In this document: piece after piece, positions 1 to 64,000 of the stretch
Layout of the letters: the number at the start of each line of letters is the position of its first letter
Position numbering within the stretch: the first letter of the stretch is position 1
Origin: Copromyces sp. CBS 386.78
Taxonomy: Eukaryota > Ascomycota > Sordariomycetes > Sordariales > Sordariaceae
Length of the DNA stretch: 64,000 nt
Direction: 5' to 3'
Assembly (NCBI GenBank): GCA_030685235.1
Contig: MU839223.1
Span: 44,535-108,534, forward strand
Made by a program: the position numbers and the translations under genes
Notes under the pieces: model-generated
The model's database searches: none
Told to the model about the DNA's origin: nothing
Seen by the model: the letters and a program-made list of their open reading frames with translations, nothing else

Positions 1-515
1 CAGGCTTAACAATTATTTTGCGGGCGAAAAGTGCACATTCGGGTGCTGCACTATGAGTTGGGTAGTGCGTGCGGGGCTTTCTATGCGGTCCGCCCGCCAA
101 AAGTACTAACGCACTAACTGGACACGAACTGGGCTAGCTACGATTACTAAGACCAGGGCATTCGTCCCCCACCTTCTTCTTCGACTTTCGGGTATTTAGG
201 TTCAGGACCGGGCACCTCCATGGGATTTTTCCCTTTCTTCCTAAAACCAATCAAAAAGTCAATTTCTCCCCATTGGTTTCAACCACTCTTACAGTACCCT
301 AGTTTTGTGGCTTATGCATGTCGGGAATGAATGACCTGACCGACAAAATCGCTGCCCGACGGAAAGGATCCTCCTACCTTCCCAGAGGCGTTGGTCTACT
401 TTGCCCCTCACAGGTCCTTAAGTTTCGTCGTTGTTGTTCCTCTTTTCAACAACATGACAACATTGATCCCATACATTGTTCAAGTTAAGATCCATTTCCA
501 CTACGGCCCACGACA
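1..515. other. Intergenic leader with a dispersed-repeat copy
   Basis: No gene is seen here. Bases about 148-297 match, in reverse complement, the segment 41569-41724 (listed separately). The rest is the probable promoter and 5' leader of the HET gene that starts at 516. Confidence 0.6.
148..297 (+). repeat. Dispersed repeat, copy 1 (inverted copy at 41569-41724)
   Basis: Starts near GACCAG..GCATTCGTCCCCCACC and ends at TTGGTTTCAACCACTCTTACA. The reverse complement of 41569-41724 reads through the same landmarks with scattered substitutions and small indels. About 150 bp can be aligned by eye. It codes for nothing visible and may be a fragment of an uncharacterised transposon or a duplicated promoter segment. 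Confidence 0.75.
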
Positions 516-2774
516 ATGTTCACCTACAGCCCTCTGAGCCGCGAAAAGCGCGAGACTCGCTTCTTCCGATTCAGTTCCGCCTGCCAGCCGGGCTCCCACC
601 TTATCAGCCTTCAACTTCGCCACGCCTCTCTTGACGATGACGCCCTCCAATATCGTGCGCTGTCATACGTTTGGGGGGATTCGAAGGGTCAAGTCGACAT
701 TGAGGTCAACGGCAAACAATTCTCCGTCGGGGAGAATCTCCATGCATTTCTGCAAATGCTTCAACACCACGACGTGGAATCCTGGCTCTGGGCCGACGCC
801 ATATGCATCCAACAATCCGACGACGATGAAAAGAGTTGGCATGTCCAGAGCATGTGTGACATCTTCAAGAACGCCGAGCTCGTCTATTCCTGGCTGGGTT
901 CTGGTTCCAAGGAAACCGATGTCGCTATGGAGTTCTTCGCAGATTGGGGCCCTCGTGCGGTAAAGCTTGCAGTGATGGAGAAGTTGTGGCCTACAGATTT
1001 CCCCATGGATGACTCATTCATTTTAAGCCACAATGTATCCCTATACTTACAAAGTCTCACACGGTTTTTCCTCCCGGAACCGGTATTTGATAAGGGAGGT
1101 ACGAATGAGGATGGTTCAAGTGAGGCTTGGGAAGGGTGTGATTATGATATGGCAAGGTTCTTCTACGACTTGCTTCATGTTGAAGGGCTGCGCGGGACGC
1201 GTAGTAAATCCGTCTTGAGTGATCTGGAAACCGGTATCGCTCACCTATTGACAAATCAGTACTGGCAACGGATATGGATATTTCAGGAGGTGGCCTTGGC
1301 CCGGGAAGTGCATCTTATGTGCGGAGAAAAGCTCATACCGATTTCTTACTTTGAAGCGGTGCTAGAAGCCCTCTGGAAATTTCGTGCCCCTGGTGGAGCT
1401 CTCACACCGTTCCTGAACGATTGTCCACTACGACGTGGATTTTGTGAGCGGTTCCCTTCCCATCTTTACCCAAACAAAGCTATGCTCACTCGTCAGTTAC
1501 TCTGCCGCGGAACGAAAGTGAGCTTGGGTAGCCTTCTTGTGGCATTCTCCAACCAAACCGAGCGTCCATGGTATCGCGCTACTGACCCACGCGACATTGT
1601 CTACGGTATACTCGGCCTCCTGTCCAACGAGGACCGTCATCCCTTTGGCCATGTCGACTACAAAAACATGACATGGGTTGACCTATTCACTCAAGCCACG
1701 CGATCTTTAATCAAGAGATCTCTTACCACGTGGATGACAGTTACCGGCGATGCACTGTATAACATCGGACGTTGTCTGCCCCGTCCCAGAGACCAACCAA
1801 GCGAGTTACCAAGCTGGGTCCCCGACTGGCGGGATGTAGGTGTAAATGGGCTGCCGCAAGGCTTAAGATCCTTTAGTAGCCCACACCCCGACGCTGGCGA
1901 CACCAAGATGCAACCTTACCATACATATATTGACATCTTTCGACATGAGAATCCGTCGGTCATCCAATTGCCTGGGTATCGCGTTGATTTCGTCACCGAT
2001 GTAATGTCGTATGACTATCAGGCTGAAAATTTCGGTGAAAGGGATCGGCCGAGCAAATGGCTGGCACGCATTCGACAGTTTACAGGGTTGCCAGAGAGCT
2101 CAGAAATAAGGAACTTGGAGGGAGAAGACTACGTCTGGCGCCTGGTCATGGATTGCCACGGCATAAATTTCCTCAGGCGCCTGGTCATGGATTGCCACGG
2201 CTTAAAATTCTTCAGACCGTGGCTGATGGACTCCAGCTGCAAGACAGAAGCTGCTTGCTTTATCCGCAGGCTCATGCGCCAAGACTACCCAGATCCTCAG
2301 ACACTCCCAGACTTTCTGGTTAAGGCCATATATACCTCTGGCAAATCAATCAACCCGGATGATGACACTTCTTGTGGTGCGACTACACTTGCCGACAAGG
2401 AGGCGCAGAAGAGATTCGAATCAGTTGGTTGGGAGTGTGCGCCGGATAGCATCAGCGAAAACGACTTGAGATCTTTCATGGACGCGATAACAAGATTGTT
2501 ATTCCGCCGGGCAAGTTCAAAGAATTCCACGTTGTTTAAGACTCGTAAAGGAATGCTGGGAAGCGGAATCGGGGATATTAGACCAGGAGACATGGTGGTA
2601 ATCCTACGGAACACCCACGCCCCGTTTATCCTGCGTCCACGCCAGCACGACGGGGATGAGCTTGCAGCCAACCGAGAAACCTTCACGTTTGGGGGAGAGG
2701 CATGGGTGGACGGTATTATGTATGGGGAGTTCGTGGATACCGAACCATCTGAGGAGGTCTTTGAGATCTACTGA
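516..2774 (+). CDS. HET-domain (heterokaryon incompatibility) protein
   Basis: Single-exon ORF of 752 residues. The N-terminal third is a HET domain: YRALSYVWGD at about 46-55, then WLWADAICIQQ (89-99), a conserved spacer with DIFKNA, and the YSWLG turn. This is the order seen in fungal HET proteins, which resemble TIR-type signalling domains and trigger cell death when incompatible hyphae fuse. A second conserved block, QRIWIFQEV near 250, and a DPRDIVYGILGL motif near 356 are also typical. A 39-bp direct duplication at 2137-2214 repeats RLVMDCHG in the C-terminal half. HET genes are numerous and polymorphic in Neurospora-type genomes, so no specific het locus is assigned. The start follows a pyrimidine/CAA-rich leader and no intron is needed. 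Confidence 0.9.
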   Translation: MFTYSPLSREKRETRFFRFSSACQPGSHLISLQLRHASLDDDALQYRALSYVWGDSKGQVDIEVNGKQFSVGENLHAFLQMLQHHDVESWLWADAICIQQSDDDEKSWHVQSMCDIFKNAELVYSWLGSGSKETDVAMEFFADWGPRAVKLAVMEKLWPTDFPMDDSFILSHNVSLYLQSLTRFFLPEPVFDKGGTNEDGSSEAWEGCDYDMARFFYDLLHVEGLRGTRSKSVLSDLETGIAHLLTNQYWQRIWIFQEVALAREVHLMCGEKLIPISYFEAVLEALWKFRAPGGALTPFLNDCPLRRGFCERFPSHLYPNKAMLTRQLLCRGTKVSLGSLLVAFSNQTERPWYRATDPRDIVYGILGLLSNEDRHPFGHVDYKNMTWVDLFTQATRSLIKRSLTTWMTVTGDALYNIGRCLPRPRDQPSELPSWVPDWRDVGVNGLPQGLRSFSSPHPDAGDTKMQPYHTYIDIFRHENPSVIQLPGYRVDFVTDVMSYDYQAENFGERDRPSKWLARIRQFTGLPESSEIRNLEGEDYVWRLVMDCHGINFLRRLVMDCHGLKFFRPWLMDSSCKTEAACFIRRLMRQDYPDPQTLPDFLVKAIYTSGKSINPDDDTSCGATTLADKEAQKRFESVGWECAPDSISENDLRSFMDAITRLLFRRASSKNSTLFKTRKGMLGSGIGDIRPGDMVVILRNTHAPFILRPRQHDGDELAANRETFTFGGEAWVDGIMYGEFVDTEPSEEVFEIY
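2137..2214 (+). repeat. 39-bp tandem duplication inside the HET gene
   Basis: Two units of exactly 39 bp, each starting GGCGCCTGGTCATGGATTGC, lie head to tail. The phase is kept, so 13 residues are duplicated (RLVMDCHGINFLR, then RLVMDCHGLKFFR). The units differ at only a few positions, which suggests a recent event. Confidence 0.9.
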
Positions 2775-4551
2775 TTGAACTTGGCATGGTGATTCTTTTC
2801 ATTCCCGCTACATCGTTTCACATTTTGTGAGCAACAGAGATACCATCAAATTGTCCTTTATGCTCGTGCCTTGACGGCTTCAATACGACAAACAATGGAA
2901 CAGAACTGGGAGTTGCGAACGACCCATGGCAGAAAATGCCCGGTTAACGGAAAGAACCAAGTGAGTCGTCGTTGTGTTGAGGCAGCCGTCTCCACGACAT
3001 CATGAGATACCCTGTATTTTCCGTTAATTTCATGACTCAAAAGCAGACTGAGCGGAGCCGAAGTCTCCGGGAAGTCACGATGAAGGGTATCACGTGCCTG
3101 CCGCATCTACAGTTCTACACCACATGGAAGCAGGTATCTGCCTACATGACATCCATCATGCCTGCCACTTCCAATTTGCCCCATGTCGACTGCACCTGCA
3201 TTTTCAAGACTGAACCTTCCCTCTTCGCGTTTCACTTCGACTTCGTTCCTTCTCCCCATTTCGTCGTCTTTTCTTCCGTGTCTTTCCATCCAACTTCCGT
3301 TCACTAACAGCAGTCAATTTGACTCCGAGACTCCTTCCACATCCGAATACCAACTGAACCGAAAGACTCGAAATACAAGGTTTGAGACGGTCAGGCAAGG
3401 CGTAAACACATCTGACACAGTACATTTCTTGATGGAGGAGACAAGTTATCATCGTGGTGACAAAGGCCATAACCCCCCGACAACCTCCAAATACTTTACA
3501 CAACGCACCTAATACCTATTTCCTGCTAACATGCCTAAGTGCCGCAGTTGGGTCGGTGATGACTATCTCTAGGCGGTACAGGCATCATCAATCCTTTTGG
3601 CCGTCTTTCGGCCTCTTCGGTATTCGTTCTGTCATCTCTACCAACGGTACCATCTCGTTATCTCCCAACAGGTGAGCTCCTGGTTATTCGCATCGATTAC
3701 TGCCTTCTTTTCTAGAAAAAAAAAGGAAAAAGGTGATCTCTCATCCATCACCTATCAGCGGCGCCAGATAACCAGACCAGGCCATCTTCTCTGTACCTAA
3801 TCAGCCTGTGAGGCTTTATCTTGAATGATGGTCCTTTTGCCCCAGCTCGTTGGTGCCCGGACTTCTTCCGCTGCTTTCCTCCTCCCATAAAACCTCAAGT
3901 GCATATCACAGATTTGCAGGTAATGGTTATGACCTGGTAGGACGAGTGCAGGGGTGTGAAAAAAGTCTGAAATGAAGCCTTGGGGAAAAAGTTGATGTGA
4001 GTGCAATTGGACAGTGATGCTCGTTCTACCTCTATCTACCTAGGGGTAAATCTGTTGGTCATGACTGCCCGGTGAATTCCCAAGTCTACATCATCTCCGC
4101 CTTCTTCGCTGTTATTTCTCTTCTCTTTTCCTTCCATCGCTATACAGACCCAGAGAGCCGGATGTGTCTTGTGAACACAAAAAACAAAAAAGAAGAAGAG
4201 TTCGCTCGCTTAGTACCCTATCCAGTCAAAGACTCTCATATTCGCTTGAAAGATTCACAACCCCATCCGTCGCTGTAAGCATCCATTCAAACAAACGCAA
4301 CTCCCCCTCCTTCTGCGAGCCGACCGACTTCACGAGCCACAACACTGTAACTTTTCAGGACTCGGGAAGGCCGTAGGACACCTCTCCATCAAGCTCCATG
4401 GGCTCTCCACAAGAAACCACAGCCGTGTCGGCCTGTAGCACAACTTCATCCCCAGAGTGGCTCCAAGTTACCAAGCGCTCCGCATCCAAAGTTTCCGGGG
4501 CCTTCTCCTCTGATGAAATTTGCAGCAGCTGTGTAGTCTCCGTGCTCTCTC
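2775..4551. other. Intergenic region without a convincing gene
   Basis: About 1.8 kb with only short, mutually overlapping frames that show no domain features. CT-rich tracts near 3230-3300 and 4080-4140 look like fungal promoter or leader sequence. Nothing further is supported. Confidence 0.5.
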
Positions 4552-5837
4552 TCAGTGAATCACACTGGTCGTAGGAGATTCCACTGGCGCAGAACTGTCC
4601 GAGGAACCGTTCGAAGAAGGAGGAGGACTTGCCAGGTAAGTTGATGGAGGAGACGGAAAAATCTCGTCAGGATCAACATTATGCTCAGCTGTTTGTGCCA
4701 CCTCGTCTTTCCAGGCCTCAAGCCTTTCGAGGTAGACGGGCCACCTTTTTACGAAGGCGTGGGGATCATCGGTGGGATCTTGAGGCAATTCAGTGACGGC
4801 CGTGGCGTATCGGGGAATAAGGGGCCCCTGGTAGTCAGAAGTGAGAGCGGCCGAGTTGGCGGGACCAAAGGGCATGGCGACGCTTCCTCGTGGAGATGCT
4901 TTCATCTGTTCATGTTTTGGTACTGGATTTTTGCATATGTTCCATATTTGGGATCTATTAGCAAACGTGTACCAGTGCATGGCATCTGGGCTGCGAACTA
5001 AACAGGGCATTGTGCCTTGTTAGTAGGCTTCAATGTAACGAGCAAATGCGTAGACTTACCCAAGTCCAAATCGCGGTTCGTTGTTAGGATGTGCGAGCTT
5101 TGGCCTCCGTCCTCCAGTCCTTGTATGGCGCCAAGGGCAGTAAGCTTGAACATGGGACCGCAGATAGCCAGGCCAACAGCCATCCTATCGTCCACTTTAC
5201 ACCATAACTCAACTTGAAAGAAATGTTGCAGCCCGGGCTTCCCGCCCATGTTAGCGGAACCAAGCTGCGGTAGTTCTAAGAGCTTCTTTGGCCAAAAAGC
5301 TGCCATTCTCCTCGTCCCTGGTGGTCCCATACTTCGTTCAATGAGCACAATCGCCCCCTCGAAGGATTCCCTCTTCTTGTCCTTGGCGCCGCACCCATTC
5401 TCCTCCTCTTCTTCCTCATTGTCTGAATTGTATGGTTCTTGGTCACCGGCGACGACGAGTCTGAGGACGCAAGAAAGGCGTTCAGGAACGATCTGGCTGG
5501 GGACGTCGAAAAGTAGGAGAATGGTGGGGCCGTTTTGGTGGCTGTAGTCCTACTCCTTCAGCTCATGCTTTGGGTAGCACCCGAATTTAGCTGTCTGGGC
5601 CACCATTTGTGGGTCAAAGGGAGGGTCACAATCGAAGTCAGTGGCGTATTCGTAGGCACTCCGCGGCTTTATATACATGTAGATCGCACGCTTGCGGACA
5701 TGGTGTCGAGCTTGAGAGGCCAAAGGCGCGGATGATGATATGTCCAGGTCATCTTCGGGCTCGGCATGGGACGACTCCGGGGGTGATGACATGGTTGATC
5801 GTGGACAGGTAGATATCTGACATTCTTTGTTAGGCAT
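4552..5837 (-). pseudogene. Unrecognised protein; frame broken by an in-frame TAG
   Basis: On the minus strand one frame runs from ATG at 5837 (or the in-frame ATG at 5792, MSSPPESS) to a GTAAGT donor at 5059. An intron of 62 nt (4998-5059) has a CTAAC branch site. A second exon, 4997-4552, begins VRSPDAMHWYTF. From 5792 the coding length is 1179 nt, a multiple of three (392 residues counting the stop). The only defect is TAG at 5550-5552, with good-looking protein on both sides (KHELKE, stop, DYSHQNGPTILLLFDVP). The protein has an acidic serine-rich N-terminus, a poly-Glu patch and a proline/serine-rich C-terminus; I do not recognise its family. The stop may be a strain-specific nonsense mutation, a sequencing error, readthrough, or lie in a 54-nt in-frame intron with a weak GTGGCC donor. 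Confidence 0.6.
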
Positions 5838-6357
5838 TTTTGCTGCGGGTCGTGTCCAACAAAAAAAGGATATTGGAAAAAAGGATGTTGTTAATGTTCG
5901 ATGGGTAATGGGGAGGAGACGGAATTTGTTGATGAAAGAATGGAAAGGAAGGCCCTCGAGGGACTTTGGGCTGCTTGGAAACGAAACAAAAGCCAGATGT
6001 TGCGAAATCGCAAAGAAGTGCGGCGGATGCAGTTTCCATAAAAAATGTCAGTGCTGTTTGGTAAGCAGATGGAAGTACCTTAGGAGGACTCGGACGGAAA
6101 TGGCGAGAGAAGGAAAGAAGGAAGGAACCTGAAGGATTGGCCAGAGAAGGGGCGGAAGATGAGTTCGCTCCTTCTCCAAGAACTTGCAGCTTCACCTTCC
6201 ATATTCACTGCATGCCTGTCTGCCGTTACTTCCCACGAAGCGTTCAGGTGATCCATCACACTCTCTCCCGTCATCGGTCATCACACAACGTCGCCGACTC
6301 CACGGGACCAAGGGTGGCAGGTACCATTGCCCGTCATGTTGCCAGTCGCCTCCCCCA
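5838..6357. other. Intergenic, no gene seen
   Basis: About 520 bp between the 5' end of the 4.5-5.8 kb gene and the 3' end of the prenyltransferase. It should hold the former's promoter and the latter's 3' UTR. No further structure was found. Confidence 0.5.
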
Positions 6358-7960
6358 TCATCTTGCTCCCCGCACCCCCAAGTCATACGCCTCCTGCAAC
6401 CTAGGCGCCAAATAAACCGTCATGTACGGCCCCGTCCGATCCGAATAGGAAAACGACACCCAAGTGTGCGTCCCTGGCGCCTTGTTGAAATCGACATGCG
6501 GACTGTTTTCCTCGTCAGTTAGCAACCACTTTCCTCACCCCCAACTTCCCAATCAAGGCATGAAGTACTCACAAAGCCTCCCTCATCGCCTCCCCATACC
6601 CCCCCTTCCCCAACTCAGCTCCCCATCCAAACCCCGTCCACACCTCCTCCAGCGCATCAACCACCGCTTCCTCCGTCTCAAAGAAGTGCATCAGCGGCAA
6701 ATAAACCTTGACCTCGGGCTCCTCTTTCCCCGGCCGCATCTCATAGCTGGTAAACCCCATCCAGTAGCTACCTGTATTTCCCTCGGTCGCATACATGTAC
6801 CGACAAGGCTTGCTCACATCTTCCGTCGCTTCGCTCACCGGTGACCGCGTGCGGTCTCCACGCAACAGGTGGTAAATACTTTTCAGAATCTCCACACCGC
6901 GCAACGTTTCAGAAGAGGTCAACCGCCCACCGAGCGTCATGGCGTCGCGCATCACGCTAAAGGCGTTGCTGGGCACGAGGGTGTACAGTTTCACTCGCGC
7001 CGCGGCCGCGCCTTGGTCGGAGTCCAGATCGGGGGAGATGGCGTCGATGCCGAAGCAGGAGGGTGTCATGATTGACGATCTGGAAGCCACGTAGCGATCG
7101 ACGAGGTCGATCGCGGGTTTCAGGTCTTGTGCACGGGTGCGGATCGCGCGCAGTGCGGAAAAGAGAACGTGATGTGCTGATCGTCCGGTGACCATGCTCT
7201 TCGGACCAGCGAAGAAATAAGGTTTTAACACCCTTTTGTCTCCCAAGCAGCCGATGGCAATGGCCGCGTGTTCGGGCGGTAGTTGATTGCCCGGGACACA
7301 TGCAAGCTTCGACCGAAGAAGTGTCTGCTCAGACGCGGTCAGGTACATATGCTCTTGAACCTCGTCGTACCAGGTTAGATCCGCTTTTGTCTCGCCACGT
7401 CCGTGACACTCCCCCGCTAACAAGGGGAATAACGTCCTGTAACGCTCTTGATTCGTCGGGTCTTCTTGGCTTGTTCCAGTGGCGGGTATCGGCTCGAAAC
7501 TAAATCTCAGCGTGCCCTTCACTTTCGGCGAGCTGGAGCTGGAGCCGGCGGGAGCGGAGCAAAAGTTCCAGGTTGGTCGGTAGGGCGAGCCTTCGTAGTT
7601 CAAGGGGGAGCGGAGGCGGTAGGAGGAGGAAGGGCGGGGGCCGAGGTTGGGGATGACGTTGTTGCGGAACCAGGAGAGGTGGACGGATTGTTGCGTGGGC
7701 GTGTAGTGCCGGAGGAGGGAGGTGAGGGAGGGAGAACAGGCGGCCCACCAGTAGTGGTGGTTGGGGTTTGTGTCGTCATAGTGGTGGGAAATGCGAGGCT
7801 CGCTGGTGGACGAGTTATTGCGGGCTTGGATTGGGATCCGGGTGTTTATTGATGATGATGGGGCTGGTAGACATGCTGGCCGCCGTAGTGTCAGGGGACT
7901 GAGGCGAATGGTTCGGTGAGAGGCAAGCTGTCTCATTGTCGGGGTTTTTCGGAGGAACAA
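6358..7960 (-). CDS. DMATS-type aromatic prenyltransferase
   Basis: Exon 1 is 7960-6573. A 70-nt intron (6503-6572, donor GTGAGT, branch GCTAAC) leads to exon 2, 6502-6358; total 510 residues. The sequence fits the fungal dimethylallyltryptophan synthase family, soluble ABBA-fold enzymes that prenylate indoles or other aromatics with an allyl diphosphate. Visible family features are the early WW...LLRHY segment (about 69-85), WFRNNVIPNLGP, FSFEPIP (a basic or acidic substrate-facing strand), RVKLYTLVPSN, KVYLPLMHF and the C-terminal HTWVSFSYS..GPYMTVYLAPR block contributed by exon 2. An Arg-rich, Ser-rich extension of about 65 residues precedes the usual start and resembles a mitochondrial presequence, which is unusual for the family. 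A later start is possible, although WW then lies close to it. No NRPS or PKS is nearby, so the substrate is unknown. Confidence 0.88.
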
Positions 7961-8257
7961 TGAAGAGAAAATTCACTCCATATGGAAAATATGTTATGGA
8001 CGGCACGTTTGGTGGATGAAAAGGAGATGTACAAAAAGATGCAAGAAGCGATTTTGGGATGGAAAAGGAAAAAGATTGAGAGGACGTTGGAATAAACACG
8101 TGGATCCGAACGATGACAGTTCCGCTTCCGTGCATGGCCCGACCAGGGGGTATCCCCACCTGAAGGGCGATCGGCCATCATCAGGCGCCCAAAGTCCATG
8201 TGTTGACGATAATCATTGTCCAAAGCATTGATAAAAACCCATCATCACTTAGCTACC

Positions 8258-9149
8258 TCATTCATCATCACCATCCCCCTTCTTCGGCTTCACAAGCTCC
8301 TTCACAGCCTCATACGCCTCCCTCCTCCTCTCCTCATTCCCCTCCACCCTCCACTCCTCCAAATACCGCGGCACTTTGTCGACCCTATTATACCCGCCGG
8401 CCACGGGCTCCCCAAACTGTATCCAAGCCGGCACCACGCCTACCCAGGCTTTCTGTCTCAATTCCTCATCATTCATATCCGCCCTCTCATCATGCGGCTC
8501 CCCACTTCTAATCTTTGCACTCCCCGCCTTGATCTTGACCCTTAGTATACTCGTGCTCTGCATCTCGGCGTTATTTGGCGGGGTGCGCGTGTTTTGATAC
8601 CGCTGCGGCACGACGCTGTTGGTGACTAGCTCCATTGCCCACAGCTTTTCGGCGGGGTCGACGACGGGAGTGGCATGGCCGAAGAGGATGGCTGAGCGGT
8701 AGTTGTACGAGTGCGAGTTGGGGGTTAGGGAGAGGACGTAGCCGTCTAGGAGGGTGGCGGTTAGGGTTAGGGGGATGCCTTCTTCTTCGCCCTCTTCGCC
8801 CCCCGAGGGAGATGGAGAAGTTCGAGCCAAGTTCATGAGGCGCGAGGAGACGTAGCCGTGGAGGTACAAGTCTAGCACGTGGCCTAGGTCGGCAGAGGGA
8901 CGCGAAAAGGAACCCATTTGGCCGATCATGGGGAGGACGGCGGGGAAGGGGGAGGTGGAGTCTTGAAAGGCGACATTGATGAAGGGGGAGGAGTTGATGA
9001 TGCCGTGGATGGTTTCGAGGGAGTAGCGGGCTGAGAATTGGGTTAGTGTCTTTCAATTGACTATGGGGATGAGTGTGCTGACCTCTGTCATTGAGTCGCT
9101 TGACCGTGCTGTACGGCTGTTTGGGGTATTCGAGTTCGTGAGAAGGCAT
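8258..9149 (-). CDS. Pyridoxamine 5'-phosphate oxidase-like flavin-binding protein
   Basis: Exon 1 (9149-9083) encodes MPSHELEYPKQPYSTVKRLNDR. A 52-nt intron (9031-9082, branch CTAAC) joins it to exon 2 (9030-8258), giving 279 residues. The N-terminal pattern (YPKQPYSTVKRLNDRARYSLETIHGIINSSPFINVAF) and the internal DLYLHGYVSSRLMN match the FMN-binding split-barrel proteins often annotated as flavin-nucleotide-binding proteins (Pyridox_ox_2). WVGVVPAWIQFGEP near the C-terminus is also characteristic. Family members bind FMN, but the substrate is mostly unknown. A glycine/glutamate insert (SGGEEGEEEG) interrupts the barrel. It lies upstream of the prenyltransferase on the same strand, about 300 bp away, but linkage in function is not shown. 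Confidence 0.8.
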
Positions 9150-11047
9150 TTTGGCGGGTGAGGTCACGACAGATGTTGTATTGATGGGCCACTGTTGTAT
9201 TTGAGTATCTTTATATTTGGAAATGAAAATAGTAAAGAGGTATGACACATTCATCGGGTGACTTATAGAAAAAGGGTATGTGTGATGCGACGAGAAGGAA
9301 AGCGTGAGGACATGATCAACCCGAAATGGAAAGTGGTGATAAGCAAAGGAGCGGGGAGATGAGGAGTAACGCCAGCGGCCCGAACGTGTGCCCGGCTTGA
9401 CTCGGCTTCGGGGGTGACTGAACAAGACGGCAGTGCTATGTACCGCAGACGCGCCCTTTGAATGACATTCACACCAAGATGAAGTATTGCTGGCGACAAC
9501 AACTCGATGCCATCCCCAAATATTTCACCATGGCCGGGTATTCTTGCACTTGGCGCTCTGGAGTATACAAGAAGTCCATATCGATACATCTTTATAACAT
9601 GATGCTAAGGCCGAAGAACCGGATGACGGAAACAAGCAACTTCCAAGATGAAAGGACTAGCGTGTTTGGTGATGGAGAGTCACTTATACCTTCCATTGTG
9701 AGGCGCTCGCTGATGGTGAACGGAAAGGAAAAGAGGGGGGGGGGGGCCGACCCCACCACAACGCTCCAATTATCCAGGGAATATCACCCTCTCATTGGCC
9801 AGCGCACGGTTCCCTTCAATCGTCCCTTTTGCCGAGTCAATTCGTCTCTTCTTCCCTTCCTTTGTCATCTTCACCGTCGTTCGCGAGTCGCGACTGAAGC
9901 TCAACGTCGTCCTATCGTCACCACACTTGAGATGCGAGGAGAGGCTGTCGCTGCGATTCGATCACATCGTCCATTCTTGTGCTTTTCTTTGGATCTTGCC
10001 GAGCTCAATCGACAACCACCATGTCCCGGCCTCGGATATCGCGACGTCGCTCCAGTCTTCACGTCATCTCCCCTGGCCTGGAGAATTGAAAGTATCCCGA
10101 CAGTCGCACTTCAGATGGATACAAACAATGTCCTCGGAAATGCTGCCGAGATGGCGACAATGCTACACTCGGACGATTTAAGGTCATGGCCATGGGCGAA
10201 ATACAAAGTTCACGGTGGTCTTGCGGCCTGAATCATGGACCACCCCGCCGATGCTTACCTTTATCGCCACTGCCACCATCGAGGACGGCCACAAAACACT
10301 CAACCCAGTACTTCCAAGATGGACAGGAATCTTCTTTCCAGATGAAAGAATGAAGCAGCCGCACCAAGATTTATCAGGGTTCAGTCCCGGCGGTCCAGAT
10401 CCAGACCCCTTCCCTTGCAAGTGCCAGAGCGCAATGGAACGTCTTCGGTTTCAGCTGAAACGCGTCCAAGGGGCATAAGGAGGCATCACCACTTCTCTAT
10501 CATTGTCAGCCTCGCCTCCTCAGCCAATCCCCACCCACGCCTTGTCCCGCCATCAAGAACAATACGCCACTTCTGGTGCATGACCCTGCACCGCTCCTGT
10601 TTGAGTTATCCCCAGCCGACCAACTCGAACACCACATTCTCTCGGGTCACGATACTCAACATACTCAAGTCGGGGGCTTGTTTCCTCGATAGTAACCAGT
10701 CCTTGGCAGCCGCCCCAACACTGCTTCGTTGGTAGTCAGTCTGATACACACTCCCGCGGCTGGTTGGCCCTTTGTTCTACTCTTCTTTCTTTCTCTCTCC
10801 TTCTTCTCTGTCCATCTTGCTTTGGCAACTCTGTACATCGGTTGAACCCCCCAAGCATGTCATTGCCGCTATTCTCAACTTCATCTTCAACAACATAGTG
10901 ACGCAGGGCCCGTCGATATGATACATTCTTTTTGACTACTTCTTTTCCCGGATAGCGTGTTATTCTTCTCTTTATGTTGTGATACCCCCATTGACTGGGC
11001 TTCCCTTCTTTCTGTCTGCCGACTGACCATATCCACTCTTGAACACC
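9150..11047. other. Long intergenic or leader region
   Basis: About 1.9 kb with no credible gene. It contains a G tract near 9737-9746 and long CT-rich stretches (10770-10810) leading to the ATG at 11048. A frame open from 9458 to 10231 has no recognisable domain and low-complexity composition. The region probably holds the promoter and a long, possibly spliced, 5' UTR of the large membrane protein. Confidence 0.5.
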
Positions 11048-14000
11048 ATGGCCGTCAAAGGCGCCACCGAGGCCCTCGTTGCCGCTTTCACCTTGTCAGT
11101 TTATCCATGGTCAGTAGACAACATCATCACTTACACAAGCTAACATGCCATCAGTGGTCTTGTATTATACGCCGCGACGGCCGCTCTCGCTCTCTACGCA
11201 AAAGGTCATGGCACCGCCATACTCCGGGACGGCCAGAGGCTGGTCCTCGTCGGTTTTCTAACCACTGCTGCCCTGTGGGCCCTTTGCGATTTTATTTCTA
11301 TTCTTATCAAAGTCGACAACTCGTCCATGTCTTGCCAGATCGGCATAATATTCGCTACCGTCTTCGACCAACTTGCCCGATTCTCCATCCAACAATACCT
11401 TCACTGGGCCCAAAGCACGGGCGAGAACATGTCCACCCTGCACATGATTCCCCAACTCCTAATCCTCGGTCGACTCGTTGCCGGAGCCGTTTTTGTCGGA
11501 TTTACTCGACCCCAAACCGATTCTTTCTGCGTCGCTGCCTCGTCCAACCTTCCCATTTCCATTGTCGTCATCTCCATGGACGCCGCCATTCTCCTTTGTC
11601 TCATCACACGCGCCTTGGCCCAGAACACTACGTTCCACACCGATGCTCAGACGGCGAAGAGGAAGGCCCTCTTCTGGGTTATGCTAGGTTTGGCTGTCTG
11701 GACTGCCACCAGCGGATCCTTACACCTTGGTTTCCGTCATGTTGCCCTTGTGGTCAGGACTGCCATGCCTGCCATCGGCCTGACCATCTTAATCGGTAAG
11801 TAGCATCGTCCTCGACATTGTTGTCCCCTGGCTAACAGCGTACAGTTATCCTTACTGTCTGCTATGGCACCCTCGGGGCGGCCAGCATAGTGCGAGTCAA
11901 ATCCCCCGAAGCCATGTCTCCTCGCCTTGTCGAAATCAGCCGCGATATATCCTCATCCGATTCCTACTACCCCGCCAGCAACTACCAAGACGTCAAGGAT
12001 GCAGCCATAACGTCCGAAACAACATTCACCAACCCGAGAGAGGCACCTACCTATAGACTCCCGACGATTTCGTTGCCCATCACTGGAGTGGCAGGCATGG
12101 GTGGAGTCCCTATCCAAGGGCAGCTGTTTCCGCCTGTCCGATCAAATACCGCCCCTACGCTTCCAAGGAATAGGTCGGTCAAGGCTGCTGTTGGTCTCCA
12201 TAAGAAGGGGGCTTCTGCCGGTGGAAAATTGCAGATCAGCAATCCCGTTCTCCAGGATACCGGCAGAAGCCCGCTCGATAAGATTCCTACCATGGGCCTA
12301 CAGGATGCCATGAGGACAGAGAGGGAGCGAAGGGACAAGCTGCTCAGGCAAACGAGCCAGGCCAAGAGGGAGATGAATGCCCAGCCGGCAGTAACGGATC
12401 CCAGGGAGGACGTGAACAGAGCCGTGAGCTTCAAGAGAAAGGAGGTTGCATCACCTGTTTCGTCCGGCTCGTCACTTCGTTTGGACAACGCGGGTATGAG
12501 CTCATCAACACAACTGTCACCAGCAACGGGTGAAATCAGGCAAAGATCGCCGCGCCAGTCGCCAGAAACATCAGAGACCTCAAGACAATCAACCTTTCAA
12601 TCTCGATCCGTGCCCCCTCCCAAGGACTTTGAACAACCACTGCCGAATCTCGATATCCGTCCTTTGACGCCACCACAGGAGAGGCCCTTGACAGGACTTC
12701 AAAGGCGACCTACTACTGGCTTGCCATCCAACCCCAGAGCTAGGGCATCGAAGCTGGAACAAGATGCACCCGGTGCAGAACGTCAGCAGACTGTTCTTTT
12801 CCTTAATAATGTCATCTACGACGACCCCGCCCTTGTGCACGACATTCTGCAGAGTTCTAATGATAGGACTACTGACAAGATCCAATCTCCTGGAACGCCT
12901 GAATCGGTTGTTCACCGACCTCGGCCCATTCCGAGAAAGGTGGCCGATCCCATTCTCGGCTCGGGACACAGAAGAAGCAAATCTAGTGGTTCATTGGTCA
13001 AAAAGTCTGTGTACGGTTCGGGGGATATGCCGCCACCCCCTGCTCCTCCGAAGAGTGCGGGCGCAGGAACTCGGCCCCAGCCGAACATGACACGGAGCAT
13101 GACGGTTACTGAGAAAATCGCACTCATGTACCCTGGGGAGATGCGAAATATGTTGCCACCAGTCCCCGAGGCACCTACCGTCGCCACGTCTTACCTTCAA
13201 TCTCCATCTTCAGTGGACTCCGAGGAGGTGCGACAGCCCAACCAACCAACAAAAACCACAACCACGCCCGATAACATTCCTTCCGTTATTAAAAAAGCTA
13301 CCGAAAGCAAGTACGACACGGATATGGCGGCGAAGCGGGCATCATCCCCGGTGCTTCCTATCAATTCTGTACAACGAGAGTCATTGTATAGCCATGATTC
13401 GGAATCGCCAGATGAGGCCGATAGGAACTCGGTCCGCTCTACACAGGTCAGTGTCGGACTTGCTGTGGCCCGACCTCTGCCTCGACCAGTGGTAAACAAA
13501 CCGACACCCGAGCAAACCTCACCAGTACAGGCCCGCCGGGTCGGTGACAAGTGCCCCGTTTTCTCCGATCAAAAGTCAAGACTCAGGATGCCACCTCCTT
13601 CACCTCTACCGTTGAGTGGGCCACGCAGGAATACGGTCGTGGTTCAGGCCGAGCCTTCGCCCCTCGAGTCTCCAGAACATGCACTCCGCCACATCCAGGA
13701 ACAGCTCAACAAGTTTGAAGAGCCCGTGACTGAGTCCTGCTCCAAGGACCATACTGAGCGCCTCGCTCTACTTGAGCATCTGGAGAAGGAGATGGGTGTT
13801 CACGAGAATCATTGGCAGGAAATGAAGCATGACCTTGGCCGTGATTCGTTGTGCAGCATGCAAACCAACTCTCCGGCGAACAGGAACTCACAATGTGATT
13901 CTACTGTCGGTAGCATAGTCATTGGACACGGCTTGGCTGTTGGTGCCATGGCCGCTGGGCGCAGAGCTTCTCGCCAGACCATGCTGCGCAACAATGGCAG

Positions 14001-17000
14001 CTACAATCCCAACAGACTCTCAAGAGATGCTGTCAAGTCACACATGAGCATCTGGCAGAAGCGTCTGACCGAGGCACATATCGACTACATGGAGACAGCA
14101 GCCGAAAGACTCCGTCATGCCAGCGGCAACTTGTTGTCTATGCCAATGCCTAATGTCCAGCTCGGTACCCCTACGCCTCCTGACTCTGACGTTTCTGGTG
14201 ATGATGATGATTCGGTTCTGTCCGCTCAGCTGGATGCTGTGTCAAACTGGTTGTCCAAGAAGGCTGTCAAGACCGTGTCCCTGTGGGCTCCGGCGCCGCA
14301 GCAGGCTACTGTCGCCGCAAACCTTCTGTGGACGCCTGTTCCCAACGCTTCGCCTACTTCCACGGTCGCGACGCCGGAGGCTGAGACTTTGGTCCGGCCG
14401 CTGGTTCGTAAGGAACTGCCTCCTCCCCTTGAGATTACCAGCACGCAGTTGTGGTCCAAGCCTACAGTGAATGTCAAGAAGGCCCCTTCACTCTGGACGG
14501 CTCCTGCACCTGTCAAGGTTCCGAAAACAAGTGCACTGTGGGTGCATATTCCCAAGGTTGCAAGTGAATGCCCGACGCCTCTCCCAGAGGCCGACGCATT
14601 TGTCCGTCCCGCCACGAGAAAGGTTCTGGCTCCTCTTGAGATCACGAGCACTCAGCTGTGGAAGAAGGCTGAACCTGAAAAGAAGCCTTCACTCTGGACC
14701 CGACCACCCAAGGTTTCGGCCGTCACGACCAACCTTTGGTGGTCGCCCCCTCCCAAGGTTCTCGAGGACCCTTCACTGGCTCTTGATCTCCCACAAATAT
14801 TTACCCGTCCTGCGGCTAGAAAAGATCTTGCTCCCCTCCAAATCTCCTCCAAGCATCTCTGGCGCAAACCATACACCAGCACCAAGGAGACCACCGGACT
14901 TTGGCGACCTTCCTGGGCTTCTGTCGCTCCTCCTGCTGACTTCAAGCGTCTCTCTCTGCAAGAAATTCCCCAACCCAAACCTCAAAAGGCTCCGCGACCC
15001 GTAACCCAACGTCCTCCTCGCCGCAACAAGCGTGTGAGCGCTCTGCCCGACATTCTTGAGAATCCTGAGCCTCTTCCCGACAAGCGCGGCACCCTTGGTA
15101 TTTTCCAATTCCCCTGGGGCGAGAAGTCCGACACTGCAACCATGCCTCTACCGCGTCCTTTCGGTCGCTCCATGCCCGGCACCATGAGCTCCGGCGTTCC
15201 CCTCCGGGCGTCGGACACTCCCGACTACTTGGGAACATCGTTCTTTGACGACTACGACGACGAAGATGCCGAGTCCGACTATGAGCGCGAGGAAAGCGGT
15301 GATGATGAAGATGACTTCGACGAGACGACTATCTGGGAAATTGCTAGCCTCCTCAACTCGGATGCTGTGCCCTCGAGGAACAGCCTCTTCCTTTCCGCCA
15401 CTCCTGCCTACAGCGTCGACGACAACTACAGCGGCGGCGGCGGCAGCAGCAGCCACCAAGAACAATCCGCTTCTGCGTCCGCCACCGACATTGACGACGA
15501 TGATGATGATGCTTCCAGTGAGCATGAAATCCTGATCGGCCTTGCCGCGGATCCCCATGATGGCGAAGAACATACTGGCGACTCCACTCGTTCAACCCTG
15601 GACCAGGGAGCCCAGGCCGTCGTCGCTACCCGTGCGGCATTGGCCGATGACTCGGCGCCCGCACCGGCTCCGCCCCGAGTGGAGACCAGCGAAAACCAAG
15701 CCGTGGAGACGCACCTGCAAATCTCGAGCGGCCTATGGAGCCGCGATGAATCACCCGAGATCAAGACTTTGTCCGCGGCGGAAACGACAAAAGGTCTCTT
15801 TGTCCTGGGCAGCCGTGCGACGTCCGACAAGCGCACCACCGAGCAGGAGCCGGCCGCCGTCAAGATGCACCGCACACCCCAGGCCACGGCTGCCGACTCA
15901 TGGAGGCCGTTGGATAAGCTCATGTCCAATAGCCTCTGGACGCCCCAAGAGGCTGCCGCCAAGGGCGTTAGCAGGCAGGTGTTCCAGCACTGGCTCACTC
16001 TTGGCCTAGCCGCCGCTAAGGACAAGGAGGCTCTCATTGCTAGTGGTCATCCCCTCAACATCAAGTGCCGCACTGAGACGGGCCGCATCACCGCCACCCC
16101 TGCCGACTGGGCTGCTGCCCTTGAGGAGGCCATTCAGGCTTCTATCATCAAGGCCACTGTCCCGGCCTTCAACTCGGCCGTCCGTCATCCCGTCTTCGCC
16201 GGCTCATCCCTCATCACCACCTCCGAGTGGTTCCACCCCGCCGCCACAGGCTACACCTACGACGCGGCCTGTGTCCACCCCGTCTTCTTGGGCTCTCTCG
16301 CCATCGCCTGCCCCCAGGAGTCCGTCCACCGCGCCATGTCGGCTTACGCTCACAAGAAGCTTCGTCGTCACCAGCGTTCGGGATCATCTCACTCTCGCTC
16401 CGCCAGCACCAGCGGCAAGAAGCGTAGGGAGTCCATCATGGCCCAGATCCACGCCATCGAAGCTGAAATGGGTCTCATCCCCGAGGACTCTGCCGTCGCC
16501 GTCGTGCCTGACGTCCCGGAGGTCCCCTCACTCGAGGAGATGGAAGCCTCCCGCAAGGCCAAGATCGAGGCCCTCGAGCAAGAGAAGTTGTTCGCTGCCC
16601 GCGAAGGCTTCGTGACTAGGCGTCGCGCTAGCTCCAGCGTGTCCCACGCCACCACGGCCACTACAAACTCTGAAAACGACGGTCCCGCTTCCATGGACTC
16701 TTTCCCCCTGAGCAGCCAGCGTCCCTCCACGGCCACTAGCGTTGACTTGGAGCATGATCTTGATCTTGATCAGGAGGATAAGGCCGTCGACACCGTCGAA
16801 GTCCCTGAACTCACCATTTCTTCTTTCCAAGCCAACAACACCAACAACGGCCTCTGGACCGCCCCCCTCCCCATCCCCCAACCAACCCCCTCACCAATCC
16901 CCACCCTCTGGATTCCTTCCCCCTCTCCCGCCTCGTCCTTCGCGTCCTACGAGGAAGCCCTCCCCAGCCCCAAACTCCTTTGGCAGCCTAAAGCCGGTAA

Positions 17001-17241
17001 ACCCGAAATCATCGCCAAGACCGATGAAGATGGCGAGGCGCACAAGCGCAGGGCTTTGGGACGCAAGGGCCTGTTGACGAAGCAGAGGAAGATGGAGATT
17101 ATGGAGCAAATCAGCGGGGAGATGAGTGCCAAGGATTTGAAGGAGGTGTTTAAGAGGCAGGGATTGTGGAGGAAGGAGAGTGCAGTGGTGGCTGAGAAGA
17201 AGGATTGGATGGCTGCTTCGAGCCAGCCAGTTGAGTGGTGA
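11048..17241 (+). CDS. Large membrane protein with repetitive Leu-Trp cytoplasmic tail
   Basis: Exons 11048-11094, 11155-11795 and 11846-17241, with introns of 60 and 50 nt (branches CTAAC), encode 2027 residues. Residues 1-240 hold about seven hydrophobic segments (first near 9-33, last VILTVCYGTLGAASIV), so this is a polytopic protein with a short extracellular N-terminus. The remaining 1,790 residues are hydrophilic. They include a Ser/Pro-rich part, then a block at about 1040-1270 with three related modules ending LEITSTQLW, LEITSTQLW and LQISSKHLW. An acidic run follows at about 1362-1392, then a His/Pro-rich duplicated VHPVF/RHPVF module (about 1678-1715) and a basic C-terminus. Sixteen Leu-Trp pairs, usually preceded by Ser, Gly, Ala or Gln, are spread through the second half. 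I do not recognise a named family. A scaffold or signalling role at the membrane is inference. Confidence 0.85.
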
Positions 17242-18151
17242 GCAGCTTTCACCTTAGTGCTGTGATGGCTGTGAGGGATGTGTCTGTCATGATGGAATGA
17301 ACTAGCTTGTTGATTTGGTGTTATTATTGTTGCTGCGAAAGGCATCGGGCCTCAATGGTTCGATGGATGGGAAGTAATGGAAAAAGTAAAGGGAAAAGCG
17401 GAAGGGAAATATGGTAAACAACATACAGGAAGGAATAAGGTGTCAGGGCTTGGAATTTCGATAGGGACGGCTTATTTTCTTCTTCCAAGGTCCGGCTTGG
17501 ACCCAGAACAGTTGATGGAAAGGAGGAGGTGTTGAAGAGAAGGAAATTCCTGAATGGTTTTCAGTTGCAGTTGATGCAGTTGAGCAGTTGATGTACGATA
17601 GATACCCAGGTCACCTACCTACCCTCCTACCGTACTGTCCGTACAGCTTCGATCAGAAGCGCAGTAGTCGTAGTTGAAAAGATGATAAACTTGAGATCTG
17701 AGTGTTCCCGATTCCGTGACTTTCCGTGATAATGTTCCGTCATCCGTGTGTGTCATCAAGAAATGAACAGACGGGAGTTAATAGACAACAGACAACAGAC
17801 AACAGACAAGCAGAATCGACTTGAAGACACGAGGGAAAGGTGAGCAACTGAGCATTGAGGACGGGACGACCAGCGGCCACTCTTATAGTTTTCAGTCCTC
17901 CTCTAGGGGCAATCTGGCGGTGGCCGCGATGATCATTTGATATTCCCATTCAGCTCCACTAAGAAAGAATTTAGCCTGAAAGCCCTAAATTAGCCGCGAT
18001 GTACCGTACTCCCTCCCAGAAATCGCGATACAGTAGTTAATGAAGTGCTGTAATACCAGTTTCTTCCTCAAAATGAACGTTATCGTCGTCCTGCTACCCC
18101 GCGCATTCATGTCTCCCGCCCGTCCTCCCGGTATGCCCCGGCCAGCTGTGA
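17242..18151. other. Intergenic region between convergent genes
   Basis: About 900 bp expected to hold the two 3' UTRs. It contains a short 7-bp tandem repeat of ACAGACA type at about 17785-17810. No gene was found. Confidence 0.5.
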
Positions 18152-19042
18152 TCAGTGCTTCTGCTTCCGTCTTTGTCGTTGGGTTTCCCTGTAGTATACG
18201 GCCTCAGAACTGTTATTCAATTCGCCGTTCCATCCTTCGAAGTCCATCGCATCCATTCGTCCCTTATCACACATCCATCTGTTCCCCACCTTCACAATTC
18301 GTAGTTCTTTGTCCAACAAAGTTATGACGGTTATTCCCGCCAAGCGGCTGACTTGCGGCTCCCTAGCCATCTTTTCAACCACATAGACGAGGGGAACTAG
18401 CTCTCCCGGCGGAAGTGACCGGAGATTTTCCCGCATCTTGTTCACTCTCTCCTCGAGGGCGGCCTCAGCCTTCTCTTCGGCTTCTTTCATTTTTGCCAGG
18501 TTTTTTTGCATCTTCTGCTTGCAGTCCTTGCAAAAAGATGTAAAGTTGTAGTCCACTATGCCCTTTCGATCCCAACCCGGTACTGGATAGGCATACACGT
18601 CTACCGTAGGGTTGACCTTGCAGATCTCGCAAATGGGCTTTCTTCCTGCTTCCACGCTTTTATTGCAATCGTATGGGCGGCCCCAGCCGGACTTCGCACG
18701 GCCTACTCCGCTTGTGTGAAAAGGCATGACGAAGATATTGTGACTGGATGGAACCATGGGAGTCTGGGATCCGTCTTGCTGGTCTCTATTGGCAAAGGTG
18801 ACCGATGTTTTCCTCTTGCTCTGCAAAACAAGACCGCATCGTGCAATGGCTGTGAAGCTCCTTCTGAGGCCTGTTTTGAGCGGTTGAGCCGTCGAAATAC
18901 CGAAAGAAGCCGCTTGGAGGAAGACAGCTGATGGCGACATCTTGATGTGCTCTCCGGGTACGTTGAGGAGGGCGGCTGGCTGGAAAGGGCGGAGCGGAAA
19001 GCTCGAGATCAGGATTCTACTCGTGGTTGATGCTTTCGCCAC
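18152..19042 (-). CDS. Small Cys4 protein of unknown function
   Basis: Single frame of 296 residues. The N-terminal 100 residues are basic and rich in Ser, Ala and Leu (RILISSFPLRPFQPAALL), which could be a mitochondrial targeting sequence. CEIC at 138-141 and CKDC at 171-174 form a plausible zinc-binding Cys4 knuckle around an aromatic-rich loop (YAYPVPGWDRKGIVDYNF). A Lys/Glu-rich coiled coil follows at about 175-210. The C-terminus (LRIVKVGNRWMCDKGRMDAMDF) is conserved-looking. I do not recognise the family. An upstream ATG-containing frame at 19017-19355 is taken as 5' UTR. Confidence 0.6.
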   Translation of the reverse strand: MAKASTTSRILISSFPLRPFQPAALLNVPGEHIKMSPSAVFLQAASFGISTAQPLKTGLRRSFTAIARCGLVLQSKRKTSVTFANRDQQDGSQTPMVPSSHNIFVMPFHTSGVGRAKSGWGRPYDCNKSVEAGRKPICEICKVNPTVDVYAYPVPGWDRKGIVDYNFTSFCKDCKQKMQKNLAKMKEAEEKAEAALEERVNKMRENLRSLPPGELVPLVYVVEKMAREPQVSRLAGITVITLLDKELRIVKVGNRWMCDKGRMDAMDFEGWNGELNNSSEAVYYRETQRQRRKQKH

Positions 19043-20182
19043 AGTCAGCTTGAGGAATAGTCAAAGATGAGGACGCCTCACCATACAGCAGGAGCGGCAA
19101 TAGGCTGAAATGCCTCGTTGTACGAGATGAGAAAGGGGCCAAGCGTGTACTTACTAAATTGAAGGACGGTGGGCAAAATTCGAATTGTGTTGCAAATCGG
19201 TACCAGCAGGACCCAAATAATGGGTCAGTGGAAGGTAGACGAGGCCAGCGTGAGGTAGTTCTCTGGCGCAGATGATCGTGGTGAGCAGAAGAGAGAAAAG
19301 AGGGCTTTGCTTTCTCGAGGACGCTAGAGCGGCCGGTTTGTACCTCGCTCGTCACGGATCAAGTGAAGGGAAGTTGACGGAGGTGGAAAGGCGATGACAG
19401 AAAAAGGGCTGTGAGCTTGCCGTTGTGTAAAGAAAGGAGAAAGGGAAACCAGGGCAGCCTAACTGGTACCTAGGAAGAGGGTGCCGGTGAATGAAAAGCC
19501 TAGTGAATGGGCGTCCAAGGCACGGACTCCCAACAGAAGTTCCCGTCGTTGAATTGGCTAGCCATTCACACAGATTTCCCGCGTTTGCAATGGGCGTTTG
19601 CAAAAATCGCGTCAACACGGTTCTTGCTGGTCAAACACTCCTTCAACGCAAAGAATCAGCCAATCATCCGTCCTGTGCCCTTGGTTGACACATGGTGAAA
19701 CGCATCCTTTGCAAGCATCATGTCTCTCTGGTGCTCACATGGTTTTTGGTTATGCTCTTGTGGTGGTCGTCGTCGTCGTCGTCGTTGTTGTCGTTGTTGT
19801 TGTCGTCGAGTGTAAAAGGCAGAAGCGCACCACTGAGCGTCCATCTATCTAGAGGTACACTAGGTAGGCAGACACTCGACGATTCTTGTACCTTTCTTTA
19901 AAATTGGTTTTTGTGACCAGAGAGGTCTATTGCATTATGGGAGTAATGGGACCTACCTATACACAAATATCGGATGATGTCTTGTTTGCATGTTATTTCT
20001 ATTCAACTTTACTTTAATATGAACTTACCTTAACTTTCAAGGCGGTCTTCAGTTGTGGGTCTGGTATGGTAGTGGGCATTGTGACACAGCTAGGTAGGTA
20101 CGAAAGCTGCATGTTTTGAACCTGCAAGCGCACCGAGAACCGCATGGGCCTCTCCGTCGACCCTACAAGACACCGAGTCCGT
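19043..20182. other. Intergenic region with a trinucleotide microsatellite
   Basis: No convincing gene. A GTC/GTT microsatellite occupies about 19763-19810, producing low-complexity Val or Arg runs in several frames. Confidence 0.5.
19763..19810 (+). repeat. GTC/GTT trinucleotide microsatellite
   Basis: Roughly sixteen consecutive triplets of GTC or GTT. All open frames crossing it are low-complexity and are not treated as genes. Confidence 0.9.
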
Positions 20183-20710
20183 TCAAGTTGTCCATATTGG
20201 AACAAAGAATATAGCAGAGAAAGGAGTGATCAAGAAAGAAGCCGAGGCGGGCTTTCCTTGACACACTGCGATGAGCAGATATGAAAGAGGCGAATAACTT
20301 TCGTGAAGGAGGGAGTGGGAACGAGGAAACGGACATTTCGGGGAGGTGTTTCGTCCTGTAGTCTTCTTGGGCTCTTGCCCGTGGAACACCATCAACAAAC
20401 GCTCTTGCCCATTCCAGCTGGTGTGCCTCCCATACACCAAATCACGAGAAAGGCGCGACCCAATTACAGCGCAAGATTGATGAATACCTAGAAGGCAGGT
20501 ACGAATGTCATTTGCACCTGCCTGCCTGATGATTTCTGCAGCGGGACGGCTATCTCCAACCGCCGTCCGTCGCTGGTTCGGGGGCGACGACTTCTTTGAA
20601 GCCTGGATGTTCTCCTCGAACGTCAAGATGAGTTTGCCGGCTTTGTGGAGGAGTGTGTTTTTCCAGGCGGGCCAGTCTTCGGCGCTTCGCAGGAAGGGCT
20701 CGGTAAGCAT
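20183..20710 (-). CDS. Tentative ORF, possible gene remnant
   Basis: A 175-residue frame starting MLTEPFLRSAEDWPAW. The first 80 residues (SAEDWPAWKNTLLHKAGKLILTFEENI) have a Trp-x-x-Trp pattern reminiscent of fungal gag-like proteins. The later part is basic and shows no domain. It may be a small gene, a transposon fragment or chance. Coding status is uncertain. Confidence 0.25.
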   Translation of the reverse strand: MLTEPFLRSAEDWPAWKNTLLHKAGKLILTFEENIQASKKSSPPNQRRTAVGDSRPAAEIIRQAGANDIRTCLLGIHQSCAVIGSRLSRDLVYGRHTSWNGQERLLMVFHGQEPKKTTGRNTSPKCPFPRSHSLLHESYSPLSYLLIAVCQGKPASASFLITPFSAIFFVPIWTT

Positions 20711-21035
20711 CTTCGTGGGGGCCGGGGGTTGGCGGCCATTGGGGGCGTCATGGTTGGTGATGTGATGAATTTGTTGCGTCGTCGTTCAATGTGAATGAAT
20801 GCAAGTTTTTTCTCCAGGTTTTGATTTGACAGATTGCTGGTATTCACTGCCCTTTGAAGGAAGGGTAGGAGGGGCAAAAGCAACAATTACCAATGGATGA
20901 TGCCAGGAAGATAAGGAACTCCGTGGATTACCGTGAACGGAGTGACGGGACAACACTGCACCAACAACACCACGACAGGGTCAGATCATCAATCTTGGGA
21001 AGAGAACGTTGATTATCAGGTGGTCAGAGTATCGT

Positions 21036-23497
21036 TCAGTCCCCGAGGTTATCGCCCCGGCGCAGCTGTCCCCTCCACCCCCTCCACTCCACCCTCGTAT
21101 CCGCTTTCCACTGCCCAACATAATGGTCCTTCATGGTCTCCCCACAAGCGTTGTACTTAACAGCACTCAGCGTCTCATTTTGAAGGCGATCCATCACCCT
21201 AGCCATCTCCTCCACACTCATCTCCGCACCATATCTCTTTTGCACATCGGCGACGGCGGCTTGAAGAGCGTTTTCGCCAGGCACGACAGAACGAGACAGA
21301 AGATTTCCACAAGCAGTGCTTCCAGGGACAAGCCACCCACTCTTGTCCACCGCTTCCACCAAGACCACCGCCATCCTCTTCAACACCTCCTTCGTTGCGC
21401 CTTCATAGAGTTCCTCCTTCACATCCTCGGTGATCTTGTCCCGCACTTCGTCCCTAATGTTTTCCTCCCACTTCCTACCCGTCTTTCGGTGCAGCTTGTC
21501 AAGCTGACGGGCTACCTCACCGCCGACTTGCTCTCCGACTTCCACCCTAGTCCAATCCTCCAGCTTTGAGCAATGTTCGACGCGCGCTTCAAGGGCCGCG
21601 TTACGGGCAAGGAGGTGTTTGGCGAGCTTCTGAAGGGCCGCGTCGCGGAGGAGGAACTGTTCCTTGATAGACGTGAACTTTGAAGAGTCGGTTGACGCTT
21701 CCAAAAAGTCCATAGCAGTGGGTGAAGGCGGGAGGGGGGGCAAGTCGAGGTCGGAACGGGTTGCGAGTCGTGGGCGCTTTCCGTTTCCATCTGTCGAGGA
21801 ACAAGTTTGTTAGCGGGTGACTAGGTCTCATGAAGGTGGTGCCTTGGGCTGGGGGAACGTACCCGATGGGGTGAGGGGTTGTGTTGATTCTTGACTTTGA
21901 GGGGCAGTCTCCCACGTCCACTCGAATCGGTGGCTGCTTGGACCGGCGATGACGCGTTCATCGCGATCGAGGTAGGGAGGCAAGAATCCGCTTGCACTTG
22001 CTGTTCGTTTGCGCGTCTGAGTTGTGGTTGATGTTTGGGCGACATCTTGAAGCTCGCCGGAGGTGGCATGGGTAGGACTGCTTGGTTGCGCCTCTTGTAC
22101 CTCGTGGTGTGCTAGTTCGTATGCCGTAGTCCCCGGGTTGATAGCTTGCCCGCCGGCACCCTTGTACAGCCTATCCAGAGATGTATGTTTCTTATCTGTT
22201 GTTAGCCTGTTGCGGACATTGGCATGGGAGAAGATTGATGGGAGCAAGGCCAATTGTGCTCGAACCTCGGGCAGGACGGGTAGCAAATCCAGATAGATGG
22301 AGAGGTCTTTGACTGTGGCAAGAGAGTGTAGAGCATCTACAACGGCCGTAGATGCTGGCCCCTTGGGTTCCAGAGGCTGGTTTTTGGGCGCTACAAAAGC
22401 TGGCGGCTGTGACAAGATGAAGCGCAGATGAATGAACTTTTTTAGACCAGACGTTGCTCCACTCTGCTCCGTAGTAGGAGCCGTAGGTGAAGAGCTGTAT
22501 GCAAATTCAACAGACCGTATACTCTCGGGGTAGATGAACAGATAAAGAGGAACAGGGCCGGACTGGACATTTTTGAGTAGGCATTGGCTGCGTAGTGTAA
22601 TCAGAGCTATTCGTTTCTCGGTGTCGAAGTGCAAGTTGGCTCGCAGGTCTAGTATATGCCGAGCAAGTCCTCTATCCGCCCAAGCAGCTTGTGCTGCCTG
22701 AGAAAGCAGATCGATCTGGCAACTTTCTATGTGGTCGTCCGTGTTAGACGCGGTTGGCACGTCGTCGCCGTAGTATCCATCGGCACTGTTGGAAGAGTTG
22801 TTACTAATGTAGATGTCAAAGCAAGTGAGGCAGTGGGGTTTAAACGAACGACCTGCCGCTCGACTCGTCAAGATACAACTGTCGGTTTGGTTCACTATGA
22901 CCGGGAGGCAAGACAGCAGAGAAGCCACTAATCGTAGCATCTCCGCCCGCGGCCCTATCGAGACGCCCCAGTCCTTTCCACAGGTAAGCCTGAAGAGTAG
23001 GAGTTGGCGAGTTTTTACGGCTTCTCGACCATAGATACACGTCTCCTCGAGTGTAGCAAGTGGATTAAGCGGACCGGCCACATACCCAGACGGGCATATG
23101 GCACCAGGCCGTGGTGACTTGGGGAAAGGGCAAGAAAGGGGAACAGTCCTGCCGCTCGACTCGTCAAGACACACTGTCGGTTTGGTTCACTATGACCGGG
23201 AGCAAGACGGCAGAGAAGTTACTAATTGTAGCATCTCCGCCCGCGGCCCGATCGAGAAGCCCCAGTCCTTTCCACAGGTAAGCCTGAAGAGTAGGAGTTG
23301 GCGAATTTTTACGGCTTCTCGACCATAGATACACGTCTCCTCGAGTGTAGCAAGTGGATTAAGCGGACCGGCCACATACCCAAACGGGCATATGGCACCA
23401 GGCTGTAGTGACTTGGAAAAGCTTGGGAAAGGGCAAGAGGCAAAGGGGAGGCAGGGGGGATGGGGGTTGATATGAAACGAAACCTTGGATCGGCCAT
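21036..23497 (-). CDS. Conserved fungal protein of unknown function, large duplicated first intron
   Basis: Proposed exons: 23497-23380 (MADPRFRFISTP..., donor GTATGT), 22726-21863 and 21790-21036. The introns are 652 nt (22727-23378, branch CTAAC 14 nt before the acceptor) and 72 nt (21791-21862, branch CTAAC). The sum is 1737 nt, or 578 residues in frame. The second exon holds LDLRANLHFDTEKRIALITL, then QSGPVPLYLFIYPESI and LSIYLDLLPVLPE, a block I know from many uncharacterised Pezizomycotina proteins that start with MADP. After a Ser/Thr-rich linker with KRTAS, the C-terminal 240 residues are charged and largely helical (coiled-coil-like). The role is unknown. The first intron carries a tandem duplication (listed separately) and the model for exon 1 is less certain than the rest. 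Confidence 0.65.
22852..23445. repeat. 296-bp tandem duplication inside a gene's first intron
   Basis: Copy A is 22852-23147 and copy B is 23148 to about 23445; both begin CCTGCCGCTCGACTCGTCAAG. They differ by a handful of substitutions, a 1-bp deletion in B (GGGAGGCAAG versus GGGAGCAAG) and a small insertion near B's end. On the minus strand each copy carries the same GTATGT donor-like site and the same CTCTTCAG acceptor-like site. The duplication thus supplies alternative splice sites to the surrounding gene. Confidence 0.9.
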
Positions 23498-25071
23498 GAT
23501 CGTTTTCTGCGTACTACGAGTCAACGATGGGGTTGATGGAGCTTAGGCGGGAGCGAGATCAGGTTGCTGACCTTGGGGACAACGGTTGTGTAGGAGGCAA
23601 CCGTGCATCGGTGTTGTTGTCATGGTCGTGGCCTGATTGATGCGACGGTCGTGGTGTAGAGGTGTGGGACGCCAAGTCAGCCATGGCGGTGGAGGTCGAG
23701 ACGACGTCAAAAGAGGAGGCAGAAATGGAATGGAACGTGCGTGCAGTGGAGAGCCTGTCAGGCGGAAAGGATGTGTGACCAATTGAATTGATTCCACTTG
23801 AGCAAAGTGCGGGTAGAAAATAAGATGGGTAGGGAGAAGAACAGTGGAGGCCCCTCAGGTCAGGGAGGGAGGCCAGAGGCCGCGTTCTTGTACTCCTCTT
23901 CTGCCCCCTCTTTTTCGTTGCAGGGATGAGGTGGTTCTTTGAATCCCTTTAGCCGGGAAACCGTATCATTTTTGCCAAGACATTTCTCTACTTTCAGTAC
24001 TTGGTGACCACCTAAAGATTCGCCAAGAACACGCAAAAACCGCCCAGTCTCAGGTATCTGCGCAGCCAAGATGTACAGGTGGATAAAATGTGACCAATCG
24101 GTTGATCACACGGATTGTCTTGGCAAAAATGATACGGTTTCCCAGCTAAAGGGATGGGATGTGAAAGTCACTAACAGGGTTGGGTGCGATTCTCACCAAA
24201 TCTGTTACGGTTCTGCACAACCCGTTAACGGATCCCGGACACCTACCAATCGCACCGCTAGACGTGGCCGGGCAAGATACTGAAAGATTAGTGGCACGGG
24301 GTTGAAAAGTGGGCTTGCCGGCCCGGTCGTTTGTAGGTACTTATTCTCCGGCACGACTCCCAGTCGCCCAGTCACCACTCACCACCTGGCATGATGATGC
24401 TCGCTTGTCTAATCGGTTTGCATCCTTGGCCTTCACGTTTTTCCCGTCCGGCTCCTTCCCATTCAATCCAACATCGTTACTCGTCGGTGAGGTTGATGTG
24501 GGCCTCGCTTACATGGTAGCAAACCGACGAGTACCTCCGTCGCCATGATGGGCAGGAGCGGCTGAGTACCGCTGGGGAGTGGTCACGGTTTCCGACATGA
24601 GCTTTTCTGCCGTTGTTTTCTTCCTTGGGTTGGATTGGTTCGGAAATGGAACCTGAAGCAATTTCTTTCTTCCTTTCACGAAACAAGTAATCGATCCATC
24701 TTTCATCCACTCATTTTCCATCGTCGCATCACCTGCTTTCTTCCGTCTGTTATTGATGACCGTTCTGTACGAAGAGGCCGTGTTTTTGCCGGCAGTGGAA
24801 CTCCTGGAAAACACCGATTTTTAAGAGACGGTGCCACGACCGACGTCCACTGTATTGAGCATGTCGTGATACGACAATGGTCTTCCGGCAGGCTTCTCCC
24901 GCGTGCTTGCTATTGGCTATTCCAGAAAGGGGATTAGTTCCTCGATGGTGTTTGATGAGCACGAGATGCCCAGAGAGCTCCACATTTTCTTGTCTGTAAG
25001 CGATCTCATGTCGAACTCCGAAGGCTTCGCAAAAAGCGCAATTTCTGTCTTCTTGACACTTGAGAAACTGA
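23498..25071. other. Intergenic region with a fold-back element
   Basis: About 1.6 kb without a convincing gene. The only clear structure is the inverted repeat at 23943-24155 (listed separately). Confidence 0.5.
23943..24155. repeat. Inverted repeat, fold-back or MITE-like
   Basis: The left arm, 23943-23981 (ATCCCTTTAGCCGGGAAACC...), is the reverse complement of the right arm, 24117-24155, at 38 of 39 positions. The arms are separated by 135 bp. No target duplication was found at the ends. It may be a small non-autonomous element or a regulatory hairpin. Confidence 0.8.
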
Positions 25072-25425
25072 CGGGAGAGATAGACAACATGGACAGTCAA
25101 ATTCCTCGAAGCCCAGAATCTGGCAACGATGCAACCAAACAGCCCTTAGCAGATGGTCACAGCCCTAGCCTTGAGAGCCGTGATATGGAACCCAACCGCC
25201 TTTGCGCCCGTTGCTCCCCCGCTCTCACAACATCCGAAGAAACTCTGGCAACCGAAACTGCCGGGTGACCCTGACTGGACGGGCGAGAACTTCTTTCACA
25301 GCAAGAATGTAAAGCATATGTTGTCGGAGTCCGTAATTGCCGCCGGCTGCCATCTGTGCACACAAGTCAGTCTAGAGGACAACTTCTCACGTACCGAGGA
25401 TGACCAGAATCATCGTCGAATGTAG
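25072..25425 (+). pseudogene. Broken N-terminal fragment of a HET-type protein
   Basis: From ATG 25090 a frame reads MDSQIPRSPESG... through LCARC and stops at 25266-25268. The next frame continues with GDPDWTGENFFHSKNVKHML and ESVIAAGCHLCTQ, and stops at 25425. Fungal HET proteins commonly begin with an LC-x-x-C pair, then 30-50 residues and a GC-x-x-C segment, just before the HET domain. Here a one-base frame change separates the two halves and the HET domain itself is missing, so this reads as a decayed remnant. A spliced alternative cannot be excluded, but no suitable intron is visible. Confidence 0.5.
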
Positions 25426-25615
25426 CCGATCGACGGCTTCAGAGGGTGATGGAAGGGACATTCCGATTGTTTGAGTTTCCGCCATTTCTTGCGCCGAGTG
25501 GGACGACAATTGGGCTTTGAGCTTGCTTCGACTTCAAGTTTCCCATTCTTCTCCCGAACAACTTCACCTATCCGATCACATCGTCAACCACCGACAACAT
25601 GGCTGACCTTCTCAG

Positions 25616-25966
25616 ATAGACCGCCTAAAAGCCAGTGCCGGCTCCTTTGAACCCCACCTCCCACGCGTTTATCATCTTCTCAATGAGCGATACGCCCGTC
25701 TTCCCAGCTCCCCGCAGGTTGACCTGGCTAGGGCGGTCTACTACGAGATTGACTCGATAGTCAACAAGATTGTTGGGATTTGGAAGTTGGACGATTTGTG
25801 GAAAAAGTCTGTCGGCAATGGGCCCGGGTTGGAAGAGGCGTGGGAGATGTTACCCCGTTGTAATATCCCGTTGCCAGTTGAGGATCCGGATGAGGATCTG
25901 CGAGGGGCGGGAGTGTTACGTGGTACCGTAGCCGACGGATTCCGCCTTCTTGATGTCTATTTTTAG
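25616..25966 (+). CDS. Candidate exon of an unrecognised gene
   Basis: A frame of 116 residues follows a plausible acceptor (GCTGACCTTCTCAG). It starts IDRLKASAGSFEPHLPR and ends FRLLDVYF. The composition is protein-like (RVYHLLNERYARLP, ARAVYYEIDSIVNKIVGIW), but I find no upstream exon with a good donor and do not recognise the family. It could be a remnant like the adjoining HET fragment. Confidence 0.3.
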   Translation: MDRLKASAGSFEPHLPRVYHLLNERYARLPSSPQVDLARAVYYEIDSIVNKIVGIWKLDDLWKKSVGNGPGLEEAWEMLPRCNIPLPVEDPDEDLRGAGVLRGTVADGFRLLDVYF

Positions 25967-26100
25967 GAGCACCCGGTGACATCACGACTCATCCGATCTT
26001 CCGAGCTCAAATTCAACAACACCAAATGTTAGCCAGACACATAACAACCACCACTTCATTCCACAACTACATCGACACTACAAGTCCATCAAACTTCGAT

Positions 26101-26949
26101 ATGACCACCCAACACACCGCCTACGCGATCGGCCACGCCCCCTCCCAAACCAAGCACCACGAATGGCGCACCGCCTCCAACAGCGCCGCGCACCTCCTCC
26201 CGCATCTAGAAAAGGCCCTCACCTCCAACCCCAACCTCAAACTCCTCGACATCGGCTGTGGACCCGGCACCATCTCCGCCTCTCTCGCCCAACACCTTCT
26301 TCCCTCAGGCCACGTCCTCGCAACCGACATCGCCGATGAAATCCTCTTGCGAGCCAAGGAGCACGCCATCTCGAAGGGACTAGCCGTACCGGAAAACATC
26401 TCCTTCCAAAAGGCCTCCGTCTACGAGCTGCCCTTTCCCCACAACGAATTCGACATTGTGCACGCACACCAGGTCCTCTGCCACCTCGACGACCCCGTCT
26501 CGGCTATTAAGGAGATGCTGCGCGTCTGCAAACCCGGCGGACTGATCTCGCTGCGCGAGTCGGATATGAGGATGTGGTGTTTCTGGCCTGAACTTCCCTC
26601 TCTGCTCAAATTTCACGACCTGATGGTTGAGATAATGCTAGCCAACGGCGGGCAGGATAAAGGGGGCAGGAAGCTGGTGTCGTGGGTTATGGGGGCTGGA
26701 GTCAAGAGGGAGGCGATTGAGGCGGGGTTCGGGACTTGGTGTTATAGTGCGCCGGAGGATAGAAGGTGGTGGGGAGAGGCAATGATTGAGAGGTTGCGGA
26801 CGGGGTGGATGAGGAAGAAGGGAATTGAGATGGGACTGACGACTGAGGAAGGGGTGGAGGAGATGGTTGAAGGGTGGCGGGAGTGGATGAGCAGGGAGGA
26901 TGCGACGCTGGGGATTGTTAATGGGGAGGTTATTGTTAGGAAGCCGTAG
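26101..26949 (+). CDS. SAM-dependent methyltransferase (UbiE/COQ5-like)
   Basis: Single exon. The start at 26101 (MTTQHTAYAIGHAPSQ) is preferred; an in-frame ATG at 26026 would add 25 residues. Preferred length is 282 residues. Motif I is LLDIGCGPGTIS (SAM binding), followed by the acidic ATDIA strand end, the post-II segment FPHNEFDIVHAHQVLCHL and PGGLISLRE, the usual order of class I methyltransferases. The C-terminal third (VSWVMGAGVKREAIEAGF) is of the type in fungal UbiE-like enzymes with small-molecule substrates. The substrate is unknown. It lies between a HET remnant and a HeLo-APH gene. A short stretch near 29917-29985 resembles its LANGGQDKGGRKLV segment, which suggests a lost paralogue. 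Confidence 0.88.
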   Translation: MTTQHTAYAIGHAPSQTKHHEWRTASNSAAHLLPHLEKALTSNPNLKLLDIGCGPGTISASLAQHLLPSGHVLATDIADEILLRAKEHAISKGLAVPENISFQKASVYELPFPHNEFDIVHAHQVLCHLDDPVSAIKEMLRVCKPGGLISLRESDMRMWCFWPELPSLLKFHDLMVEIMLANGGQDKGGRKLVSWVMGAGVKREAIEAGFGTWCYSAPEDRRWWGEAMIERLRTGWMRKKGIEMGLTTEEGVEEMVEGWREWMSREDATLGIVNGEVIVRKP

Positions 26950-27313
26950 GAATTATGAACAGTGTCGGGTTCTAGGAACGATAAAGCGCCTTCCAAATTC
27001 GGAATCGCCAACTCGCTGTGGACGACCTACTTGATGACCAAAATGGTGTCGGTTTGTTGAAGTCGGAAGAAAGAGCAACAATATGAGAGAAGGTACGCCC
27101 TCTGTGGCTTGGAAGTCCTCCAGGTGCTGTTTGTTTGGATGGAAGCCGCTGTGAAGGCTACGTATCAGCAAACAGCTGCCGCCGGCAGTCACGTTACGGC
27201 AGCCGGCTTTGTGTAACGTACCCCGCGTCTACCACCACCCACTTCCCTTCCATCTTCCCATCTTCCCATCTTCCCGTTTCTTTCCCATCCTCATCCCAAC
27301 CAGCCAACACACC

Positions 27314-29124
27314 ATGGAGCTCTCGTTTACAATCACGATTAGCTCCTTGAGCCTCGGCGATCTCTTCACCAACTGCCTCGACTATCTCGAGTACATCCGG
27401 CTCGGTCGCCGTCAAGGACACGACTACGACTACGACTACGACAAATGCCAGCTCAGAGTGGACATTGCAAACGCGCGCCTGGCGCGATGGGGCGAGGCAG
27501 TCAAGATCCACGAGGATACACGTTTCCAACAACCCAGCGTTTCGACCGGCCCGAGCGCAGCGGCGACTACAGACAAGCATGTACAATTGGCGAGACTGAT
27601 GGTTGAAGAAATCATTCTTCTGTGCGAGTCCGTTCGGAGATCATCGAGGCGGTACGAGCTGGTTGTAGGGGGCGAGAAGGACTTGGCGGTATTTAAGGAG
27701 GATGACATGAAGCCTGAGGCACGAGCGATGCACAATCGGCTAAATAGCGCTGTCAATGGGAGGAAAGAAAAACATACACACTTGGTGAAGCAGACGGCAT
27801 GGGTACTGTATGGCACAGACAGCCTGGAGAGGATGGTGGGCCAATTGATCGGCTTGATCGACCAGCTGGAGAAGGCTTTCAGTGTCGAGGATGCCTGTCG
27901 CAAGTTGGCTGACATGGCGATCGGAGAGGTGGAGGACGAAGCGAGCCTGGCTTTGCTCAAGGACGCAGCAGCGCAAGTTGATGTGGCTCTTGCAGATGCA
28001 GCTGCAGCGAAGATCGTCACGCTCGCAGCGGCAAGGAACTACTCGATCGATTCAGAGATTGCTGTCTTCTTCAGAAAGACTTCTGCAACCCGCGAAGACT
28101 GCGACGCAAGGGCAAGAGAGATTGTCGGAGATGGAAATGTCGTCCCAGTCGACACTCAGGGCGCGTGCAGCTACACCGTTTACGCGGGACCTGAATTGGA
28201 ATATGTTGTCCAGTTCCGCCTCAAATCACTGGCACTCAAGACCGCATTAAGCGGTTCAGCAACCGCGATTTACGGATCACTCGTGCCGAGGGTGTCCTTG
28301 AAAGGCAAATTAGGGGAAGAAGGAGATGGGGAGAAGGAACCACTTTACGTCTACTTGATGACCCGGATGCCAGGAATCACGCAATTGGATTTCATCTTGG
28401 CTCATGGCTTCCCGGAAGACTCCCCAGACAATCTTCTTTGGAGGAAAACCCTGATGGGGGACGTCGCGCAGTAAGTTTCAACCGTCGAAGTCGATCATCG
28501 CCATGATGCTGACTCATTGCTTGCAGATTCATGGCCCTGTCATGGAAAGCCCCCCAGGCGGCCAGTCCGGAATACCGCAGTAGGTTACGAAAAACCTACG
28601 TTACCGACCTCGAACTGTTGAGCACTTCGCTCCCGTCTCGATTCCAACCCATCATACAGACCTGCATCGACGCGATAGACGACATCCTATCCCTGCCTAT
28701 GGTGCTACTTTATGAGGACTTTGGTGCTTCTAACATCCTAGTGGACGAAGCCACCTGTCATCTTGTCGGCGTCATTGACTGGGCAGAAGCTGAAGTGTGC
28801 CCATTTGGACTCAACCTGCACTCAATCCGGTTTCTGTCCGGGAAGATCCATCTGCGCAACGGGTGGATGCGGTACGAAGACTACGACGCGTTACAGGAGG
28901 CTTTTTGGGATACGCTCAAAAGGGAAGTTGGAGGCTTGTCAGACCATCAGCTCCGGACAATCAAGCTCGCAAGGGCCTTAGGTCTGTTACGGTCCGATGG
29001 CTTCACCCCCCGTTTTGCCAATGAGCAAGAGCCGGTGCCAATCAATGATGATGAGCACGGGCGTTATAACATGATGTCCTTGGATAGATTTCTTATCAAT
29101 CCCGAGACAAAGTTTGATTTCTAG
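27314..29124 (+). CDS. HeLo domain fused to an APH-type phosphotransferase
   Basis: Exons 27314-28470 and 28527-29124, with a 56-nt intron (GTAAGT, branch GCTGAC), give 584 residues. The N-terminus (SLGDLFTNCLDYLEYIRLGRRQG, then KCQLRVDIANARLARWGEAV) matches the HeLo (prion-inhibition and propagation) domain, a helical bundle that permeabilises membranes in HET-S-like cell-death proteins. Residues from about 280 on form an aminoglycoside-phosphotransferase-like kinase: YEDFGASNILVD carries the Brenner-type Asp450 and Asn455 (the usual His is Tyr/Glu here), and IDWAEA with Asp470 corresponds to the metal-binding Asp. A role in regulated cell death or non-self response is inferred from the HeLo family and the neighbourhood. 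The kinase substrate is unknown. Confidence 0.8.
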
Positions 29125-30077
29125 TATTTAGAGACGAAAGGATTCCCGATGCAGCACTGGCCAACAGGTTACAATGACAGAGAAATGAGCAAGAAAAGAA
29201 GAAAATATTTCAACTCGGTAGTGCCCGTCGACTCTCACAGTGCACCGTTAATCTTTTGTAGAGGTATTCAATCAGCCAATGAAACTCACAAAGAGATGCT
29301 CAATACCTGCACAATCTGCCGAGGCACTCTGTCTACTCCTCCCTGAACCTGTTCAACATACTGACAACACCTCCTATCTAGGGGCAAGTTGAGCACGACT
29401 ACAAGGCTCATGACATGGAATTGCTACCCATCATATCTAAGAGCAATTTGGTTCGCTAAGATGCTGGCTTCTCATGAGTCGAGACTCACCAACCCGTTAT
29501 TCCCGGGTGGAACCAAACGGCAAAAGGCGAGAAGCTGCGAATGAACATGCGGGAAAACCGAGCAAGCCGAAAGGATTCCAAAACTGCAAGAGCTGAGGGT
29601 GTCAGCATAATATTCGAGTGATACCTTCGACAGGCTGCGGCTTCCAACCTTCACTACCACGTACAGCAAGATACCACCACACTATGACGATACCACGCGG
29701 GGTCATAACCAATTGGACTGATATAACAGACCTCCCACATCCAGAATATCAGCATTTTCATGATCGCGTACAGTAAGATGCCACACCACGGCATAAAGCT
29801 GCGTATTGTACTGGACCCCGGCATCATGATATTTGCAACGTGACTCAGATACAAGGCTGAAATCTTTCTAGCCGGAGTTTATATCTCCTTTAGATTTTCC
29901 TGTTTTAACGGTTTGGGTAATGATAGCCAACGGAGGGAGGGATAAAGGGAGGAGGAGGAGGAGGAAGCTGGTACCACTGGGGGAAGTGGAAGGCATATGG
30001 ATGCCCGTAGTATGGGACACTGTACGGGTTGCCTGCAGCATTATTATTCATCGGAGACCTTGATCCACTTATGAAGT
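29125..30077. other. Intergenic region with a methyltransferase-like remnant
   Basis: No complete gene. Bases about 29917-29985 resemble 26635-26695 of the methyltransferase gene. A 17-bp sequence near 29661 (CGTACAGCAAGATACCA) recurs near 29768 with two changes. Confidence 0.45.
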
Positions 30078-30114
30078 TCATAAGTTATGAAGTTCATAAG
30101 TTATGAAGTTCATA
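30068..30114. repeat. Three-unit 16-bp palindromic tandem repeat
   Basis: Three near-identical units of 16 bp (ATGAAGTTCATAAGTT) in a row. Each contains the interrupted palindrome TTATGAA-N-TTCATAA, so the array can form hairpins. It supplies the last codons and stop of the minus-strand phosphorylase gene. Confidence 0.9.
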
Positions 30115-31244
30115 AGCCCGGCTCCGGAGTTGTGAACTGCATCCCGCCGCCCCGATCCATATTCCCGGGCAGAGTTTCCATCTCTGTCGCCGGCAATAGA
30201 TGATGACTCCGTCAACAGTCGTTTACCAGAAGGAACAAGCAAGAGAACCTCCTTGGCATATGCCGCCGCCGTTGCTGCAGCATAGCCCTGCCACTTCTTA
30301 TTCTTGTGCGAATCCGCATAGTTGCAGATTCCCCGGATCACCAACGCTTGATGGTCGCTCACAACACCGGCACCTTCCATCTCAAAACAGATGATCTTAT
30401 GCCTGGCATAAAGTTCATCCCTCTTTGCAGCCGACCTGACCACCGCACTAGCCGAGCCGATGTTGCCATAATGGATTTCAGGCCGGTCCCTCTCCCGCTC
30501 GGCCCACCCGTCTCGATCCTCACGCCGTTTCGCTCGCTTAGTCGTGTCGCAAAGCCCCTCACAGGATTTCCCCTTGGAGCCATCGGGATGATGATGGTCG
30601 CCTTCAAAGAGATAATCATGCTCGGCTCCGGGATCCTCATAGCGCTGCCGCGTCCGCTCATCTATTAACCCTTTGCGCAGCTCCTGCAGGTACTGCGGGA
30701 TCTTGCTTCCTCCCACCATCATGTGCGCGCTTCGCAGGTTATTAACCGCGCCGAGCAGCGCAGCGGACGGATGAAGCGTGTGCGCCTTGACGACGACCGA
30801 GTCCCCCGTGCCGTTTTCGCCCTGCGCCTCCCACGCGCCAAACTCGTAGTGCGTAACGCCGCCCGTTCCGTGGTGGGGGATGCCCACGACGACGTCGCCC
30901 AGGACGATCTGCTCCTCCATGTCTGGGCCGTAGCTCGGCACTCCTCCGGCTGTGCCGACCACTAGGATATGTCTGATGTTGCGAAACGAGCGACGCATGT
31001 TGGTGAGGGCTATGGAGGCTGCAATGATGCCGGTGGACGGGCAGACGACTATCACGACGAAATGGTTGCCTATACGGCCTACGTGGTAGGTGGCATCGTC
31101 GCCGGGCACTTCCATTGTTGTGCGGTCTTCTAGCAGCCCGAGTGCGGCGGTGAGTTCCACGGGCAAGGGGGCGATCCAGCCGACTGTGTATCGAGCGGTA
31201 TCGGGGGGTGGGCCCATCGTGGGCGAGTCTTTGACTGCCACCAT
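30078..31244 (-). CDS. Stand-alone nucleoside-phosphorylase-domain protein
   Basis: Single exon of 388 residues. YTVGWIAPLPVELTAALGLLE at about 19-39, VVGTAGGVPSYG (95-106), FEMEGAGV (287-294) and RGICNYADSHKN (304-315) are the hallmarks of the PNP_UDP_1 domain that forms the N-terminus of many fungal NLR-like proteins (nucleoside phosphorylase plus NACHT or NB-ARC plus repeats). Here nothing follows: after about residue 335 there are 50 residues of low complexity and the frame ends inside the 16-bp repeat. A charged insert (about 195-255) sits between the second and third motifs. It may be a free effector domain or a truncated NLR. Such domains can act on nucleosides, but catalysis here is not shown. 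Confidence 0.85.
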   Translation of the reverse strand: MVAVKDSPTMGPPPDTARYTVGWIAPLPVELTAALGLLEDRTTMEVPGDDATYHVGRIGNHFVVIVVCPSTGIIAASIALTNMRRSFRNIRHILVVGTAGGVPSYGPDMEEQIVLGDVVVGIPHHGTGGVTHYEFGAWEAQGENGTGDSVVVKAHTLHPSAALLGAVNNLRSAHMMVGGSKIPQYLQELRKGLIDERTRQRYEDPGAEHDYLFEGDHHHPDGSKGKSCEGLCDTTKRAKRREDRDGWAERERDRPEIHYGNIGSASAVVRSAAKRDELYARHKIICFEMEGAGVVSDHQALVIRGICNYADSHKNKKWQGYAAATAAAYAKEVLLLVPSGKRLLTESSSIAGDRDGNSAREYGSGRRDAVHNSGAGLMNFITYELHNL

Positions 31245-32062
31245 TATGTGGTGATGAAGAACTGCTGGCTGGTCTCGAGGGCAGAGGCAAAATTAATCCG
31301 AGATGTAAGCGTCAGGAGAGCATCAAGATGGGTGGCACGGTTAATGTGTGAGTAAACGACCAAGATCAAAGGAACAGCTTGAGTCTGTACCACAAACTCG
31401 TGAGGGGATTCAGGCTAGATGAATGATCCTTTCCAGCCCAGTCAGCGACTTTGTCAAGCCCATTGCTTCGCCTTGATATGCAGGTATCCAGCTGGACAAC
31501 GAAGCTCGCAGATTGGTGGGATTTTTCTAGTGCCTGGGCATAGCGCATACACGCCTTGCAAGGCACCAAGAACTCAGGCCAATAACGCTCACATTTGTCT
31601 GTCGCGGGTCGTGATTTCATCGAAATGGGTAACGTGTTTATAGGTTTTCATAAAGCACTGCGTGCCTAGTGTAGTGTACAGGCTTCGAAAAACGGTAATC
31701 ATCATCAATCATGTTTCTGTGCGCGAGTGATGTCGTTTTGGGCGTTTGATGTTCGGGAAAGTGGAAGGAAGCCATTCCCGCCTGTACTGATAAGCGCGAT
31801 AAGAGCCGATAAGATAAGCAAGTACTAAAATACTAAAAAGAGATCGTAACTAAACAAAAACATACAACTATCCGACATTTCAATATTGTGCTAGGGCCCT
31901 TCTTGGATTAAGTCCAATCTGCAGCAAGAGATCGCGTATTTAGAAGCAGCAACACAAAGGAGCGTAAAGAGAAGCCTGATTCAAAAGCGATTACCAACCC
32001 ATTTGCAACCTACTACTTGCCAATGACCGCAGCCAAACAAACCAGGGCACATTTAATACTGA
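31245..32062. other. Intergenic, no gene seen
   Basis: About 800 bp holding the promoter of the phosphorylase gene and the 3' end of the propeller-like gene. Nothing further was found. Confidence 0.5.
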
Positions 32063-33461
32063 TCAAAGCTTCTTCCCGTCCCGGAACCCCTCCAACGAAT
32101 CCTCCCAGCTTACCAGCTGGTTGCTGGTGGCCTGCACGTAGCTCAGAACCACGGTGCCCGCGCCATTGTTCTCCGGTCCCGGGAGCGAAATCGCCGTCAG
32201 CTGCGTGAAGCTGTTGGGGGTGGGCGCCTCATCGAGGTGGTTGAACACGAAACCCTTCAGGTCGTCACTCACCGCGCGGCAGAGGGGCGGGGCATTAGGC
32301 TGGCGGCCGGTGCCGATGGGGCCGAAGAAGTAAACGACGAGGTGCTTACCCACGAAGACGCAGGCAATGGGGGTGTTATCCATGCCGGGGCTCTGTTGGA
32401 TGGGGCAGGCTGTTGCCGAGCATGTTAACATTGGCCAGACAGTCCGATTGTCAACAACGGCCGGGAAGAGGAGGAGAACAGGAGAAGAACAGAAGAACGA
32501 CGAAGAAACGGAATGGGCTATATTTGACGGCAGGCACATGCAATGCGTGAGAGGAGAATTTACTGGCCGAGACTTACAAACTTCGCTATGCCGCGAAAAT
32601 ACGTAGATGTTGTCGTCCTCGGCCGCCTGCACGGCGACATAAGAGTTGGCCGGCTGAGTGGCCAGCGTCCCGTAGGCCGAGCCCAGGTACGAGGTCGGGT
32701 TGATCATCAGATCAATGGGCACTCGCGAAGAAGTGGCCTGCGTCCCCGGAAGGGTGATGGCGTAGACCTGGCTGATCTGCTTGGTATCCTTGCTGTTGCG
32801 CAGCGCAAAACAGGGCCCGAAATCAGCGACTACTTTCTCAATTTGCAGCTTACATGACGGAAATCATCAAGCCCTTACGTCAGATAAAAGAGCGTGCCTT
32901 TTTCCAATCCATTGCTGCAGGCCGCGATGCTTGACGAGCCGGTGGCTGCCAGGGGCGGCGACCCCGCCAGGTTGAGCACGTCGAAGCCGGGACTCAGGCG
33001 GCAGATGAGCAGCTCACCGGCCCTGGTGCCGTTGAAGACGCCGTAAACGCAGACCTGCGTACAGTATTAGTATAGTGCTTTTTCATCGATCCTCCCCTAT
33101 TTTGCTTCACGTTCACCACAGCCCACCCAGACCTCTACCTCAAGGGGCAGCCGATAAGCGAGCCAGAGCATCGCATTAGCGATATTAGATGTAGGGGACT
33201 CACCATGCTGTCAAACAAGACGGCTGCTAACGACGACGGATTCGCCATGTCGCCAGCCGGCACGTCGGCCGAGGCCGCCGACGTGTAATCATATAGCGGC
33301 GAGCTAGTATTAAGCGTGTCGCCTTGAGCGCACGCCAGCTGGTTATTGCTATCATTGTAGAAAACCAGATACCGCTCTGCCGCGGCCGGGTTACTGACCG
33401 AGGCCAGCGCCGCCATCGGGGACTTGGTGCAGTCGGTGGCCGGTTCGTTCTTGTAGGACAT
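32063..33461 (-). CDS. Propeller-like, possibly lectin-like protein
   Basis: Four exons (33461-33204, 33054-32879, 32792-32578, 32409-32063) separated by GT-AG introns of 149, 86 and 168 nt add up to 996 nt, or 331 residues in frame. The sequence is built from repeated hydrophobic-polar strands about 50-60 residues apart: YLVFYNDSNNQLAC, LFYLT..ISQVYAITLPG, SYVAVQAAEDDNIYVF, HLVVYFFGP and TVVLSYVQATSNQLVSW. This resembles the blades of small fungal beta-propeller lectins such as the fucose-binding AAL type. No signal peptide is present. The lectin assignment is inference from strand pattern only. It lies 400 bp from the inserted retrotransposon. Confidence 0.65.
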
Positions 33462-33778
33462 CCTTGTCTGGCCTCAAGCCCTTGTCAAGGGAAGTTCTGA
33501 ATAGTAGAAGTAGGTAGAGAAATAGAAAAGCGAAGGCCTCGGAAACTTGGAAATTGAGAGGGGAACGGGCAGTCGCAGTGTCGATGTGAGCAAGGCAGAG
33601 AACGTGGCCAGAGTATGGAAAGAGGATGTGAGCTCTTATAGACCGCGCGAATAGAGGAAGAGTTGCGAGGAGGGACATGACTGGACGTGGAGAGCGTCAT
33701 CGCGGAGCCATCCATCATCGTCAGGATCGATGGTGAGCTCCTCCCTCGTCCGAGTCTTGATGCGGTCGCCTATGGATT

Positions 33779-33883
33779 GATTGGAGCGCCGACCTTTACG
33801 AGTAGTCATGTTTAGACTCCTCAAACTGCAGAACTCAGGTCGCCACAAACCTTGGGCTTTAGCTGGCTGTATAGATTGATTGG
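33779..33883. repeat. Tandem-repeat unit, copy 1, left of the LTR element
   Basis: The segment from GATTGGAGCGCCGACCTTTACGAG to ATAGATTGATTGG corresponds to the unit that resumes directly after the right LTR (41446 onward, ATTGGAGTGCCGATC...) and again at about 41722-41830. The element therefore inserted into, or next to, a pre-existing array of about 105 bp. Confidence 0.75.
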
Positions 33884-34101
33884 TGTAACGGGCATGGTAC
33901 AACAGTACGTGTAAAGATGATGTATTGGATTAAGATGGCCTACTAATCTACTGTGTGGAGGCCGGTCTGACTAAATACAGGATACTAGACTAGATCGGCT
34001 AGGCTTACGCCTGCCGTAGTCGGGTAGCTAGTGCTTAGACTAAGTAAGTGTATATAGTACGTACTATACTATGTTTACCCTAATCCTAGGGTGTACTTAC
34101 A
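33884..34101 (-). repeat. 3' LTR (left)
   Basis: 218 bp, bounded by ATTGG on the left and the purine tract on the right. It matches the right LTR in length, and most differences are C/T or G/A transitions. Confidence 0.93.
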
Positions 34102-34179
34102 ATTTGCCCCCCCTAAAAATGCGATGCGCCCTCGCGAGCTAAGTCTAAGATATAAAGTATTGTTATGTAGTTGTATTTT

Positions 34180-34296
34180 TCTTCTTGTTCTCAAAATCTC
34201 CTAGAAGAGTTCCGGCTTCCTCTCCTAGCTGTTTTAAAGTCGCCTAGTGTTCGTATTCAGCGCCTAGTCCTTCGTATCCTACTAGGTACCTTCTAG
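34180..34296 (-). pseudogene. Chromodomain remnant of the retroelement integrase
   Basis: The minus-strand frame carries the YLV-x-Y-x-GLG-x-E pattern of a chromodomain, followed by a TAG (34244-34246) where a Trp is expected. Trp TGG to TAG is a CpA to TpA change on the plus strand, the RIP preference. Chromodomains direct integration towards methylated-histone chromatin. Confidence 0.7.
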
Positions 34297-37200
34297 CCTT
34301 TTCTCTCAAAATAACCCGTTTATAATTTTGAGCTACTACCGGTCCGGCTTACGGTAATTATTTATTATAAACGTTAAATAGTATTAGTTCGAAATAATCG
34401 ACGGAATAACGTTATATATCTTTTAAGTCGGGGGTAATTCTAATTTATACGCCAACCGCCCGACTCGCTTAACAATTCTTAATAATTTTACGTATTACGG
34501 CCTAAATTTCCGTAGTTCTATCGCCTTGGGTACTATATAACTTTTATAGAGGCGCAATAGGATTCGATTACCTATATTAAAAAACCGCGGTTAACGTTGC
34601 TTATTATAATTATATTTAGTATTTATTACTGCTAATTCGATACTATTTTAAATAGAGATATATTAATCGGGCAATTTAACGCCTAGTATCGCCTCCTTAC
34701 CGTCAATTAAATTTAAGACTAAATTTAGGGTAAATCTTAAAGTTACTTCGTTTAAACTTACTCCTATTATTAATAATTTAATATTATTATATTCGAATTA
34801 AAATTATAGGATAATTTTATCTTAGCCGCTAAATTTTTTAAGACAGTTAATATAATACCTAAACGCGCTTTAAATAATTTAAATTAGACGTTCGGTTATT
34901 TTATTTATTTATAGATAATATACCGTCGAATATAATAATTTTATCCCGAATTTATATTAATACTTTATTTAGAATTTGGATAGAAATTTGGGATCCCGGT
35001 TTAAAATTATTACTTTCGGGGTACTTTAATTATAAAATAGTAAGGCTATATATAAAGTATCCGCCTATTATTTTATAATTTACGTCGTTTTACTTAAAAT
35101 TAATAGGATTTATTTAGTAAATTTATTTACTATTATTATTATAGTATTATATCCTTTATTAAATATTAGGAGTCCTAAAATAAAATTAATATTAATTATA
35201 TAGTACGAATAAAGTGGGCCGATAATCGGTTATATATTTCCGTATAATTTATATTTCTTCTTATTAAAAATTTAATAATTTAGGCATCCTTTAAAATAGC
35301 GTTTAAATTCCTATATCCTGCGTAGTATATAGAATTAATTTAAGTAGGATATTAAACAATTAAAGTTGAGGTAGTTTTAATTATAAATAGTGTCGAAGAT
35401 TTCTAAGTAATAGATTTTAGGTATATAAAGTCGCTTCTCTCCTCCGTTTTTAGTTTTTTATAGTAGGCCGTTTCGCTATTTAAATAGTAATATTATTATA
35501 TTATAGCCTAAAATTAAGTTAGCGCTTATTATTTAAATTAATTACGCCTAGAATAAATTTATCTTATAGCTGTTAATTATTTTATATTAGAAGTTCGAAT
35601 TTATTTAAATTAAGGTTATTATAAGTTTTTATTATAGGTTGAATACGATTTCGGGATTGGGTACGCCGTTTTAATAAAATACTTAGTATATTATCTATTA
35701 TTCGTCCGAATCGTCTAGGAAACGTTCGAATCCGCCTTCCGCAATCGAATCTCTAGGTTTTAGGTTATTACTTCGATACAATTTCGATAGGGCGTCTAAT
35801 ATAATATAAAATTTACTAAGTTTATAGATAATATTAATATTACTTTTGAATATATTAGCGTATTCTATAACTTTTAGAAATTTCTTATTTAATATATTTA
35901 ACGATATAGAATTAATAATATCCGTACTTTAACGGATTAGGTTAACGATAGTTTTATAGTCGGTATATATAGTAATTAGTGGGATTCGAGTCGCGTTAAT
36001 TTATTTGCGGTATTTGGTGAGGGTTTAAATTAAGTTTAAAACTTTTATTTTTATTAATTAATATTATTTTTCGGACGCTGTTAAAATTTTAGAGATAAAT
36101 GCGATATTTTATACGGATTTACGTAGGGGGTACGTAGTAATTAAGTTTAAATTTGGATCCTAGAATTAATTAATTTTATTATTTTTAATGTAGTATATTT
36201 CGATGCCGATGCCGTATTTAGAAACGTTAAAATCGATAAATAGCGGTCTCGTAAATATAAAAATTTGAAGGGTAGTATTCTTAATTAACGCCGTTTTTAT
36301 AGCATTAAAGGACGCTAATTCTTTTTATATAGGGAAGGCTAGAATTATTGCTCCTATTTAAATTTTACGCTTAACGCTTTTATAACTATATTAATATAGT
36401 ATTATAATCTTCCTTTTTTTAAAAAGATTAATAAGGATATTATATAGTAGAATATTCTTTCGTAAGTAGGTCGTTGAGCCGATAAAGTAATTTAGTTGGG
36501 CTAATATTATTAAGAAGGCTAGTTTGGAAATCGCTATTAGTCTTTTTTAAATTATCGATATTTCAAAGTTGTTAACGAAGCGGCTTAAAATTATTTGCGT
36601 TAGGGAAGGCTACGAAGGTTTTTAACGGCTTAATAAATATATTTCGTTCGCGGAAGTATTAAAGGATTTAATGTAAATCTTTAATATACTATTCTAAAGT
36701 TATTAAATTAATTATAATATTATTGTAATAGAATTCCGCGGCCTTAATATCTGAAAGTATTAAATCTATTTAGTATTAAACGTAGGCGTTTAAATTTCTA
36801 TAGTTTATTATTGCGTAATTGAATGTAAACTGCCCTTCGGAGGTTGTAATTGTAAATGCCTATTTCGATTCGGGGTAGATTCGCTATTAATAGTAAAAAG
36901 TAATGGCGTTTATAACGGTAATAAAGTTTGCGTTCTTAGCGGCGATATTGCCGATAATCTCTTTTTAAGTCTTTATCAGGTAGGCGTTAAGGATAATATT
37001 TTTATTGAGGGTTTGTATGTTAACGATTATCCGGCCTTTTTTTATACCGTTTAGTGTTATTTTCTACGCTACGAATATTTGGAACGAGAACGGGACTTAG
37101 TATTTAGTTCTGCTAATTTTCCCGTTTTCGAAGAGTTTCTTAATTTAATTTTGGATAATATCCCTTATTTTTGGTCCCTATAGGTAGACTTTTATATATT

Positions 37201-40200
37201 TTAGTATTTTTATATACTAGTCGGGCTTGAGGTTAACGTATATTTATTCGTCTTATAGTATATTTACGAAGCCTTTATTTTTAAAGATGTCTTTAAATTC
37301 GTTAATTAATTTGGATATTGCCTTTGTAACTTTAGGGTTTGAGTTGTAGATTCGGATCCTAATTTTATACGTATAGATTCGTAGTTTAATAATTTTGGTT
37401 AAATCTAGTGCGTATTTCTCGGGCGCGTAGTATGCGAAGGCTATAGCTTCTATTCTATTTTATTTACTAACTTCTGCCGCTAGGTAGTTCGGATTAATTA
37501 ATATAAGATGGCCGAATTGTTAATTATTATAAATTTTAATATAGTAAAGGTAAAGATTATAGACGGTAATTGTTTTTAGTAATCCGGTTATTAATAAAGT
37601 ATAAGTTCCAAAATTATTTTCGCGATTTGTTGGTTTAAAAATATAGTCTTATAAATTATTTACTTCGGCGTGGTTAATAATTAACGCTATAGAAGATTTG
37701 GGGGTAAATTAAATCGGCCTAGCCGTGCGAACGTTAACGTTAAATTTCTTACCTACCTTTATTTCTATCGGGATTTCGATTTTATAAGAATTAATATAAG
37801 CGTAATATTTTAATATAAGGATATCTATTCCTTTAAGATTTAGGATGTTTATATTAATTAATAAACGGGTAGTTAAGTCGTTAACGAGGGAAACTTCCCG
37901 TTCGATTCTAGCTATTATTCGCTATTTTAAATTTTCGAAGTCCTAGCCTTAAAAGTATATTAGTAAAATAATGTAGTTTTATAATTTATAACGGTTATTA
38001 TTAATTCTTCGTATTAATAGCGGAGTCGACTTTTTTTTAATAGGGAGGTTTAAATAGAATTTATTAATTTAACGCCTATCGGCGAAGGATTGTAAATAAC
38101 CTATATCCGTATATACGTTGTATTTAATAGAATAATTATTAGGATTAAGTATAATTTAAAATTGTAAGTAAGTCTAGGTTTTAAAGCCGAAACTTATATT
38201 AATATTAAACTTTACATTAATTATTAATCTTTTAATAGGCAATAACGGTTCCTTATTTAACGCGCCCTCTAATATTGCCTCTATTATTGAGGGCGCTAGC
38301 TGTTTCCCGGCTGGGTTTGCCGTTGAGGTTAGGCTTTAGGGGGATTTGTAATTGCGTTAATCGCCATTCTATTATTGGTATATATCGCCTCGAAGAGTCT
38401 AGCGGTAGATTTGACTTTCCTGTAATGTAATACGGTGTATTAATAGAATTTATTTCCGCTAGGGAAATTTTGAAGGTAGTAATAGTATTAATATACGGCC
38501 GGAGCGCTTTTTATAGTTGCGAAATAATACGCGTCTTAGGCCTCGTTATAAACGTAATTATCGTTAATGTAATTCGTATTTAAATTATTAGTAAGTAAGT
38601 ATTCGTTTATTTCGATTACGTTTTTAATATAAGTTTAATAAAATTCGGTAAATTTAGGAGCTATTTCGTTAATTGCTTACTTAATGTTAGCGTAGTATCC
38701 TTTACTTCTATTAGGGGGGGCCGGTAGTCGACGATTCTTAGGAATTAGAAGTTACCGCGGTCGATTAGCCGGGTTAGAATTACCGTACGAAATCGGGTTA
38801 AAATTATTATAAGGGGTATATATAAGCCTATTCGCAATTTAATTCTAAGTTTAATTTAATTAATTCGAAGTTTGAAGTTAATTAATTTAATTTAAGTATT
38901 TAATTTAATTATAAATCGGGTTAACATAATTATAATTCTAATTATTAAGATTCTATTTATTAAAGCCGCTTTATTAATTTTAGTTGCCGTAATTATTTTA
39001 ACGTTGAAATTGAACTTTTAATAGATTAGAAGCTAATTTCTAACGTTAAACCCTACGTTTTAAAACGCTCTCCCTATTTTAAACGTTTTTAAAGAAGGCG
39101 CTTAATATTATATTTATTTTTAATTTATTTAATTCGGATTAAATTTCGCCGTTAAAAGTTTTAAAAATAGCGATTATTTAAGCGTATTCTAGGAAATTAT
39201 AAGCTCTAGCATTCTTAATAATTATTTAAATAAATGAAATAATATTTTTCCTATTTACTATATTGTATAAAGTGAATTTAGATTTACGTAAATAATTTAT
39301 AACGTTTAAATAGTCGATTTTAAAGCGTTTTTTCAATTTATTATAAATAATTTCAATTCGTCCTATTAATAAAAGCTTTCAATTATCGTTAAAAAGGACG
39401 TAAGAATGCTAAACTAGCGCTGGGCCTTATAAATATTAAATTTAGACTTTTTAAACTTCCCTTTCGCTATAAATCTTTTCGAGGGTAAGAAGTTTATTAT
39501 AGAACGCGTATACGTCGTAGTATTTAGTATTTTTCCTATCGGATATAATTCTTATATCCGATAAATTATTAAGAGAGGGGTCGAAATATCCGATATCCGA
39601 AGCTCTTAATAAGGATTAATAAAGAAGGTTATTTATTAGTTAAGCGGTAATAATAGGGGACTTAATTCTATACTTAACGAAGGTTTATATAATTAAGTTG
39701 GCCGTATTTTAATTAGAGGCTACTTTTATTCTTTCGAAGGCGGCGGCTAATAAATTGGCCTACTCTTCGTTAATTAGTATAATTTCCGTAGACTATAGGG
39801 ATATTAATTCCGTAGCTATATTTAATTCCTCTTCTTCGTTAACGGTAGATTAGAATCGTTAAATTTAATTTTATTAATTTTAATTTTAAATTAAAAAGGA
39901 TGCGGGGAAATTTCCTAAAATTATCGTTAATTGAAATTGACTTACGGAAATCGATAGTAGACTTGTAAAAGTCGATAGTTGGCTTATTAACTTCAAGTCT
40001 AGCTTCGAAGTCGAATTTAATTTAAGGTTCTTAGTTTAAAGGTTTTGAAATCTATAGAGTAAGTAGACGCCCTATATTAGGCTTCGGTCAATATTACTTA
40101 ATTTTTATAGAATACTAGTATTAAATTTAGTGTCCCCATTAAATTTAGTATTATTATTAAATTTAATATTATTATTAAATTTAACGTTATTATTAAGCGT

Positions 40201-41227
40201 AAAGTTAAAATTCTAAATTTAATTGTAGTCCGCGAAGGATTAGTCTTAGAGTAGGCGGGGCTTAATTTACGTTCGGTTTCCCGTCCCAATTACCCTAGGC
40301 CCGACTTAGCTATATTTAAATTCAAGGTTATAAAGTACTTAATTTTTAAGTATAGATATAAATTCGTTATTAGCTTACTCTAAAACGTTAGGCCGAATTT
40401 TATTAGTTAATCGAATTAGTAAATTTGCGAATTCGTTTGGGCTTAATAATTTATGGATGCGAGAGACCGGTTGGGAAGGTTTTAGGGTAGAAAATCCCAA
40501 TAAGCTTAATAATAGAGGCCGACTTAATGACTGAAACCGATTTAATAGTTAACTTATTAATAAAAGTCGGCTAGATTAATAGGGCTCGCCCGAGGGTGTA
40601 GTTAATGGGACCTCCTTAGCGGATTGCGGGGGCGGGGTAATTGTAGTACTAGTACTAACGATAGCGGCCTCTCTAGCGGAAATTTAGAGTTCAAGGAAGT
40701 TGGGTAAGCTTCGCTACTAGGCGAGGAAAGTCGCGAAGGATTACTTCTTGGTAGCTTAGTTAGTTGGGTAAGATTCCTCTCTCGGAGGGCTATCGGTGAG
40801 GATTTCGGGATCGAAATCTGGTTAATATTATCGAACTTTTTCGAAATCTTCGTCTATGATTTTAATACCGTAGGGGTAGCCTACTAGATAAAAGTGTAGT
40901 AATTGACGAGTACGTTGACGGGGATTAACTGATATTAGGGCGTTAAAGCTTAGAAGTATATTAGCGTTAAGTTTACTAGTAATAGATGTAGATTTAGAAA
41001 GTTTAGTATTACGGTTTTTAAGTTAGCCGAAGTCCTACGGGTTGATTTTGGGAGGGGGGTAGCTGTCTGCGTTTATAAGTAGAGCGTTAAGCTTGGGGTG
41101 ACGGACTTGCGTTTGGTTAATTTACGAGCCTAATTTGAAAGTCGGCGCGGTAAAGTCTAGTAGTTCGACTAATATAAGTATTATCGATAATCTTAGTCGT
41201 TAATTCGATAATATATAGGTATTAGAA

Positions 41228-41445
41228 TGTAATGGGTATAGTATAACAATACGTACAAAGATGATATATTAGATTAAGATAGCCTACTAATTTACTGTAT
41301 AGAGGCCGGTCTGACTAAATATAGGATACCAGACTAGATCGGTTAGGCTTACGCCTACCGTAGTCGGGTAGCCAATGCTCAGACTAAGCAGGTGCACATG
41401 GTACGTACTGTACTGTGCTTACCCTAATCCTAGGGTGCACTCACA
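41228..41445 (-). repeat. 5' LTR (right)
   Basis: 218 bp, starting TGTAATGGGTATAG in plus-strand coordinates and ending CTCACA, followed by the target duplication ATTGG at 41446-41450. Confidence 0.93.
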
Positions 41446-41450
41446 ATTGG

Positions 41451-41830
41451 AGTGCCGATCTTTACGAGCAGTCATGTCCGGACTCTAAAGACTGCAGAAA
41501 TCAGGTCACCACAAACCTTGGACTTCAGCTGGCTGCAAGGACGCAACCATAACAGTTTGAGAGATGTGTAAGAGTGGTTGAAACCAATGAGGAGAAATTA
41601 ATAGATTGATTGGTCTGAGGAAGAAAGGGAGAGTCCCAAGGAGCTGCTAGGTCCTGAACCTACCCTAGATACCCGAAAGTTGAAGAAGAAGGTGGGGGAC
41701 GAACATGAATCCACTGGTCTCAGAGCGCCGATCTTTACGAGCAGTCTGGACTCTAAAGACTGCAGAAATCAGGTCACCACAAACCTTGGACTTCAGCTGG
41801 CTGCAAGGACGCAACCATAACTGTTTACAT
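41451..41830. repeat. Two further copies of the ~105-bp unit around a dispersed repeat
   Basis: 41451-41555 and 41722-41830 share CCGATCTTTACGAGCAGTC, then CTGCAGAAATCAGGTCACCA and ACTTCAGCTGGCTGCAAGG. The first is directly continuous with the right target duplication. Between them lies the dispersed repeat 41569-41724. Confidence 0.85.
41569..41724 (-). repeat. Dispersed repeat, copy 2 (inverted relative to 148-297)
   Basis: Its reverse complement aligns with 148-297, sharing TTCGTCCCCCACCTTCTTCT, ACTTTCGGGTAT, GGTTCAGGACC and TTGGTTTCAACCACTCTTACA. Small indels occur between these blocks. Here it is embedded between two copies of the 105-bp unit. Confidence 0.75.
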
Positions 41831-42089
41831 GTGAGAGATGGTTGACTGTCGCTGTCCGTAATATGCATGATGGTGTGGTGAGGTTGCCGGTTGCTTGTAA
41901 TTACCGGGGCACATGCTTCTATGCAGACTGTTTCTCTGGGACGCATCACTTCCATTGTATAGCTGTGGTCGGCACGGTGCTACGCTTTAACGCTGGAGAT
42001 GGTGTGCGAGTAATCGGGCAAACTTGGGGGAATCCCGTTAGTGGACAAACGGAGAGAAGTTCCGGCTTCTTACTGCTACCTTAAGAACG

Positions 42090-44128
42090 ACCGATTGTAA
42101 CCGTCGAGTCAGACAACGGTTAATTCAAGTCGTCGCCGAGGTGCCGAGCTTCCCGTTCCTCAACATGCCGACCGTGCAGCCCGTCACGGGCGACGCGACC
42201 ATGGACACTCTCATGGCGCTCGTCGGCTCCAAATGGTTCAGTCCCCTAGACGGCGCCTTCTGGGTCGGCGCCGGTCTGACCGTCTCGGCGTTGGAGATGC
42301 TCGACATCACGGCCGTGTTGGTTGTCGAATGGGGCCTCGACGTGAAGCTGGGCATCTTTGCCGTGGCCGTATGCGACGTCCCCTCCACCGACGCACCTGC
42401 CAAGCTCGCCCACGCCGAGCTCGGCATCCTCGCTACGGTCGACTTTGGCCTCGGCCTAGCTAAGTTCGAGGCCCAGCTGGCCCCGTCCTCCTACATCTTG
42501 GACCCCCTCTGCCACCTTTCGGGCGGCTTCGCACTCTACTACTGGTTCAAGGACGGGCCCCAGTAGACTAAAGGCGACTGGGTCTTTACCCTAGGCGGCT
42601 ATTACCGCCTCTACAAGCCGCCGCCGCAGTACCCGGTCCCGCCTCGCTTGTAAATCGAATGGTCCCTCGGCCCGCTGTCCATCACGGGGCAGGCCTACTT
42701 CGCCATCACGCCGAACGTGGCTATGGCTGGCGGCGCCCTCCACGCCTACATGGGTATCGGGGTGCTCGAGGCCTTCTTCGACGCTTGGATCGACTTCCTT
42801 ATCAACTTCAAGCCCTTCTGGTTCCTCGGTAGTAGTGGCGTCAGCGTCGGCGTGCGTTACTCGCTGGACCTGCTCTTCGTGACGATGCACATCAGCGTCG
42901 AGATCGGCGCCACGCTGACTGTGTATGGCCCGCCCATCGGCGGCATCTGCCACGTCGACTTCTGGGTGTTCGGCTTCGACATCCACTTCGGCGCCGTCCA
43001 GGGCTCCGGCACGGGGGCCATTGGGGTGTTAGATTTCTTCAACCTTGCGCTGCAGAAGGGCAGTCCTGCGGCTGCGTCGTCGGCTCCGCAGCCGTTGCTG
43101 TTTCAGTGCCAGACCGGCATGTTGCCGTCCGGCGGAGCAGCAGCTTCGGAGAGGGCGAGAGCGAGGCAAGAGAGGAGGAGGCTGCGGAGGAGGCAGCTTG
43201 TCCAGAGTCAGAGCAGGCCGGCCCAGCGTGTTGTTGAGCTCGGTGATGATGGTTACGAGGTGAGGGAAAGCGACGACAACGATGTCCCAATCTGGGAAGT
43301 CAAAGGCGGCACCTTCTCCTTCGCCATTAATGCCGTCTTCGCGATGAGTAAGGTGACCGTGTACCCCGAGGGCAAGCACCCCGTGGTCCTCGATGCGCCG
43401 CCCAAAGACACGTCGCCCATTATGTCGCGGCCGATGCACCTCGATAAGACCATGCCGGCCATTACATCGGAACTCAAGGTGGAGATGAAAATCGCGACAG
43501 GCGACAGCAAGGTGGATTACGAGCCGCAGTGGGAACTGCGGCCGGTGATTAGCTCTGTGCCCAAGGCGCTGTGGGATGCCTGTGAGTCCATGTCGCCCCA
43601 TTCCATGTCTCTGTGTTTTCGTTCGCGACTGCCCCGTCTGCTAACAAATACCTTACCAACGTAGACGACGCCTCCACCGACCCCATGGGCGGCTCTCAAT
43701 CCATGCTTGACACCTCGACGGGAGGCACCGTCCCCCTCATGATGGGGGTCCTCTTCGTCGCGCCCAAGCCCATCCTCTCGCACGACAAGGTGCAGCCCTT
43801 CAACGCCGTGCTCTCCCAGCTACAGAGCGTCTTCCCCAAGGCAGAGACGCCGCCGTTCCCAGACTCGACGACGGCGGAGAACAAGGCCTGGTTGCCCGTT
43901 CCGCCCGCGAAGCCGGACCCGAGCAATCCGGCAAGGGACTGGGTGGCCGTTCAAAAAGCTTGGAAGGATCCCGGGTTGGGGGCCGATGCGGGAGCCGCGG
44001 CTGTGGCAGGGTGGGCGAAGACGATGGGGTGGGATACTGGAGCTGTGGACGACAGTGTCCCCGTGAGGTTAGTTGAGGGGCTGCAGGTGTTGTATGTTAA
44101 TGCGCCTCTGGTAGCTCAGGCTGCGTAG
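42090..44128 (+). pseudogene. 5'-truncated DUF6603-family gene with RIP-type stops
   Basis: One frame runs from about 42090 through PSFPFLNMPTVQPVTGD (42144 onward) to 43581. An 83-nt intron (43582-43664, branch GCTAAC) leads to exon 43665-44128. GGFALYYWFKDGPQ, GDWVFTLGGYYRLYKPPPQYPVPPRL and SITGQAYFAITPNVAMAGGALHA, then FKPFWFLGSSGVSVGVRYSLDL and GPPIGGICHVDFWVFGFDIHFG, are the C-terminal half of DUF6603 proteins as I know them. These are usually more than 1,000 residues long and of unknown function. The N-terminal half is missing. Two in-frame stops, TAG at 42564-42566 and TAA at 42651-42653, interrupt otherwise intact sequence. Both fit CAG to TAG and CAA to TAA, the CpA to TpA changes of RIP. 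Confidence 0.85.
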
Positions 44129-46640
44129 AGGACGGTAGGGAATGGGGTATTTGTTGGCGAGGATATAGGGAAGGGGCCGACATGTAAGCTGGTGGAAAGT
44201 ATGTGGTTCCTGAATTCAGTCATTTCGATCTCGAGCTCGAATTCGTATAACGGGCTGAAAAGCTTGGCGCTTAGAACAGTAGTGTAGTCTTCCGCGTAAT
44301 CACGTGGTTCATCGCGCCAATGTTTATGTCCATAAATAGTGGGTCTTCTTTCTTTTATGCATAATGCAAGAGCTTATATAAAAACCGAAAAGAGGATCTT
44401 TGACCGGAGAAGCAACCATGATGCCTTCCAGAGGACATGTCGCTGGAGAAGGAACATAACCGGTTTGGTAAAAGAAAACAAATATGATATTCTATCGTCT
44501 TTGAAGAATGGTCCATGACTATGAGAAGCGCTTACTATTATTCCCCGACGTTTTGGACGCGAGTGTCCATAGTGTGTTTTGGGGAAGCCATTAGGTTCAC
44601 AGCAACTGATGGTCCTAATAAGATACCGATAAGAGGGACGATAGCGACGGGATAAAAGGAATCGATCCCGTCACCAATGCGATCAGAACGATAAGATAAG
44701 CGAACCACCATGGAAACCACCAGAAAAAAGATCGCCAAAAAATACATACAGCACCTGGGATTCGCTGGTCGTCACCGACCCAACTACTAGTCAGGCGATT
44801 GGTAGCTTATCTATGGGAGAGCGGACGGGATCCCGAGTTTTCTACCATCTATGGTCGTATGTGCTTGATTCGCCATGCGAATAGGCCTAAGAAGGAACCC
44901 AATACTTTCACAGTCCAATATATCTATTACGCCTCCCGTACGCTCGTCGCGATTTGAAACATCCCTCCTTTTGCACACTTCTAGCACTGGCAATTACCTT
45001 CCTATGCATCCATTTGTCTTTCTTACTCCTTTTGACCGAAATTTCAAACATGTCCCCGATCAAGGAAATCCTAAATTGATTCTAGCCGATCTACTTCCAA
45101 CCTATCACAAGACATATCATAATTGCTGTTGTCGTCAGTTTGTTATCAATGGTGAATTGCTCGCGGCGAAACGACATACACGAGGTTTGGAAATCTCGTA
45201 AGCATCGCAAACAACTGCGGGCATCTGGGCAGAAACACAATATTCCGACTTGATACCTCCAAGAAATGAGTATTATCTGGCCAAGCGACGTTAGGAATAT
45301 ATTTGCGTAGAACACAGAAGTGTCAAACATCGGCCAGTTAGTACGAACGTCATGGAGGAAGATTTAGGTGCGTTTCATATCTTTGCCTCTGAAAGACCGC
45401 AGTTATTCGCAAACTTCCCATCACAAACGACAACCACTTATACCTAGGGTACCTACCTACCGTAAATACCACGACCAAACCGACCCCGAAAACACTTCTT
45501 GACCTTATGGTTGAAGTTTTTTCCAGCTAACTGCGTGCCTGGCCGTCCGTGTAGCTGACGGCCAGCTCAGACGAAGAGGCAATGGGGATACTCGACCGGG
45601 CATTTCGCCGGAACACTTGGACAGAACATCAAACTACTGGCTAATGCTTCCAACAATTTAAGCCCTGGTTTTGTTCAATGCCGTGACTCTCATCTGACAC
45701 ATGGAGTGGGCAGAGAAGACTGGGTTGATGGTAGCGTGCCCCTGGAGATGCTAGTTCGAACAAGGAAACCTGAAGAGATTTCCTCCAATTTGGATGCAAA
45801 CAGGGCATCGGAATTCTGACAGGTGTCTATACCCGGATGCCAACTATGGGGTGATTTGCATGGCTGGTGGTGGAAAAACCGTCGAGTGGCTGTGCTGCTA
45901 GGGGTGGTGGCTGCGGATTCCGGGTCAGGAGCGGGAGGCCCAGACCACCTTGAAAACCACAGCGATGGGCCAGGGGTAAAAACATTGGACGACGGGCGCG
46001 GGAGGAAGCGACGCCTGGTGTTAGGCAAATAGAATGCAAGGCTAACAACGAAGCGGATTGCATTGATACATTGCAGCGCGCACAGAGGTCTGCAGCCGGG
46101 CGAACAGTTGAGCTCGACACCACGGAGCAGCCGCAACACCCCCCGGGATATCAACAACAGTTGAAGCAATCCTATCCCGCCTATTTGGGCCAGGAAGCGC
46201 CGAGCGCATACGACAAGGCCCAGTCTTTGTCTTCGTCCCCTCCATCAGCACTCAAGTTGATGCCCAAGCACCTGGGAGGGGTCCCTCTTGTTCCAGGGGA
46301 GAGTCCGGCCGGTCAAACCAGCACTTCACAATTCTTCAGTCCACAAAGAGCGACCATTCAAGTTGGAAAAACATCAATATTTGGGTACCTTACCTTTGGG
46401 CAAGACAATGACCATGGCTAATAGCAATTACCCGTAGATACCTTAGGTACTCCAGTCCTCTACATTTCTCTCGACGGCTCCCATCCACCGATAGTGTAAT
46501 CGAATACCCCGACCGATGCCGACAAACCATATGTCCATCGTACCTAGCCGCCCGCCGTCCGATCCGTCCGTCATAACATCATACCATTATCGATTTGTTC
46601 CAAAGAAGTCCTAGACTCAGTTGCTATTACCCCGGCTTCC
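44129..46640. other. Intergenic region, no gene seen
   Basis: About 2.5 kb with only short overlapping frames and no domain features. TACC/GGTA-rich words typical of Neurospora-like intergenic DNA are present (45451-45475). Confidence 0.45.
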
Positions 46641-47252
46641 CTAAACCAACGCTGGCTCAGCTTCGCGCTTGTTGGTGCCGCGGGACCCCCAAACGTACGC
46701 AGGCTCGGCATTGACAGTGGCAGGCTCTGGGGAAGCTTCACGCTTGTTGGTACCGCGAGAGCCCCAGACGTCCGCAGGCTCGGCGTTGACAGTGGCAGGC
46801 TCTGGGGAAGCTTCGCGCTTGTTGGTGCCGCGGGACCCCCAAACGTACGCAGGCTCGGCGTTGACAGTGGCAGGCTCTGGGGAAGCTTCGCGCTTGTTGG
46901 TGCCGCGGGAGCCCCAAACGTACGCAGGCTCGGCGTTGACAGTGGCAGGCTCTGGAGAAGCTTCGCGCTTGTTGGTGCCGCGGGACCCCCAAACGTACGC
47001 AGGCTCGGCGTTGACAGTGGCAGGCCCTGGGGAAGCTTCGCGCTTGTTGGTGCCGCGGGAGCCCCAAACGTACGCAGGCTCGGCGTTGACAGTGGCAGGC
47101 CCTGGTGAAGCTTCGCGCCTGTTGGTACCACGAGAGCCCCAGACGTAGGCGGGTTCGGCTTGGGTGGATGCGGGGATGGCGGCAGCCGAGGCAAGAAGAG
47201 GGAGGAGCAGAGCCCCGAGGGTGATGGAGGCCGTGGTCTTCATGGTTTGCAA
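46641..47252 (-). CDS. Secreted Kex2-repeat precursor peptide (candidate dikaritin RiPP precursor)
   Basis: Single exon of 203 residues. The start MQTMKTTASITLGALLLPLLASAAAIPAS is a clear signal peptide (an in-frame ATG at 47243 is an alternative). Seven tandem 25-residue units follow, of the form AEPAYVWGSRGTNKR plus EASPEPATVN; the first has RR, the sixth has Asp in place of the core Tyr, and the last ends AEPALV. Each KR or RR is a Kex2 site, and the EA-SP-EP after it suits stepwise dipeptidyl-peptidase trimming. This is the architecture of UstA-type precursors for ustiloxin-like cyclic peptides, with a YVWG core comparable to YAIG/YVIG. Three UstYa-family genes lie within 7 kb. Processing and cyclisation are inferred. 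An alpha-pheromone precursor has the same general layout, but the repeat lacks the Cys/Trp pheromone core of this order. Confidence 0.85.
   Translation of the reverse strand: MQTMKTTASITLGALLLPLLASAAAIPASTQAEPAYVWGSRGTNRREASPGPATVNAEPAYVWGSRGTNKREASPGPATVNAEPAYVWGSRGTNKREASPEPATVNAEPAYVWGSRGTNKREASPEPATVNAEPAYVWGSRGTNKREASPEPATVNAEPADVWGSRGTNKREASPEPATVNAEPAYVWGSRGTNKREAEPALV
46650..47160 (-). repeat. 75-bp tandem repeat encoding the peptide units
   Basis: Units are exactly 75 bp and nearly identical in DNA, including silent positions. Most units alternate between GGG and GGC for the core Gly (GGACCCCC versus GGAGCCCC on the plus strand), which indicates amplification of a two-unit, 150-bp block. 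Confidence 0.9.
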
Positions 47253-48534
47253 AGAGAAGAAGGCAGTTGGAGGTGTGCTAATTGATGTAGGTAAGGTAGG
47301 TATGCTTTCGAGTTGAGACGTCGAGAATGGGCTACCTTATATCGTATGAGGACGAGCTGGTCCTTCCTCCATGGTCCACCATGGCAATGCCGATAACTGA
47401 CTTGTTTGTCCGACACCGTTCATACCTACCATCGAAAAAAGTCTCGCCTTTCCACCCCAGCGCCGGAAGAGGAAGGTGATGAAGGACTGTCAGCCTCAAA
47501 GCTTGGACTTGTGGCTCTGTAGCTTCTATCGCCCCTTGCCTCAGTCGGATCCGGTCACGATCTTCAGCTCTTGTTGATAGTCCTCGCGGGGTAAAGGAAC
47601 GCTATCGGCGGTATCGAGGCAATAATTACCTACCTGACACATGGAGATGACTACGACGTTGCTTAATGCTTACCTGGAGGTAACTGCTGGCCTATCGGAG
47701 ATACTAAACCCCTTGGGTTTACGTTTATCTGGTTCAACTAGAGCAATACAGTACCTCTACGGTAGTGTCATGCAGCTCGCTGTCTTCCCTTTCCCTGGTT
47801 CCCCCCTCTTACCCGGTCCCCCGGAGCTGAGAGGCCCAAGTCTGCCACCGGGGCGATTTTCTGTCAGCACATCGGCCGTAGTGCTGGCTGGTCGACTATA
47901 GTAGAAACCCTAGTAAATGCAACTAATCCGGACTCTATGAGGAGTCTCAGAAAATGTTGCATTTATTAGGCATTTTGCATTTAATAGGGTCCCAGTCACA
48001 AACAAATCGGTAAATCCGGGCCGCCAGCATACTTGCATATACTAGGTAACTTTATATGTAGTTGCATTTTCTGGGAGTTGCATTTACTAGGGTTTCTACC
48101 ATATCACCAACCTTCCGGAAGCCTGCTGACAGCACAGTAAGACTGGAGATCATGAGAGTCTGGACGGTGTCTGTGTCTGGACTTTCATCATCGTCGTGGG
48201 GTTGTGCGCTTAGGCACTGCTTACACAGTACAAAGCATCACAATGCTGATTCGCGCTGTAATGACGCTAACACATGCTGTCAAAGTCTCGTATTCGCGCT
48301 GCAGCTTCACTTCCAGCTTCCTCTTTGGATTTCATTCGCGATACACGGTACGCAGAAAAACCTTGGCAGAAACATCACAGTTCACAAGGTGCTGGTCAGA
48401 GTGAGGTACTTTGTGTATGTCATATCGCTTGGCCTTCGATGGCCAAAAAGGTGTAATATCAAGGGGGTGTCTTGGACCTGAGAAGCGCAAGTAGGAATCA
48501 GAAATCCCAAGTCATTTCCTTCAGAGTTTCCATC
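47253..48534. other. Promoter region between precursor and first UstYa gene
   Basis: Divergent spacer of about 1.3 kb. It contains a MITE at 47901-48099 and no gene. It presumably holds the promoters of both flanking genes. Confidence 0.55.
47901..48099. mobile_element. MITE with perfect 24-bp terminal inverted repeats
   Basis: Begins GTAGAAACCCTAGTAAATGC (24-bp arm to 47924) and ends with the exact reverse complement (48076-48099). Total length is 199 bp and it is non-coding. Internal TTGCATTT words recur. The target duplication is not clear; TA or CTATA are possible on the left. It lies in the shared promoter region of the peptide cluster. Confidence 0.88.
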
Positions 48535-49409
48535 ATGCCCTCTTCTATTGGGGAACAATCTTCTTCATCTTCAGACACCATCATGGACGAAGACAAGCAA
48601 TACCTCCTTCGAAACGGGCTCATGTCTGAAGACGGTCTTTCGAGGCATGGTTCGAGAGGAAGCAGGTGGCTCAACTGGAACGTCGGTGCACTTGTTGCCA
48701 ACGTTCTGCTCTTGATCGCCGGCGTTGCCGTTTGGGCTCGGGTCAACTCTTCTCTGAAGAAGTTCAACTGTGGCTCGAAGCCGGATTTCTTTGAGCCAGA
48801 TCGTGAGTTTTGCCCTTCAGAATCCTCAAACGTCAAGTCCATTGCTAACGCAAGGTTGTAGTCGTCTTTGACACCCCCGTGGTCTTCCAACCTTACGGCT
48901 TCTACGGCGGAGTTAGCAACAGCTCCAACGATGCCTGGAAGCGCTTGATGCCTCCCGGTGACGGCATCGTCGAAATCCCAAACGAACACACCTACGATCT
49001 GCCTCCTAGCTTACCCGCACCCAACAGTCCAAACACGAGCAAGGTGTACGGCATCAGCATGTTCCACCAGCTGCACTGTCTCAGCTTTATCCGGTACGCC
49101 TACGAGCCGGAGTCCATCAAGGACTATCCTGCCGACGAGGTCGTTTACCACCGTGACCACTGCATTGACTACATCCGCCAGGCCATCATGTGTGCTGGCG
49201 ATGTGACTTTTGAGCCACTCACGGAGGTGGGCATCAACGGCATTGGAGCAACGCACATGTGTCGCAGCTATGATAAGATGTTTGCTTGGGCATATAAGCA
49301 TCGGTCGGATAAAAAGGACGATGGGTATCCCCCGGGGAAGGTCACGCATACACCAGCGGACAGGAATATGTTGGAGAGTCCGCATTCGCATGTTCATGGT
49401 GATCACTAG
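48535..49409 (+). CDS. UstYa-family (DUF3328) protein 1
   Basis: Exons 48535-48802 and 48862-49409, with a 59-nt intron (GTGAGT, branch GCTAAC), give 271 residues. A Ser-rich cytoplasmic N-terminus precedes one transmembrane segment (VGALVANVLLLIAGVAVW). The lumenal part has the paired family motifs FHQLHCLSF and HRDHCIDYIRQAI. UstYa and UstYb homologues carry out oxidative macrocyclisation of dikaritin peptides, and these HxxHC motifs are required there. Divergent from the precursor gene, it is the best candidate to modify it. Family membership is strong; substrate is inferred. Confidence 0.88.
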
Positions 49410-49977
49410 GTAATAAGGGACAATCCAGTGTGCGGAAATAGGGGCTGTGTTTTAGGGTACTTTCAGGGGCTTTATTTACTCCGTTCTTCACCACAGTCAT
49501 CAACAAAAACTTCTGTACATTGCATTGCCTCTTTTCACCATGATGAATTGCAATCTTGAGGCATGGTCTTTGATTGAAAGCTTGTAGCTTTTTTCGCGCT
49601 GGAACATCGATGTCTTATCCCCGGACATTGAAAGCGCTGCAACCACGATCCTGTTCAACTACAAGGTCCTTTGCCTCCATCAAGGGGATGTAACTGTTTA
49701 CTGGACATCACTGACTCACCTGTTTTAGTGCTGATTTCTGAGGTTACAGCGGACGCTTGGTAGGCGCGCACCGCCCAGCGCTGGTTACTCCGAAAAAGGA
49801 AAGTCGTTAACTGCATGGTTTCATGCGGCGGAAGTATTTCAGGTCCTCATTCCCCCTTGCCTTCTTCACGATATCAGTTCCTGCCCTTTACACTTTCACC
49901 GAGCAAAGAAACTCCAAACAATCCATTAAACATCACCGCCTTAAATCAACACATAACCCACCTCACCACCAACCACC
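49410..49977. other. Intergenic, no gene seen
   Basis: About 570 bp between UstYa-1 and the acetyltransferase gene, ending in a CA/CT-rich leader just before the ATG. Confidence 0.5.
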
Positions 49978-50667
49978 ATGTCGGACCCCACCTTCAAAAT
50001 CGAGACCCCCCGTCTCCTCATCTCCTACCTCCAACCCGACCTCGATTCGCACTGCGACTTCCTCGTCGCCCTCTATAATACCCCCGAATTCATTGCCAGC
50101 AATGGAAACATAAAGACACCCATCACCACCCGCGACGTCGCGCGCCGTCAACTCGAGGGCCGCTTCCGCGCCGAACACGCCCGCAATGGCTACGGCACCT
50201 ACTTATTCTCTCTCCGCAACCCTGCAAACCCAGACGACCTGGCCTCCGCTACGCCAATCGGTACGGTGTCGCTGATGCGCGGGGATGAGCCTGGATCTTA
50301 TAGCGCGCCGGATTTGGGGTTTGCGATTTTGTCCGAGTACATGAAGAAGGGGTACACGAAAGAGGCGGCACAGGGATTAATAGAGTATATCGAGAGGGTG
50401 CAGGGGGTGAAGGATATCCTAGGACTTCATAACCCGGCGAATAAGGCCAGTGGTGCGGTATTTAGAAGCTTGGGTTTTATCGACGTGGGATTGAGGCAAC
50501 TATTGGTGTTTGGACCGCATGTGGTTGGGCAGGTGTGGATAAAGAAGGGGATGAGTGAGGATGTTAGTGTTTATGGGTTGCCAAAGGAGGCGCCGGCCGC
50601 TGTGGCGGTGCCGGAGAGGATTGCGGAGGAGGTCGTGAAGGAGTCTGTGGGTGCGGTTGCGGTTTGA
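49978..50667 (+). CDS. GNAT acetyltransferase (RimJ/RimL-like)
   Basis: Single exon of 229 residues. IETPRLLISYLQPDL is the usual first strand and helix of Acetyltransf_3 proteins. GYGTYLFSL, PIGTVSLMRG, DLGFAILSEYMKKGYTKEAAQGLIEYIE (acetyl-CoA pyrophosphate-binding turn near KKGYTKEA) and NKASGAVFRSLGF complete the fold. The C-terminal 35 residues are Val/Ala-rich and non-conserved. These enzymes transfer acetyl from acetyl-CoA to an amine or alpha-amino group. It sits between two UstYa genes, so an N-acetyl tailoring role for a peptide product is possible, but many such genes are unrelated to their neighbours. Confidence 0.85.
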   Translation: MSDPTFKIETPRLLISYLQPDLDSHCDFLVALYNTPEFIASNGNIKTPITTRDVARRQLEGRFRAEHARNGYGTYLFSLRNPANPDDLASATPIGTVSLMRGDEPGSYSAPDLGFAILSEYMKKGYTKEAAQGLIEYIERVQGVKDILGLHNPANKASGAVFRSLGFIDVGLRQLLVFGPHVVGQVWIKKGMSEDVSVYGLPKEAPAAVAVPERIAEEVVKESVGAVAV

Positions 50668-51012
50668 GATGGGTTGGTAACGGTGATGATGTGCATGTCT
50701 TTTGCGTGTTCGAAGTTGCAAGAAATTCCGTGTGCTCAATCTTTCCGTTTTTGGGGAACAAACTTGGGTTCTTTCTCCTTGTACGTATCCCTTTGCCCCC
50801 TTGACCTTTCGTGTCTATCAGCATCGTCCCCCGTCTTGCACTTCTTGTCCTTTTCCCCTTTCGAGCTCGTGTTTCTTTGGAAGTGAATGCGGTGCTCTCA
50901 AGTAGGTATCTAGCCTATGAGCTCGAGAGGCCTACAACATCACCCCTGGTCAAAGTTCAGCCCATTTCCTATGACAACGGTTTCTATTTCATTGACCAAC
51001 TAGGTACTACTT
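50668..51012. other. Short convergent intergenic segment
   Basis: About 345 bp between the 3' ends of the acetyltransferase and UstYa-2 genes. It should hold both 3' UTRs. Nothing else was seen. Confidence 0.5.
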
Positions 51013-52010
51013 CTACATGTACCGACGATTCTGCCACGTCAGGTTATACTTGGCCTCTTGTTCAATCTGGAACTGTCTCAACTTGTCAAAGTCAATGCAA
51101 TCATGTTCAACACCCCATCCGGTTACGGACGTTGCATGGCCCTTTCCAACCTTGATGGGACTGTTTCCCTCAATGATCAGATCACCGCCGCAGGAGATTC
51201 CCTGGCGCAAGTACTCGAAGCAATGTTCGACGTGGACCTTCCATTTGAAGTCCTCGTCTGGGTCCGGTCCAAGTTCCTCGTCGAGGTTGTCCCTCTTTCG
51301 CATGGTCATTCCGGACTCGGAGTTCTTGTTCTTTTCGACGTAATATTGGTAGCGAATCATGTTCTGAAGGAACATTTTATCAGACTTGGTTCGGGAAAGG
51401 GTGACGGAACTGGGTAACAGGGAGGTTCCTACCAGACAGTGCAGCTGGTGAAGAATGGAGATGACGTAGAAGTCTTGTGGCTTCGGGACCGGAGTGTTTG
51501 GGTGATGGTATGGGGCGACGATTCCCTGAGGAAGTCCCCATTTCTTGGGGTTCTCAATCCAGACGGCATCATGGCCTGTCGGACATGGACTCGGTCAGTT
51601 CATGATCATATTTAGCTTAGGCGATACTAACCAGCGACCAGTTTGTCCCATTCCTGCTCAACCTCCGTTGTGCCACCGATATACCGTTCATCTGGTTGAA
51701 ACACCTTTTTCACAGGAATGAACACCTCCTTCGGGATGGGGGTGTTGGAGTATACATGCAGAGGTCCATTGTTTCTTGGTGTGGTCTTGTACCAGAATGC
51801 CACTGTTGTGAGCCATCCCAAACAGAGAAAAGATACTGCTATGAGAAGAATGCGATTGTTTCGCCGCTCTCTAGCAAAGGCGTGGCTTCGAATTGGTGCA
51901 TCGAGCTGGACGTCCTCAAGCTTTTCGTCATCATCTGAGCGAATCCGCCCATAGTCCGGATTGTCTGGTGAGCGAACGGACTCTAAGATGGACTTGATCC
52001 TGGACGGCAT
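51013..52010 (-). CDS. UstYa-family (DUF3328) protein 2
   Basis: Three exons: 52010-51632 (MPSRIKSILESVR...), 51575-51433 and 51363-51013. The introns are 56 and 69 nt and the sum is 873 nt, or 290 residues. One transmembrane segment (ILLIAVSFLCLGWLTTVAFW) follows a charged N-terminus. The catalytic motifs are LHQLHCL, at the end of exon 2, and VEHCFEYLRQGISC. Family features such as VFIPVKKVFQPDERYIG and a terminal WQNRRY are present. A paralogue of the genes at 48.5 and 52.9 kb; the charged loop between the two motifs is longer here. Role as for protein 1, substrate inferred. Confidence 0.88.
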
Positions 52011-52874
52011 CGTGTTGGGGAGTTGGATGTTGTACAGCTGGACTTGAGTGGTTGGCCCTGACAGAGATGGAGCAGAGCACGATGAGATATCCCCAATAGA
52101 ACATGTAAGCAACTTTGGTTTACAAGACATGGCAAATGCCAAGTCAATACCGAGCTCACACTTGTGCTAGGCGCTGCAAGCTCGTAAGCTCAGTGTATAA
52201 TACTACCGCAAGGATTCATTGGATACCTGTACACTTACATAGTATACCGGAGGCCGATAACACGGACCGGACTGTGACAAACAGCGGTACAAAGAGGGAT
52301 CTAGACGCCAGTCTTGTGACACTCCCCCGCAAACGCCACCTCGCTTGCGAAAATCAGATAATGCTAAAAGCCATTTCTCCGCTCAAATGTATGTAACTGC
52401 ATTTCACTTCTTTGGAGCTGAATCTGGGAGACCTCTGGAGGAGAGGAGGAGAAGAACAGACAATGAACAAAAGTGACAAATGTGGAGCACAGTGACCAAA
52501 AACTGGGCGGGGCTTCTGCGGACCCCCACGGCCCGCAGTCGGTTGGCGGCCCGGGCCGTGCGCCTCTCGTACGTCCTTGCTATGAACGATGCACGTTTTC
52601 TAACATTGCGTTCATAGCCGTTCTGGGCTGTGGATGTTTCAGGAAGGTGTCAAACGCGCCGGGCCGATTAACGCGAGTTACACGGGTTGAACGGCCTTGC
52701 TGACATATGATGCGATATCGCAGTTATTTGACTTTCGTCCTGATGATGTTGACCTGAAGGGGACGGGAGGTAAGAGCGCCCCCTCCTTCCAACGTCCTGC
52801 GCCATCTTTGCACTTTCTGGTCTTTCGCTTCGTCAGGCGCAGTCAAGTTTCCAGCATCTCTGCCTCCAGTCGTC
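52011..52874. other. Divergent promoter region between UstYa-2 and UstYa-3
   Basis: About 860 bp, probably a bidirectional promoter, since the two genes are transcribed away from each other. No gene was seen. Confidence 0.5.
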
Positions 52875-53804
52875 ATGTACTCCCAAGATCTAACAGCCGA
52901 GAAATATCTCCAGACGGACAATGAAACTGGAAGTCTTCTGAGCGCACACGGGCACTTGGACTCCAGTCGAGAATCAGACAAAAGCCTTGATATCCATATA
53001 CCAATTCGCAGACAGTCACGGTGGAGGGAACATGTCATCCGCGGGGCCATTGCCATCTTCTTCATTACAGTCGGTGTTTCTGTTGGATTCTTCCTGACAA
53101 CAAGCTCCAACTCCAAAGAGCCAACGTTGAAAGACTTTGGCATCAACCCAAAGACGCCCTTACCACGAGAGATCTTCATCGACAGACGAGATGTCCCCTT
53201 TATCCCCCACAAGGAGTTCATCGGGCCGTCAAAGGAAGCTGATAGGAATTGGGACCGGATAACGGTGGGTAAGTCGGCTTTGAACATCGCACAGAGAAAA
53301 AAACTAGGTCGTATCTGACAAGAACACAAACTCTACATAGGCTCCGACACCATCTACCTCCAAAACCCCTCAGAATACGGCCTCCACGACCCCGGCATCC
53401 GCGCCTCCTTCTTCATGTTCAACACCCCTCCTCCCTCCGCCGCCTCTCTCCCCAATCTCAACAACTTCTACGTTTTAAATACCATGCACCAACTGCACTG
53501 TGTAAACGTCGCCCGGCAGCGATACAACCAGCTCGTGTACAAGGGGATTAACGCCCTCTCTGGCTCGTTCGTGGACAACGACTGGCTGGAACATTTGGAG
53601 CATTGCTTCGAGTATTTGAGGCTGAGCATCATGTGCGCGGATTACATGACGCTGGAGAGCGATTCACCACCGGGAAGCCCAGAGGAATATACCAAGGGGA
53701 ACTTGGGATGGGGGGTGGTACATAGTTGTATTAACTGGGAGAGGTTGATGGAGTTTCAGAGGGAGATGGTGGGGGTGTATAATGGGACTTGGGACAGGTC
53801 TTAG
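52875..53804 (+). CDS. UstYa-family (DUF3328) protein 3
   Basis: Exons 52875-53268 and 53341-53804, with a 72-nt intron (GTAAGT), give 285 residues. Ser/Glu-rich N-terminus, one membrane segment (VIRGAIAIFFITVGVSVGFFL), then PLPREIFIDRRDVPFIPHKEFIG. The motif pair MHQLHCVNVAR and LEHCFEYLRLSIMC carries the family's His and Cys residues. It is closest in layout to protein 2, including the same phase of the first intron. Three paralogues within 5.5 kb of each other and near a Kex2-repeat precursor support a peptide cluster. Confidence 0.88.
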
Positions 53805-55161
53805 TGACAGCAGAGAGCTATAGGCGGAGTCCAGTCTGGCTTGTTCTTTCCTAAGGTAGCTGGAAATAGTACCGTTAGATGCATGTGGCATGGGGACCGT
53901 GCCGAACCAGGGTGCAGTGGATCGATGCCGTTCATACTCGGAATTGGTATAAAATGGCTGTAGTTAGAGGAAGCCTACAAGCACATCGTTCAGTGATGGC
54001 AATCGGCACCGCCTGGAAGTTGATACAAAATTGAGCTTTTGTCAGTCCACGTACCCTCGTTCAAGTTACATTGACATTGTTGTAGTGTGCTCTGTGCTGT
54101 AACACAAACAATTACCGGTACTGTTCTATTTCCATATCTCCCGAAGTTGACTTGACCTCCGAAAGTCTTCAGGTGTTTACACAGATTGTGCTGTTCGATT
54201 GCTTCTCCCACCTTGTTGCCTTTACTCTTTTACCTACCAAGCTCCCTCCCTACTTCAGTCTTTCACATTCAAAGTGACTGCTGGAATCACAAAGCGAGTA
54301 CCTGAAATCGTCGCTTGGCGAACATGAAGGAGAAGTTCATGTTGAGAGGAGACGAGGTACGTTTACAGATCAGAACTTGAAAAGACCCTGACTGTGACCA
54401 ATCTCTTGAAAAGAGCCTTGGTGTGATTGGCGTTGCGGTTGGTGAACTTCATGTTTTCGTTGAACGCGGGACGAGTGTCTGAAGTCGCCGCTGGCTGAGT
54501 TGGACAGGAAGTTCTGGTGATCTAACGGATCTGGTGACGAGTGTCCAGTCAAGGATTCGGCTGGTGATCAGGACGGCGGTTGAGAATCGAACGCGCGTTC
54601 GCAAATGAGGTCTTCACGGTTGTCGTTCTTTTAGGGTGATCTAGTCGGCTGTTGAGAAACAGAAACGCGCACGAGGTTGAACTGGCGGGTATGATTTGAG
54701 ATAGACAGGCTAGAAGATCAAGACGATCTTATAGTTGCAGCTACCAATTGATACGGAATAAGTAGGTAGGTATTTGAAGCGTCACGATTTAGTACCGAAG
54801 CGGGAAACATGAGTTGGAAACATGAGTTGTTTGCGAGACAATGCGCACATATGTATCCTTTCAGCATATACCCCCATCTGTCCCTCCATACCTATAATGT
54901 ACCCTACCCTAATCCATCATGTATGCGTCTCTCTGCCCTATTGCCAGGTACCTGTCCACTTGGGCTTCTTCAAACTTGTACTTGCAAATTTTTGCATAGC
55001 GGGGAATATGACACCTGTTTGGCCCAAATCAGTCCCGTTAGTTCCATTCTCATCGAGAAATATTAGGTATAGTTGTATGATTTTTTGCGCAAAAGTATTG
55101 TGCAAAGGTAGGTAAGATGCGAGGACACGAAGACGTACCGAAGGTGTGATCCCACCCACAA
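53805..55161. other. Intergenic, no gene seen
   Basis: About 1.35 kb with short overlapping frames only. It includes an AGGTAGGTA-rich patch near 54760. It is read as 3' flanks of UstYa-3 and of the Cys-rich gene. Confidence 0.45.
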
Positions 55162-55914
55162 TTAGGACCCAGGGGCAATTTGTACGTTAAAATTCGTCAG
55201 AAGCGATATAAAGTCGTTGGCAATTACAGTTGCTAGCGCGCAGGGGCAGTCACACCCCCCTACACAAGCACTCGTAGTCGAAGAAGGTGTCCCGTCGGGA
55301 CATATAGGGAGGCCGGCAGTTAGAAGCGCCAGAAGTGCAAGTTGTAACCCCGAGCAGTTACCCCCCCCTACACAACATGAAGCATTCGTAGTCGAAGAAG
55401 GTGTCCCGTCGTTTCCGGTAGCACAAGGGGCACACGGACATTGTCCGGTTAGACGCGGCAGAATTGCAAGTAGTGCCGCCGCGCCGTTTCCTAAACAACA
55501 TGCACTGGAAGCATTCGTACAGGTAGTCGGAGAAGGTGTCCCGTCGTTTCCGGTGGTGTTGACGACGCAGGCAGTATGACGCAAGTAAGCTTCGATAGAG
55601 GCATGGTCGGAGAGGTTGTACTTGGACCAGTCAAGTTGGGTAGTAGGGAGGCCGGTAGGGGCACACGAACATGGTCCGCTTAGAATCCCCAGAATTACAA
55701 GTAGTAAGGTAAACGCCGGTGAACAACATGAAGCATTCGTAGTCGAACAAGATGGGAGGCCGGGAGGGGCAGCGCTGGTAGGGGCAGCGCCGGTAAGGGC
55801 AACGCTGGTAGGGGTAGCGCCGGTAGGGGCATCGCCGGTAGGGGCAGCGCCGGTAAGGGCAACGCCGATAAAGGCAACGCCGGTAAGAGCAGTAACGGTG
55901 GGAAGAAACTTCAT
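55162..55914 (-). CDS. Secreted, Cys-rich, modular protein of unknown function
   Basis: Single exon. The start at 55914 (MKFLPTVTALTGVAFIGVALTG) gives a signal peptide; an upstream in-frame ATG (55992) would spoil it. 250 residues. An Ala/Thr/Pro repeat (about 18-50) is encoded by a 15-bp DNA repeat. Then come roughly four modules of the form TTNASCC, then a Leu-rich hydrophobic stretch, then G-x-C-x-C (for example FTLLLVILGILSGPCSC and AALLAILPRLTGQCPC). They are separated by GNDGTPSSTT linkers. Cys doublets alternating with hydrophobic stretches recall hydrophobins, but the spacing does not match. No Kex2 sites occur. It may be a cell-wall or surface-active protein. The family is not recognised. 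Confidence 0.6.
   Translation of the reverse strand: MKFLPTVTALTGVAFIGVALTGAAPTGDAPTGATPTSVALTGAAPTSAAPPGLPSCSTTNASCCSPAFTLLLVILGILSGPCSCAPTGLPTTQLDWSKYNLSDHASIEAYLRHTACVVNTTGNDGTPSPTTCTNASSACCLGNGAAALLAILPRLTGQCPCAPCATGNDGTPSSTTNASCCVGGGNCSGLQLALLALLTAGLPICPDGTPSSTTSACVGGCDCPCALATVIANDFISLLTNFNVQIAPGS
55770..55895. repeat. 15-bp minisatellite in the Cys-rich gene
   Basis: About eight degenerate units of GGTAGGGGCAGCGCC, in frame, encoding Ala/Thr/Pro/Gly repeats just after the signal peptide. Confidence 0.85.
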
Positions 55915-57022
55915 GGTAGCAACTTTGGAGATGATGTGAAAGGCTGAGTGGCGAGTTTGGTGGTTGAAGTTGGAAGAGGAGAAAGGAAGCAAAGGGAAGG
56001 AGGTAGGAAAGTTGGAGGGTCTCTGCTATTTAACAAAGATGGAGAAGGTGATGATAAGAAAAAAGAAAGATGAGCTGGATTTTCAGAGTAAACCTCGCCC
56101 TTATATACACGACAATCAACTATACGCTGCCCTAGTAACCGAGTAACCGACGAAGTATCAGAGCCATACCAACAAAGATACAGACCTCTACCGTGGAAAC
56201 TCGCCAGATTGCACGTGGCAGTGCAAACCTCCACTGCCAGAAAACCAGGTTATCTAGGCAGAATAAGCACAGTCCTGTAAGGCTCACGTCCGGCTTCCTG
56301 TACAGTAATGTGTGTGTGAAAAGATGGAGGGCAATGTCGCTGGTCAGGGGCTTGTCAACTCGGCCTTTTCGACTGTGCCACTTGCTGGGAGCACATTAGG
56401 TAGGTATACTGCTTCCTGTACTTACTGTCAGGCGCTCAAAAAGGGTTAGAGATTTACCAATCTGGCGAGTTTCTACGGTACACCATGCCAAGCATCACGA
56501 GATTACTGGCTTACTGCGCTCTGTGCGTTCGTTATGCTAGTAAGCCAATATATCGTACTACTGTACTGCGCTGGGCGTTCGGTATCGCTTTAAACCACAT
56601 ACCTTACTATTGCATTACTAAGGTATGCAGGGTATACAGCTGCGGTGCTCTCATACTGGCATAAACATGGGTTTTTACGCAGTATGAAAGCGAAGAACGC
56701 AGTAAGAACTCCAACGATTTCTGGCCTTCAAAGGCAGCCCATTGCGGGAGTTGGAAGTCGACTGGGCGAAGTGCAGCGACTTGCAGATTTTTACTGGAAA
56801 ACAGCCGAACGCAGAAAACACAGCAGTATGCCGTTGCTTACCTAATGCCATATCAACTTCCTTACTGTTACTGGCATACTGGGCTTCCGAACATAGCATC
56901 AATTACAAACTCGCAACATGCTTTCCACAAGATCTAACGCACCTGCCAACATAACCCTTCTCCTCTATCCTTTTCCCTCTTCCATACCCTCATCGTCACC
57001 CCTCACTGTCCCATCCAAACAT
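55915..57022. other. Intergenic region with a TACTG/CAGTA-dense block
   Basis: No gene. The right part, 56502-56883, has an unusual density of the reverse-complementary words TACTG and CAGTA (listed separately). Confidence 0.55.
56502..56883. repeat. TACTG/CAGTA-dense, hairpin-prone block
   Basis: I count twelve TACTG or CAGTA words in about 380 bp; random expectation for the two words together is under one. Longer related phrases recur in both orientations: CATACTGGCAT, TTACTGCGC, CGCAGTAAG, GCGTTCGG and CCGAACGC. It may be a decayed inverted-repeat element. Confidence 0.65.
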
Positions 57023-59005
57023 CTACCAATTAACCCACACAACCTCAGGCAACACCCCCCTCATAATCTCCCAATGTCCCCGCGCGCTCTCCTCCTGCCA
57101 CTTCTCCAAAGCAGCCGTATCATTCCTCCTCAAAACCCCCAGTTTCTCCGCCTCGGCCACGCTCCCATTGACACCCCTGAGGAGGTCCTCATCCGTGACT
57201 TCCCACTTGGGCAGCAGGAAGGCTTCCCTACTCGGTGAGTTGAGAAGATCGCGGGAGGTAGGGTTGCGGAAGGTAACCTCGGAAGAAGAAGACTTGGTGC
57301 AGAAGATGACCATGTTGGTAAAGTCGCGACCGTTGTGTAACTCGGCTTGTGCTTCGTCGCGCGGGTGTTCGCGGAAGATGCGGCAGGAGGAACCAAAAAC
57401 GGAGCGGATGGTGTTGACGACTAGGAGGGGCGGGGGGTGGGAGAAGTCGCCTGCGTAGTTCTACAACAAACAAGCCCTCTGTTAGTGACTGTTGGTGGTG
57501 TAGAAGAAAAGGGTAGGGGAGAGGGGAGGAACGTACAATGGCCACAACGCCGTCTGGCTTGAGGAGCGAGTTCAAGTTCTGGAGGAATTCATAAGTAAAC
57601 AGCGCGACGGGCTCGGCGCCGCCGGTGAAGACATCATGGATAATGTAGTCGAATTGACCGACACCCTGGGTCTCATTGACGAGACGGTCGGTGTAGCTGA
57701 CTGCGTCTTCGATCACGGCGGTGTGGTTGGACGGAAGCTGGAAGTATTTGGTGGCGAACTCGTGGACGACGGGGTCGATTTCGACGACGGTGGTGTTGAT
57801 GCCGTGGGCGACGAGGGCGGCGGGAGTGGTTCCGATGCCGAGACCACTGTCAAAAGTCAGTAAGGGTATAAGAAGAGGGTAAAGGGAAAAACGTACATAA
57901 CGAGGGCCTTCGCCTCATTGTCAGGAACCGGGTTGGGCACATCGACCAATCTCACAGCTTCCAACATGGCAAACACACCATAGATAGGCTCAGCAACCTG
58001 ATTCCCCTTGAACCGATCCGTATCCTTGAACTTCACCCACTCGCCACCAAGCAGACTGTGATCGCACCTCAACACCCTAAACCCATCATTCAGACTCTCC
58101 ACCACCGAGACATATCCCGTGATCGAATCCCGACGGTCCAAAATCTTCCACCCCTCCTTCTCCATCCCACTGTTCAACCAAGAAAGCGCCATAGGCGACG
58201 GCAAATGCGGGTTCAAAAGCGTAGTATGCAGCAACGCCGGCAGCCCCAACAACAAGAACTTGGACGGCGCAATGGTCGTGTATGAAGCAGCCAACAGGCC
58301 CTCCAGTCCGATCCTGGTCATGTAGAAGTTGGTGCCGATATGCTGCCCAATGAAGCTACCGCTGAACTTCTCCGCCACCTTGAAGAACCCGAACGATCCC
58401 AGACCAGGCACGGCATCAGCGATGGGCTTGGGCAGCGGGCCGAAATCGGCATACTCTAGGTTCGTCGCGACACAGGCCGAGGAGATGGTGATCAAGGGGA
58501 AAATCGTCAAGAGCTCCGTGACCAACGGTCCATAGGAACCACCAAGGTACCCGCTCGCGCGGAACAAAAGGTACTGGACAGCCGGAATGTACATGGCGAT
58601 CAGAGGCAGCAGCTCAACAGGCTCAATGGGCAAGGCGCGATCCAAAAAGACGTTGGAGGCCCAACCGGTGAAACAGGCGGCCATGACCAGCTTGGAGTGC
58701 CATATCGACGCGGGGATGGAGCCGTAGACGGGCGAGAGCACGAGCTGCGAGACGTTGGAGGCGATGGCGATGAGGCCAAGCAGGATGATGGAGTGGATGT
58801 AGATGGCGAGTTGGCCGGCCCAGTAGCCCTTTTGCGTGCGAGCCTTTTTGGCGAGGTCCTTGAGTTCTTGCTCGTAGGCTTCTTTGGATTTGGTGAGGAA
58901 ATCGGGGGCGGATGTTGCTGTTGTTGTTGTTGTTGTTGTTGTTGTTTCTTTGGGGGTCGTATCGGCCTTGGAGGCCTTGCCCCTTTTTGTTGCCTTTGGG
59001 GGCAT
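57023..59005 (-). CDS. Membrane-anchored spermidine-synthase-like methyltransferase-fold protein
   Basis: Three exons: 59005-57897, 57846-57537 and 57460-57023. The introns are 50 and 76 nt (branches CTGAC and CTAAC) and the sum is 1857 nt, or 618 residues. A Lys/Thr-rich N-terminus with a Thr run (encoded by a GTT repeat at about 58919-58947) precedes about six to eight hydrophobic segments (residues about 60-310). The soluble domain resembles spermidine/spermine synthases: VLRCDHSLLGGEW, GVFAMLEAVRL, then ALVIGLGIGTTPAALV (cofactor loop), TTVVEIDPVVHEFA, VIEDA and QFDYIIHDVFTGGAEP. Fungal proteins of this layout are common and usually annotated as spermine/spermidine synthase family. True polyamine synthesis is doubtful because of the membrane part. 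Confidence 0.82.
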
Positions 59006-59646
59006 GATGTTGATGAGGGAGGTGGGTCGGGGGTGTCAGATATCAGAGGTCATGAGAAAGGGAAAAGGCAAGTCAAGGTGTCATCGATTGGGGAGGGACA
59101 AGATCATGAAGCATTCATAATGAGAACAAAAGATAAGGACAAACGAATTGATAAAAGGGTATCCCAAATGAAGCATCCAGCTGCAATGTGGTCTCAATGA
59201 TCCCGGTCTCGTCTTGATGGTGGCATCGCGTTTCACGAGAAGAGGAAAAGAGCTGTTCCCAATCGCGAAGAGGAGGGGTAGCTTCTGGAGGAGTGGATCC
59301 CATTGGGCCCTACGGGCGCCGTCAGCAAGCGACGGACCCACAATTGTGCGCTAACGCGGCCACTAAGGTGCAACGCCCGGGGTAGCCTACAGCGAGCTGG
59401 AGAAATGTTGGGCATAGCGTCATTGGAATTGACACGTGAAAGTCGACTTGTGCCCATAGAAACTCGCAAACGCTCCGATGCTTTCCATGCCGGAATCGGT
59501 CCTGAGCCGGATTCCTCAACATTTTTTTAAAGGCCACCAAGTCAAGTCTTGTCCTCCTCCAACATTTTCTTTCCCTCTCGATCTCTCTCGACTGCCCAAC
59601 CACCAACGCACCTGTTTCGAACACTATCCTCCAAATCATCGCCATC
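59006..59646. other. Divergent promoter region
   Basis: About 640 bp between the spermidine-synthase-like and OPI3-like genes, transcribed away from each other. CT-rich leader at 59560-59590. No gene was seen. Confidence 0.5.
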
Positions 59647-60488
59647 ATGCCTCTCGTCGTCCAAGATGTCGCCGACCTGTTCAACTTTGTTGACTACAGC
59701 AAGCAGAGCCTCGCCAGTACGCGACTCCACACCAATATTCACATGTCACACGATCCATCTTGCTAACCACCATGCGCCAGTCTCTGCTGCTGCCATTGCC
59801 TTCAACCCTACCTTCTGGAAGTGAGTATCTTGTGCCCTCTACCTGATCGCGACATCAGCTAACCCCTCCCTAGCATCGTTGCTCGCAGAGGTTCGTTCGC
59901 GCAAGCCTAACCAACCCAACGGCCCAAACGCCGCTCGATACCGAGACCCTCTAACACATGTCCACCACAGAATACCGCACCAAGTTCCTTACCCGCGCTT
60001 TCGGCGGCAATGCCCAGGTAGCCTGCTACTTCCTGGCCGCCACCATCTTCGGCCTAGGTCTCTTCCGCGACTTCCTGTACGAGCGTGCCCTCCGTGACCA
60101 GCCCTCCCACCCGCTCCTCGAGGGCACCAACGTCAACTACGCCGCCTATGCCCTCCTTGGTCTCGGCAACCTCTTCGTCATCTCCTCTACACTGCGCCTG
60201 GGTATCACCGGCACCTTCCTCGGTGACTACTTTGGCATTCTGATGGATAACATCGTCACCGGCTTCCCCTTCAACGTCACCAGCGCCCCCATGTACTACG
60301 GTTCCACCATGTGCTTCCTCGGTACCGCGCTTCTGTACGGCAAGCCCGCTGGTCTTCTTCTGACCGCCTGGGTTTTCTTCGTCTACCTTGTCGCTATCCA
60401 GTTCGAGAACCCCTTCACTGCCGCGATCTATGCCAAGCGCGACCGCGAGAGGGCCAAGGCTGCCGGTACCGGCAAGAAGGAGCTCTAA
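59647..60488 (+). CDS. opi3: Phospholipid N-methyltransferase (OPI3-type)
   Basis: Four exons (59647-59716, 59781-59820, 59874-59890, 59971-60488) with introns of 64, 53 and 80 nt sum to 645 nt, or 214 residues. Exon 3 is only 17 nt. The small integral membrane enzyme converts phosphatidyl-monomethylethanolamine to phosphatidylcholine in the ER using SAM. Family features are FNPTFWNIVARREY near the N-terminus, GTFLGDYFGILM and FNVTSAPMYYGSTMCFLG (SAM-binding region), and FENPFTAAIYAKRDRERA at the end, with an ER-type lysine-rich tail (GKKEL). Length and exon pattern agree with the 200-residue family. In Neurospora the equivalent step is attributed to chol-2. Confidence 0.92.
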
Positions 60489-62394
60489 ATCTTGAGCAAA
60501 CAAAAACAAGAATCTGCAAACGAAGGCGGTCCCTGAGCTATTGACTCAGTCTCGGGGACTGCTGTGCCCGACCGAAAGGTTGGGCATGTGGGCATGACGT
60601 AGGTCCCTATCTCCCCCTGCGTTCCCACCCCACCACCTCCAAACAAACACATGCTGACTCGACATGTGTCACCAGGAAAATTATACATCGCCGGGCTACT
60701 CACGCACGCATACAGTCCAAGTTTGATGGTGATAGTCAAACTGGCCTGCCTGCCTATGCGTCAAGCGTAAGCCTCCGTCTCTCAACGAACGGCATATAAT
60801 GGTGATTGTTATAACTGGTGCGTGAAAGAAAGCACCGGACGAACAAGCCTGCCAGGATATCAAAGAGAAGAAAGGGTGATGATGATGATGTGCGAGAAAG
60901 GAAACAGGTGCGTCCGGTGCGTTGGCCATCAACTGGTTCCAATGGAGACCAAAATTGGTGTGGAAAGATGTTTGAAGATACTACTACTGTACAAAGATCG
61001 ATATACTGTATACATGACATAGGACATGAATGATGACTATGCTCGACATGAGTCGGGTCTTGCTCCCCTCTACTTGTTGTTCCTTCTGTTTTGTGGCAGC
61101 AATGCTGAATGAGGATTGTCGCCAGGGAGAGACGGGAGGGAGTCACGTCCTGACGGCGGAATGACTAAGGTATCTATGCCTTACTCACCTGTCCTGCTTC
61201 GTGGCCACGGTGGATATGTATAAAACGCCCATGACCTCCCACATGTTGATCCAACTCCATCACCTCGCAAGGCAGTCGCTAATACCCAACATAGATCGAC
61301 ATCATGCCCACACATACCTACATAACCACGATACCACAACCGACCGTACCGCGCCTGTACGTGAGCGACTCTGACGTACCTCTAGACTAGCAGCCCAGAG
61401 CACCACTGAGTCCCTAAACCCTCTCCCCGGATCAACATAGTAGGAGTCGTAGTTAGTTGAGCATACACACACAAATCAGGTTCTCAAACCCGCCGTATCT
61501 GGTCTACAGAGAGTAGACAATTAGGTACTTCAGCCTTGGGACTGGAACAACGCCCTATACCTACTATCCCCAATCGTGTGGACTTTCCGCTACCAAGCGA
61601 CACTGGACCCCCCCACACGTGTGTTCCATGTCCAACGTCCGTCTGGATCATCTGTTGGGATTTTGGAGGTCGGAGGATGGCACGTGGCAAGCCGGATTAC
61701 TAAAGTTAACGGCGGCGGCGGCTTTGTCCGTGGTATCCGTTCCCGGGCATTGTATGTCCTTGGTGTCCAGTGGTCACCGTGGCGGCTGGGGTTCTCGGTG
61801 GTGCCGCCATGGTCGGAGATCAACTCAACCGGGCAGACACAGCGCCATAATGGCGGTTTGAGGAAGCGGGTGGAGGGGGCATGGTCGGAGGTTCCTCGTG
61901 TACACGTACATGTAAGAGCATGTTGGTAGACACTGTTGTCATTTGGGACAAGACGGGCAGCCAACATGAAGTGTTTTTTGCTTCTGCGTTTGGCACATTC
62001 ATCGCCCTCCGCCGCTGTTCCACCCAGCCCAACCACGACGGCCCCTTACGTTTCACTAAGCACGCTCCCGCCGATGGCTTAACACTGTACGGGGGATAAA
62101 CCGCGGACGACATACTGGGTCCGCATTTTCCAGACGTACATACTCGTACTTCATGACGCGGCGGTACGGCAACGTTGCGATGGGGTCTACGCACGCGTGC
62201 CCAGGCTCACGATGGGGAAATACTCGGTCCATACCTTACGTATTTCCCACTGAGGGCGACACGTCCTTGACCAGGGACGAAAATAAGACTTTACGCTACC
62301 TACAATGACCATGCCAGAGAGGCACTGGCCATTGCGTCCGTCCAAATTGGCAACCTAGCTTCGTCCTTTAAGGAGAGGAGATATGGCAATCCTT
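60489..62394. other. Intergenic region, no gene seen
   Basis: About 1.9 kb with short overlapping frames of no recognisable type. Confidence 0.45.
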
Positions 62395-62650
62395 GCCAGC
62401 TTTGCTTCACGCTCTTCCGAAGTTTCATTCTCCTTCCGCTGCCGCATCGATTTCCATTCTTCTCTTTGCCAGCCTTGCCTCACGCTGTTCCGAAGTTTCA
62501 TTCTCCTTCCGCTGCCGCCTCCATTTCCATTCTTCTCCTTGCCAGCCTTGCCTCACGCTGTTCCGAAGTTTCATTCTCCTTCCGCTGCCGCATCTATTTC
62601 CATTCTTCTCTTTGCCAGCCTTGCCTCACGATCCTCCGGACTTTCATTCT
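62395..62650. repeat. 73-bp tandem repeat, three and a half units
   Basis: Units start at 62395, 62468, 62541 and 62614 (partial), each beginning GCCAGCCTTGCCTCACG or a close variant. Because 73 is not a multiple of three, each unit shifts the reading frame, so the Ser/Phe-rich plus-strand ORFs and the minus-strand AKRRMEIDAAAEGE segments here are by-products of the repeat. Confidence 0.93.
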
Positions 62651-63144
62651 TCAGAAACTCGGTTCGGAAACCGATGGGTGGGGGGGAACTGGGAGCGGTG
62701 TGTCTCTGTACTTGAAGAGATTGAGAGTACCCTTGAAGGGCTTCTCTAGTTGTTACGAACGCAATGTCCTGGGATTGTTCGCCGTTGGCCATGAATGCCG
62801 TTGCGGTCAGGACTTCGTTTGTAACCTCTGCGAACCTGGACGGACGGGTTGTGGACCTAATCCCCACAAGCCGATGCATGTCTATTCCTTGCCATCTTCA
62901 TTCCCTTCTCGTACTCTTTGTGGGTGATTCGCCCTTCCGTCTTGTTCTTCTTTACTTCGAGGAGATACATTTCCTGTTCGGCTATCTCTTTCTCTGTCCT
63001 CGCGATTTGTTCGGCAAGGTGTCTGGTGCTTTTTTGAACAACTCCTGAGGGACCAGGCTCCGTATCAAGTTCCTCCCAGGAGCTTGAAAGCCTCTCATGG
63101 ACCCTTCGTCGTTTCTGGAGGCGTTTCTCGACGTCTTCACTCAT
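62571..63144 (-). pseudogene. Broken coiled-coil protein, frame-shifted
   Basis: From ATG 63144 a frame reads MSEDVEKRLQKRRRVHERL, then a charged heptad-like helix (HLAEQIARTEKEIAEQEMYLLEVKK) and stops at 62857. An overlapping second frame continues as SRFAEVTNEVLTATAFMANGE through EDREARLAKRRMEIDAAAEGE, which lies within the 73-bp repeat, and stops at 62571. The two halves may have been one protein before a frameshift, or be joined by an intron I cannot place. Repeat expansion at the 3' end disrupted the tail. Family not recognised. Confidence 0.4.
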
Positions 63145-64000
63145 TTTTGCGTGGCCGTGAAACTCGTGAATTCGACAATGGGATGTCGTTGAAAGTCGGG
63201 AGATTCGGCCCTTTGGTACCCGATGTACGCCATCATGGTTGTGGCCCGGCCGTAGGTCTTGTGGTAAACGCAATGTCCAGCTGTTGCAAAGACGGTTGGT
63301 GATATCGAGTATTCAATCCCGTGACTGGAGGAAAGATGCAGTTGGCGATAGCCTGGGAGGGAGATAAGATGGAAGGACAGAGACTTTTCTCTGAAGAATC
63401 CAACGATATGATAGAAGAGACGCGTTGGATTTTTGGGGATTCCCCAGGACTTCAGACGAAAAGCGTGGGCATCTCGGAAAGGGCAACGTCGGTTCCTTTG
63501 TTTAACTCTTCCCTCCGGTATCCGGATATTCTTTGGGGGAAGCCTAGCTACACCCACCCCAAACCTACCGGCACCCAGTTTTTTTCTGGGATCTACCAAA
63601 TAGTGGGGCAGCCAGTTGGATGATAGTTGATATTGAAAATCCCGTTTTTACCCGTTAAATTTCGTCTTTCTAATACATTGAAACATTGATCCTGCTTAGT
63701 CAAAATTTTCGAACTTAATACTTTATACCTTTTTACTCCAGACCGCTCCCCTTATACTGCTAGTTTGCACTACTAGTTTGCACTACCACTTTATACGTCG
63801 TACATTAATATTAATATTCCTAACGTATATAATATCGTTTAAATCAATTACTTTTAATCGCGTTCAATTGATTTTGATTGCGTTCAATTCCCTTTAATTA
63901 TTTATAGAGAACATCTTTCTGCACTGCCATAAAAGTCTTACGACACTGTCGCCCCACCCTTCCCGCCCGCCAAGGCACGCCAATGCACCCCAAAATTTTT
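63145..64000. other. Intergenic, turning AT-rich at the right edge
   Basis: 63145-63620 shows no gene. From about 63620 to the end the DNA becomes AT-rich, with TTAATATTAATATT-type stretches, suggesting the edge of another RIP-affected or relic repeat. CA and TG words are still present, so the effect is milder than in the 34-41 kb element. Confidence 0.45.

Follow-up and report, generated by a model that had tools for sequence, protein, structure and literature searches.

The window, i.e. the whole stretch of 64,000 nucleotides that was analysed, carries on contig C145 a repeat precursor gene and three genes of the UstYa (DUF3328) family, U1, U2 and U3, all located at most 6.6 kb from the precursor (Table 1) and laid out, together with it, as two divergent pairs, precursor/U1 and U2/U3. 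The sequence-only reading of this interval had recognized both the YVWGSRGTN-type precursor, with its signal-like start and seven units each followed by a dibasic site, and the three UstYa genes, each with an N-terminal helix and paired HxxHC motifs. ORF translation and TRF bear out the former, PF11807 matches and a motif and hydropathy count the latter. It had nevertheless missed a GNAT acetyltransferase gene lying among the UstYa genes, whose membership of the cluster is uncertain. Words common to the two divergent promoters did not go beyond chance, with two 9-mers, versus 6.87 in shuffles, and no 10-mer.

Table 1. Features of the precursor/UstYa locus, in window positions.
Feature	Position	Strand	Description
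Precursor gene	46641..47243	(-)	200 aa, intronless ORF; signal-peptide-like start and seven repeat units
75-base tandem array	46659..47159	(-)	codes for units AEPAYVWGSRGTN-[K/R]R-EASP[E/G]PATVN; end of unit 7 is EAEPALV
Divergent intergenic region precursor/U1	47244..48534		MITE-like element inside, at 47897-48103
U1, UstYa/DUF3328 oxidase	48535..49409	(+)	exons 48535-48802, 48862-49409; 271 aa
GNAT acetyltransferase (PF13302)	49978..50667	(+)	229 aa; among the UstYa genes; related stretches on contig C61
U2, UstYa/DUF3328 oxidase	51013..52010	(-)	exons 52010-51632, 51575-51433, 51363-51013; 290 aa
U3, UstYa/DUF3328 oxidase	52875..53804	(+)	exons 52875-53268, 53341-53804; 285 aa

The tandem array of the precursor, with a period of 75 bases, 6.7 copies, 93% matches and a score of 855, is the top one of the window's 23 TRF rows. 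Its units contain no Cys, and their cores are followed by RR in unit 1 and by KR in units 2-7. Unit 6 reads ADVWG, i.e. Tyr is replaced by Asp. The N-terminus is hydrophobic, the best 19-residue stretch starting at position 5 with a mean of 2.02, and an ER signal peptide, conserved in the homologue P0001 described below, is predicted from this hydropathy. When all six frames of the 49.8-Mb genome were searched, the precursor matched nothing but itself at E<=10.

The U1-U3 gene models, which were spliced by hand, have open frames and GT/AG introns. The spliced U1 and U3 proteins match PF11807 (E=6.1e-26 and E=1.1e-27, respectively), as does U2, two ORF pieces of which were scanned, with E=1e-22 for one and E=5.5e-05 for the other, the latter scoring 23.6 bits, slightly below the curated cut-off of 25. 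All three proteins display a hydrophobic 19-mer starting from residue 50-57 and two HxxHC motifs, and both motifs are present in 40 of the 43 U1 homologues. Matches of U1 include Sordariales proteins, and 206 of 213 ungapped columns are identical between U1 and a Pseudoneurospora amorphoporcata protein. The fungus is apparently a relative of Neurospora, and a Diaporthe-like origin was dropped in view of the Sordariales matches. Among the stretches searched, U2 and U3 are each other's best match (32.7%, E=1.9e-45), and no sequence relative was found in the PDB at E<=1 with U2 as the query.

Purifying selection acts on the core among units. At core codons 4-13, the seven units vary at seven codon columns, six of which show synonymous changes only and one a non-synonymous change (pN/pS 0.038), and the spacer pN/pS is 0.63 with the divergent tail of unit 7 and 0.23 without unit 7. 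One homologue of the precursor, P0001, was found, in which the signal sequence, EPA[Y/F]VWGSR and KREA are kept. A protein search using P0001 as the query retrieved only P0001 itself among 360 candidates. As P0001 keeps EPA[Y/F]VWGSR without GTN, the conserved core is probably, on the basis of this one homologue, [Y/F]VWGSR rather than the YVWGSRGTN initially proposed, of which the VWGSR part holds. Position 1 is Phe in two of the four P0001 units and Asp in one of the seven units of the window; in these units and this homologue, the invariant aromatic residue of the predicted core is Trp, not Tyr. The loss of Tyr in unit 6 and the MITE-like element between the precursor and U1 could also be signs of a decayed cluster, the repeat gene being a relic from which no product is made. 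However, the open frames of the precursor and of the U1-U3 models, the selection acting on the core and the near identity of U1 to the P. amorphoporcata protein make such decay hardly credible.

At the genome scale, at least 16 UstYa exon matches were found, on five of the 273 contigs, and repeat precursors lie close to UstYa genes on three of these five (C145, C121 and C48). A first repeat scan of stretches taken from these contigs gave 14 rows, from which the three precursors were picked by eye, the remaining rows being judged low-complexity, off-frame or antisense readings; the stretches scanned on the two other contigs contained no repeat precursor. A looser scan gave five rows and missed C48. 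Two of its rows are the C121 and C145 precursors, two more read the C145 array off-frame or in antisense, and the fifth is a cysteine-rich repeat at window positions 55634-56029. The precursor on C121 is of the phomopsin type and is accompanied by UstYa genes and a tyrosinase (two pieces among the 11 PF00264 matches of the genome), and a Trp-rich repeat ORF adjoins another UstYa gene.

The presence of a repeat precursor on three of the five UstYa contigs argues against the precursor and the UstYa genes being neighbours by chance, or against the latter acting on a non-ribosomal or other metabolite, as does the published enrichment of DUF3328 genes beside repeat precursors, at a mean distance of 3.09 genes (PMC7329392). 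Although other substrates are on record for the family, which includes halogenases and CctR, an enzyme hydroxylating the cyclic peptide cyclochlorotine (PMC12435403), no NRPS or PKS was found when 20 proteins and ORF pieces, selected from 42-64 kb, were scanned against Pfam, and we regard this explanation as very unlikely.

The explanation that we favour, with a probability of about 0.8, is a small RiPP cluster of the fungal kind in which a Kex2-repeat precursor is associated with UstYa enzymes. Umemura 2020 defines ust-RiPS, or DUF3328-accompanied KEPs, by a signal peptide, tandem repeats carrying Kex2 sites and a DUF3328 gene at most 15 genes away (PMC7329392). The window precursor shows these three features, the signal peptide being judged from hydropathy, and U1-U3 show the paired HxxHC motifs and membrane helix of the oxidases. 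According to the same source, Trp occurs in 20.5% of the ust-RiPS repeat sequences and is not enriched in them (20.5% versus 24.5%); VWG is absent from its main text. The favoured reading is supported by the proximity of U1-U3 to the precursor, the two divergent gene pairs, the mutual similarity of U2 and U3, the selection on the core and its conservation in P0001, whereas the lack of Trp enrichment, the KREA spacers described below, the two UstYa contigs with no repeat precursor in the stretches scanned and the lack of shared promoter words beyond chance speak against it. The locus had been called a dikaritin-type cluster, which is upheld as regards the UstYa-associated Kex2-repeat layout but not in the strict ustiloxin/phomopsin sense, as the core is EPAYVWGSR instead of EDYXI, the motif given as shared by that type (PMC6339444), and as the 108.5 kb of C145 contain no tyrosinase (PF00264) match, in agreement with the absence of a nearby tyrosinase noted earlier.

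The window shares with the ustiloxin and phomopsin systems (UstA, PhomA) a signal peptide, numerous repeats bounded by Kex2 sites, several neighbouring DUF3328 genes and a core beginning with Tyr-Val-X-(G/P). It differs from them in that position 3 is occupied by Trp, not Ile, Tyr is preceded by EPA, not ED, the spacers are of the KREA type and the contig has no tyrosinase match; U1 shares only 30% identity with PhomYa (P0042). Asperipin-2a (AprA/AprY) also associates a Kex2-repeat precursor with a UstYa-family cyclase, but has a different core and, by the published count, one DUF3328 gene versus three in the window. To our knowledge, no tyrosinase is needed for asperipin-2a.

The spacers are reminiscent of another family of secreted peptides. 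EA follows each of the seven dibasic sites of the window (EASPGP, EASPEP or EAEPAL), as expected of Ste13-type dipeptides, and the three KR sites of P0001 are followed by EAGDDK, EAGDDT and EAGEDK. This KREA signature had escaped the sequence-only reading, which had retained the Kex2 sites. Ascomycete alpha-pheromone precursors likewise have KREA Ste13-type spacers and repeated secreted peptides, and the same genome has a canonical one on C17, with KREAEA as spacer; its group of four matches was distinguished by clustering, among the matches listed, in a pattern search giving 128 matches versus 65 in the reversed control. In contrast, spacers of the phomopsin-type precursor on C121 start with SSV, GSV, HGS and similar, not EA. 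The core motif of alpha-pheromones is WC...CW, in agreement with the C17 precursor. This core is absent from the window units, and, as the canonical precursor sits elsewhere, a mating pheromone was rejected as the identity of the window precursor, which also differs by its UstYa neighbours.

A more general possibility is that Kex2, Kex1 and Ste13 release free linear peptides, acting as an unmodified secreted hormone or pheromone-like peptide, while the UstYa genes serve something else. This would account for EA after every Kex2 site of the window and P0001, as KEPs with the Ste13-type signature are rated good hormone candidates in PMC6339444, which describes the signature as absent from ustiloxin/phomopsin-type and epichloecyclin precursors. 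The three UstYa genes fit less well, since not one yeast alpha-factor KEP out of 227 is reported to have a DUF3328 gene within 15 genes, and no more than 3 of the 216 KEPs rated as putative fungal pheromones (PMC7329392), even though, among homologues of putative basidiomycete pheromones, 17 of 76 do have a DUF3328 neighbour in published data. Furthermore, the XA/XP dipeptides preceding AT in the spacer are only EA, SP and EP/GP, so that Ste13 alone would leave Tyr unexposed. Together with the separate precursor on C17 and the lack of WC...CW, these points render an unmodified hormone unlikely, and the window precursor would rather combine pheromone-style processing (KREA, Ste13-type spacers) with UstYa enzymes.

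In the RiPP cluster that we favour, the precursor would enter the secretory pathway, Kex2/Kex1 would cleave the seven dibasic sites, and a Ste13-type dipeptidyl aminopeptidase would probably shorten each spacer by EA-SP-EP. Oxidation of the core [Y/F]VWGSR would fall to the three UstYa enzymes, which would be anchored in the membrane and for which EPAYVWGSRGTN is a candidate peptide substrate. By analogy with CctR, in which the paired HxxHC motifs form a binuclear copper site and their mutation abolishes activity (PMC12435403), they may be copper oxidases of the dinuclear type; a copper-dependent DUF3328 cyclase is also on record (JACS 2025 report, as cited in PMC12435403). The likeliest chemistry would be the loss of 2 H through a bond between the side chains of core positions 1 and 3. 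This bond could tentatively be an ether between the Tyr1 phenol O and the Trp3 beta-carbon, as between Tyr and Ile in ustiloxin and phomopsin, but the variation of Tyr in both precursors weakens a Tyr-phenol crosslink. A Trp-centred bond, or a dehydrogenation or hydroxylation, would be the alternatives, and a second UstYa may add another oxidation.

As 1647 repeat precursors near DUF3328 genes are reported in Ascomycota, and 1758 in fungi (PMC7329392), the cluster type is already known and the window adds one example. What is unusual here is the Trp-containing core, in which Trp takes the place held by Ile in ustiloxin and phomopsin; as anticipated, YVWGS/VWGSR-type words were not found in the open-licence literature on fungi, by title among the matches listed, a scope that excludes supplementary lists. 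Only a handful of characterised products of UstYa-associated precursors are named in a review. With a defined core kept in one homologue, Trp in place of Ile, a set of three oxidases and a contig on which no tyrosinase match was found, the locus thus offers a compact test of UstYa action on Trp, for which the phomopsin-type cluster, the Trp-rich second candidate and the alpha-pheromone provide internal comparisons in the same genome. Its pheromone-type spacers also bear on the published hypothesis (PMC7329392) that linear precursors resembling mating factors gave rise to the cyclic peptides of the ust-RiPS class. One rather speculative possibility is an oxidatively crosslinked hormone-like peptide, in which [Y/F]VWGSR from a pheromone-style precursor would be ringed via the invariant Trp by UstYa copper oxidases. 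If true, such a peptide would be an extant link from the linear pheromones of fungi to the cyclic toxins of the dikaritin type, and a macrocycle centred on Trp would be added to the chemistry of UstYa enzymes. The computed [M+H]+ values, linear and minus 2 H, are 767.3835 and 765.3678 for YVWGSR, 1039.4956 and 1037.4799 for YVWGSRGTN, 1110.5327 and 1108.5170 for AYVWGSRGTN, and 1792.8613 and 1790.8456 for ATVNAEPAYVWGSRGTN.

The cluster belongs to a known class, that of UstYa-associated Kex2-repeat precursors, of which it is a new member and not a new class. Five genes are found within its interval, encoding the repeat precursor, three UstYa/DUF3328 proteins (U1, U2 and U3) and a GNAT acetyltransferase. 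The sequence-only reading had called the locus dikaritin-type; this stands for the association of UstYa genes with a Kex2-repeat precursor, but not in the strict sense, as the precursor is not of the ustiloxin/phomopsin type. The features on which that reading was built are real and were interpreted well: the signal-type start is hydrophobic, the seven Kex2-bounded units carry RR or KR after each core within a 75-base array, and the three UstYa genes are borne out by PF11807 matches, membrane helices (a hydrophobic 19-mer from residue 50-57) and two HxxHC motifs each.

Features of the cluster, its surroundings and related loci
Feature	Contig	Coordinates	Strand	Details
Precursor	window	46641-47243	-	no intron, 200 aa; hydrophobic start MKTTASITLGALLLPLLASAAA, seven units
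U1	window	48535-49409	+	one intron, PF11807 match
GNAT acetyltransferase	window	49978-50667	+	PF13302, E=7.9e-16; candidate cluster member
U2	window	52010-51013	-	two introns, PF11807 match as two ORF pieces
U3	window	52875-53804	+	one intron, PF11807 match
MITE-like element	window	47897-48103		28-base terminal inverted repeats (96%)
Tryptophan dimethylallyltransferase	window	6572-7972	-	PF11991, E=1.4e-82
AT-rich island	window	34001-42000		GC 24-35% over 34-41 kb
DUF6603 ORF	window	42654-43661
Cysteine-rich protein	window	55162-55917	-	short repeats (GAAPTGDAPTG...)
15-base array	window	55759-55885		TRF
Alpha-pheromone precursor	C17 (L035)	207814-208251	-	WCRIHGQSCW, WCQIHGQPCW
Repeat ORF	C121	101519-102121 (L010:1519-2121)	-	15 VEDYVIPID copies
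Four UstYa genes	C121	~108.8-124.7 kb
Tyrosinase pieces	C121	121635-122572		among the UstYa genes
Repeat ORF	C48	277294-277911 (L020:3294-3911)	+	Trp-containing units
GNAT-related stretches	C61	218449-227415		three, 59-82% identical

In each precursor unit, AEPAYVWGSRGTN is followed by a dibasic site, RR in unit 1 and KR in units 2-7, and by a spacer, EASPGPATVN or EASPEPATVN; there are two exceptions, ADVWG in unit 6 and the end of unit 7, EAEPALV. The array has a period of 75 bases and the highest score (855) of the 23 TRF rows for the window, and no second match to the precursor is found at E<=10 across the 49.8-Mb genome. Seven codon columns vary within core codons 4-13, six of them synonymously only and one by a Y to D change (unit 6), and pN/pS among units is 0.038 for these codons vs 0.23 for the spacer (units 1-6). 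Tandem repeat arrays of this kind are homogenised and their units are thus not independent, so that the low ratio is to be taken as support and not as a formal test.

According to the coordinates, the precursor and U1 are divergent around one common intergenic region, and U2 and U3 around another. The models of U1-U3 were built by hand with GT/AG introns; the shorter of the two U2 pieces scores slightly under the PF11807 cut-off. U2 and U3 (32.7% identity, E=1.9e-45) are mutual best matches within the stretches searched. The acetyltransferase is retained as a candidate member only, since related stretches occur on another contig (C61), two of them with stops; these are perhaps degraded copies, or relatives with introns. 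The MITE-like element between the precursor and U1 has four more related copies in the genome (75-83% identity, one partial).

A single precursor homologue, P0001 (E=1.8e-15), was found among 114 candidates from the protein database. This 116-aa protein, represented by one record on a 3,694-base ENA contig and perhaps incomplete, keeps the signal sequence (MKTTATIGALLLPLLASAAVI) and KREA, and its four units read EPA[Y/F]VWGSR in the order F, Y, F, Y, followed by a different and shorter spacer. The core had been proposed to be YVWGSRGTN; VWGSR is kept in P0001, but AEA or QEAA replaces GTN and Tyr alternates with Phe, so that the conserved core is probably, from this one homologue, EPA[Y/F]VWGSR. 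Trp, Gly, Ser and Arg are invariant in all 11 units of the two proteins. Of 889 candidates compared with U1, 43 are homologues at E<=1e-5, and 40 of these carry two HxxHC motifs. The identity to U1 is 88% with P0002 and 76%, gaps counted, with P0003 from Pseudoneurospora amorphoporcata (206 of 213 ungapped columns identical; the gaps look like a differing gene model), 60-63% with Apodospora, Rhypophila and Cercophora proteins, and 30% with PhomYa (P0042), which is named for a studied pathway protein. Going by these relatives, the host is probably Pseudoneurospora or a near relation of it within the Sordariales.

By analogy with the link between an internal Ile and the N-terminal Tyr, described for ustiloxin/phomopsin (PMC9233826, PMC7329392), U1-U3 would oxidise the YVW segment. 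The paired HxxHC motif of CctR is reported to form a binuclear copper centre; this enzyme requires O2 and electrons, and its activity is lost upon His/Cys mutation (PMC12435403). The ether bond in asperipin-2a, between Tyr-O and Phe C-beta, is attributed to UstY enzymes (PMC12186524). A Tyr-to-Trp ether would be the nearest analogue of these known bonds. A Trp-centred bond is nevertheless a serious alternative, because Tyr is replaceable (Phe in P0001, Asp in unit 6) and Trp was never seen replaced. Fungus-wide statistics favour Tyr chemistry, as Tyr is enriched in DUF3328-accompanied repeat sequences (65.6% vs 38.2% of others) and Trp is not (20.5% vs 24.5%), according to a published survey (PMC7329392).

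The spacers are of a pheromone type, EA directly following all seven dibasic sites (EASPGP, EASPEP or EAEPAL). This Ste13-type signature is common to the precursor and the genome's canonical alpha-pheromone (KREAEAEAQWCRIHGQSCW, KREAEAQWCRIHGQSCW; KREAEA spacers), whereas in the C121 repeat ORF the dibasic sites precede SSV, GSV, HGS or the like. PMC6339444 treats the signature as a mark of hormone candidates, missing from precursors of toxic cyclic tetrapeptides and epichloecyclins. In the survey, proximity to DUF3328 genes is reported for 0 of 227 alpha factors of yeasts and for 3 of 216 pheromones of fungi, but for 17 of the 76 proteins homologous to putative pheromones of basidiomycetes, which have Ste13 dipeptides (PMC7329392); the mixture of Ste13-type spacers and UstYa genes is therefore unusual, not unique. 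Ste13 by itself would halt at the AT of the spacer and leave ATVNAEPAYVWGSRGTN, so that a further peptidase would be needed to expose Tyr.

At least 16 exon-level UstYa matches, on 5 of 273 contigs, could be grouped into 12 genes (four on C121, three each on C139 and C145, one each on C48 and C53). The C121 cluster, whose repeat ORF is 6.6 kb from the first UstYa gene, is phomopsin-type as judged by core and gene content. The C48 repeat ORF, ~1 kb from a UstYa gene, has units such as NDEAWTQIINPTTKR, DEAWTQIINPTTKR, EESWTQQIG and EEAWNVDPPPPAKR, and is a candidate second Trp-rich precursor. No repeat precursor was recognised in the 54 kb of C139 and 24 kb of C53 examined. Repeat precursors are thus present on three of the five UstYa contigs; the background for this figure is the published one, of 5.25 Kex2-processed repeat precursors per Ascomycota strain, 1647 of 5372 having DUF3328 at most 15 genes away (PMC7329392). 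The lack of a nearby tyrosinase, already noticed, is confirmed, none of the genome's 11 matches being on the precursor's contig, C145.

The AT-rich island, perhaps a mutated repeat region, forms the left border of the cluster and is followed by the DUF6603 ORF. Past it, ~39 kb from the precursor, the tryptophan dimethylallyltransferase gene is probably unrelated to the cluster. The cysteine-rich protein, secreted-looking by eye, has no Pfam match at E<=0.01, and its gene region contains the 15-base array.
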